A DNA stretch of 47,944 bases from contig NZ_JH719942.1 in the NCBI RefSeq assembly GCF_000275825.1, positions 3,790,714 to 3,838,657 on the forward strand, written 5' to 3'. The DNA is from Saprospira grandis DSM 2844 (GTDB lineage Bacteria > Bacteroidota > Bacteroidia > Chitinophagales > Saprospiraceae). Each line of letters starts with the position of its first letter. Positions within the stretch are counted from its first letter, which is position 1. The position numbers were made by a program, and so were the translations under genes. Below, in pieces: positions 1 through 47,944 of this stretch. Under the pieces are notes generated by a model, which searched no databases, had not been told where the DNA came from, and saw only the letters and a list, made by a program, of their open reading frames with translations.

Positions 1-28
1 GCTGGTTTCAACCTGCAGCCACGGCTAG

Positions 29-181
29 CAGGCGGCGAAGCCGCCGCAAAGGAGCGAAGCGACTTGGCCTAGGGGCCTGAAAGGGTGCCGCGCAGCGGCA
101 GACCAAGGGCGAAGCCCGCAGGGCCGAGCAAACCTGCGAGCCCTGTAAGGGCCCGGCCGCCAAAGGCGGCAGGCCCCAAAA
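29..181 (+). repeat. GC-rich intergenic element, copy 1
   Basis: This is a palindrome-rich non-coding element that recurs at 1813, 7610, 9261, 14961, 16969, 22160, 45339 and 47889. In this orientation it opens with GGCGGCGAAGCCGCC, a perfect inverted repeat. It passes through a GGGCCGAGCA word and ends with GGCCGCCAAAGGCGGC followed by GGCCCC and an A tract. A short hairpin (GGTTTCAACC type) lies just before it, as it also does before the copy at 45339. Stop codons and lack of codon structure argue against coding. Function unknown; a structured RNA, terminator or non-autonomous mobile element are all possible. Confidence 0.8.
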
Positions 182-263
182 AAAAGAATAAAGATATTTA
201 CTAATACTGCACAGCTATTTTGAGCAAGTAGAAGTTGGAATTATCATTTTAGATATGAAATGA

Positions 264-710
264 ATGTTTATGTATAATGCTATAATAATTATATTTATCT
301 TGGCAGCGAGTAATTTATATGCTCAAGAAGATAGCTGTTGTATCGAAAATTACAAGAAAAATCCTGAACATGCAGAGATGTTTGGGTTTGAGAATAGAGC
401 TGTTTTTATCCTTGAATTAGGCCATCTGCTTAAGTGCGATAAAAAAGTTAAAAAGGAGTTGAGTGAAGATTTGAAGGGGAGGATTAGGTTAAAAGTTTTT
501 TTAAATAAGTCCTTAACAGAAGTAGATTCTGTGCAAGTTCATGGGCTAAGACTTAGTCCGAAAAAGCAAAAACGGCTATTGAGGCAGACAAGGAAAAAAG
601 CAAAAGTTATAAGACACTGTCTAGCTGTTAATTATTATGCAACAGAACCAACCCCTCCATCTATGAATATCACAACAACCAAAAGTATTGTTCTCGTTTT
701 TGCAAAATAA
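264..710 (+). CDS. Exported hypothetical protein (148 aa)
   Basis: I do not recognise the family. The N-terminus (MFMYNAIIIIFILAASNLYAQ) is a good Sec signal peptide, with probable cleavage near residue 20 after YAQ, so the mature part should be periplasmic or secreted. The mature part starts with a Cys pair (DSCCIENY), is strongly basic in the middle (KKVKKELSEDLKGR; SPKKQKRLLRQTRKK) and has two further Cys residues. A second ATG two codons downstream could be the true start. Base composition is clearly AT-richer than the large genes nearby, which fits an acquired orphan gene. It is followed 57 nt later by another AT-rich exported protein on the same strand. By position behind a GC-rich element it resembles the lipoprotein behind the RHS tip at 47.4 kb, but no toxin is visible upstream in the window. 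Confidence 0.65.
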   Translation: MFMYNAIIIIFILAASNLYAQEDSCCIENYKKNPEHAEMFGFENRAVFILELGHLLKCDKKVKKELSEDLKGRIRLKVFLNKSLTEVDSVQVHGLRLSPKKQKRLLRQTRKKAKVIRHCLAVNYYATEPTPPSMNITTTKSIVLVFAK

Positions 711-767
711 CTATTAGGTACTGCAGCGGCTGAAGGCAGCTGATATTTAGGGGCTAAAAAATATGTT

Positions 768-1703
768 ATGAAGCTTGTTTACTTGTTGGCAGGAGTTTTT
801 ATTTTTAATTCATGTCAATTGTTGAGGTTAGAGAAAAGAGAGGCGACAGCAGAGCCAGTGGAGCAGTTCTATTTTCCGTCTGGTGACAGAAAATGGGGGT
901 TGTATGGATTCCTAGATATAGAGAATTGTTATTCTTTTGAGATAAATGAAGAAGATAGCTTTAGGTTCGTAGTAGATAGTCTTCTATTCAAAGGGCAAAG
1001 GTCTGGATCTAAAATCCACTTTGAATTGGGTGACTCTTTAGCTAGTTATTATATCAAGGGGCAGTTTCAGATTCCTACTGAATATGTACTAAAACCTCAA
1101 AAAAATAAGACTGGAGAGCGAAGCAATAGCTGGATTATCGAAAGAATTCCATTGCGTATAGGGCATTGGTACTATAGTCGTGATGGAGAAAGATCTTTGT
1201 GTTACTATCATAGCACTGAGGTATCGGCAGATTCACTTGCAAAGGATGAGCATTATATTAACTTAGTCGGAAAGTTAGAAAAAACAGCAATATTAGGACT
1301 ACCGGTAAAATTTAAATGGCCTAAATATCATCTACAAATTGTGGAGGGAGATAGCTTTAATTTAAAAGTGGATACATTTGCTTTTCAAGGTTTCTTGCAA
1401 GCTGATACTTTATACTTCGAATTTGGGGAAGAAAACCAAGATGGATACATAAAAGGACAGTTTTGTATATCGTCAAAAAGCTATCCTGCACCAAACTATA
1501 GGATACTAGATTTAGCTGAAGACATAAAATTTGATTTAGGAATTCCAGAGCCTAAAAATAAATTTTATTGGAATCCTAAAGAATCAATAAACTATCATAC
1601 TACTTATGCTTGTCAAAAAGAAAAATGGGCGTTAAGAGTTGGTAAATGGGAGTATTTGGAAAAGGGAGAACGGATTTTTATTGACTATCCAGCTCTGCAG
1701 TGA
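768..1703 (+). CDS. Lipoprotein with two tandem homologous halves (311 aa)
   Basis: This is an unrecognised lipoprotein. Residues 1-16 form a type II signal peptide ending in the lipobox FNSC (Cys16). The mature protein appears to be an internal duplication. Half one has an 'IHFELGDSLASYYIKGQF' segment followed by 'RIGHWYYSRDGERSLCYY'. Half two has 'LYFEFGEENQDGYIKGQF' followed by 'RVGKWEYLEKGERIFIDY'. Each half is about 130-150 residues and predicted to be beta-rich, with regularly spaced aromatic residues. The gene is AT-rich, 57 nt downstream of another exported orphan, and followed by a strong hairpin at 1717-1738. It could be an immunity-like or surface protein, but no function can be assigned. 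Confidence 0.7.
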   Translation: MKLVYLLAGVFIFNSCQLLRLEKREATAEPVEQFYFPSGDRKWGLYGFLDIENCYSFEINEEDSFRFVVDSLLFKGQRSGSKIHFELGDSLASYYIKGQFQIPTEYVLKPQKNKTGERSNSWIIERIPLRIGHWYYSRDGERSLCYYHSTEVSADSLAKDEHYINLVGKLEKTAILGLPVKFKWPKYHLQIVEGDSFNLKVDTFAFQGFLQADTLYFEFGEENQDGYIKGQFCISSKSYPAPNYRILDLAEDIKFDLGIPEPKNKFYWNPKESINYHTTYACQKEKWALRVGKWEYLEKGERIFIDYPALQ

Positions 1704-1716
1704 TTTAAAGTTATGG

Positions 1717-1738
1717 GCCGATGGTTTTAACCATCGGC
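1717..1738 (+). terminator. Hairpin terminator between convergent genes
   Basis: A perfect inverted repeat (GCCGATGGTT/AACCATCGGC) is followed by TCATTTTTATT. It lies 13 nt after the lipoprotein stop codon. The same hairpin with a one-base change occurs at about 44577, so it also belongs to the REP-like hairpin family. Confidence 0.6.
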
Positions 1739-1776
1739 TCATTTTTATTGCGTTTGGTATGGCCGCTTTTGTTGCT

Positions 1777-1792
1777 GTGGGTTTTAACCCAC
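1777..1792. repeat. REP-like short hairpin
   Basis: A perfect palindrome, GTGGGTTTTAACCCAC, preceded by GTTGCT. A near copy (GTGGGTTTTAACCTAC, same GTTGCT lead) is at about 44639. In both places it follows a GATGGTTT(T/C)AACCATC hairpin at similar spacing, so the two hairpins travel as one unit. Confidence 0.6.
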
Positions 1793-1812
1793 TGGGATAT
1801 ACATCCATCCTA

Positions 1813-1970
1813 CAGGCGGCGAAGCCGCCGCAAAGGAGCGAAGCGACTTGGCCTAGGGGCCTGAAAGGGTGGCCGCAGGCCAGACCGAGCGGGCGCAGCC
1901 TGCGAAGGGCCGAGCAGACTTGCGAGCCCTGCAAGGGCCCGGCCGCCAAAGGCGGCAGGCCCCAAAAAAA
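1813..1970 (+). repeat. GC-rich intergenic element, copy 2
   Basis: Closely similar to the copy at 29-181: the same GGCGGCGAAGCCGCC start, CTTGGCCTAGGGGCCTGAAA segment and GGCCGCCAAAGGCGGCAGGC end with an A tract. It fills the gap between the convergent lipoprotein gene and the giant surface protein, ending about 16 nt from the latter's stop codon. Confidence 0.8.
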
Positions 1971-1986
1971 GAACATCCCCAAAAAA

Positions 1987-4900
1987 CTAACGAATCAAAG
2001 ACAGATTGCCTTTGAGGACCTGCCAGGGATCTTCCTCGCTTTGGCCCAAACAACGATAGCGCAAATAATAACCATAGACATCTGGCGGCAACTCTTGGTT
2101 CCGAAAACGGCCATCCCAGGCCTCATCCTGTGATTGCGTGTGGAAAACCTGCTCTCCCCAACGATCAAAAACCAGAAGCTCAAACTCCTGAACGACATTG
2201 GAGCGCAAGCGAAATACATCATTATGCCCATCGCCATTCGGACTAAAACTATTGGGCAAAAAGACATAGGGCGGTCCACAAATATAGCTTTTGGTATAGA
2301 CCCAAATGCTGTCCCTTGTCTGGCAACCCATGGCATCTTGGGCCGAAACAATATACAACTGCGCACTATCGGGTTGTGCCAAAGGATCGGCAATATCATC
2401 AGCGGATAAACTGGGCTGGGGCTGCCATTGGTAGCTATAATCGCCTTGGCCCAAGACCGTCAACTGGCTTTCTTGGCCCAAAAATACAGTATCTGGACTA
2501 GCTTGTAGCTGAATGCTCGGCAATTGTCCAGACACCCGCACCCAAGCCGATAAGCTATCTGTACAAGCATAGGCATTTGTGAGAAAAACCTGATATTCTT
2601 GGTCTTGGCTAGGCGACATTTGGACACTAGCCGTTCCCTGTCCAGCCAACAATAAACTATCTGGCGACCAATAATAGCTCAGACTTTGCTGCTGCAAATT
2701 GAGGACATCTAACTGAGCCGGGGCATTGGGGCAAGCCAAGGCGGTATCTACTAGCTGCGCCCTAATTCCTCTTTGGTAGAGCCAAAAACTATCCATTTGT
2801 GGGCAGCCAAATTCCGTTAGCGTTTGTGCATAAAGCAAGAGACTATCGGCAAAAAGGCTATCTTGATAAAGAGAATCTTGGCCCAAGATAAGGGAGAAAT
2901 CAGGCTGGGCGCTCCAGCTAAACTGCTGGCCCAAATCAGAGCGGGCGATTAAGCTAAAGGCAGGCGCACATAAATCCTCTTCTCCCAAAAGTTGTAAATT
3001 GGGAAGCGGGCGATGGCCCAAAACAACTTCGCCACTATCTATGCAAGTTCCTATCGTTTGCCCCGCCAATAAAATAGGCGATTGGGCCAAAAACTGATAG
3101 TTTCCGGCCAAACTGCTCGTTGGATTGGGCAAACTAGGATCACTTAAAGCGGCTGCAGGCGACCAACTATAGCTCCAAGCCGTATCGGCCAGAGGATAAA
3201 GCTCCGCAACTTCTCCAGAACAGACCCAAATGCTATCTAAGGCTGACTGCCCCGCCAAAGAAAAATGAATAGGCGCCTGATCCTCTGCCGCACAATTGCC
3301 TGGCCCCTGCAAACGAACTTGCAAGAGATAGGTTCCGCTGCTGTCATAGCTGATCTGTCCCGAATCCAAGCTACTCAACTGCCCATTGCCAAAATCCCAT
3401 TGCCAAACTAGGGGAGATAGCAAGCTGCTATCCGCAGATTGGGCCGAATAAGACAGGCTCAGGTTTTCGCCACAACTATCCAGCAATAACGCCCATTGCA
3501 AATCCAAAGGACGGTTTAATACCGCCAAATCAACACTATCTATTGCCTTGCAGCCTAGACTATTTTGCGCCCGAAGATAAAACCTACGTCCCTGATGTAA
3601 GTTGATATTCAAGGGATTAGCTTGGCCCAAAATCAATTGGAAATTTGGATCTAAGGCCCAATCATAACGGCTGCTACTGTCATTGCTATAGGCCCAAAGC
3701 GAAACATTATTCCCACAAATGACTTGATCCTCAATAAGATTTAATTGCAAACTATCGGCAAAAATATAGAGGCTGTCCGTATACTGGCAGCCCGTCAAGG
3801 GGTCGCTAATCAATACGGTATACAATTGATTGCCCGTAGGCGTATAATAAGGACTTGGGCTATTTGGATCGGATAAACCCAAAGCAGGGCTCCATTGATA
3901 ATTTAGCTGTTGGTTGGCATTGGGCTGCAAAACAAAGCCAGAGGTATCTCCACAAAGTCCTAGGCTATCGGGCAGGGCCAAACCCAAGGCCCGAACGGCC
4001 AAACTATCTACAAATATTCCCCCACAGCCATTTTCTAAGGTAACTTCCAGCTGGAAGATATGCGTACTATCGGCTGGACCATAAACAAAGCTAGGATTTG
4101 GCCCGCTAGCCGTTTGCCCTGGCCCAAATCGCCAGTTCCAATTAACTATGCTTGCCTGACTGGTATCTGTCGTTAAGTCCTGAAACTGCACCCTTACGGA
4201 ATCTGTGGGACAAGCTGGATAGCTAGCCTGCGCCTGTACCTGAATGGGGGCCGTTTGATAATGCAATTGGGCCGTATCATAAACGGCACAGCCAAATTGG
4301 TCTTGCCCCCGAACATAAAAGGTCAAATTGGAGGGATTGCTGCCGTAGTTGAGCGTAAAACTCGAACTATTGGCCACCAAAATAGAACTGAAGTCGGGCG
4401 TTAAGGACCAATCTATATCCGATACATTGTAACTGGCATTGGCCGAAAGCGTAAACTGACTAATGCAAAAGCTAGTATCCTCCACCACCGAAATGCTCAA
4501 AGGGGCGCCCTGCGATACCGTCACCGTTTCTGTTCGACTACAAGTATCCCAGCTGTTGTAGGCCGTAATTTGTACCTGATAACTATAAGGAAAACTTGGC
4601 GGTTGGGCGATGGGGTTGGCACTATTGGGGGTAGATAAGCCAATGGCGGGGCTCCAACTATAGCTTAGGCCCGTTGCATCGCCTCCGGGGTTTAGGGCCA
4701 GGGAATCTTCATTGAAACAAAGCGTCCGGCTATTGGCCCCAGCTAAAGCGGGAATATTAAGGTCTAAAATTTCTGAATAGCTGCCCGTGCAACCATTGGC
4801 TAACGTAATATCTAAACGGACCAAGACCGGCCCCGAGCGATTGAAGCTGAAAAGAGGATGCTGCTGATTAGATTGCTGTCCGTTGGAGGTGGTCCACTGC

Positions 4901-7599
4901 CAACTGACAATCTCCGCCAAAGAGCTATCACTCAAATCTGTAAACTGCAATTGTAAGGGGAAGTTACAGCCCAAACTAGACCAAGTAAATTCCGTATTGG
5001 GGCTGCTGTTGATCTGCTGAACAACGGCAAAATCCGTCGCCTGACAACCATAAACATCTGTCGCCTGCACATAATAGGCCCATGGGCTGCTAGGCGGACT
5101 GAAACTAATCGGATTGCCCTGCCCCAAAACCGTGAAAAAACTAGGATCCGAGGACCAAATGTAATCTACAGCCGTTGGACTCTCCGCATTTAGGCTAATA
5201 CTATTCCCACAATATTGCTGGTCCTCCAAACTGACGGTAACCGCAGGCGGAAAGCCTAGAAAAACGCTATCTACTGCCGTACAGCCATTGGCTGCCGTGA
5301 TAGTTACCCTATAAGTGGTCGGACCGCTCGGACTAGCGCTAGGAGAGGGGCTGCTGGCATCCGATAAACTGCCTGCAGGGCTCCAGCTATAGCTCAAACT
5401 GCTATCTCCTCCCGCATTTAAAAGGACCGAACTCTCTCCCTGACAAATCCCTACCGTATCTGGTCCAGACAAAATTGGCAACTGGATCTGTTGAAGCGTA
5501 TCCTGAATGAGGCCCTGGCAACCCTGCTCAGAAGTGACCCTTAGTTGCACGACATAACTGCCCGATTGGGTATAATTGACCGCAGGATGTTGCTGATTAG
5601 ACTGCTGCCCATTGCCAAAATCCCAATCCCAAGCCACTATAGGGCCCTGACTGCTGTCTACCGTCTCATCAGTAAATTGTATTTGCATAGGCGGCCCACA
5701 ATTCGTCATATTATAACTAAAGGCAGCCTGTAAAGGAATATCTTGGCCCTGTAAAATGATGCTATCGACGAGGGTACAGCCCCAAACATCCTTGGCCCGA
5801 ATATAAACGGGAAAGGCAGGCCCAGGCGGGGGCATGATAATCTGAGCGGGATTGCTGCTGGATTGTAAGGGGATAAATGTAGGTAAGTAGGACCAACTAA
5901 TATCTGCGGGCACCGAAGTTTGTACCCCCAAGCTAAGGGTATCGGCACAACTGGCGGTATCACTGACCGCCAATAACTGAATGGGCGGCGGAACAATCAC
6001 CCAAACCGTTTTTATTAACTGACAACTATCGCCGGTGCTGCTATTGGCCGTTACCGTGACCTGATAACTGCTGCTGCCTGTGGGCCGTACCCAAGGACTA
6101 GCCGCCTGAGGATCGGAAAAAGCAGCTGCTGGCCCCCATTGATATTGCAGGTTGGGGTCTCCGCCCTGGTTTAATTGTATGCTGTCTTGCCCCGGACAAA
6201 GCGGAATGCTGTCCGCCATATTGAGCTGGGCCAATTGGATGTCTATGGTATCGTATAGACTGCGCTCGCAACCATTGAGGGCCCTTAAAGTCAATTGAAT
6301 GGGGTAGCTGCCCGATTGCGTATAAACGGTAGAGGCAAAAGGCGTTTGGGCGGTATCTCCATGGCCAAAATCCCAGAGCCATTGCCCAATCGCCGAAATA
6401 CTATCGATGCTGAGGTCGCTCACTTGCAGCTCGATGCTATCACTACAAGGCCCCAACACAAAATCGGCATCCAAAGCAATAGATTCATACTGCAAATAAA
6501 TTTCTTGCTGGGCCGTATCTGCACAACTGCTGCTCGGATCGCTAATTAAAGTGACGGTATAACGGCCCGTATCGGGGTAAATAAAGACCGGGTTATCTAA
6601 GCTGGAGCTACTCTGCAAACTGTCGCCAAAATACCACTGAAAACCAGAACCCAAACTCTGGCTATTGTTCTGAAATTGGACCAATAGATCATTATCGCAT
6701 TGAATCTCTGGCGCAAAAAAGGCCGAACTCACCAACTCCCCACAAATGCCCACCGCATACTGAAAGTCCCGCCGCATAGTCGATATTAACTGCCCATTTC
6801 GATATTCTTCTACTGCTACACCCACCACAAATACCCCCAAAATGGTCGGCGTTCCCTGCAATAACCCCGTCTGCGGATCTATCCGAAGAGAATCTTGGCC
6901 CCCCATCATGTTGGTCTCAGAAAAAGCGCCCAGCCAATTGACGGGCGTATAGGGCGGATTATAAGGCGGCTGCGGCATTGGATTGAGCGGAGCCGCCCCA
7001 TCCAAAGGCGTAGACAACCGATAAACTAAGGAGTCGCCATCCGCATCTGTGGCCGAATGATCAAAGCGCAAAGGCTTGTTGGCACAGACATAAACAGGGG
7101 GCCAAGCCCGAAACTCCGGACTGCTATTGCAGCCCTGCAAAGCCGCCTCAGTAATCAAACAATAGTAAGTGGCCCCCGTATTCAAAGGGCTGACAATGTT
7201 CACAATGTCTTGGTTCCGACAACAACGCTGATAGACCAATTGATAGCCCCCAGCACGAAAGGGAAGCTGCACCGTATCGCGATAATGGGTCGTATGAATG
7301 CAGACATTGGGCGGTACCACCAAACAAGGATCCTGCAGTTCTGGACTCAAAGTATCATTGCTAATTGGCCGCGTCCGTAGGTCAAAAAGAAGCTGGTCAT
7401 TATCATCAAATACCCCAATAGATGCGGGGTCGTCAAACCAAGGAACGCCCGTATCACAATCTCGAAATACCCGAAGATTGATCTCATAAAGCTCATTGCC
7501 CAAACAACGATAAGATAATTCGCCCCCAACAATATGCGTGGCCTTCAGGCTGGCCAATGTCAAGAACAAAAGAAAGAGGATGCTGTAGAGTTTTTTCAT
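1987..7599 (-). CDS. Giant PKD-repeat surface protein with type IX (CHU_C) sorting domain
   Basis: This is a predicted secreted, surface-attached protein of 1870 aa. Residues 1-20 form a signal peptide (MKKLYSILFLLFLTLASLKA). The next segment, THIVGGELSYRCLG, is the typical start of large gliding-associated proteins of Bacteroidota. The body is made of repeating units of roughly 200 residues. Each combines a 'YxWSPAxxLSDP' module, a Cys-rich linker and a PKD-like domain with a WxWDFGNGQ core. I count six PKD-like cores: FQWYFGDS, WLWDFGHGD, WDWDFGNGQ, WQWTTSNGQ, WNWRFGPGQ and WQWDFGNGQ. The last 90 residues (NSFSPNGDGHNDVF, FDRWGEQVF, WDGR, YGYYLRY) match the gliding-motility CHU_C domain, a type B signal for the type IX secretion system. 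Likely role: adhesion, prey contact or gliding. It is alone on the minus strand. Family assignment is strong; exact ligand unknown. Confidence 0.93.
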   Translation of the reverse strand: MKKLYSILFLLFLTLASLKATHIVGGELSYRCLGNELYEINLRVFRDCDTGVPWFDDPASIGVFDDNDQLLFDLRTRPISNDTLSPELQDPCLVVPPNVCIHTTHYRDTVQLPFRAGGYQLVYQRCCRNQDIVNIVSPLNTGATYYCLITEAALQGCNSSPEFRAWPPVYVCANKPLRFDHSATDADGDSLVYRLSTPLDGAAPLNPMPQPPYNPPYTPVNWLGAFSETNMMGGQDSLRIDPQTGLLQGTPTILGVFVVGVAVEEYRNGQLISTMRRDFQYAVGICGELVSSAFFAPEIQCDNDLLVQFQNNSQSLGSGFQWYFGDSLQSSSSLDNPVFIYPDTGRYTVTLISDPSSSCADTAQQEIYLQYESIALDADFVLGPCSDSIELQVSDLSIDSISAIGQWLWDFGHGDTAQTPFASTVYTQSGSYPIQLTLRALNGCERSLYDTIDIQLAQLNMADSIPLCPGQDSIQLNQGGDPNLQYQWGPAAAFSDPQAASPWVRPTGSSSYQVTVTANSSTGDSCQLIKTVWVIVPPPIQLLAVSDTASCADTLSLGVQTSVPADISWSYLPTFIPLQSSSNPAQIIMPPPGPAFPVYIRAKDVWGCTLVDSIILQGQDIPLQAAFSYNMTNCGPPMQIQFTDETVDSSQGPIVAWDWDFGNGQQSNQQHPAVNYTQSGSYVVQLRVTSEQGCQGLIQDTLQQIQLPILSGPDTVGICQGESSVLLNAGGDSSLSYSWSPAGSLSDASSPSPSASPSGPTTYRVTITAANGCTAVDSVFLGFPPAVTVSLEDQQYCGNSISLNAESPTAVDYIWSSDPSFFTVLGQGNPISFSPPSSPWAYYVQATDVYGCQATDFAVVQQINSSPNTEFTWSSLGCNFPLQLQFTDLSDSSLAEIVSWQWTTSNGQQSNQQHPLFSFNRSGPVLVRLDITLANGCTGSYSEILDLNIPALAGANSRTLCFNEDSLALNPGGDATGLSYSWSPAIGLSTPNSANPIAQPPSFPYSYQVQITAYNSWDTCSRTETVTVSQGAPLSISVVEDTSFCISQFTLSANASYNVSDIDWSLTPDFSSILVANSSSFTLNYGSNPSNLTFYVRGQDQFGCAVYDTAQLHYQTAPIQVQAQASYPACPTDSVRVQFQDLTTDTSQASIVNWNWRFGPGQTASGPNPSFVYGPADSTHIFQLEVTLENGCGGIFVDSLAVRALGLALPDSLGLCGDTSGFVLQPNANQQLNYQWSPALGLSDPNSPSPYYTPTGNQLYTVLISDPLTGCQYTDSLYIFADSLQLNLIEDQVICGNNVSLWAYSNDSSSRYDWALDPNFQLILGQANPLNINLHQGRRFYLRAQNSLGCKAIDSVDLAVLNRPLDLQWALLLDSCGENLSLSYSAQSADSSLLSPLVWQWDFGNGQLSSLDSGQISYDSSGTYLLQVRLQGPGNCAAEDQAPIHFSLAGQSALDSIWVCSGEVAELYPLADTAWSYSWSPAAALSDPSLPNPTSSLAGNYQFLAQSPILLAGQTIGTCIDSGEVVLGHRPLPNLQLLGEEDLCAPAFSLIARSDLGQQFSWSAQPDFSLILGQDSLYQDSLFADSLLLYAQTLTEFGCPQMDSFWLYQRGIRAQLVDTALACPNAPAQLDVLNLQQQSLSYYWSPDSLLLAGQGTASVQMSPSQDQEYQVFLTNAYACTDSLSAWVRVSGQLPSIQLQASPDTVFLGQESQLTVLGQGDYSYQWQPQPSLSADDIADPLAQPDSAQLYIVSAQDAMGCQTRDSIWVYTKSYICGPPYVFLPNSFSPNGDGHNDVFRLRSNVVQEFELLVFDRWGEQVFHTQSQDEAWDGRFRNQELPPDVYGYYLRYRCLGQSEEDPWQVLKGNLSLIR

Positions 7600-7609
7600 T
7601 TCTTGCTGT

Positions 7610-7776
7610 TTTTTTTGGGGCTGCCCACTCGCTTCGCTCGGGTCGGGCTGTTTCGCAGCTCGCTATTCGCTCGGCCCTTCGCCGCTTTCAGCGGCTCGGT
7701 CTGGCCCTGCGGGCCACTGCTGTCCATCCCTCAGCCGACGGCCCTTTGGGCCTTTGCGGCGCTTCGCGCCTGCAAA
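7610..7776 (-). repeat. GC-rich intergenic element, copy 3
   Basis: This copy lies in the opposite orientation to copies 1 and 2. It starts with a T tract and GGGGCTGCCCACTCGCTTCG, carries GCTCGGCCCTTCG and GGTCTGGCC words, and ends with GCGGCGCTTCGCGCC. It begins only about 10 nt upstream of the giant surface-protein start codon, so it may sit in that gene's 5' UTR or promoter region. The rest of this 361-nt divergent gap (7777-7960) contains no ORF I trust. Confidence 0.8.
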
Positions 7777-7930
7777 ACCGTAAATAAGGACCAATGGCCG
7801 CCCTCTAAAATATACTTTATTTAGGCTTTTCCCTAAGGATGAGGGGCCAAGCTCGCTTTGCCTGAGCTCAATAGAGATATTCCCGCTCTTAGCAGGGCCG
7901 CCCAAACTTGAATAGCTCCCTAAAGATGCC

Positions 7931-7950
7931 TATCTTATGGCCCTAAGATA
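7931..7950. promoter_or_regulatory. Inverted repeat just before the helicase start
   Basis: TATCTTA and TAAGATA form a 7-bp inverted repeat separated by 6 nt. It ends 10 nt before the ATG of the Pif1-like helicase gene. It could be an operator or a translation-affecting hairpin; nothing in the sequence identifies a partner regulator. Confidence 0.3.
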
Positions 7951-7960
7951 ACTAATCATT

Positions 7961-9244
7961 ATGCAGACAGAAGAGATTGACCTAAATGCCGACTTTCAGG
8001 CTTGTTTGGAGGATATAGAGGCGGGTACGCCCGCCATGTTTATTACAGGAAAAGCGGGTACGGGAAAATCTACCCTGCTCCGAGAGTTTGTCCGAAGAAC
8101 CCAGAAAAAAGTAGTGGTGCTGGCGCCTACCGGCATTGCCGCCCTTAATATTGGGGGACAAACGATTCATTCTTTTTTTGGCTTTCCGGCCCGTCCCTTA
8201 CAAAGGAGTGAAATTAAGCCTAGGAAAAACCACCGCTTATACAAAGCCGTTGATACCATTATTATTGATGAGATTTCTATGGTCCGTGCCGATATGATGG
8301 ACCAAATAGATTTCTTTATGCGCATCAATGGGAGAGACCGCTACCTTCCCTTTGGGGGCGCTCAGATTATTATGTTTGGCGACCTCTTTCAGCTGCCTCC
8401 CGTGATTAGCAGCCCAGAAGTAAGACAACAGCTGCAGGAGCGCTATGAAAGTCCCTACTTTTTTTCGGCTGAGGTCTTTTTTCAGATGGAGATCATCATG
8501 GCCGAACTCCGAGAGGTGTATCGGCAGGCCGACCGTCGATTTATTGGCCTTTTGGATGCTGTTCGTCAAAGTACGATGGATTATGATGAATTTATGGAGT
8601 TGAATGAGCGGCATATTCCCGACTTTCCGGAGCAATCGGATTTTTATATTACCCTAGCGGCCAGAAATGCCCGGGTAGATGAGGTCAATCGGGCGAGGTT
8701 GCGGGTTTTGCAAGGGGAGGAGTACAGCTATATTGCGGAGGTCTCTGGGCAGATGAATGTACAACCGGCCCCCTCGCCGCTACGGCTAAAGTTGGGTGCG
8801 CAGGTGGTCTTTTTAAAGAACGACCCCAAAAGGCGCTATGCCAACGGGACCATTGGCAAGGTAGTTTATTTAGATTTTGATGAAATACAGGTACAGGTTT
8901 ATGGTCCTTTTGGAGATTTGCAAACCATCAAGGTAGAAAAGTTTGAGTGGGAAATGATGACGCATGCGCTCAATGATGCTGGCGAGATTGAGACCAAGGT
9001 CAGTGGAAGCTTTACCCAATATCCTTTGCGTTTGGCTTGGGCCATGACTATTCATAAGAGCCAGGGCAAAACCTTTGATCGGGTATTGTTGGATATGCCC
9101 AAGGGGGCTTTTGAGTTTGGGCAAACCTATGTGGCCTTGAGTCGCTGCCGTACTTTAGAGGGCTTAGTGCTCAAGCACCCTTTAAAGCCCCAAGATATAC
9201 GGGTAGACCCTAGGGTGGTAGAATTTTACCAACAACATTTTTAG
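7961..9244 (+). CDS. Pif1-like superfamily 1 DNA helicase (427 aa)
   Basis: ATP-dependent DNA helicase of the Pif1/RecD-like SF1B group, which unwinds 5'-tailed duplexes, forked DNA or G-quadruplexes in other organisms. Walker A is GKAGTGKST (residues 30-38), followed by the Pif1-typical motif Ia APTGIAALNIGGQTIHSFF (about 55-73). Walker B is IIIDEISMV (about 100-108), motif III is GDLFQLPPV, and the C-terminal motifs are TIHKSQGKTFDR (about 363) and YVALSRC (about 390). At 427 aa it is a short form without obvious extra domains, as is common in Bacteroidota. The ATG is the first in frame and lies just after the 7931-7950 inverted repeat. It appears monocistronic, being followed by a GC-rich element. 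A cytoplasmic role in replication or repair is inferred from the family. Confidence 0.93.
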   Translation: MQTEEIDLNADFQACLEDIEAGTPAMFITGKAGTGKSTLLREFVRRTQKKVVVLAPTGIAALNIGGQTIHSFFGFPARPLQRSEIKPRKNHRLYKAVDTIIIDEISMVRADMMDQIDFFMRINGRDRYLPFGGAQIIMFGDLFQLPPVISSPEVRQQLQERYESPYFFSAEVFFQMEIIMAELREVYRQADRRFIGLLDAVRQSTMDYDEFMELNERHIPDFPEQSDFYITLAARNARVDEVNRARLRVLQGEEYSYIAEVSGQMNVQPAPSPLRLKLGAQVVFLKNDPKRRYANGTIGKVVYLDFDEIQVQVYGPFGDLQTIKVEKFEWEMMTHALNDAGEIETKVSGSFTQYPLRLAWAMTIHKSQGKTFDRVLLDMPKGAFEFGQTYVALSRCRTLEGLVLKHPLKPQDIRVDPRVVEFYQQHF

Positions 9245-9260
9245 GTCCAAATTTGCGGAT

Positions 9261-9435
9261 AGCAGGCGGCGAAGCCGCCGCAAAGGAGCGTAGCGACGCG
9301 GCTGAGGGATGGACAAGGGTGGCCGAAGGCCAGACCGAGCTTTTTGAGCGCAGCGAAAAAAGCGAAGGGCCGAGCAGAGCTGCGAGCCCTGAAACAGCCC
9401 GACCCGAGCGAAGCGAGTGGGCAGCCCCAAAAAAG
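9261..9435 (+). repeat. GC-rich intergenic element, copy 4
   Basis: Same orientation as copies 1 and 2. About 130 nt of the interior (from GGGATGGACAAGGGTGGCC through the GGCAGCCCC end) is nearly identical to the copy at 16969-17137. Differences cluster near the end: CCCGAGCGAAGCGAGTGGGC here, against CCCGACCGAAGGGAGGGGC there. It begins 16 nt after the helicase stop. Between 9436 and 9567 I see only AT-rich DNA that may hold the promoter of the next gene. Confidence 0.8.
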
Positions 9436-9567
9436 CAGTCAGAATAGTCTGGGTTTTATTTTTATAAAAGGGAAAAACGGCTGAATTGGAATTTTTTTTG
9501 ATGAACAAGCGCTGATATAAATAGTATGATTTACCCACTGCTCCTAAAAGGGCCAAAACTCTAGCCT

Positions 9568-10068
9568 ATGCGACTGCTTCCCCTGCTTTTACTTTTTATG
9601 CTCCTGCAATTTCCGCTTTGGAGCCAAATGATGATTTCTACTTCTTTGCGAGAAGACCTGCGATATAGTGAAGAAACTGGCGAATGGAAACTGATGTCTT
9701 CGGATGAGGAAGAGCTAACTTTTTTTGAATTTAATGCGGAGATGAGCATGTTTAAGCATACTACTCCTAGTATTAGTTCGGCTTATTTGATCAAGGAGGC
9801 TCGGCAGGATGAGGAGAATGAAATCTTTGAATTTTCGGTGGTTTCAGATGTGGGCAACCACTATGAAATGGTTTTGGATCCCAATGCCGATGAGGTTCGT
9901 TTTTATAAGGATTATGAGGAGGTAAAGATTATGGTACGGCATAAAATCAAGCGAATTTGGTTTGAGAGCGAGGAGGCTGAAGAGGCCCCTGTGATAGAAG
10001 AAAATGTATCGCCCAAACGGAATAAAGCGCCTACTTATATAGAAGAAGAGGGGACCAAAAGAAGTTAA
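9568..10068 (+). CDS. Exported acidic hypothetical protein (166 aa)
   Basis: No family recognised. Residues 1-20 (MRLLPLLLLFMLLQFPLWSQ) form a Sec signal peptide. The mature protein is rich in Glu/Asp, with a beta-rich middle (FEFSVVSDVGNHYEMVLDP, then VRFYKDYEEVKIMVRHKIKR) and a charged low-complexity C-terminus (SEEAEEAPVIEEN). It probably sits in the periplasm or outside. It is a single gene, flanked upstream by a GC-rich element and downstream by a strong terminator at 10085. Confidence 0.65.
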   Translation: MRLLPLLLLFMLLQFPLWSQMMISTSLREDLRYSEETGEWKLMSSDEEELTFFEFNAEMSMFKHTTPSISSAYLIKEARQDEENEIFEFSVVSDVGNHYEMVLDPNADEVRFYKDYEEVKIMVRHKIKRIWFESEEAEEAPVIEENVSPKRNKAPTYIEEEGTKRS

Positions 10069-10084
10069 ATTGACCGCTAATTGC

Positions 10085-10119
10085 GCCGGTAGTTTCTGAA
10101 GAGAAGCTGCCGGTTTTTT
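10085..10119 (+). terminator. Rho-independent terminator
   Basis: GCCGGTAGTTTCT and AGAAGCTGCCGG(T) pair around a GAAG loop, two pairs being G-U in the + transcript, followed directly by a run of seven T. It lies 17 nt after the stop of the preceding gene and isolates it from the sensor-kinase operon. Confidence 0.8.
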
Positions 10120-10211
10120 TGTTTAAAGTCATCTATAAGAAAGGCGGCTTGGTCTAGATTTGGCCCTAAAAGCGGTAAGATTGTAGATATTTGTGTATAA
10201 ACATCAAAGTT

Positions 10212-11270
10212 ATGCAAAAAGAAGACTGCTATTTTGACTTTTCTCCGACTTGGCGCAAATTTATTTTTCATTTTCTGCCTTGGCTTATCTTGTTGATCTC
10301 TCCTGTTTTATGGATAGATTGGACGCATACGCATATCCCTTGGCAAAAGTTTTTGTTCAAGCACACATTAAACCTAGGGTTTAATGTAGTCGTCTTTTAC
10401 TTGAACTACTATGTTTGGGTGCCGCAGTTACTCATCAAGCGGAAGTATCGGGCCTTTTTGGGGCGTAACTTGGCGTTTTTGCTGCCGATGTTGTTCTTTT
10501 TATACTTTGTTTATAGTCAAATAATAAGTGGATATATGTTGGTCAATGAAGGGCATTTACATAAGCCGCCTATATTTTTGCTGCTATTTGGTGATAGTTT
10601 GGCTTTTTCTTTAAGTGTAGGCGTAGCTAGTGCCATTCGGGTAACGCAGCGTTTGCAAAGTGAGAAAGACCGATATCAGGAAATGGAGAACGAGCATTTA
10701 AAGTCGGAGTTGCTTTATTTGAAATATCAGTTGCAGCCTCATTTCTTTTTCAACACCTTAAATAACATCTATGCGCTCATTGATTTGGCGCCTAAAATGG
10801 CCCAAGAAAATGTGCTTCGTCTTAGCCGCTTGATGCGCTACGTCTTATATCATTCTGATGAAATGGCGGTTCCTTTAGCCGATGAAATACAGTTTTTGCA
10901 AAACTATGTCGAGCTAATGCGTCTGCGTTATGCGGAGCATGTACAAATAGAGATGGAGTTTCCGAAAGAAGAGGGTTGGCGAGTACCTCCACTCTTGCTC
11001 ATTCCGCTTTTGGAAAACGCCTTTAAGCATGGGGTTGATGCCCGGCAGCCTTCTTTTATCCAGTTATCTTTGCAGCTAGATGAACAAGGGCTTTGCTTTG
11101 AGGTGAAAAACTCTTTATTTCCCAAAACGGAAACGGATAAAAGTGGTTCGGGTATAGGGTTAGAAAACCTCTGCAAGCGCCTAGATCTTTTTTATCCAGA
11201 ACAAGACTATCAATTTGAGCAAGGGCCCCAATCCAATTATTTCTTGGCCCGGCTTTGCCTTCCAAAATAA
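10212..11270 (+). CDS. LytS/YehU-type membrane sensor histidine kinase
   Basis: Membrane sensor kinase of the His_kinase/HATPase_c LytS-like family (352 aa from this start). Four hydrophobic segments occupy about the first 140 residues (for example FHFLPWLILLISPVLW and LAFLLPMLFFLYFVY). A short coiled coil follows (QSEKDRYQEMENEHLKSEL), then the phospho-acceptor box LQPHFFFNTLNNIYALI with His177. The ATPase N-box is LLLIPLLENAFKHG and the G-box region is SGSGIGLENLCKRL. I chose ATG 10212 (MQKEDCYF). An in-frame TTG at 10191 would add seven residues but has no family support. The stop is 7 nt before the regulator's ATG, so the two are co-transcribed, and the output is presumably phosphotransfer to that regulator. 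No dedicated extracellular ligand domain is visible. Confidence 0.92.
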   Translation: MQKEDCYFDFSPTWRKFIFHFLPWLILLISPVLWIDWTHTHIPWQKFLFKHTLNLGFNVVVFYLNYYVWVPQLLIKRKYRAFLGRNLAFLLPMLFFLYFVYSQIISGYMLVNEGHLHKPPIFLLLFGDSLAFSLSVGVASAIRVTQRLQSEKDRYQEMENEHLKSELLYLKYQLQPHFFFNTLNNIYALIDLAPKMAQENVLRLSRLMRYVLYHSDEMAVPLADEIQFLQNYVELMRLRYAEHVQIEMEFPKEEGWRVPPLLLIPLLENAFKHGVDARQPSFIQLSLQLDEQGLCFEVKNSLFPKTETDKSGSGIGLENLCKRLDLFYPEQDYQFEQGPQSNYFLARLCLPK

Positions 11271-11277
11271 TCCACTT

Positions 11278-11982
11278 ATGCAAACCTATTCTGTCCTTGT
11301 GGCCGATGATGAGCCATTGGCGCTTTCCTTAGTAGAAAAATACGTTAAGCAAATTCCCTTTTTACAGCTAATTGGCAGCCATAACAATGCTTTGTCGGTT
11401 TTAGAGCAACTAGAAGAGGAGTGGGTAGACCTACTCATTCTCGACATTCAGATGCCCAACCTTTCCGGCATGCAGCTGGCCCAACAACTGGCTGGGCAGG
11501 GCCATAAAATTATATTCACTACGGCTTTTGAGCAATATGCCATTCAGGGCTATAAGGTTAATGCTGTTGATTATCTGCTCAAGCCCTTTGCCTTTGAAGA
11601 GCTGCTCTCGGCGGCCCAAAAGGCCAAGCAGCAACTACAGGCGGTTACGGTAGTGCAAGAAGACTACCTCATTCTCAAGTCCGATTATAAACTTCAACAG
11701 ATTGCCCTAGATGATATACTCTATATTGAGGGGCTAAAAGATTATGTGCGCATTCATCGAAAATCTACCGATAAAAGTTTGCTCAGTCTGCTGAGCATGA
11801 AGAGCTTGCAGGCCCGCTTGCCTCGGCATCGATTTATGCGGGTGCATCGCTCCTATATTGTCAATTTAGACAAGATATCCACCATCGAGAGGGGGCAATT
11901 GATTTTTGGCAAACAGCATATTCCCGTTTCAGACAAATACAAAGAGGCTTTTCAAAATTTTATTGATCGCCGATCGGTCTAA
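11278..11982 (+). CDS. LytTR-family response regulator
   Basis: Two-domain regulator (234 aa). The receiver domain (residues about 4-120) has the acidic pocket ADDEP (Asp10, Asp11), the phospho-acceptor Asp56 in LLILDIQMPN, Thr in FTTAFE and the conserved Lys in DYLLKPF. The C-terminal LytTR DNA-binding domain (about 135-232) shows LYIEGLKDYVRIH, MRVHRSYIVNLDKI and IPVSDKYKEAF. ATG 11278 gives the normal receiver start; an upstream in-frame TTG at 11215 would overlap the kinase and add 21 odd residues. It lies between its kinase and an outer-membrane beta-barrel gene that starts 63 nt after its stop, and may control that gene. LytTR proteins bind pairs of direct repeats; none is obvious in the short gap. 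Confidence 0.93.
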   Translation: MQTYSVLVADDEPLALSLVEKYVKQIPFLQLIGSHNNALSVLEQLEEEWVDLLILDIQMPNLSGMQLAQQLAGQGHKIIFTTAFEQYAIQGYKVNAVDYLLKPFAFEELLSAAQKAKQQLQAVTVVQEDYLILKSDYKLQQIALDDILYIEGLKDYVRIHRKSTDKSLLSLLSMKSLQARLPRHRFMRVHRSYIVNLDKISTIERGQLIFGKQHIPVSDKYKEAFQNFIDRRSV

Positions 11983-12045
11983 TTTATAGCCTGGACCTTA
12001 CTCCATGCTAGACCATCATTTTATCTAGTTCATTAATCCTGTACA

Positions 12046-14910
12046 ATGAAATATTATTTATCGCTGGCTGTATTGATGCTCCTTAGTTGGAGTCTTTCAG
12101 CCCAAAGCCAACTCAATGGGCGCATTTTTGATGCGGAAAGTCAAGAACCATTGATTGGCGCCAATGTTATTTTGCAGTCGACCAAAGACAGTACAAAGCA
12201 ATTTGGCACAAGTACCGACTTAGAGGGCGGCTTTCAATTGGCCCTGCCTCAGGGGCCTTACCAGCTCAAAATTTCTTTTTTGGGCTATGAAAAGTATGAG
12301 CAGCCCTTGCTTTTAGACAAAGAGGCAATTGATTTAGATCCGATCTTGCTCCAGGTTTCGGCCCTAGAGGAGGGGGTGGTAGATGTGGTGGGTAAAACGC
12401 CTCCCGCAGTGCTCAAAGGCGATACGGTAGAGTTTAACTCTAAGGCCTTTAAAACCAATCCTAATGCTACTGCCGAGGATTTGGTGGAAAAAATGCCGGG
12501 TATCGAAATCGAAAACGGAACCGTAAAGGCCCAAGGCGAAACTGTGCAGCAGGTGGTCATTGATGGCAAACCTTTTTTTGGCCAAGATGCCAAAACCACC
12601 CTGAAGAACTTACCCGCCGATATGGTGGATAAGGTCCAAGTGTATGACCAAAAGAGCCGTCAAGCCCAATTTTCTGGCTTTGAAGATGGTGAAGAAAGCA
12701 AAACGATTAACATTATTTCTAAGCCGGCCTATCGCTCTGGAACTTTTGGCCGCTTTTATGCCGGTATAGGCCATGACGATGGCCAAGAAGCCGATGACGA
12801 TTGGCGCTATCGCCTAGGTGGGGTCTATAACCGCTTCAATGGCAATGAACGCATCTCGATTTTGGGCCAATTCAATAATATCAATGAGCAGAACTTTAGC
12901 TCTGAAGATTTGGCCGGAGTGGCCGCTTCGAGCGGAGGTGGCCGCCGCTGGCGGGGCGGTAGCCTCGGCAACTTCTTGGTCGATGATAATGGCGGAATCA
13001 ATGAGACCTATGCTGGAGGGATTAACTACAGCAACGAATGGAACAAAAAATGGAAGCTAAACGGAAGCTACTTTTTTAACCAAACCAATAATGTCGGCTT
13101 CGATTCTACTTTCCGTAGCTTTATTTCGGAAGAAGAGGCCGGGCAGTATTATCTAGAGTCGCAAAACCAAAATAGTACGAATATCAACCATCGGGCGACC
13201 TTTCGGCTAGAGTATGAAATCAATGATCGCAACCAGATTGAAATTGAACCCAATCTGAGTGTGCAAATCAATCAGGGCGAGCAAATAAGCCAGTCCGAAA
13301 CCTATAATATTGAGCAAACGCTCAACCAAAGCCAAAGCCTCTTTAATAGCGAGCTGACGGCCTACAATTTTCGCAACCGCTTGCTCTATCGCCACCGCTT
13401 CAAAAAGAGAGGCAGAACCTTTTCGGTCCGTATCCAACAAGAGCTTAGCGGGCAAAATGGCAACAATCAATTGCAGTCCGAAAATAACTATTATAGCCTC
13501 AATCAAGTTGATTCTATTGACCAATCTTCAGATTTGGACGAATACGAACGCAGCTACTCGGCCCGCCTAGAATATAGCGAACCGCTAAACAAGCAAATGC
13601 AACTGCAGTTCCGCTACGATCCCTCGATTAGCTACAATGAGGCCGAGCAGTTTACCTTTAATTTTGATGGCCAAGATTATAATTTGCTCGATACCTTTTT
13701 GTCTAATGAGGCCGATAGCCGCTATGACCGCCACCGTGCTTCTTTGGGCCTGCGCTACAACAAAAGAGGCTTCCGCTTTTATGTTCGCGCCTCGGCACAA
13801 TGGGCCCAATTGTCAGCGACTCAGGTCTATCCGCAAAGCTTTGAAAATACCTACAATTTCTTCAATATCTTGCCTTTTGCCGTTATGCGCTACAAGATCT
13901 CGAAGACCAAAAATTTACGCATTTTTTATAGAGCTGGAACCGACGAGCCTTCTATTGGCCAATTGCAGGAGGTGGTCGATAATAGCAACCCCATCCAATT
14001 GTCTATCGGTAATGCGAAGCTTGGCCAAGAAACCAATCACCGCATTAACTTTCATTATGCCAGCCCCAACCCAAGCAAAAATACCATGTTTTTTGTCGGT
14101 TTCAGTGCACAGTATAATAAAGATTATTTGGGCGAAAGTACCTTTATCGCTTATCAAGATACTAGCTTTTTGGGCGTAGATTTGGCCCAAGGGACGCAGC
14201 TCACGCAAGATGTCAATTTGGACCGCCAGTATCAGATGGATCTCTTTGCCGATTATAGCTTTCCACTCAATTTTCTTAAGTCAAATTTTGGAATTAAATT
14301 TGGCGGCTCTTTCTCCGAAACCCCCAGCCTGATTAACAATCAGCTCAATTATTCTCGACAGCCTTCTGGCCGCTTAGGCTTCAAGCTAAGCTCGAATATT
14401 AGCGAGAAAATTGACTTTACTCTGAGTACGGAAGGAAGCGTCAATTACTCGATCAATAGCCTCAATACTAGCTCAAATAACCGCTACTATAACCAAAATA
14501 CTCGCCTGCGGGCCTATTGGAACCCCTGGAAAACCTTGGTCCTACAAACGGACCTCAGCCACCAACATTATGCAGGCCTTTCCGATGGCTTCAATACTGA
14601 CTTTTTGCTCTGGAATGCCAGTCTTTCGACGCAGCTTTTCAAGAGCCAAAGAGGAGAGCTTGGCCTTTATGTCTATGATATTTTGGGCCAAAATACTAGC
14701 CTGAGCCGAAACTTTACGGCCAGCTATATTGAGGACCAAATTGGGCAGGTGTTGGAGCGCTATTTTATGCTCCGCTTTAGCTACCGTTTTGTGCCCAAAA
14801 AAGGAAGCCTCATCGATGAGGAAAAATCTAAGGAAATGATAGAGCGCCATCAACGTCATCGCAACGGTGGTCCTGGTGGTCCCGGTGGTCCTCCTCCTCC
14901 CCCCCGTTAG
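12046..14910 (+). CDS. Outer-membrane beta-barrel protein, CarboxypepD_reg/TonB-receptor-like
   Basis: Large outer-membrane protein (954 aa) of the family with a carboxypeptidase-regulatory-like domain and an OMP beta-barrel. Residues 1-19 are a signal peptide (MKYYLSLAVLMLLSWSLSA). Residues about 22-105 form the CarboxypepD_reg domain (LNGRIFDAESQEPLIGANV ... YQLKISFLGYEKYEQ). Residues about 125-215 resemble a plug (AEDLVEKMPGIEIENGTVK, VVIDGKPFFGQD). The remainder alternates aromatic and polar residues typical of barrel strands, such as FRLEYEINDRNQIEIEP. There is no clear TonB box. After the last strand (FMLRFSYRF) comes a Lys/Glu/His-rich tail ending in GGPGGPGGPPPPPR, an unusual low-complexity end that could protrude into the periplasm. 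Substrate unknown. It probably shares a transcript with the LytS/LytTR pair. Confidence 0.9.
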   Translation: MKYYLSLAVLMLLSWSLSAQSQLNGRIFDAESQEPLIGANVILQSTKDSTKQFGTSTDLEGGFQLALPQGPYQLKISFLGYEKYEQPLLLDKEAIDLDPILLQVSALEEGVVDVVGKTPPAVLKGDTVEFNSKAFKTNPNATAEDLVEKMPGIEIENGTVKAQGETVQQVVIDGKPFFGQDAKTTLKNLPADMVDKVQVYDQKSRQAQFSGFEDGEESKTINIISKPAYRSGTFGRFYAGIGHDDGQEADDDWRYRLGGVYNRFNGNERISILGQFNNINEQNFSSEDLAGVAASSGGGRRWRGGSLGNFLVDDNGGINETYAGGINYSNEWNKKWKLNGSYFFNQTNNVGFDSTFRSFISEEEAGQYYLESQNQNSTNINHRATFRLEYEINDRNQIEIEPNLSVQINQGEQISQSETYNIEQTLNQSQSLFNSELTAYNFRNRLLYRHRFKKRGRTFSVRIQQELSGQNGNNQLQSENNYYSLNQVDSIDQSSDLDEYERSYSARLEYSEPLNKQMQLQFRYDPSISYNEAEQFTFNFDGQDYNLLDTFLSNEADSRYDRHRASLGLRYNKRGFRFYVRASAQWAQLSATQVYPQSFENTYNFFNILPFAVMRYKISKTKNLRIFYRAGTDEPSIGQLQEVVDNSNPIQLSIGNAKLGQETNHRINFHYASPNPSKNTMFFVGFSAQYNKDYLGESTFIAYQDTSFLGVDLAQGTQLTQDVNLDRQYQMDLFADYSFPLNFLKSNFGIKFGGSFSETPSLINNQLNYSRQPSGRLGFKLSSNISEKIDFTLSTEGSVNYSINSLNTSSNNRYYNQNTRLRAYWNPWKTLVLQTDLSHQHYAGLSDGFNTDFLLWNASLSTQLFKSQRGELGLYVYDILGQNTSLSRNFTASYIEDQIGQVLERYFMLRFSYRFVPKKGSLIDEEKSKEMIERHQRHRNGGPGGPGGPPPPPR

Positions 14911-14917
14911 GCTAAAG

Positions 14918-14947
14918 AAAAGGCGATTGATTAGAAGTCGCTTTTTT
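14918..14947 (+). terminator. Probable terminator after the barrel gene
   Basis: AAAAGGCGATT pairs imperfectly (one bulge, one mismatch) with AAGTCGCTTTTTT across a GATTAG loop, ending in a T run, 8 nt after the stop codon. Confidence 0.45.
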
Positions 14948-14960
14948 GAGGAGTTGGCTG

Positions 14961-15118
14961 TTTTGGGGCTGCCCACTCGCTTCGCTCGGGTCGGGCCATT
15001 TCGCAGCTCGCAGGTCTGCTCGGCCCTGCAGCGGCAAAGCCGCTTTGGTCTGCCGCCTTCGGCGGCCCTGCTACAGCCCCTCAGCCTGCGGGCCTATCGG
15101 CCCTGTCCGCCGCAAAAA
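14961..15118 (-). repeat. GC-rich intergenic element, copy 5
   Basis: Opposite orientation, beginning TTTTGGGGCTGCCCACTCGC and almost the same over its first 40 nt as the copy at 7610. The centre diverges: CTGCAGCGGCAAAGCCGCTTTGG, then GCCGCCTTCGGCGGC. That pattern suggests interchangeable stem modules within a conserved frame. It ends in CCGCCGCAAAAATGG. Confidence 0.8.
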
Positions 15119-15126
15119 TGGACCAA

Positions 15127-15170
15127 AAAAAGGCCTTAGCTGCTTCTGCAGCTAGGGCCTTTTGCTTTTC
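15127..15170. terminator. Bidirectional hairpin terminator
   Basis: AAAAAGGCC(T)TAGCTGC and GCAGCTA(G)GGCCTTTT form a long stem around a TTCT loop, with an A tract on the left and T-rich DNA on the right. It could terminate transcription from either side and separates the barrel gene from the three-gene operon. Confidence 0.7.
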
Positions 15171-15238
15171 TGGACAAAAAACTGTTATTTAAGAGATATC
15201 TTAGTATATTCGGATTCAAAATATCCCCAGTCTACCTT

Positions 15239-16039
15239 ATGGAACCTATACTCAACTTAAATTTTATGCATCCACAATACGGCACGCTAATGAATGCCGA
15301 GGTGGATCTTAGTTTCTCTGCTGCCGAAATGATTGAGCAGTTGGAGCTTAGTGGCTTCCTTCCCCGAGGGGGCAGCTACCAACTGGCTTTTGGCGAGCAG
15401 CTTTTGCAGGCCGAGCAGCAGTTGCAGCAACTTGGCGATTTGTATGAGGGCAGCATTTTGCGCATTGAGCAAGAAGGGCCCGCCGCCAAGCATTTTATTT
15501 ATATACAGGACCCCTTGGGCCAAACTTATGCGCCCTTAGCCTTTAATGAGGAGCAATTGCCCCAGCAGGCGCTGCAGCAACTGCTCGAGCAGGGCTTTTT
15601 GAGCGAGCTGTCTGGAGATTTAAACCTTTACTTTAAGGGCGAAGCCTTATTTTTGGACCAAAGTTTTGGGGCGCAGGGCTTGGCGGCTGGGGCCTACCTT
15701 CAGCTGCGCTCAGTTTCGCAAGCTTCTATAGAGGAAGAGCTCGAAAACTTACAAAAGCGCCTGCAAGAATTAGAAGCGCAGCAAAATCAAAAATTAGATT
15801 TGATTATTGAGCAATTGCCGCCGCCTTCGGCTATTCCGATCGATCCCAACTATGCGGTCCGGCCAACGGCAGATCCCTATCAAAGTATAGATAGTTTGTT
15901 GTATGCGCTGCGGATGGAAGAGGGCTTGTCCGTACTAGAAAAAGTGCGAATTTGGAGCCCTATTCCCCTTGCTATCTACAGTATTTTGGCTACTGCGGTT
16001 GTAGTGGGTCTTCTCTTTCTTATTCTATCATCTATTTAA
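15239..16039 (+). CDS. Tail-anchored protein with two tandem ubiquitin-like folds (predicted)
   Basis: No named family recognised (266 aa). Residues about 4-77 and 85-158 look like two copies of one fold. Each has two strands, a helix (FSAAEMIEQLELSGFL; NEEQLPQQALQQLLEQGFL), a strand with a short loop (YQLAFGEQLL; LNLYFKGEALF), then a closing strand after a glycine turn (DLYEGSILRIE; GLAAGAYLQLR). That order matches beta-grasp, ubiquitin-like proteins such as YukD/EsaB. Residues about 163-190 form a coiled coil (SIEEELENLQKRLQELEAQQ). Residues about 242-264 are a single C-terminal membrane segment (IPLAIYSILATAVVVGLLFLIL), so the protein is probably tail-anchored with the folds in the cytoplasm. 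There is no C-terminal di-glycine. It is first in an operon with two more membrane-coiled-coil proteins, 12 nt before the second. The beta-grasp reading is an inference from pattern, not from a search. Confidence 0.75.
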   Translation: MEPILNLNFMHPQYGTLMNAEVDLSFSAAEMIEQLELSGFLPRGGSYQLAFGEQLLQAEQQLQQLGDLYEGSILRIEQEGPAAKHFIYIQDPLGQTYAPLAFNEEQLPQQALQQLLEQGFLSELSGDLNLYFKGEALFLDQSFGAQGLAAGAYLQLRSVSQASIEEELENLQKRLQELEAQQNQKLDLIIEQLPPPSAIPIDPNYAVRPTADPYQSIDSLLYALRMEEGLSVLEKVRIWSPIPLAIYSILATAVVVGLLFLILSSI

Positions 16040-16051
16040 TCCCCTATAGTT

Positions 16052-16687
16052 ATGAACTGGGACGAATTTGTCGAGCAGTTGCCTTTTTATGCCCTTAGTT
16101 TTGCGGGCTTATTGGCCTTGGTGGCTATTAGTTGGTTTTGGGCGCGTAGTCGCTTTATGGGCGAACTGGCCAAATACCAAACTGAAATTGCCAAATTGCA
16201 ATTGGGCCGAAATGATCAACTTTTTGCTTTGGAGGATGCCTGCAAGGCCAAAAACGAGCGTATTCGATTGATATTGAAGGACCTCAAGCAGCAGTTGAGA
16301 GAAAAGAACGGAGAAATGGTTCGGGCGCGCCGCAATGAGTTGAGCAATGTCTTTGTGCTGGATTATTGTCCGGCCATGCAGGCCTACTGCCGTTTGGCCC
16401 AAGAAATCTTTGAGTTGGACCGAGAGAAGCGCCAACAATTTATCGAAAACCATTTGAATCCCTTTTTGCAATTGGCGGGAGATCTGTTGCAGGTCCTCAA
16501 CCAAAAGAAATTGACGGATATAGCGGGGCCGGGGGCATTGCCTATTCGCTATCAGTATATGGATTTTGACTTTGCCTTTGATTTTTTGCGGGCGCAGATT
16601 CGCTTTCAGGATTTTGACCTCAAGCAGGCGCGGAAGGCCCATTTGGAGCGCTTGGGTTTTGAGCGGGCCGTAAAAATCCACAACTAA
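16052..16687 (+). CDS. Membrane-anchored coiled-coil protein (211 aa)
   Basis: No family recognised. There is one N-terminal membrane segment (about residues 12-31, FYALSFAGLLALVAISWFWA). A long basic and acidic helical region follows (about 35-98: LAKYQTEIAKLQLG, KAKNERIRLILKDLKQQLRE), then a helical globular part with aromatic-rich stretches (IRYQYMDFDFAFDFLRAQI). With the tail-anchored protein upstream (12-nt gap) and a one-base overlap with the gene downstream, it is probably a subunit of one membrane complex. The soluble part is likely cytoplasmic. No enzymatic motif is visible, so a structural or scaffolding role is more likely than catalysis. Confidence 0.75.
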   Translation: MNWDEFVEQLPFYALSFAGLLALVAISWFWARSRFMGELAKYQTEIAKLQLGRNDQLFALEDACKAKNERIRLILKDLKQQLREKNGEMVRARRNELSNVFVLDYCPAMQAYCRLAQEIFELDREKRQQFIENHLNPFLQLAGDLLQVLNQKKLTDIAGPGALPIRYQYMDFDFAFDFLRAQIRFQDFDLKQARKAHLERLGFERAVKIHN

Positions 16688-16962
16688 TGAAGAATACTGC
16701 ATTTTGGCTGGGCTTATTGTTAGGGATGTTATTGAGTTTATTGGGGGCAGGAGCTTTCTTTTACGTCTACATCTATAGTGAGATAGAAAGTTTGAAGACA
16801 GAGACGAGAACCGAGTTTAAGAGTTTTAGGTCCTTTTGGGAGAGTGAATTAAAGGAAGAGGTATTGGATATTAAATCGGCGGCATGGACGCTAGCCGAGG
16901 AGAAGTGGAAGGCTTATAAGGCCGAGCAATTGGCCAAGGATAGTTTGGCCGCAGAAAACTAG
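16687..16962 (+). CDS. Small single-span membrane protein (91 aa)
   Basis: No family recognised. Residues about 4-29 form one membrane segment with a glycine-rich face (FWLGLLLGMLLSLLGAGAFF). The rest is a charged amphipathic helix (ESLKTETRTEFKSFRSFWES, then EKWKAYKAEQLAKDS). Its ATG shares the final A of the upstream stop codon (TAATG), a strong sign of translational coupling. It is last in the three-gene operon; a GC-rich element begins about 7 nt after its stop. Confidence 0.75.
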   Translation: MKNTAFWLGLLLGMLLSLLGAGAFFYVYIYSEIESLKTETRTEFKSFRSFWESELKEEVLDIKSAAWTLAEEKWKAYKAEQLAKDSLAAEN

Positions 16963-16968
16963 GATTAG

Positions 16969-17137
16969 AGGCGGCGGAGCCGCCTACAAAGGCCCGCAGG
17001 GCCGTCGGCTGAGGGATGGACAAGGGTGGCCGAAGGCCAGACCGAGCTTTTTGAGCGTAGCGAAAAAAGCGAAGGGCCGAGCAGACCTGCGAGCCCTGAA
17101 ACAGCCCGACCCGACCGAAGGGAGGGGCAGCCCCAAA
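16969..17137 (+). repeat. GC-rich intergenic element, copy 6
   Basis: Same orientation as copy 4 and nearly identical to it over about 130 nt. It starts GAGGCGGCGGAGCCGCCT and ends GGGGCAGCCCCAAATAAA, 29 nt before the DUF262 protein's ATG. It may be transcribed as that gene's leader or may separate it from the operon before it. Confidence 0.8.
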
Positions 17138-17165
17138 TAAAAATAACTAAAAACAAGAACCAAGA

Positions 17166-19697
17166 ATGAATGCTAAAGAATTGCAGGTAGTCAGCTTTTT
17201 GAAAAAGCGGGACATACAGTTTGTTATTCCTATTTATCAGCGGAATTACGATTGGGGGCAGAAGGAGTGTGCGGATTTATTTAAGGACATAATCGATGTG
17301 GTGAGTGATGATCGCAGCTCTCATTTTATAGGGAGTATTGTGTTTATTTACGATGGCTTGTTTAGCAGTAGTGAGATTAGTGAACTGGTGATTATTGATG
17401 GTCAGCAGCGTCTGACGACTTTAAATATTTTGTTGGTGGCCTTGTATCGTTTTGCTTTGGAGAGTGGTCAGCAGCGGGAGGCGGATAGAATTTACAATAG
17501 TTATTTGTGTAATGAGTATGCGGAAGAGGAGGGGTATAAATTGAAATTGAAGCAAACGGATAAGAATGCGTTTGCTTTTGAGGCGATACTTTTGGGGGAG
17601 GAGGATAAGGTAGAGGGGAGCTCTAAGGTCTTAGAAAACTATCGTTTTTTTAGGGGGCTGGTGAATAAAGACAACTTTCAGTGGATCGAGCGGGGTTTGA
17701 AGCGTTTAATTTTTGTAGAGATTGCTTTGGAGCGGGGGAAGGATGATCCGCAGCGGATCTTTGAGAGTTTGAACTCTACGGGTTTGGATCTTTCGCAGTC
17801 TGATTTGATTCGGAACTACATATTGATGGATTTGGATCCTAAAGAGCAGGGGCGGGTGTATAAGCGGATTTGGTACCCGATAGAGGAGAATGCTAGAAAC
17901 TGGGGTGAGGATAAACCTATGGTATCGGCTTTTATTCGGGATTACTTGACCTTAAAGAACAAGACGATTCCCAAGAAATCTAAGGTATATCAGACCTTTA
18001 AGGAGCAGTATCAGGATAAGCAGGGGGAGGAATACTGGAATGATTTGGAGCAGATAAAGAGCTTATCTTATCATTATCATTTGTTTATCAATCCGAGAGC
18101 AGAGCGAGATAAGGATATTCGGCGGGAGTTGGAGTACATCAATCAGTTGGATGTTAATGTAGTATATCCTTTTTTATTGCAGCTTTTTGAGGACAAGGAC
18201 AATGGGGTAATTTCTACCTTAGATTTGATTGCGATCCTTCAGTTTTTGCAGGCTTATGTCTGGCGTCGGTTTATTATGGGTTTGCCGACTAGTGCTTTGA
18301 ATAAGATTTTCATGGTTTTGTATGCAGAGGTCGATAGTGAGGACTATCTAAATTCTATTTATCAGGCTATCTTGAAAAAGCGGGGGGCTGGGCGTTTTCC
18401 TTTGGATGCGGAATTGAGGCAAGCGTTGAAGGATCGAGATCTTTATCATATAACAGCGAGAAAGAGAAACTATCTTTTTGAGCAGTTAGAAAACTATAAC
18501 AACAGAGAATATGTAGACACCAGAGATGAGCGCATTAGTGTAGAGCATATTTTTCCGCAGAAGGTTAGTGAAGACTGGCAAAAAGAACTATCTGAGGAGG
18601 AGGTCCAAGCCTTTGAGCAGCGTTATTTGCATACGATAGGGAACCTGACCTTATCGGGAAATAATGGGGCTTTGGGGAATAAAACCTTTCGGGCAAAAAA
18701 AGAGATGAATGTTCAGGGGAAAGAGCAGGGGTATCGGTATAGTCGTTTGTGGTTAAATAAATACTTGAGTAGTTTATCTTCTTGGGATCTGCATGCCTAT
18801 CAAGAGCGGACAGTCATTATTACGGAGCGTTTTTTAAAGATATGGCCTTATCCGGAGGTGGAGATTCAGGAGGAGTTTATGGAGCCAGAGCTGAATATCT
18901 TGGAGGCGAGTTTGCCTAAGAACAAGAAATTGGCCTATTTCATTTTTGAGGGAGAGAAAATAGAGGAAGGGAAATTTACGCAGTTGTATCTCTATGTTTT
19001 GCGAGCGTTATATGAAAAGAATGCGGCCTTGCTTTTGAGTCAGCCAGATCGGCTTAAAGTTAGTGAACGGGCTGAGGATTTTCGGGCGCCACAATTGCTT
19101 GTTGCTTCCTATTATGTAGAGACAAATTCAGACAGCAATAGTAAGTTTACTACCCTCAAGAGCTTACTGCCTTTGTTTGGTCTAGAAGATTCTTTATTCC
19201 TTAAGTATCAGCAGGCGCAAGAGCTGGGAGAAAAAATAGCAGCGACAAAGAAGGACCGCTTTTTTATGCGGAAGAAATACTGGACGCAACTACTGCCTCA
19301 AATAAAGGATACGACTCTTTTTCAGCGGGTATCTCCCTCTAAGGATCATTGGCTAAGTTGTGGTGCGGGCAGGACCAGTGTGTATTATAGCCTAATCATG
19401 ACAAAAGACGAAGCTCGAATCGAGGTTTCTATTACTGGCGCAGAGAAGACAAGAAACAAGGAGATATTTAGAAAGCTATTTGGGCATAAGGAAGAAATAG
19501 AAGCTGTCTTTGGGCAGCCTTTGGTTTGGCAAGAGATGGCCGACAACAAAAAGAGTTGTATTCGTTTTGATTTGAAGGGCGTTAGCTTAGGGCGTGAAGA
19601 AGATTGGCCAAAAGCAAATCGTTTCTTTATTGATTACCTGCCCAAAATGGAGGAAGCCTTTAGCCCACACCTTAAGGGAAGTGGCGCAAAGAACTAA
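17166..19697 (+). CDS. GmrSD-like DUF262/DUF1524 defence nuclease
   Basis: Single-chain GmrSD-type protein (843 aa). Known relatives (type IV restriction, BrxU) use the DUF262 domain for NTP-powered sensing and the DUF1524 HNH domain to cut DNA with modified bases. The N-terminal DUF262 core has IPIYQRNYDW (residues 21-30), FIGSIVF and IIDGQQRLTTL (DGQQR at 78-82), with the FxSLNSTGLDLSQSDLIRNY helix further on. The DUF1524 HNH region has VEHIFPQ (His461) and HTIGNLTLSG (His489) followed by N and K residues of the motif. The C-terminal third (about 640-840) resembles DUF4268-like C-terminal domains of such proteins (FFMRKKYWTQLLPQI, IEAVFGQPLVWQE). It stands alone behind a GC-rich element. 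Function as anti-phage defence is inferred from the family; no modification genes are adjacent. Confidence 0.9.
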   Translation: MNAKELQVVSFLKKRDIQFVIPIYQRNYDWGQKECADLFKDIIDVVSDDRSSHFIGSIVFIYDGLFSSSEISELVIIDGQQRLTTLNILLVALYRFALESGQQREADRIYNSYLCNEYAEEEGYKLKLKQTDKNAFAFEAILLGEEDKVEGSSKVLENYRFFRGLVNKDNFQWIERGLKRLIFVEIALERGKDDPQRIFESLNSTGLDLSQSDLIRNYILMDLDPKEQGRVYKRIWYPIEENARNWGEDKPMVSAFIRDYLTLKNKTIPKKSKVYQTFKEQYQDKQGEEYWNDLEQIKSLSYHYHLFINPRAERDKDIRRELEYINQLDVNVVYPFLLQLFEDKDNGVISTLDLIAILQFLQAYVWRRFIMGLPTSALNKIFMVLYAEVDSEDYLNSIYQAILKKRGAGRFPLDAELRQALKDRDLYHITARKRNYLFEQLENYNNREYVDTRDERISVEHIFPQKVSEDWQKELSEEEVQAFEQRYLHTIGNLTLSGNNGALGNKTFRAKKEMNVQGKEQGYRYSRLWLNKYLSSLSSWDLHAYQERTVIITERFLKIWPYPEVEIQEEFMEPELNILEASLPKNKKLAYFIFEGEKIEEGKFTQLYLYVLRALYEKNAALLLSQPDRLKVSERAEDFRAPQLLVASYYVETNSDSNSKFTTLKSLLPLFGLEDSLFLKYQQAQELGEKIAATKKDRFFMRKKYWTQLLPQIKDTTLFQRVSPSKDHWLSCGAGRTSVYYSLIMTKDEARIEVSITGAEKTRNKEIFRKLFGHKEEIEAVFGQPLVWQEMADNKKSCIRFDLKGVSLGREEDWPKANRFFIDYLPKMEEAFSPHLKGSGAKN

Positions 19698-19756
19698 ACT
19701 TTTCGTTCTTAAGTTTCTTTTAAAGATCGGCTTTTCTCATTTTGCGATGAAAGCTG

Positions 19757-19764
19757 TACTTTTG
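19757..19764 (+). promoter_or_regulatory. Bacteroidota-type -7 promoter element
   Basis: TACTTTTG fits the Bacteroidota -7 consensus TAnnTTTG and lies 53 nt upstream of the DUF1573 lipoprotein start. A weak T-rich -33 candidate (CTTTTCTC) is about 20 nt further upstream. A short consensus like this can occur by chance. Confidence 0.4.
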
Positions 19765-19817
19765 TTATCCGCAGGATTTGCGGACAGATTACTTTAACCA
19801 AAATTTCTCTTTACAAG

Positions 19818-20366
19818 ATGAAAAGATTTGCAGCCCAATTTCTCAGCTTTGCATGTATTGGCTTAATGGCATTTACCTTTATGCAGTGTGGCGGAGGAGT
19901 TTCTGCCGCCGAGGTGGAAGCGACCAAAACAGATGTTGCTGTTCAGAATAACAACACAGTAGGACCTACTGGAACGCAACCCACTCAATCCATCCAGGCT
20001 CAACAGTCTGGCAACCCTCAGGAAGCCGTAGACCCCGCTTTGGCCACAAGCATGAAATTTGCCGAGGATGCCTTTGATTTTGGCACCCTTAAGCAAGGCG
20101 AAAAAGTGACACATACTTTTAAGTTTACCAATGATGGCGACAAGCCGTTGACCATTACCAATGCCAAAGGATCTTGCGGTTGTACTGTGCCTCAGTACCC
20201 CAAAGAACCTATTGCTCCAGGTGAATCTGGCAAAATTGAAGTAGAGTTTAACTCTGCAGGCAAGAAAGGTGCACAAACTAAATTTGTGACCCTAACCGCC
20301 AACACCAACCCTGCTCAAACTCGTCTGACCATCAAGGCCGATGTAGTAACGACAGAAACAAAATAA
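19818..20366 (+). CDS. DUF1573-domain lipoprotein
   Basis: Lipoprotein of 182 aa. Residues 1-24 form a signal peptide ending in lipobox FMQC (Cys24), followed by a Gly-rich then Gln/Asn/Thr-rich linker. Residues about 75-178 are a DUF1573 (Ig-like beta-sandwich) domain: FDFGTLKQGEKVTHTFKFTN, then the hallmark GSCGCTVP, APGESGKIEVEFNSAGKKG and a closing TLTANTNPAQTRLTIKADV. Such proteins are abundant in Bacteroidota. Biochemical role is unclear; the location is predicted to be outer membrane or periplasmic. It has its own likely promoter at 19757 and a strong terminator after it. Confidence 0.92.
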   Translation: MKRFAAQFLSFACIGLMAFTFMQCGGGVSAAEVEATKTDVAVQNNNTVGPTGTQPTQSIQAQQSGNPQEAVDPALATSMKFAEDAFDFGTLKQGEKVTHTFKFTNDGDKPLTITNAKGSCGCTVPQYPKEPIAPGESGKIEVEFNSAGKKGAQTKFVTLTANTNPAQTRLTIKADVVTTETK

Positions 20367-20386
20367 GCGATTAAATCGCTAAAAGG

Positions 20387-20425
20387 AAAGGAGTTGCAGC
20401 CTGCGGGCTACAACTCCTTTTTCTA
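20387..20425. terminator. Terminator between DUF1573 gene and pyrG
   Basis: AAAGGAGTTG and CAACTCCTTT, extended inward by AGCC/GGCT, form a strong stem. It has A-rich DNA on one side and TTTTTCTATTTTT on the other, so it can serve both convergent genes. A smaller perfect hairpin, AGCGATTAAATCGCT, overlaps the lipoprotein stop codon just before it. Confidence 0.8.
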
Positions 20426-20443
20426 TTTTTGGAGCGCTATAAA

Positions 20444-22141
<1,698 letters not shown>

Positions 22142-22159
22142 TCAAATTACTGTTAAGGA

Positions 22160-22325
22160 GTGGGGGAGGGGCCTCCGCTGCGGCTTCGCCTTGCGGCGCT
22201 ACGTTTCGGGGCTCGCAGGTCTGCTCGGCCCTTCGCTTTTTCGCTTTGCTCAAAAGCTCGGTCTGGCCTTCGGCCACCCCTACACATCGCTAGGCCGAAT
22301 GGAAGTCCTGCGCTTCGGCCATTCT
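22160..22325 (-). repeat. GC-rich intergenic element, copy 7 (diverged)
   Basis: Opposite orientation. It contains GGGGCTCGCAGGTCTGCTCG, the GGCCCTTCGCTTTTTCGCTTTGC segment and AAGCTCGGTCTGGCCTTCGG, shared as reverse complement with copies 4 and 6. The start is diverged: CCTCCGCTGCGGCTTCGCC. It lies between the pyrG start and the CRISPR leader. Confidence 0.75.
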
Positions 22326-22448
22326 TTGATAAAAAATTCAGGCTAGTCCAGGCATTTTTTAAAGGCATAGCTGTAGCTATGGGGGAGAAAAATAACGCAG
22401 AATAGCAGGAAATTAAAGCAAAGGATAGAAGTGGCAGGGCTTTCATTT

Positions 22449-22483
22449 GGCCTTTGGCCTGCGGCGGCTTTGCCGCCTGTAGG
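22449..22483. repeat. GC-rich element fragment near the CRISPR leader
   Basis: A short piece of the same family: GGCCTTTGGCC followed by GCGGCGGCTTTGCCGCC, an inverted repeat. It marks the upstream edge of the probable CRISPR leader. Between it and 22325 there is AT-rich DNA with no convincing gene. Confidence 0.55.
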
Positions 22484-22490
22484 TCGCGGA

Positions 22491-22701
22491 AAAAGGGGCT
22501 GAAATTAAATTAGGAAGTGTAGGGGAGAAGTTTTATATTGTGGCAGAAATTAGCGTTAAGAGGAGGGCGAATCTAAATCTTAAAACTTTCTTAAAATGAA
22601 AAAAAGGTGTTTGGGGGCTTTGCGGTATATTCTGGGGTTACATGCCTCTAATGTCGGTGCTAGCGTTCTTATGGCTTTTTAAATTATATGATAGTTTTGC
22701 T
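22491..22701 (+). promoter_or_regulatory. Probable CRISPR leader with promoter
   Basis: About 210 nt of AT-rich, gene-free DNA immediately before the first repeat, on the side predicted from the repeat's 3' ATTGAAAC handle. TAGTTTTG at 22692-22699 fits the Bacteroidota -7 consensus TAnnTTTG and ends two bases before the first repeat, so crRNA transcription could begin inside that repeat. No clear -33 TTTG partner is present. A TTAAATTATATGATAG stretch next to the array would suit the integration/IHF-type leader edge, but this is inference. Confidence 0.5.
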
Positions 22702-25700
22702 ATACTAAACCCATTGCAGGCGAAGCAGCATTGAAACAAATGGACGGAACTAGTTATTTTTGGGATTTATATACTAAACCCATTGCAGGCGAAGCAGCAT
22801 TGAAACAGTGTAAACATTTTACTTATACTTTATATTTTTAATACTAAACCCATTGCAGGCGAAGCAGCATTGAAACTAAAAGCCCCGCTATCAATACAGC
22901 TCCTATTATATACTAAACCCATTGCAGGCGAAGCAGCATTGAAACCTCAGCGAGCACCAAGTGCCAGATAGCAAACTGGAATACTAAACCCATTGCAGGC
23001 GAAGCAGCATTGAAACCCCGCAGTCGCCTAGCTGGCAAGAGAAACTAAAATACTAAACCCATTGCAGGCGAAGCAGCATTGAAACGACAGAACTACCCCA
23101 GATGGGCTATGTACTTTATAAATACTAAACCCATTGCAGGCGAAGCAGCATTGAAACGTCGTTCCGTGTCGGGCTCCAAAAATTTACTCCAATACTAAAC
23201 CCATTGCAGGCGAAGCAGCATTGAAACGCCTGAAGGCTTTGGTATTTTGTTCTTTTACGTTATACTAAACCCATTGCAGGCGAAGCAGCATTGAAACTCC
23301 CAGATCATACTTGAGGTCTAGGTTGTTGTTGCTATACTAAACCCATTGCAGGCGAAGCAGCATTGAAACCTTTTATCAATAAAGAACCTGCAGCCACTAA
23401 TGCCGATACTAAACCCATTGCAGGCGAAGCAGCATTGAAACCGCCAGCATTGGCCGAAGATGAAAGGCCAGTTTATACTAAACCCATTGCAGGCGAAGCA
23501 GCATTGAAACGATCACGGCAGAAGCCAAGAAGATCCGCAAAGCCGCATACTAAACCCATTGCAGGCGAAGCAGCATTGAAACTCGCGAACTGTTGGAAAT
23601 TCCTGGCCACGATACAAAGATACTAAACCCATTGCAGGCGAAGCAGCATTGAAACATAAAACCAATCTATTACTGGCTAGTAACCCAGAATACTAAACCC
23701 ATTGCAGGCGAAGCAGCATTGAAACCGTAGATGAAGCCGCAAAGATCATGGCCTCTGTATACTAAACCCATTGCAGGCGAAGCAGCATTGAAACCTTTGT
23801 TTATCCAGATTTAAACCTCAACTGGCTGCATACTAAACCCATTGCAGGCGAAGCAGCATTGAAACACTCAGCTCATGAATACCTGTTAAATACTCCTGTA
23901 TACTAAACCCATTGCAGGCGAAGCAGCATTGAAACTTTTTTGTTGAAGCGAGCATCTATTTTGTACTTCATACTAAACCCATTGCAGGCGAAGCAGCATT
24001 GAAACACCAAAAAGCTTTTTTCTAGCTCTTTGACTGTCCAATACTAAACCCATTGCAGGCGAAGCAGCATTGAAACGATTATCAATTTGATAATTATTTA
24101 AACCCTTTGGCCGATACTAAACCCATTGCAGGCGAAGCAGCATTGAAACACTGTCGCAGAACTGGCCGCAAATCCGTAAATACGATACTAAACCCATTGC
24201 AGGCGAAGCAGCATTGAAACGCTACAAAGCAGCTTATCGCCACTTGCGTAATAAAATACTAAACCCATTGCAGGCGAAGCAGCATTGAAACGTGGGTTAG
24301 CCCATTGAACTCCCGGGATTATCTCATACTAAACCCATTGCAGGCGAAGCAGCATTGAAACACCAGCATTTTTTGCGGTTAAGCCATCAATGATTATATA
24401 CTAAACCCATTGCAGGCGAAGCAGCATTGAAACTCCCTACTGGATTGACGATAATGCGACCAGAAGCATACTAAACCCATTGCAGGCGAAGCAGCATTGA
24501 AACTTGTCTGTCGCAATAAAGTAAAAAAGCCCCACAATACTAAACCCATTGCAGGCGAAGCAGCATTGAAACCTCTATGGCCAAGATTTCACGCCTTAGC
24601 CCGTTAGATACTAAACCCATTGCAGGCGAAGCAGCATTGAAACCGGGCCCAATTATCCAATAATTTAACGCATATAAAATACTAAACCCATTGCAGGCGA
24701 AGCAGCATTGAAACATTAACCCCTGAAGAATTGAACGAAATTATTTTTAATACTAAACCCATTGCAGGCGAAGCAGCATTGAAACCGGAAAAAACACTTT
24801 GGAATGGCTTCGCAATATATACTAAACCCATTGCAGGCGAAGCAGCATTGAAACTTTCTATACCTCCACAATAATACATGTAGCTCCAATACTAAACCCA
24901 TTGCAGGCGAAGCAGCATTGAAACCTTTCGGAGACCTGGACTATACTTTGATCCATGGCTTATACTAAACCCATTGCAGGCGAAGCAGCATTGAAACTCC
25001 AATTGTAATATGGCAGGTTTATCGCTTAATTATACTAAACCCATTGCAGGCGAAGCAGCATTGAAACTGAAAAGCCTTTATCAAAGAATAATAAAATATT
25101 AATACTAAACCCATTGCAGGCGAAGCAGCATTGAAACTCTACTTACCGTCCAAAAGGTAAAAGGAGAAAGATACTAAACCCATTGCAGGCGAAGCAGCAT
25201 TGAAACACAGCCGATTGCAGCGTAAATACTACCAGTACGGATACTAAACCCATTGCAGGCGAAGCAGCATTGAAACCTAAGCTCGAACCCGCAATCTAGC
25301 TCCTTTCTTTATACTAAACCCATTGCAGGCGAAGCAGCATTGAAACAGGGCACAAAAATACAAGACGAATAGTGTTCTATATACTAAACCCATTGCAGGC
25401 GAAGCAGCATTGAAACCTGCATTGAGCCTTACAACGCTGCTTTGCAAGCTATATACTAAACCCATTGCAGGCGAAGCAGCATTGAAACGCCGCCGTAAAT
25501 AAGTTATTCATAAAGTTCTATTATACTAAACCCATTGCAGGCGAAGCAGCATTGAAACTGTCTTTTTCTTTGCCTACGGGGTGGAGTGAAAATATACTAA
25601 ACCCATTGCAGGCGAAGCAGCATTGAAACACCCAAGGCACGGGAGGAACAGGAGGCCAATTTGATACTAAACCCATTGCAGGCGAAGCAGCATTGAAACA

Positions 25701-28700
25701 TTCCATTGGTTCCGATTGTTGCAAAATATTGGCATACTAAACCCATTGCAGGCGAAGCAGCATTGAAACACCTTATTAAATTTCAACCATTAAAATAATA
25801 CATATACTAAACCCATTGCAGGCGAAGCAGCATTGAAACATCCAGTTGCCGAGGTCGGCTGTGGTTTTCCCTAATACTAAACCCATTGCAGGCGAAGCAG
25901 CATTGAAACAAAAACAAAGAATTGAAGAAATTGCAAAAAAGATCTATATACTAAACCCATTGCAGGCGAAGCAGCATTGAAACATCCTTAATAAACGTTC
26001 TACAGGCTGTGGAGGAATACTAAACCCATTGCAGGCGAAGCAGCATTGAAACCGTAAGCGTGACGAGGCGTACGGTGCATTACTAAAATACTAAACCCAT
26101 TGCAGGCGAAGCAGCATTGAAACGAGACGACCTAGTTGTTATTTTTATAGGCCATGTATACTAAACCCATTGCAGGCGAAGCAGCATTGAAACCTTTATG
26201 CAGAATCTCTAGCAGTAGAAGATTGTGATACTAAACCCATTGCAGGCGAAGCAGCATTGAAACATGACTTATTTTAGTTAGCTTACAAGACATGTGGGAA
26301 TACTAAACCCATTGCAGGCGAAGCAGCATTGAAACACTTCAATAGCTGCTTGAGTTCGGAAACTGTATATACTAAACCCATTGCAGGCGAAGCAGCATTG
26401 AAACCAATAAAAAAGCCCGCTATTTGCGGGCTGTGGATATACTAAACCCATTGCAGGCGAAGCAGCATTGAAACAAGGCAATTTTAAAGTTCGGACACCT
26501 GGACTTGTATACTAAACCCATTGCAGGCGAAGCAGCATTGAAACTCAACCCCCCAAAGGTCGAACTGCAATTGCCCTTATACTAAACCCATTGCAGGCGA
26601 AGCAGCATTGAAACTTGGACCGCTAACCCGCCTAGGTATGGAGCTAAGCAATACTAAACCCATTGCAGGCGAAGCAGCATTGAAACCTACCAAGCTAGAA
26701 TGCTAAATAGAGATATTTTATACTAAACCCATTGCAGGCGAAGCAGCATTGAAACTAGGCATAGAATCTAGTATTAGTGGTTATCCAATACTATACTAAA
26801 CCCATTGCAGGCGAAGCAGCATTGAAACTACTTCGCCAAAGCCAAGGGGACGGGGTTAAATTATACTAAACCCATTGCAGGCGAAGCAGCATTGAAACTA
26901 ACGATAAATTAGATAAAATCGAAAAGACATTGGAATACTAAACCCATTGCAGGCGAAGCAGCATTGAAACTTTAGCACCAGATAAGAAAGACATCATTTT
27001 TTCTGAGGATACTAAACCCATTGCAGGCGAAGCAGCATTGAAACTTTATGGCCCTCATTTTTAAACTCAACAGTAAGAATACTAAACCCATTGCAGGCGA
27101 AGCAGCATTGAAACTATCGGTGGGTTGTGCTCAACACACACACCTCCCATACTAAACCCATTGCAGGCGAAGCAGCATTGAAACTTTTTTGTACCCATAT
27201 ATAATAGCGGCCCTCGGTCTGCATACTAAACCCATTGCAGGCGAAGCAGCATTGAAACATCCACACCGCTCAAGTTTGGGTTCTCCTTAATTATACTAAA
27301 CCCATTGCAGGCGAAGCAGCATTGAAACTTTATCGTGAACTTTAGTTTGTCACTCATTATATGCATACTAAACCCATTGCAGGCGAAGCAGCATTGAAAC
27401 TTGTCTAAAAGCGAATTAGACAAGCTAAAGCAGGAATACTAAACCCATTGCAGGCGAAGCAGCATTGAAACAGTCTCAAGAGAAGACGCTCCCACAGTCA
27501 AAAACACATACTAAACCCATTGCAGGCGAAGCAGCATTGAAACTACCTTTTCCACTATCAATTTCACTGATATAACCAATACTAAACCCATTGCAGGCGA
27601 AGCAGCATTGAAACTTTAACGATGTTAAAATAGTCCTATCTCTTCATGATATACTAAACCCATTGCAGGCGAAGCAGCATTGAAACTCCACAGACCTTGT
27701 CCATGTGGGTGTCCGATAAGAATACTAAACCCATTGCAGGCGAAGCAGCATTGAAACTTTTGTAGAAGATATTTGCCTCCTCTTCTTCGTAATACTAAAC
27801 CCATTGCAGGCGAAGCAGCATTGAAACTTTTTTGTAAGTCTCCTTACTAATTAGCCCCATATTTAATACTAAACCCATTGCAGGCGAAGCAGCATTGAAA
27901 CACAAGCCATTTTCGGCTGCCAATCTTGAACTCAATATACTAAACCCATTGCAGGCGAAGCAGCATTGAAACAGATGCAAGCGAATATCTACTTTCATTG
28001 GAACGGATACTAAACCCATTGCAGGCGAAGCAGCATTGAAACTTCGCTGGAAGAGCTTGTAGACCAAAAGTGCGAAAATACTAAACCCATTGCAGGCGAA
28101 GCAGCATTGAAACTTTACAGTTAATAAACACTCATAAAAAAAACATTATACTAAACCCATTGCAGGCGAAGCAGCATTGAAACTTTTCGAACATTTGTTC
28201 GAACTCTTTTTGATCTAGATACTAAACCCATTGCAGGCGAAGCAGCATTGAAACCGCTGAATATTTTGGCGTAATTTTCCAAGGTGAAATATACTAAACC
28301 CATTGCAGGCGAAGCAGCATTGAAACTCCCATAGGTTGGGGAAGGTTTTGGCGAAAACTTCTATACTAAACCCATTGCAGGCGAAGCAGCATTGAAACTG
28401 CGCAGGAACCAGCAGTCGTCTATGGCGTCTGCATACTAAACCCATTGCAGGCGAAGCAGCATTGAAACTTCACTCTATTTGATTTTTTGAGAGATTACGA
28501 AATACTAAACCCATTGCAGGCGAAGCAGCATTGAAACAAAAGCGAAGCGCTTCAACTCTTCTAAGAGTGAGATACTAAACCCATTGCAGGCGAAGCAGCA
28601 TTGAAACGCAGGCGATGCAGCGCTTGATCGTATAGACCTGATTATACTAAACCCATTGCAGGCGAAGCAGCATTGAAACTGCCCTTATTCCCCATTCGGG

Positions 28701-31700
28701 ACAAGTAGTTAATGTAATACTAAACCCATTGCAGGCGAAGCAGCATTGAAACCCAACTACGTAAAGATTCCAGTTGCGGAGTTTATACTAAACCCATTGC
28801 AGGCGAAGCAGCATTGAAACTAATAATCACCTTAACACAATTAAAAAAACTTAGATACTAAACCCATTGCAGGCGAAGCAGCATTGAAACTAAATCTTCG
28901 GGCCAAATAGTATCTAGGTTCTGGATACTAAACCCATTGCAGGCGAAGCAGCATTGAAACTCCTTAGCCAAGGCTTTTAGCGTCTTCATCTTGAATACTA
29001 AACCCATTGCAGGCGAAGCAGCATTGAAACATACCAGCCGCCTCAATGAGTAGCGAATTGGCATTGAATACTAAACCCATTGCAGGCGAAGCAGCATTGA
29101 AACGAAATCCGACGCCGCCAAGAAAGGCGACGTGCTATACTAAACCCATTGCAGGCGAAGCAGCATTGAAACGTAACATTTTCTTTGATTATATTTTTTT
29201 GATTAAAATACTAAACCCATTGCAGGCGAAGCAGCATTGAAACACGTTTCTATTTTCAATACCACTTTGCTTATAAATACTAAACCCATTGCAGGCGAAG
29301 CAGCATTGAAACTGTAAACCACCAGTTGCCCTTTTAATCACTTTGATACTAAACCCATTGCAGGCGAAGCAGCATTGAAACAGCCGTTTAAGCCTTTACA
29401 GTCTTTAGCCGATTGCATACTAAACCCATTGCAGGCGAAGCAGCATTGAAACCGCAATGGAAGGCCAGAAACTAGAACGGCTAAAGATACTAAACCCATT
29501 GCAGGCGAAGCAGCATTGAAACTTTTTACTAAACATAAGAATGTTATTATACTTCTTATACTAAACCCATTGCAGGCGAAGCAGCATTGAAACTTCCACA
29601 CAAATATTCTGTGTGGAATGTTTTTTTATACTAAACCCATTGCAGGCGAAGCAGCATTGAAACATTTTTTTATGCCTTTCCCGTTTTCGGGAGATTTATA
29701 CTAAACCCATTGCAGGCGAAGCAGCATTGAAACTTTTGCTACTATTAACGGGCAAAGGCCGTAAAAGCATACTAAACCCATTGCAGGCGAAGCAGCATTG
29801 AAACGGGATGGTTGCCACCAAGGGGAGCGCCGCTTTCATACTAAACCCATTGCAGGCGAAGCAGCATTGAAACCATTAGCGGAGCAATACTCCGCCAAAG
29901 AAGACCAGCATACTAAACCCATTGCAGGCGAAGCAGCATTGAAACTAAAGAACGGACTAAAGCACCATAGCCCAAAGATATACTAAACCCATTGCAGGCG
30001 AAGCAGCATTGAAACATCATCTACATAAACATGTAAAGTTCTATTTTCTCCATATACTAAACCCATTGCAGGCGAAGCAGCATTGAAACTGTACAACCAA
30101 CTCATTACCAACCGATACAATTTATACTAAACCCATTGCAGGCGAAGCAGCATTGAAACCTTTTTCAGCCCTACGGATAGCCATTAACATTTGATACTAA
30201 ACCCATTGCAGGCGAAGCAGCATTGAAACAAGACCACAAAGAGGGTTGAAAGTCGATTAGGTTAATACTAAACCCATTGCAGGCGAAGCAGCATTGAAAC
30301 GAAGAAAAGACATACTACATCGTCCGATTTAATGAATACTAAACCCATTGCAGGCGAAGCAGCATTGAAACAAAAATCAGGGCAAGGTATGCTCTATTTA
30401 TTATATACTAAACCCATTGCAGGCGAAGCAGCATTGAAACAATTATGAGAAATCAAGTAATTTTCACAGTAATATACTAAACCCATTGCAGGCGAAGCAG
30501 CATTGAAACAAATAAGTTAGAGGGAGGGGTGGGAGGTAAATTAATACTAAACCCATTGCAGGCGAAGCAGCATTGAAACGTCCTTTAAGCTTTGGGGCAA
30601 GCCCTCAATATTTATACTAAACCCATTGCAGGCGAAGCAGCATTGAAACACATCGCCGCCAATATCTGGAATTAGCGTGAAGTCAAATACTAAACCCATT
30701 GCAGGCGAAGCAGCATTGAAACCTCTTCTTTTTTAAAAGTTCTCTTTGTAGGAACTTATACTAAACCCATTGCAGGCGAAGCAGCATTGAAACTATTTCC
30801 CTTGAAATCTGGGCCTCTATCTGGGCTTATACTAAACCCATTGCAGGCGAAGCAGCATTGAAACGCTAATGCGATGCAGTCCAAGGAAGATTTGCAAATA
30901 CTAAACCCATTGCAGGCGAAGCAGCATTGAAACTGTTTGGAGCATACCGCCAAAACCAGATTTGATATTTATACTAAACCCATTGCAGGCGAAGCAGCAT
31001 TGAAACTACATCGTTAGGGTTAAATAGTTGGTTTTTGGCAAATACTAAACCCATTGCAGGCGAAGCAGCATTGAAACGCCCTTTTAAAGGAGCTTTGAGG
31101 CGCTTAGATCTATACTAAACCCATTGCAGGCGAAGCAGCATTGAAACCTGCCAAAACAAAACCAGATACGATATATACAGTATCATACTAAACCCATTGC
31201 AGGCGAAGCAGCATTGAAACATGTGCGAGAAGGGTAAGGGAGACAATCTCTCTGAATACTAAACCCATTGCAGGCGAAGCAGCATTGAAACTGTTCATCT
31301 GAAGGTAAATATTCGCCCTTCTCATAATACTAAACCCATTGCAGGCGAAGCAGCATTGAAACCTCGAACGGCTGGTTCCAAAGCAGGGATTCTGCTTATA
31401 CTAAACCCATTGCAGGCGAAGCAGCATTGAAACAAGCTTTTCCAGAAGCAAAATTCCAAATCACTGCTATACTAAACCCATTGCAGGCGAAGCAGCATTG
31501 AAACGCCCCTAAAACATTTAAGCCCGTTAATAGTGTAGACAATACTAAACCCATTGCAGGCGAAGCAGCATTGAAACCGCCCCAAAGATTACTTTTATTT
31601 TAGACAGCGACAAATACTAAACCCATTGCAGGCGAAGCAGCATTGAAACCGATTTACTTTTGGCACAAGTAGACCTTGTTTAATTATACTAAACCCATTG

Positions 31701-34700
31701 CAGGCGAAGCAGCATTGAAACAGCCTTGAAAGCAGGCTAAAAGTTACTTTCAGTATACTAAACCCATTGCAGGCGAAGCAGCATTGAAACCTTTTCGCTC
31801 ATTACTATTATTTTTGTTCTTTTTTTATACTAAACCCATTGCAGGCGAAGCAGCATTGAAACACCCTACAGTACTTGGAGTATACGCTGATGGAGCTATA
31901 CTAAACCCATTGCAGGCGAAGCAGCATTGAAACACTTAGGCTCTTTTACTAAAGACGAACTATTTAAAATACTAAACCCATTGCAGGCGAAGCAGCATTG
32001 AAACTTTTGAATATTTTTTATAAGCTCTTTTAGGTCAATACTAAACCCATTGCAGGCGAAGCAGCATTGAAACGGCGATGCGGGACGGCTTATTCTAAAG
32101 GCGAAGATACTAAACCCATTGCAGGCGAAGCAGCATTGAAACGTCAAATTTAATCCTACTATAAGCAGCCCTTACTATACTAAACCCATTGCAGGCGAAG
32201 CAGCATTGAAACAGCCATAATAAGCTTGTTTATTTGAGGGCTAACTGCAATACTAAACCCATTGCAGGCGAAGCAGCATTGAAACCAAGGGACTTAGCGT
32301 CTTCTTCAGGCAAACCCATATACTAAACCCATTGCAGGCGAAGCAGCATTGAAACAGTCCTTTTTAGCCTTTTTACGCTCAGCTTGTGACGATACTAAAC
32401 CCATTGCAGGCGAAGCAGCATTGAAACGTTCTTCAGTTAGTAGAAATTCGCCACCTTTGTACTATACTAAACCCATTGCAGGCGAAGCAGCATTGAAACT
32501 TGGATAAACTGCAAATTCCGTAAAAAATAGCTTAATACTAAACCCATTGCAGGCGAAGCAGCATTGAAACCTTTGCTGGCGGGCCCAAGGGCTGAAGCTA
32601 AGACTATACTAAACCCATTGCAGGCGAAGCAGCATTGAAACTAGATCTATACGCTCGTTATGCGTATTTGAGAAAAGTATACTAAACCCATTGCAGGCGA
32701 AGCAGCATTGAAACTTCTCTTTCGCTCTCTGCCAATTCTGCATCAGCAATACTAAACCCATTGCAGGCGAAGCAGCATTGAAACGCCTTAGACACCATGC
32801 CTAATCCACTAGATAGCATATACTAAACCCATTGCAGGCGAAGCAGCATTGAAACTCTCTCAGTTGGATAAAAGTGTTAAAGAAGTACTTAATACTAAAC
32901 CCATTGCAGGCGAAGCAGCATTGAAACCTATTCTAGCAAAGACGTAAGAAAGAGAGAAAAATACTAAACCCATTGCAGGCGAAGCAGCATTGAAACTTCA
33001 CTTTGGCTATCTACGTAATATGCTTGTTCAATACTAAACCCATTGCAGGCGAAGCAGCATTGAAACAGAAGTACATTGCCTTATATTCCTTTATGCTTTT
33101 ATACTAAACCCATTGCAGGCGAAGCAGCATTGAAACTCCAAGTAATCTTGGTCGTACATGTATTGGACGAAGTCCAATACTAAACCCATTGCAGGCGAAG
33201 CAGCATTGAAACCTATGCCAGCGCACAAAAAAAGCCCCTACCAATATATACTAAACCCATTGCAGGCGAAGCAGCATTGAAACTCCAAGTTGCGGTGCTA
33301 TTCCTCGAGGGCGTAGACATACTAAACCCATTGCAGGCGAAGCAGCATTGAAACCGCTAAAAAAAGGACAAAAAAAGCCGAACCACCGAATACTAAACCC
33401 ATTGCAGGCGAAGCAGCATTGAAACTACTTCCTGCTTTTTGAATAGCGCTATTATTATTATACTAAACCCATTGCAGGCGAAGCAGCATTGAAACTTGTT
33501 AATTGCTTATAATTGGCTTATTATTTTAAATACTAAACCCATTGCAGGCGAAGCAGCATTGAAACGATTGAGCAAGCCAAAGGACAGCGCAAAGAAGACC
33601 TATACTAAACCCATTGCAGGCGAAGCAGCATTGAAACTGCGTGTGCCTGCAATTACAGGGGCTCAAGAACTATACTAAACCCATTGCAGGCGAAGCAGCA
33701 TTGAAACTCATTGTACCTATTCCACAAACCCCTTCGATATAGGATACTAAACCCATTGCAGGCGAAGCAGCATTGAAACTTAAGTTTTAGTTTGTGGAAG
33801 TGCCAAGTGTTTAGAAATACTAAACCCATTGCAGGCGAAGCAGCATTGAAACCTTGATGGATCAATCTGATAACAACCGTAGAGAAATACTAAACCCATT
33901 GCAGGCGAAGCAGCATTGAAACGAGAGCTAATTCTACCTGTCTTGGCTTAGTATTTGAATACTAAACCCATTGCAGGCGAAGCAGCATTGAAACACTTGT
34001 TTTGTGTTTTTGCTGATTTTAGCCCATAATACTAAACCCATTGCAGGCGAAGCAGCATTGAAACCCTGGGCGAAAGCAAACAGGAGGCGTTGCCTCCAGT
34101 ATACTAAACCCATTGCAGGCGAAGCAGCATTGAAACTGCAAACCCTCCCCTTCATAATTCACTGAAGGGAAATACTAAACCCATTGCAGGCGAAGCAGCA
34201 TTGAAACAGCAGGGCACAAAAACACAAGACGAATAGTGTCATACTAAACCCATTGCAGGCGAAGCAGCATTGAAACATTTAGTTATGAATCGTTACAGTG
34301 ATTTTGATAAGTATACTAAACCCATTGCAGGCGAAGCAGCATTGAAACAGTAATTACAGAGCGTAAGACGGTCAAAAACCCCATATACTAAACCCATTGC
34401 AGGCGAAGCAGCATTGAAACGACACTATAACGGGGGTTATAAAGGCTTTTAAAAATACTAAACCCATTGCAGGCGAAGCAGCATTGAAACTGTTTTGAAG
34501 TCTCAGCTTTAATTCCGATATTTGTTTTATACTAAACCCATTGCAGGCGAAGCAGCATTGAAACCTTTACTCATGTTTTTCTATTTTTGAATGCTAAATA
34601 CTAAACCCATTGCAGGCGAAGCAGCATTGAAACGCTCGAATGGCAGAGGACAAAAGGTTAAAAACTAATACTAAACCCATTGCAGGCGAAGCAGCATTGA

Positions 34701-37700
34701 AACAGCCACAAAGGCGGCAAATCTACTATTAAACTTTAACATACTAAACCCATTGCAGGCGAAGCAGCATTGAAACAGAAGTAAGCTTTCGGGGCTTCGC
34801 CAAATCAATATACTAAACCCATTGCAGGCGAAGCAGCATTGAAACAATTGTTTAAATTCTATTGTAGGCGTAAAAATCGATACTAAACCCATTGCAGGCG
34901 AAGCAGCATTGAAACTTTCCCAATAAATAACTTCGCTTTTATTCATTCTTTATACTAAACCCATTGCAGGCGAAGCAGCATTGAAACATCGTAGTACATC
35001 TCAGAGTCTTCCTGACTCTGGATATACTAAACCCATTGCAGGCGAAGCAGCATTGAAACCTTGCTGGGCTTCGGTAAGTACCACCTCGCCAGTCATACTA
35101 AACCCATTGCAGGCGAAGCAGCATTGAAACATGTGCGTCCTTTAGGAGAAGAGTACAATAATTTATACTAAACCCATTGCAGGCGAAGCAGCATTGAAAC
35201 AATGAAGTAGTTAAAGCTATTAAATTAGCATTATACTAAACCCATTGCAGGCGAAGCAGCATTGAAACATTCTATTGATAGGCTTTGATGATGTAGCCGC
35301 TACGATACTAAACCCATTGCAGGCGAAGCAGCATTGAAACAGCTCTCAAAATGAGACTACTTGAAGGTGCTGATAATACTAAACCCATTGCAGGCGAAGC
35401 AGCATTGAAACTTGACAGTACTTAGACAGTGTATACTCTACATCGCCTATACTAAACCCATTGCAGGCGAAGCAGCATTGAAACGCTCAAATTGGTACAG
35501 ACGCTGCAGAAGAAGCTTTTATACTAAACCCATTGCAGGCGAAGCAGCATTGAAACAACACCATCTTGTGCAGCCAAAACAGGGTTCACAATACTAAACC
35601 CATTGCAGGCGAAGCAGCATTGAAACACATTAAGCTCCTATGAAGAAGCAATAGAATACATACTAAACCCATTGCAGGCGAAGCAGCATTGAAACATATA
35701 AATGCAACAACTGTCCAAAGACTCGATAATACTAAACCCATTGCAGGCGAAGCAGCATTGAAACAAATATCCTTAAACTAATCATAGAAGTCACTAAATA
35801 CTAAACCCATTGCAGGCGAAGCAGCATTGAAACTAGGTTACCCGCACCAGCCAGCAGGCCAGCAAAGAAATACTAAACCCATTGCAGGCGAAGCAGCATT
35901 GAAACAACGGAAAGTTTTGGGTTTACGATGCTACCCAGGGAGATACTAAACCCATTGCAGGCGAAGCAGCATTGAAACAGTAGTAGCCTGAAAGGCCAGG
36001 GAAACGGCGAAAATACTAAACCCATTGCAGGCGAAGCAGCATTGAAACTTTAGATGTCTTCCAGAAGCATCTTGCAATTTTTGATACTAAACCCATTGCA
36101 GGCGAAGCAGCATTGAAACCTAAAGACCGCAATGGAAAGTGTTGGATATTAGATACTAAACCCATTGCAGGCGAAGCAGCATTGAAACTCCTTTAACCAA
36201 AAAGAGAATCCCACTTTCCTCTAATACTAAACCCATTGCAGGCGAAGCAGCATTGAAACTTGTCCACGTAAATCCAAAGCCTTCCAGAAGAATTTATACT
36301 AAACCCATTGCAGGCGAAGCAGCATTGAAACTTTTTAAATAGTAATTAAAAAAGTACCCAACCTCCTATACTAAACCCATTGCAGGCGAAGCAGCATTGA
36401 AACGAGGTAGAAGAAAAAATAACAGGAGAAGGTTATATACTAAACCCATTGCAGGCGAAGCAGCATTGAAACACTATAGAATTTTTCATGGCTTTTGCTG
36501 AAGAGGATACTAAACCCATTGCAGGCGAAGCAGCATTGAAACTGAGATTTTTCAATAAATTCAATAAAATTTTTTATATACTAAACCCATTGCAGGCGAA
36601 GCAGCATTGAAACTGTAAATTGAAGAAGCAGTTTCACATAGTTTCTAAATACTAAACCCATTGCAGGCGAAGCAGCATTGAAACAATAACCCACTTATTA
36701 AAAAAGTCTATACTTTACTATACTAAACCCATTGCAGGCGAAGCAGCATTGAAACCTGGTACGCTAGCTATTTACTCTGCTGGAGCTAAATACTAAACCC
36801 ATTGCAGGCGAAGCAGCATTGAAACTCGCATCGGCTATAGATTCTAATAGATGGATGTTATACTAAACCCATTGCAGGCGAAGCAGCATTGAAACAACGA
36901 AGAAGTTATACTTCGCCTTAACAACTACTCCATACTAAACCCATTGCAGGCGAAGCAGCATTGAAACTGCAACATAGTTTTTATTTTAGTTGCGAAGAAA
37001 TATACTAAACCCATTGCAGGCGAAGCAGCATTGAAACTACCAAGAGACGGGTGAATAATTTATATATAGGCATACTAAACCCATTGCAGGCGAAGCAGCA
37101 TTGAAACTCTAAATAGTCCGCTGTATCTTCTAATAGTTCAATACTAAACCCATTGCAGGCGAAGCAGCATTGAAACTCATTGATTATGCTTATAGGGGTA
37201 AGGAAGCTATATACTAAACCCATTGCAGGCGAAGCAGCATTGAAACTTACAAGGGCTCGGCTACCTACACGGTAACTAAGCATACTAAACCCATTGCAGG
37301 CGAAGCAGCATTGAAACATGGCGAGACTATTCGTTTTATCCCTATCAAGCGTATACTAAACCCATTGCAGGCGAAGCAGCATTGAAACCAGGATTATTTG
37401 TAGTAGCCTCAGTTAGAGGTAAATACTAAACCCATTGCAGGCGAAGCAGCATTGAAACTCCCAGCCTTTAGGCGCTTCAAATGCGCTTTGTTTATACTAA
37501 ACCCATTGCAGGCGAAGCAGCATTGAAACTCTGCTGATTGATCTACTACCGGAGTAGTATTGGATACTAAACCCATTGCAGGCGAAGCAGCATTGAAACG
37601 CCTTGATGGCCTCATATAGATTGAAGAAACTAAATACTAAACCCATTGCAGGCGAAGCAGCATTGAAACTTCGTATTAATTCATTTTCAGAGTTTGAAAC

Positions 37701-40700
37701 TCTGAGAATACTAAACCCATTGCAGGCGAAGCAGCATTGAAACTTTAAACTGTTCTAGGTAAGACATATAGTTTTCTGTATACTAAACCCATTGCAGGCG
37801 AAGCAGCATTGAAACTCTGAAAATTATTTCGCATATTTTTCAGAATAAAAATACTAAACCCATTGCAGGCGAAGCAGCATTGAAACGCTTTATGAACAAA
37901 CCCAGGATCAGTTGTAAGTAATATACTAAACCCATTGCAGGCGAAGCAGCATTGAAACACGCTTAGGGCGTGATCCTTTATCCGTTGCTACTGCTATACT
38001 AAACCCATTGCAGGCGAAGCAGCATTGAAACTGTAGAGGTTTGTGCAGATTCTTCGTCTGCAATTGATACTAAACCCATTGCAGGCGAAGCAGCATTGAA
38101 ACCTTTGGGCTGCTCTCTTGTTCTTGCTCTGGAAAGATACTAAACCCATTGCAGGCGAAGCAGCATTGAAACCCTATTCCTAACTAGTACGCTAACTATC
38201 TTTAGCGATACTAAACCCATTGCAGGCGAAGCAGCATTGAAACACATTAAATAGTTTGTTGATGTTTTGAGTAAAATATACTAAACCCATTGCAGGCGAA
38301 GCAGCATTGAAACTGTTTTTAATAGAAATGCTTGATCTATCCAGTAATATACTAAACCCATTGCAGGCGAAGCAGCATTGAAACTTTAATAGATATATTC
38401 CCTAAAAGGGATTAGTGTATACTAAACCCATTGCAGGCGAAGCAGCATTGAAACTATGATGTGTACGCTTATGTACGCATCATGCTTATACTAAACCCAT
38501 TGCAGGCGAAGCAGCATTGAAACTATTTCGCATATTTTTCAGAATAAAAATATTATCTATACTAAACCCATTGCAGGCGAAGCAGCATTGAAACATAAGT
38601 TTTAAATGAGATCATTTTTTGTTTTTAAAGTTATACTAAACCCATTGCAGGCGAAGCAGCATTGAAACTTCACGGACAGTTTCCTACAGATGCTGAATAC
38701 ATACTAAACCCATTGCAGGCGAAGCAGCATTGAAACAATTATTGCGAACTCGTTGACGAGTTCATTTCAAAATACTAAACCCATTGCAGGCGAAGCAGCA
38801 TTGAAACCTCAGATCGTAAACCTAACTCCCCACCCTATTGTATACTAAACCCATTGCAGGCGAAGCAGCATTGAAACAATTTCTTCGTTTGCAGAAACTC
38901 TAGGTAGTGGTAATACTAAACCCATTGCAGGCGAAGCAGCATTGAAACATATAATGTTGGAAAATCATTTTGAAATTTGTTTTGATACTAAACCCATTGC
39001 AGGCGAAGCAGCATTGAAACTTGGAAATGCTAGATTTTATTTTAGCAGCCAAAATACTAAACCCATTGCAGGCGAAGCAGCATTGAAACACCAGAACTGG
39101 TGTTGTCACTTCGGAGGCGTAGAATACTAAACCCATTGCAGGCGAAGCAGCATTGAAACTAGGCTTTCCCATGAAGATGTGCTGCATCATTGTTATACTA
39201 AACCCATTGCAGGCGAAGCAGCATTGAAACTAAAAGAACTAACTCTCCAATTTTTACATCATTTATACTAAACCCATTGCAGGCGAAGCAGCATTGAAAC
39301 AGCAGGTATTGTAAGAGTAATTCGGCACTCTCCTATATACTAAACCCATTGCAGGCGAAGCAGCATTGAAACTACAACCAGTACTTCTAAACTAGAAACT
39401 TACTTTAAATACTAAACCCATTGCAGGCGAAGCAGCATTGAAACTATTCATGGCATTTATTTTTTTGTCCAAGATGCCCATACTAAACCCATTGCAGGCG
39501 AAGCAGCATTGAAACCCTTGATTGAGGGTTATGTGAAACATGCTATGGAATATACTAAACCCATTGCAGGCGAAGCAGCATTGAAACTTTTTGTGCAAAA
39601 AATGATAGGACTTTTTTTTGTATACTAAACCCATTGCAGGCGAAGCAGCATTGAAACACGGATGAAGCGGCACTAATAGGAGTAGCTTTGTATACTAAAC
39701 CCATTGCAGGCGAAGCAGCATTGAAACTCCAAGTGGCGGGGCTTAGCCTTGAAGGCCTCCTCATACTAAACCCATTGCAGGCGAAGCAGCATTGAAACCA
39801 TTTTTGGAGCCGTGGAGACTTGCTCCGAACAGAATACTAAACCCATTGCAGGCGAAGCAGCATTGAAACTCCAAGTGGCGGGGCTTAGCCTTGAAGGCCT
39901 CCTCATACTAAACCCATTGCAGGCGAAGCAGCATTGAAACTTTCTATATTTTTTTTAGAGGCCAAAACCCCCAAAGATACTAAACCCATTGCAGGCGAAG
40001 CAGCATTGAAACACCCAGTTAGGGTGCTTTCGAGACTTAATGAGCTCTATACTAAACCCATTGCAGGCGAAGCAGCATTGAAACTACTGTGGTCGTTTTC
40101 ATAAGATTTTGTTTTTAATACTAAACCCATTGCAGGCGAAGCAGCATTGAAACTGCTTAGCATCGACTTGACGCCGCTGTTTTTCATTATACTAAACCCA
40201 TTGCAGGCGAAGCAGCATTGAAACTGTATCTCGACAAATGGACCACGAGGGAATACTGATACTAAACCCATTGCAGGCGAAGCAGCATTGAAACGTATTG
40301 GTATTGGTATTTAATGCCGCCGAAAGGCATACTAAACCCATTGCAGGCGAAGCAGCATTGAAACTTATGATGGCTTATTCATCGCCTACTATATCTAGAT
40401 ACTAAACCCATTGCAGGCGAAGCAGCATTGAAACATGCCATTGTTTTGTGGATATCATTTATATTCAGAGTATACTAAACCCATTGCAGGCGAAGCAGCA
40501 TTGAAACAGGATAAATTTGACAAGTTTTTTCTTGTCTGTTTTGTATACTAAACCCATTGCAGGCGAAGCAGCATTGAAACAAACCAAAAGACCTTGACAT
40601 CAAACTAACACTCTAAATACTAAACCCATTGCAGGCGAAGCAGCATTGAAACATCAACTAGACTTTTACACCCTTGATGATTTTAAAATACTAAACCCAT

Positions 40701-43700
40701 TGCAGGCGAAGCAGCATTGAAACTTCCCAGTATTGGGAGCAATAAGATCTTTACGCTATACTAAACCCATTGCAGGCGAAGCAGCATTGAAACAACGCTT
40801 TCCCCCCCTCTATGATCAGGCAGGTCAATACTAAACCCATTGCAGGCGAAGCAGCATTGAAACGTTCTATATTTGAGACATCAGTTTTTTTAATGGTTAT
40901 ACTAAACCCATTGCAGGCGAAGCAGCATTGAAACGCCGACTAATGTCTTTTGTGTTTATTTGTCATGGGATACTAAACCCATTGCAGGCGAAGCAGCATT
41001 GAAACAGCCCAACTAAACAGCATAGGAACAACCACTTCAAAATACTAAACCCATTGCAGGCGAAGCAGCATTGAAACAACCCAAGTAGTTGCGATAGGCT
41101 GCAAAGTGATTTTATACTAAACCCATTGCAGGCGAAGCAGCATTGAAACTCTCCAGATCGGCCCGAAAGCTTGTAGAATACTACATACTAAACCCATTGC
41201 AGGCGAAGCAGCATTGAAACGTCATCTCAGTGTCTTTGACCCCCTCTTGAAGGACAATACTAAACCCATTGCAGGCGAAGCAGCATTGAAACTTTTACGC
41301 ACTTGTTTTTTGATTTGTTTTTCAAGGCCTATACTAAACCCATTGCAGGCGAAGCAGCATTGAAACAAGAAGACGATGAACGAAAATAAAGGAGTAACTT
41401 ATACTAAACCCATTGCAGGCGAAGCAGCATTGAAACGCCACAAACCAATCAACCCGATCAGGCGGGACTTATACTAAACCCATTGCAGGCGAAGCAGCAT
41501 TGAAACGGCTAATAGAACTGATTTTGCTGGTTAATAGGGTGGCTATACTAAACCCATTGCAGGCGAAGCAGCATTGAAACTATTTACTTGAAAATCTTTG
41601 CTGGAGATTTTTGTAAATACTAAACCCATTGCAGGCGAAGCAGCATTGAAACCTCCACCAAGGAGATTAGTTCATCTAGATTTCCCGATACTAAACCCAT
41701 TGCAGGCGAAGCAGCATTGAAACCATTAGCTGGCGTACTAATAACCTAGCATGGTCGAATACTAAACCCATTGCAGGCGAAGCAGCATTGAAACTTGAAA
41801 GAATTTGATTTCAATGTAGTGTTTATGACATACTAAACCCATTGCAGGCGAAGCAGCATTGAAACTGCCTTTAAAATCTGACGGAGGCGTTACAAAAGTT
41901 TATACTAAACCCATTGCAGGCGAAGCAGCATTGAAACATCACTAAGTTCATTATGGAAGCTGAATCTGAAATACTAAACCCATTGCAGGCGAAGCAGCAT
42001 TGAAACAGAGGTATGACGTTCGACTATATTATTATTGATATACTAAACCCATTGCAGGCGAAGCAGCATTGAAACAGCGTGATTCAAATTGGTAGCTATC
42101 ATTTACACCAATACTAAACCCATTGCAGGCGAAGCAGCATTGAAACAGTTTAAGTTAATTTAATTGTAATTGTCTCACTGTATACTAAACCCATTGCAGG
42201 CGAAGCAGCATTGAAACTAGCGTCGTATTTAGCATACTCGATAGCATAAAGAAATACTAAACCCATTGCAGGCGAAGCAGCATTGAAACACCGCTTATCC
42301 AATTCAGAAGACTTTGAGTTCTCCAATACTAAACCCATTGCAGGCGAAGCAGCATTGAAACGCCGAACTACTGGCTGAACTAAGGGCCAATTTTTATACT
42401 AAACCCATTGCAGGCGAAGCAGCATTGAAACCAGTGGCGAAAAGCCCTAAATTTCGCAAGTTTGCGAAATACTAAACCCATTGCAGGCGAAGCAGCATTG
42501 AAACCTGTGCTTGAAAGCCTTTGGTTTTCTGTGATAGCATACTAAACCCATTGCAGGCGAAGCAGCATTGAAACGATCCTCAATTATCTCTAGGAGGTCA
42601 AATTCAACATACTAAACCCATTGCAGGCGAAGCAGCATTGAAACTTGGAGTGCAGGGCTTCACTAAGAATGCCTAGCCTATACTAAACCCATTGCAGGCG
42701 AAGCAGCATTGAAACTTAGGCATCAGCCAGTCAAATGTCTTTAGCCTAATACTAAACCCATTGCAGGCGAAGCAGCATTGAAACTTGAGTGATATAAAAT
42801 AGAACCCAGCAAGGGTCACATACTAAACCCATTGCAGGCGAAGCAGCATTGAAACCTTTGGTGCAAATCCCATAATCAATTTGGTTTAAGATACTAAACC
42901 CATTGCAGGCGAAGCAGCATTGAAACTGCCATCGCCATCGTTAGCGCCTGATGACCGCTCATACTAAACCCATTGCAGGCGAAGCAGCATTGAAACTTTG
43001 TTTGGGGCCGTCCTTAGTTTGGTTATAAGGGATACTAAACCCATTGCAGGCGAAGCAGCATTGAAACCTCAATAACTCTGACAAGTATAAACGGGCCGTT
43101 GCATACTAAACCCATTGCAGGCGAAGCAGCATTGAAACTCCTCTGTGAGGCTTTCAAAATGGTCGATAGCCATATACTAAACCCATTGCAGGCGAAGCAG
43201 CATTGAAACTGGTTACAAGGGTAATTGAGAGAGTGGTCTTACACCATACTAAACCCATTGCAGGCGAAGCAGCATTGAAACGGAAAAAAAATTATCATCA
43301 ATCCGGCCGCCTTTATACTAAACCCATTGCAGGCGAAGCAGCATTGAAACTCTCCTTCCAGCCCCATTCAGGAAAATCCTGAAGGAATACTAAACCCATT
43401 GCAGGCGAAGCAGCATTGAAACGCACTGATGTCAAGGCCACCAGCCTTTTTAACTAATACTAAACCCATTGCAGGCGAAGCAGCATTGAAACTCCGGCAT
43501 TAAGCCAAAGAGCCTTTTGAGCGCCACATACTAAACCCATTGCAGGCGAAGCAGCATTGAAACTTGCCTAGCCCGCAGGCTATCAGCAGCAAGTGTGTAT
43601 ACTAAACCCATTGCAGGCGAAGCAGCATTGAAACTGTAAAATCTAGTTACTTTGTAATTGGTACAATATACTAAACCCATTGCAGGCGAAGCAGCATTGA

Positions 43701-43921
43701 AACTCTACCATATAGACAGTAGAATGTGGTAGATGGTAGATACTAAACCCATTGCAGGCGAAGCAGCATTGAAACTCTTGAAAATTCTTTTGTTAAGGTT
43801 GTAGCTGAAAAAATACTAAACCCATTGCAGGCGAAGCAGCATTGAAACTGGGCTAAATATGAAGTAGGGTGTTTAAAAACCTTACATACTAAACCCATTG
43901 CAGGCGAAGCAGCATTGAAAC
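22702..43921 (+). CRISPR. Giant CRISPR array: 300 repeats, 299 spacers
   Basis: The repeat is 36 nt: it starts ATACTAAACCCATTGC, continues AGGCGAAGCAGC and ends ATTGAAAC. Hand counting gives 300 repeats (first 22702-22737, last 43886-43921) and 299 spacers, mostly 33-37 nt (up to about 40), with a mean unit of 70.9 nt. I noticed no sequence variant in any repeat, including both terminal ones. The ATTGAAAC end is the conserved 5' crRNA handle of type I and type III systems, which sets + strand transcription and puts the leader at 22.5-22.7 kb. The repeat has only weak potential to fold (TGC/GCA). Subtype cannot be set because no cas gene lies in the window. Identical spacers occur at 39728 and 39870, and overlapping spacers are described in the findings. 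The repeat is translatable (TKPIAGEAALK; FNAASPAMGLV on the other strand) but that has no meaning. Confidence 0.99.
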
Positions 43922-43956
43922 AGCGAACTGCCCAAATTTAGTGTGCCCGCCTGCAA
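43922..43956 (+). other. Spacer-length segment after the last repeat
   Basis: Exactly 35 nt lie between the end of the last perfect repeat and the first base shared with the duplicated block that follows. This equals the mean spacer length. It looks like spacer 300, whose downstream repeat was lost when the block arrived or recombined there. Confidence 0.5.
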
Positions 43957-44348
43957 TTCATCGCCTAGGGACAAGCCCCTAGGCTAACCCTATGGAGTCA
44001 GCCCTAAAGGGCCTCAACTGCTGACATAGCTAGCCTTGCTCATCTGCTTTTGCAGAGAAGGGCCATATCCAAAGGCCCTCTTTAGAGGGCTGTCTGAAAA
44101 AGCTAGCCTAGGGGCTTGTCCCTAGGCAGCAAAAAGGGCGCACACAAGATTTTGAATGCTATCCTTTATTAGTCCCTCAACTTTTTCTGGTTTTTTTTCG
44201 GGAGAGGGCGTAGATAAGAAGTTTTTATATGGAAAGGAGGTATTAGGTTTTTCGGTTCTTCGGCTTTTCATTAGTCCCTCAACTTTTTCTTGGGAGTTTT
44301 GAAAAAAGGAGAGATAAAGAAAGTGTCTTTTAGTGGCTGGGTAGTTTT
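43957..44348. repeat. Duplicated block A, with inverted-repeat hairpins
   Basis: First copy of a block of about 390 bp, repeated at 44671-45041. Its left part (43963-44127) is bounded by two 22-nt sequences that are exact reverse complements and each also nearly self-complementary: GCCTAGGGACAAGCCCC+TAGGC and GCCTAGGGGCTTGTCCC+TAGGC. Between them are further hairpins (CCCTAAAGGG, TCTGCTTTTGCAGA, GGGCCATATCCAAAGGCCC). The right part carries two copies, 102 nt apart, of TTAGTCCCTCAACTTTTTCT. On the minus strand this part stays open and reads ...SQEKVEGLMKSRRTEKPNTS..., but no start codon is present in this copy. Confidence 0.8.
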
Positions 44349-44395
44349 GGGCCGAAGCTTAATGGAAAGCTATAAGTAGAAAAAGCGAACAAGGA

Positions 44396-44660
44396 CTTTA
44401 GTCCGCTCTTCGCTCAGGCAACAACCCAGGGCTTCAGCCCAGGGCGGTAAGCATAGCAATTGTTTTTACCCCTGATTTTTTGTGCGGACTTGTTTTGCGG
44501 CCATGGGCTAAAGCCCATGCTTGCGGGTCTATGCAAACGGGCGGGCTAAAGCCCTTGTTTGCTATAAATGATATGGGCCGATGGTTTCAACCATCGGCTC
44601 ATATTTATTGGGCTAAGTTTGGTCTCTTTTGTTGCTGTGGGTTTTAACCTACAGGGATGA
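44396..44660. repeat. Cluster of REP-like hairpins
   Basis: A run of short inverted repeats with related centres: AGGACTTTAGTCC, GGGCTTCAGCCC, CATGGGCTAAAGCCCATG, GGGCTAAAGCCC, GCCGATGGTTTCAACCATCGGC and GTGGGTTTTAACCTAC. The last two repeat the pair at 1717 and 1777. Such families resemble REP palindromes moved by REP-associated tyrosine transposases; no such transposase is in the window. No gene is visible here. Confidence 0.65.
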
Positions 44661-44670
44661 TAAAATACCA

Positions 44671-45041
44671 TTCATCGCTTAGGCTAACCTAATGGAGTCA
44701 GCCCTAAAGGGCCTCAAATTATGATTTACGGCCTTGCTCATCTGCTTTTGCAGAGAAGGGCCATATCCAAAGGCCCTCTTTAGAGGGCTGTCTGAAAAAG
44801 CTAGCCTAGGGGCTTGTCCCTAGGCAGCCGAGCAGGAAGCCATATGGAGATAATTTTCATTAGTCCCTCAACTTTTTCTTGGGTTTTATGGGAGAGAGAA
44901 TAGATAAGAAGTTCTTTATATGAAAAGGAGGTATTAGGTTTTTCTGTCCTGCGGCTTTTTATTAGTCCCTCAACTTTTTCTTGGGAGTTTTTGAAAAAGG
45001 AAAGATAAAGAAAGCGTCTTTTAGTGGCTAGGCAGTTCTGC
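44671..45041. repeat. Duplicated block B
   Basis: Second copy of the block at 43957. It lacks about 15 nt of the left 22-nt hairpin (CATCGCTTAGGCTAACC instead of the full palindrome) but keeps the right one at about 44805. The two TTAGTCCCTCAACTTTTTCT repeats are again 102 nt apart. The minus-strand frame is open here too and has an ATG (ending at 45043), giving an 80-residue product with two QEKVEGL motifs. Whether it is translated is uncertain. Confidence 0.8.
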
Positions 45042-45335
45042 AACCATGGGCTGGCTAAAGCCCATGGTTGCGGGTCTATGCAAACGGGCGGGCTAAAGCC
45101 CTTGTTTGCTGATGGAGCCTAGTGGAACAGAAAATCCCCTCGAATGAGGGGATGACAATTTTTTAGTTAGCCTAGGGCCTTGGCCCTAGGGGTATTATGA
45201 AATTTATGGGGGATAAAAACAAACTACCGAAGAAAAAATAACCCTTGTTCAAAGCGGTAGAGGATTTTAATCCTCTCAGCACTATAGATACAGAATGGGG
45301 TTGTTGTATGGCTGCTGGTTCAACCTGCAGCCACA
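45042..45335. repeat. More REP-like hairpins
   Basis: This contains CCATGGGCTGGCTAAAGCCCATGG, then a segment of about 40 nt (GCGGGTCTATGCAAACGGGC onward) identical to one at about 44523. It continues with CCCCTCGAATGAGGGG, CCTAGGGCCTTGGCCCTAGG, GAGGATTTTAATCCTC and GCTGGTTCAACCTGCAGC. Otherwise AT-rich and without a convincing gene. Confidence 0.6.
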
Positions 45336-45338
45336 GCT

Positions 45339-45479
45339 AGCAGGGGCGGAAGCCGCCGCAGGCCTAGGGATGGGCAGCAGTGGCCGTTAGGCCAGACCAA
45401 GGCGCTGAAAGCGCCGAAGGGCCGAGCGAAGAGCGAGCTGCGAAACAGCCCGGCCGCCAAAGGCGGCAGGCCCCAAAAA
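45339..45479 (+). repeat. GC-rich intergenic element, copy 8, fused to the RHS reading frame
   Basis: Same orientation as copy 1, with the same preceding hairpin and the same CGGCCGCCAAAGGCGGCAGG CCCC end. RHS-like coding sequence starts directly after the terminal A tract, at about 45480. The element frame is open into it, so the first 33 codons of the predicted RHS ORF are element sequence. Confidence 0.8.
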
Positions 45480-47422
45480 CCTATGCTGCTGCGTATCAGT
45501 ATGATCAGTTGCATCGGATTGTGAGTTCAGAAGGGTATTCTTATGGTGGAACAGATTGGACAAAAAGATGCGCTATAGGAGATTGTGAAGCACAGTCATC
45601 ATATAGCTATGATGCGAATGGAAATATCTTGAGTTTATCGCGTTATGCAGCGGGTCAGCAGATAGATGATTTAAGCTATCATTATACTTATGATGTTGAT
45701 CCTGCACAATTGCCAGAGGTTTCTAGCCAAGCTATCGGGCAGTTGTATAACAACCAATTGCAGTATGTGACGGATGGCGTAGGGGCGTCGACGGTGGGCG
45801 ATTTGACTAGTCAGCCAGGACAGGATGGGGCCGTAGCTTTGTATTCACAGAACTATGTGTATGACGAAATCGGCAATTTGGTTCGAGATAGCTCGGAGCA
45901 GATTGAGGAGATAGTTTGGAACGTACAAGGCAAGGTGCAAGAGGTTCGTTTTGAGGCGGGCAAGGCGGGTCCTGATGCCTTGAAGTATGAGTACGACCCC
46001 ATGGGCAACCGCTTGGCCAAAAAGAAATTGTATGTAGATGGTCCTGTAGATATTCGATCGGAGGGACAGTATTATGTCCGTGACCCGCAGGGGAATGTGC
46101 TGGCGGTTTATCAGTTTAATGAAGCGGATATAGCTGTAGTTGGAGATAGAGATAGTCTTTATTTAGAGGAGCTGCATTTATATGGCTCGGCCCGTTTGGG
46201 AATCTTGAAAAAAACCTTAGCTTTAAGGTATCGGGATGAGTCGGGGGCCGTTGGCTTGCCTGCTGGGAGCCTGCTCAAAACGGCTTTGGCGCAAAGCAGC
46301 TACCAGCAACTAGAGCTGGGCCGCCGCCGCTACGAGCTCTCCAACCATTTAGGCAACGTACTGGCTACGGTCAGCGATAAATCTTTGGGCCAAGACAGCA
46401 GCCAAACTGGACAGGCAGATTATTATCTGGCGCAGGTTTCTTCGGCAAGCCTATACTACCCATTTGGATGGGAAATGCCTGGGCGCAAGTTTGTGAGTGG
46501 GGAGGTGTATCGTTTTGGGTTTAATGGGCAAGAGGAGGATCCTGATATTGCAGAGGGACATACTACTGCTTTGTATTGGCAATATAATAGTCGCACTACT
46601 CGCAGATGGAATTTAGACCCAAGATTTAATGTGTCTTTTTCTCCCTATGTAGCTTTCGAATGTAATCCAATAACCAAAGTAGATATAAAAGGAGATACGG
46701 CTATTGTTACGATTACAAATAGTGTAATAGGGAAAACGCAGATGCAAGTAATTAGAAGTGAAGGAGAAAATATTGTTACCGTTGATGTTTACAAAATGAC
46801 GGTTACGGATACTGAAGACCCATCCTACAAAGGGACATTTGGGGTGACTAGAGATGCTTTTGCAAAAACTGGTGAAACATCGAGTGGTAATGTTATAGCG
46901 GAAACTGTAAATTTTGAGCCTAGGGGAGAAAACCAGTATATTTTAGAGCAAGACTATCAAAGTGGCTATCCTCCTGCGCCGTTTCCTAATAATTTTATAT
47001 CAATGGATGCTCCTGCATATAGGATAAAAACATTAGAAGGGGAGTCAACTTTACCTGCAATGGATAATCCTGCATCCGCATCAATAAATCCCCCACTTAG
47101 AAGGAATGCTAATGAAGCATCAGGAGTACTTATTCATGTTGGTGGTGTTTATAGTCGTCGTGGCCGGTTGCCACTTCAAAGGTTTAACAACGTTGCAGGA
47201 TCAGCAGGCTGCTTTGGCATATGTAATACTTCAAACCCTAATGAACCCAGCAACAATCAAATGACCTTGTTTAATGCCGTTTTACAACAGAGGAAGGGAG
47301 ATGCACCTATCTTGCTCAATGTGGAACAGAGAAGCTTTAGAGCAAGCACAATAGAAATAAATCCTGAGAATAACGAAGTTGTAAGAGAAGAGATGGAGAG
47401 TACAGATGATGTAACTAAATAA
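45380..47422 (+). CDS. Orphan RHS tip: 5'-truncated RHS core plus candidate toxin domain
   Basis: This is the C-terminal part of an RHS/YD-repeat polymorphic toxin. Full-length RHS proteins are far longer, so it is truncated. Residues 1-33 come from the GC-rich element; RHS homology starts at about residue 34 (TYAAAYQYDQLHRI). YD repeats follow (YSYDANGNILSLSRY, YVYDEIGNLVRDS, YEYDPMGNRLAKK), then LGRRRYELSNHLGNVLATV and the RHS core end: YRFGFNGQEEDPD, YNSRTTRRWNLDPRF, SPYVAFECNPITKVDIKG (about 376-438). The variable tip (440-680) is AT-richer, as usual for swapped toxin ends. It contains VLIHVGG (His586) and SAGCFGI (Cys611), which resemble the H...S-x-G-C signature of L,D-transpeptidase-like/DUF5675-type domains. 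A lipoprotein follows 9 nt later. Without signal or N-terminus it is probably a silent recombination cassette or pseudogene. RHS assignment is strong; the toxin activity is inferred. Confidence 0.85.
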   Translation: MAVRPDQGAESAEGPSEERAAKQPGRQRRQAPKTYAAAYQYDQLHRIVSSEGYSYGGTDWTKRCAIGDCEAQSSYSYDANGNILSLSRYAAGQQIDDLSYHYTYDVDPAQLPEVSSQAIGQLYNNQLQYVTDGVGASTVGDLTSQPGQDGAVALYSQNYVYDEIGNLVRDSSEQIEEIVWNVQGKVQEVRFEAGKAGPDALKYEYDPMGNRLAKKKLYVDGPVDIRSEGQYYVRDPQGNVLAVYQFNEADIAVVGDRDSLYLEELHLYGSARLGILKKTLALRYRDESGAVGLPAGSLLKTALAQSSYQQLELGRRRYELSNHLGNVLATVSDKSLGQDSSQTGQADYYLAQVSSASLYYPFGWEMPGRKFVSGEVYRFGFNGQEEDPDIAEGHTTALYWQYNSRTTRRWNLDPRFNVSFSPYVAFECNPITKVDIKGDTAIVTITNSVIGKTQMQVIRSEGENIVTVDVYKMTVTDTEDPSYKGTFGVTRDAFAKTGETSSGNVIAETVNFEPRGENQYILEQDYQSGYPPAPFPNNFISMDAPAYRIKTLEGESTLPAMDNPASASINPPLRRNANEASGVLIHVGGVYSRRGRLPLQRFNNVAGSAGCFGICNTSNPNEPSNNQMTLFNAVLQQRKGDAPILLNVEQRSFRASTIEINPENNEVVREEMESTDDVTK

Positions 47423-47431
47423 AAAAATAAA

Positions 47432-47818
47432 GTGAAAAAGTTGAACATATTCATAGTGAGATGTAGCGTGAAATTGTTTGTTTTATTGGTAGTGATGAAT
47501 ATTGTATCTTGTCAGAATCATATAGAAGTTAGAATGAAGGGATATGTTGATGGATTTGAGGAATGGAAGTTTGGAAGTGAATTTATTGTTCTTCAGTCTA
47601 ATTTGAACTCTAACTCGATTCCAGATTCATTGATTTGTGCAGGTAATACCTTTGTTTTATATGGGAAGTTTAACGGCAGGAAAAAGTATAAGTTTAATTA
47701 TGAGTTTGATGTAAATAGAAGAGTGTATTTATATGATAGCTTTGATATTAAAAAGCCTTTTAATTCTGTAAAATATGATACTGTAAATAAAAAATCAATA
47801 TACAAAAGGTATGAGTAA
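47432..47818 (+). CDS. Small lipoprotein, candidate immunity protein (128 aa)
   Basis: No family recognised. Residues 1-27 form a lipoprotein signal (KLFVLLVVMNIVSCQN, lipobox IVSC, Cys27). The mature part is about 100 residues, AT-rich in DNA and aromatic-rich (FVLYGKFNGRKKYKFNYEFD). The start is GTG, 9 nt after the RHS stop; no suitable ATG is in frame upstream of the lipobox. Tight coupling to the RHS tip and a predicted periplasm-facing location fit an immunity protein against a toxin acting on the cell wall, but sequence alone does not prove it. Confidence 0.7.
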   Translation: MKKLNIFIVRCSVKLFVLLVVMNIVSCQNHIEVRMKGYVDGFEEWKFGSEFIVLQSNLNSNSIPDSLICAGNTFVLYGKFNGRKKYKFNYEFDVNRRVYLYDSFDIKKPFNSVKYDTVNKKSIYKRYE

Positions 47819-47833
47819 GGGTGTAGTGTGCTT

Positions 47834-47858
47834 CTGTGCTCGTAGCACAGTTCATTTT
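47834..47858 (+). terminator. Hairpin terminator
   Basis: CTGTGC and GCACAG pair around a TCGTA loop, followed by TTCATTTT. It lies 15 nt after the lipoprotein stop and closes the RHS-lipoprotein unit. Confidence 0.6.
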
Positions 47859-47888
47859 AGTAGCCCCATCTGTATTGATTGGCATTTG

Positions 47889-47944
47889 GGGCCTCCCGCC
47901 TTCGGCGGGCGCTACGTTCGGCAGCTCGCTGTTCGCTCGGCCCT
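47889..47944 (-). repeat. GC-rich intergenic element, copy 9 (cut by window end)
   Basis: TTGGGGCCTCCCGCCTTCGG, then GCAGCTCGCTGTTCGCTCGGCCCT, matches the start of the reverse-oriented copies at 7610 and 14961. The rest lies outside the window. Confidence 0.7.

Follow-up and report, generated by a model that had tools for sequence, protein, structure and literature searches.

A perfect 300-repeat CRISPR array in Saprospira grandis and its likely use, with two sister arrays, by unlinked type III-B and III-D systems

How could a CRISPR array of 300 perfect repeats, with no cas gene close to it, have been built, and which proteins would read it? The array lies in a stretch of 47,944 nt (hereafter the window; C2:3790714-3838657) on one of the five contigs of the 4.5-Mb genome of Saprospira grandis DSM 2844. 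The window sequence contains no N, and its 3' end adjoins a 100-N scaffold gap (C2:3838658-3838757). Exact matching recovered 300 identical 36-nt copies of ATACTAAACCCATTGCAGGCGAAGCAGCATTGAAAC on the + strand with 299 spacers over 21.2 kb, in agreement with the initial annotation, and no further copies elsewhere in the window on either strand with up to 12 mismatches. Because the 3' end of the repeat is ATTGAAAC, we took + as the crRNA direction. The array (A1) and its flanks are arranged as follows.

20444..22069, - strand: CTP synthase (Pfam search), a flanking gene outside the system
22472..22701, + strand: A1 leader, aligning with the leaders of six other arrays of the genus
22702..43921, + strand: CRISPR array A1, 300 perfect 36-nt repeats and 299 spacers
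43922..44457, + strand: A1 trailer, resembling that of the sister array A2 and holding the CCTAGGGACAAGCCCCTAGG inverted repeat

The spacers are 32-40 nt long and 298 of them are distinct, spacer 241 being identical to spacer 243. A1 has direct repeats within 23-50 bp, unique spacers of similar size and a conserved leader at one end, as expected of a CRISPR array, and phage matches to two of its many spacers also tie it to mobile elements. In an alignment of seven leaders, the AATCTTAAAACTTTCTTAAAATG block is invariant and the last ~60 nt before the first repeat are conserved in most, with the last bases differing at the corresponding array of another Saprospira genome (G005). The trailers of A1 and A2 are identical over their first 101 bases and align over ~0.5 kb, with 509 identities, 26 mismatches and 114 gap positions. 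A1 is a genuine CRISPR array driven by its leader, and it is longer than the two others in this genome that have the same repeat.

Allowing up to three mismatches, the 36-nt repeat occurs 832 times genome-wide, in three arrays, versus no match for the same pattern read backwards, which excludes a chance origin of the repeats. The initial annotation had proposed a search for a second array with the same repeat; a second and a third were found, both on the same contig as A1 and with 282 and 249 full repeats, respectively. A fourth array uses a different repeat.

C2:82225-102179, - strand: array A2, 282 copies, one with a single mismatch
C2:104795-104830: orphan repeat copy of A2 (repeat pattern search)
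C2:3617892-3635493, - strand: array A3, 249 copies, all with A-to-T at position 12 (T12)
C2:447525-449672: fourth array, 33 copies of an unrelated 30-nt repeat and 32 spacers, adjoining the I-B locus

Together, A1, A2 and A3 hold 828 spacers, not counting intervals beside truncated end repeats, and 818 of these are distinct; A3 includes one tandem block duplication of seven spacers. With the fourth array the total found is 860, a figure that covers two repeat families (828 spacers on the 36-nt and 32 on the 30-nt repeat). Within each of three genomes compared, no identical spacer is common to different 36-nt-repeat arrays. The head of A2 is disrupted: its distal leader meets a lone repeat, and of the 161 bases lying between the two in A1, ~150 are missing. 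After this orphan repeat come 2,615 bp, in which we read by eye DNA methyltransferase-like and restriction-like genes; a half repeat and one spacer close this stretch, and the array follows. A2 has lost its core leader and has probably ceased to grow. Since its repeats are still near perfect, this loss may be recent. A1 and A3 keep their leaders.

The initial annotation had reported no cas gene near the array, and had concluded that adaptation and interference proteins work from other parts of the genome. Genome-wide searches for the Cas1, RAMP, Cas6 and Cas3 families placed none in the window, Pfam gave no cas match for six of the 29 window ORFs of at least 100 aa, and no cas gene was recognized by eye in the ORF list from inside the window to C2:3850000. 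The statement that none lies within 4 kb downstream is limited by the window, which ends at the scaffold gap. As a matter of position the claim holds, the nearest cas gene found being cmr6, whose end is 41,578 bp upstream of the first repeat. A1 is, however, no orphan array: that reading is ruled out by cas1, cas2, cas6, III-B and III-D genes in the genome, and the search for cas loci suggested earlier found them on the contig that carries A1.

C2:439672-447005: complete I-B effector set Cas6b-Cas8b-Cas7b-Cas5b-Cas3b, beside its own array
C2:3457878-3470795: type III-D locus (PADLOC models)
C2:3611368-3612189: cas6, 273 aa, 5.7 kb from A3
C2:3703792-3704877: cas1, 361 aa, the only Cas1 found (Pfam, 212 bits)
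following cas1 and a 262-aa ORF: cas2, 105 aa (TIGR01573, above cut-off)
C2:3760807-3771837: type III-B locus (PADLOC models), 53 to 42 kb upstream of A1

The III-B locus encodes two copies of Cmr1, Cas10b, Cmr3, a CARF-RelE protein, Cmr4, Cmr5 and Cmr6, so that Cas10 and Cmr1, 3, 4, 5 and 6 are all present in the genome. The III-D locus encodes Cas10d, Cas7, Cas5, a double Cas7, Csx19, a Cas7 with insertions and Csx1, and thus has Cas10d, a Cas5/Csx10-like protein, multi-domain Cas7 proteins and Csx19. The Cas6 on the A3 side fell below the cut-off of the first family tried and scored above it for Pfam PF01881 and NCBIfam TIGR01877. The I-B locus encodes a separate Cas6b of 224 aa. The adaptation module, in the order cas1, 262-aa ORF, cas2, lies 107 kb from A1. 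The gene between cas1 and cas2 is conserved and encodes a membrane-type protein. Type III effector genes, adaptation genes, Cas6 and the 36-nt-repeat arrays are all unlinked, at distances from 5.7 kb (cas6 to A3) up to hundreds of kilobases.

Both Cas10 proteins carry a GGDD motif, and the HD dipeptide is absent from both, which makes a cyclic oligoadenylate pathway plausible and HD-type DNA cleavage by Cas10 not. Csx1 has the motif RNDINH (R-x4-H). Each type III locus also includes a PtuAB-like ATPase/HNH pair; in the portions available of a study of Septu with reverse transcriptase, no link of PtuAB to type III CRISPR is mentioned (PMC8565338).

We consider it likely that the three arrays form a leader-driven spacer bank on one repeat, which guides III-B and III-D complexes in trans. 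The single Cas1-Cas2 module would insert new spacers beside the leader and copy the first repeat each time, so that repeats stay identical. A1 would be transcribed rightwards from its leader, and the A3-side Cas6 would cut within the repeats, leaving a AUUGAAAC 5' handle. Both type III complexes, III-B (Cmr) and III-D, would then receive the crRNAs in trans, and their binding of target RNA would lead to RNA cleavage and, via the GGDD palms of Cas10, to synthesis of cyclic oligoadenylate, predicted to activate Csx1 (CARF-HEPN) and the CARF-RelE protein. The assignment of one or the other Cas6 to a given array is a matter of inference; the arrays, leaders, cas genes, motifs, strain comparison and the two adjacent spacers from one phage are read from the sequence itself. 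Because I-B already has an array, built on another repeat of 30 nt, the type III loci appear to be the natural users of the 36-nt repeat. No operon joins the arrays to III-B or III-D, and we draw this link from elimination and co-occurrence.

The co-occurrence is seen in the six Saprospira genomes searched. Members of the 36-nt repeat family number 832, 429, 321 and 13 in four Saprospira genomes and are absent from two others, both fragmented and one of them only 63% complete. RAMP genes are present in all four repeat-bearing genomes and absent from both repeat-free ones, with the same proviso on their fragmentation. In S. grandis str. Lewin, whose Cas1 is 96% identical, we counted 165+148+116 = 429 spacers (including degenerate end repeats and one 76-nt interval), matching the published 429 in three regions (PMC10820777). 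In G005, two arrays comprise 190 and 132 repeats (321 copies by pattern). The arrays stand at homologous sites, three in Lewin and two in G005, with matches to several kilobases of flank on each side. The A1 site corresponds to the 166-repeat array of Lewin (0.14-0.15 Mb) and the 190-repeat array of G005 (0.13-0.15 Mb), the A2 site to arrays of 149 and 132 repeats, respectively, and the A3 site to the 117-repeat array of Lewin. The blocks around A1 and around A2 are inverted relative to contig coordinates, and the downstream flank of A1 matches over only 2.4-3.8 kb.

No identical full spacer is shared by any two of DSM 2844, Lewin and G005. Among the 1528 distinct spacers, 51 pairs, within and between strains, share at least 16 nt (35 of them equally and 16 oppositely oriented), a trace expected of independent sampling of related viruses. 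Given that sites and leaders are conserved, that no spacer is held in common and that overlapping spacers recur, the arrays, judged on their sequences, are or recently were active. The mode of growth can be read from the Lewin array at the A1 site, in which 145 leader-side copies of the repeat carry T12 and the trailer-side copies A12. These blocks, new on the leader side and old on the trailer side, indicate that the leader-end repeat is the one copied. The uniformity of A1 fits such leader-end copying without mutation in the first repeat.

Two neighboring spacers of A1 have perfect phage matches.

34846..34879, + strand: spacer 172, 34/34 to Flavobacterium sp. phage 1/32 (KJ018210.1), antisense to F132_42
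34916..34951, + strand: spacer 173, 36/36 to phage 1/32 (record 6693-6728), antisense to F132_14

The phage came from Baltic Sea ice and the two protospacers are 21 kb apart. Both spacers were probably acquired in a single encounter with a phage closely related to 1/32. Both matches are antisense, for which the chance of two of two is one in four. In a non-self target the flank should not pair with the crRNA handle, and of the eight bases adjoining each protospacer only three and one agree with the ATTGAAAC handle. Spacer 173 and the site comparison strengthen the case for array function and not the choice of effector. A third clear match is spacer 146 of A2, 97% identical to the tRNA-Arg gene of crAss-like phage cr115_1 and to one other phage record, and without a copy in the host outside the array at up to three mismatches.

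Elsewhere the searches returned little. Strong matches in the phage collection searched were confined to two of the 299 A1 spacers, and a distant-mode search with A1 added to phage 1/32 only weak records (E of 0.2 or worse). The near-mode search with A2 gave nothing besides the two records of spacer 146, A3 had no phage match, the plasmid search, run with A1 only, gave none, and four spacer-core patterns each had zero matches in IMG/VR. When all spacers of the three strains and of the I-B array were compared with pieces of phage 1/32, five IMG/VR relatives and a crAss-like piece, we obtained 298 hits, versus 265 for reversed spacers. Three of the 298 were clear (A1 172 and 173, A2 146; E of 1e-10 or better), and the next best (6e-5 to 2e-4) compare with 5e-4 for the best reversed spacer. 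As to self-targeting, no long match of the 828 spacers turned up in ~230 kb of the genome's own non-array DNA, the best covering 18 nt if exact and 28 nt if 89% identical. Phages of marine Saprospira are evidently poorly sampled.

For a type III complex, a crRNA has to be antisense to the transcript. We judged the strand of the spacers by codon scoring, with a scorer that was correct for 81.5% of host fragments and, on one phage gene cut into overlapping fragments, for 302 of 442. A1 spacers were antisense-like in 138 of 298 cases and sense-like in 160. With all eight 36-nt-repeat arrays of the three genomes pooled, 798 of 1528 were antisense-like versus 730 (p = 0.086); two of these eight tests leaned to antisense, A2 (166/280) and the third Lewin array (70/107), with p = 0.002 each. 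In the I-B array, 18 of 32 were antisense-like. Stop codons gave no bias, with 75 of the 1528 spacers open on the spacer strand only and 60 on the other only (p = 0.23). Purines make up a mean of 0.478 of whole spacers (n = 1528) and 0.497 and 0.492 of spacer interiors; as the pyrimidine excess is nearly gone in the interiors, it is no sign of antisense selection, and probably reflects an end preference of Cas1-Cas2. We therefore rejected antisense selection of spacers, there being no firm codon-score bias and a pyrimidine excess mostly at spacer ends. Also rejected was RNA-derived adaptation by an RT-Cas1: in Pfam the 361-aa protein has a Cas1 domain only, the two RT genes found are ~0.8 and ~1.5 Mb from cas1 with none near, and a firm strand bias is absent. 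Separately, stems of at least 7 bp occur in 41 of the 818 distinct spacers, compared with 11.8 in shuffles. We treat these hairpins as a side observation and not as a sign of RNA or single-stranded DNA capture, since host non-array DNA already gives ~18.8 per 818.

The simplest reading of these data is probably DNA-based uptake of spacers from either strand. With no firm preference for antisense, perhaps half of the spacers would be unable to bind mRNA. Were type III the sole user of the arrays, about half would be inert: either PAM-less adaptation carries this price, or I-B may share these crRNAs.

The latter possibility leads to the strongest competing explanation, that the 36-nt arrays mainly feed type I-B, whose Cas3 would destroy invader DNA whatever the orientation of the spacer. 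The absence of a firm strand bias fits DNA targeting, the I-B effector set is complete, its repeat also ends in ATTGAAAC in the crRNA direction and thus gives the same 8-nt handle, and the best PADLOC models for the only Cas1 found and for the A3-side Cas6 are named Cas1b and Cas6b. However, the Cas1 scores far below the cut-off of the NCBIfam I-B Cas1 model, and I-B has a 33-repeat array and a Cas6b of its own. Type I systems need a PAM, and the two phage protospacers have no obvious common flank motif, two sites being too few for a PAM test. On balance we regard a mainly I-B use of these arrays as unlikely.

A broader proposal, which we advance only tentatively and hold to be improbable as a whole, would take the lack of strand preference as a property of the system. 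Three fixed chromosomal arrays, which taken together would rank among the largest immune memories known, would form a hyper-expanded bank blind to spacer orientation. A single, free-standing adaptation unit would fill it, with the co-translated membrane-type protein as a part that might anchor the unit to the envelope and sample incoming DNA. Two type III complexes would read the bank, their signaling coupled to the PtuAB nuclease modules. If this were true, array size would offset the half of the spacers that cannot pair with mRNA.

Signals of transcription bear on a further alternative, that the array grew formerly and is now a largely silent archive with most spacers unexpressed or unused. 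One spacer of A1 contains a potential stop.

29594..29618, + strand: terminator-like element in spacer 98, a 9-bp stem followed by a T run, which may be chance

Over 22502-42500, both strands, terminator-like sites numbered 18, not above the 25.9 +/- 5.4 of shuffled sequences. A sigma-70 scan with the E. coli consensus returned 78 sites versus 42.9 +/- 6.3 in shuffles, an excess that arises because each repeat ends in TTGAAAC and starts with ATACT. This consensus does not apply to Bacteroidota, and a Bacteroidota-type promoter pattern had no match in the array or leader. The element in spacer 98 and the loss of the core leader in A2 speak for a silent archive, but the leader of A1 is close to those of six other arrays, all 300 of its repeats are intact, no spacer is shared with the two other strains, and terminators are not enriched. 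We judge an archive of this kind to be quite improbable. That the array is an assembly artefact of expanded repeats is hardly credible: the scaffold does have 100-N gaps, one at the window end, and A3 its seven-spacer duplication, but the 298 distinct spacers of A1 provide unique anchors for each repeat unit, congeners have arrays of 117-190 repeats at homologous sites, and our Lewin count equals the published figure (PMC10820777).

The likely reading, a bank on one repeat serving III-B and III-D in trans, can be set beside known systems. DSM 2844 resembles other III-B and III-D systems in gene content (PADLOC), in the GGDD motif of both Cas10 proteins and in a AUUGAAAC-like handle, which is typical of type III; it differs in its unlinked modules, in the PtuAB-like pairs within the loci and in Cas10 proteins without HD. 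With Lewin it has in common the repeat family, three homologous sites, similar leaders, the cas1-262-aa ORF-cas2 arrangement and RAMP genes. Lewin, in contrast, has about half as many spacers, none of them identical, later repeat variants spread through its arrays, and a leader on all three, whereas A2 of DSM 2844 is without its core leader.

Extremely long arrays are also found in the bacterium Haliangium ochraceum, to which CRISPRCasdb attributes the longest array, with 587 spacers (PMC7145573), a status repeated in 2023 (PMC10076291); strain DSM 14365 has further arrays of 189 and 36 spacers (PMC8047081). The initial annotation had called A1 exceptional, and its size is confirmed, but with 299 spacers, the maximum here, it reaches only about half the length of the longest published array. 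The three large arrays with one repeat sum to 828 spacers, or 860 with the I-B array, slightly more than the 812 of Haliangium by published counts. We found no genome total above 812 in the literature, of which coverage was partial and subscription papers lay outside, and we claim no record. The system is of a known kind at extreme size, near the top of the reported range. Less usual are its unlinked modules, the use of one repeat over three large arrays, the PtuAB pairs and the membrane-type gene between cas1 and cas2. What keeps most arrays below about 50-100 spacers is still under discussion (PMC8047081). Long arrays at homologous sites without common spacers, together with a phage-matching pair, offer a natural test bed for the reach of a leader promoter, the tolerance of crRNA dilution and the sharing of arrays by unlinked modules.

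Two of the three CRISPR arrays that share one 36-nt repeat in the Saprospira grandis DSM 2844 genome (G000, contig C2, NZ_JH719942.1), A2 and A3, show irregularities in the assembled sequence. A2 lacks the core leader and begins with a half repeat, beyond which, past 2.6 kb of restriction-modification-like DNA, lies an orphan repeat:

G000:C2:102180-104830, A2 head region

In A3 (C2:3617892-3635493), spacers 53-59 copy spacers 46-52 in the same order; either a block of seven units was duplicated or the assembly is wrong here.

Stems of at least 7 bp occur in 41 of the 818 distinct spacers of A1 (the array in the window), A2 and A3; host DNA gives approximately 19, which makes hairpin-forming sequences roughly twofold more frequent among the spacers. 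Several hairpin-forming spacers of these arrays resemble terminators. In addition to A2 spacer 146, which matches a phage tRNA-Arg gene at 97%, three spacers from strain Lewin and the Saprospira genome G005 carry tRNA T-arm-like motifs (motif only):

Lewin 166-repeat array (A1 site), spacer 112
G005 190-repeat array (A1 site), spacer 34
G005 132-repeat array (A2 site), spacer 20

Judged from the motif, these spacers suggest that phages carrying tRNA genes are among the targets.

An ORF of 262 aa lies between cas1 and cas2, overlaps the start of cas2 by 4 nt and is also kept in Lewin:

L002 (the cas1/cas2 stretch) 14893-15681 = C2:3704893-3705681, 262-aa ORF
L042 (Lewin stretch) 7102-7890, its counterpart

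By eye, the protein has one hydrophobic stretch close to each terminus and a Cys-containing motif; searches with Pfam, PADLOC and NCBIfam models gave no match within the limits applied. Three other genes were located:

Window 17166-19697, GmrSD-type gene (type IV restriction) with a DUF4268 tail
G000:C2:2167213-2167779, reverse transcriptase gene (open frame 346 aa), ~1.5 Mb from cas1
G000:C2:2908174-2908800, reverse transcriptase gene (open frame 562 aa), ~0.8 Mb from cas1

The GmrSD-type gene is ~3 kb from the A1 leader, with a CTP synthase gene in between.

Both type III loci carry a PtuA/PtuB-like ATPase-HNH pair:

L034 (III-B locus) 9671-11822, pair flanked by two cmr1 copies
L034 8807-9655 and 11854-12813, cmr1 copies on either side of the pair
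L032 (III-D locus) 5878-8971, pair immediately upstream of cas10d

The two Cmr1 proteins are identical over their first 55 residues and diverge beyond, as if the III-B locus had been split by duplication or insertion. PtuA of G005 is 85% identical and lies a few kb from that genome's own RAMP cluster; downstream of it is a different gene, HNH-like by eye. The PtuA/PtuB-like pairs of both loci resemble effectors of the Septu / retron Ec78 type.
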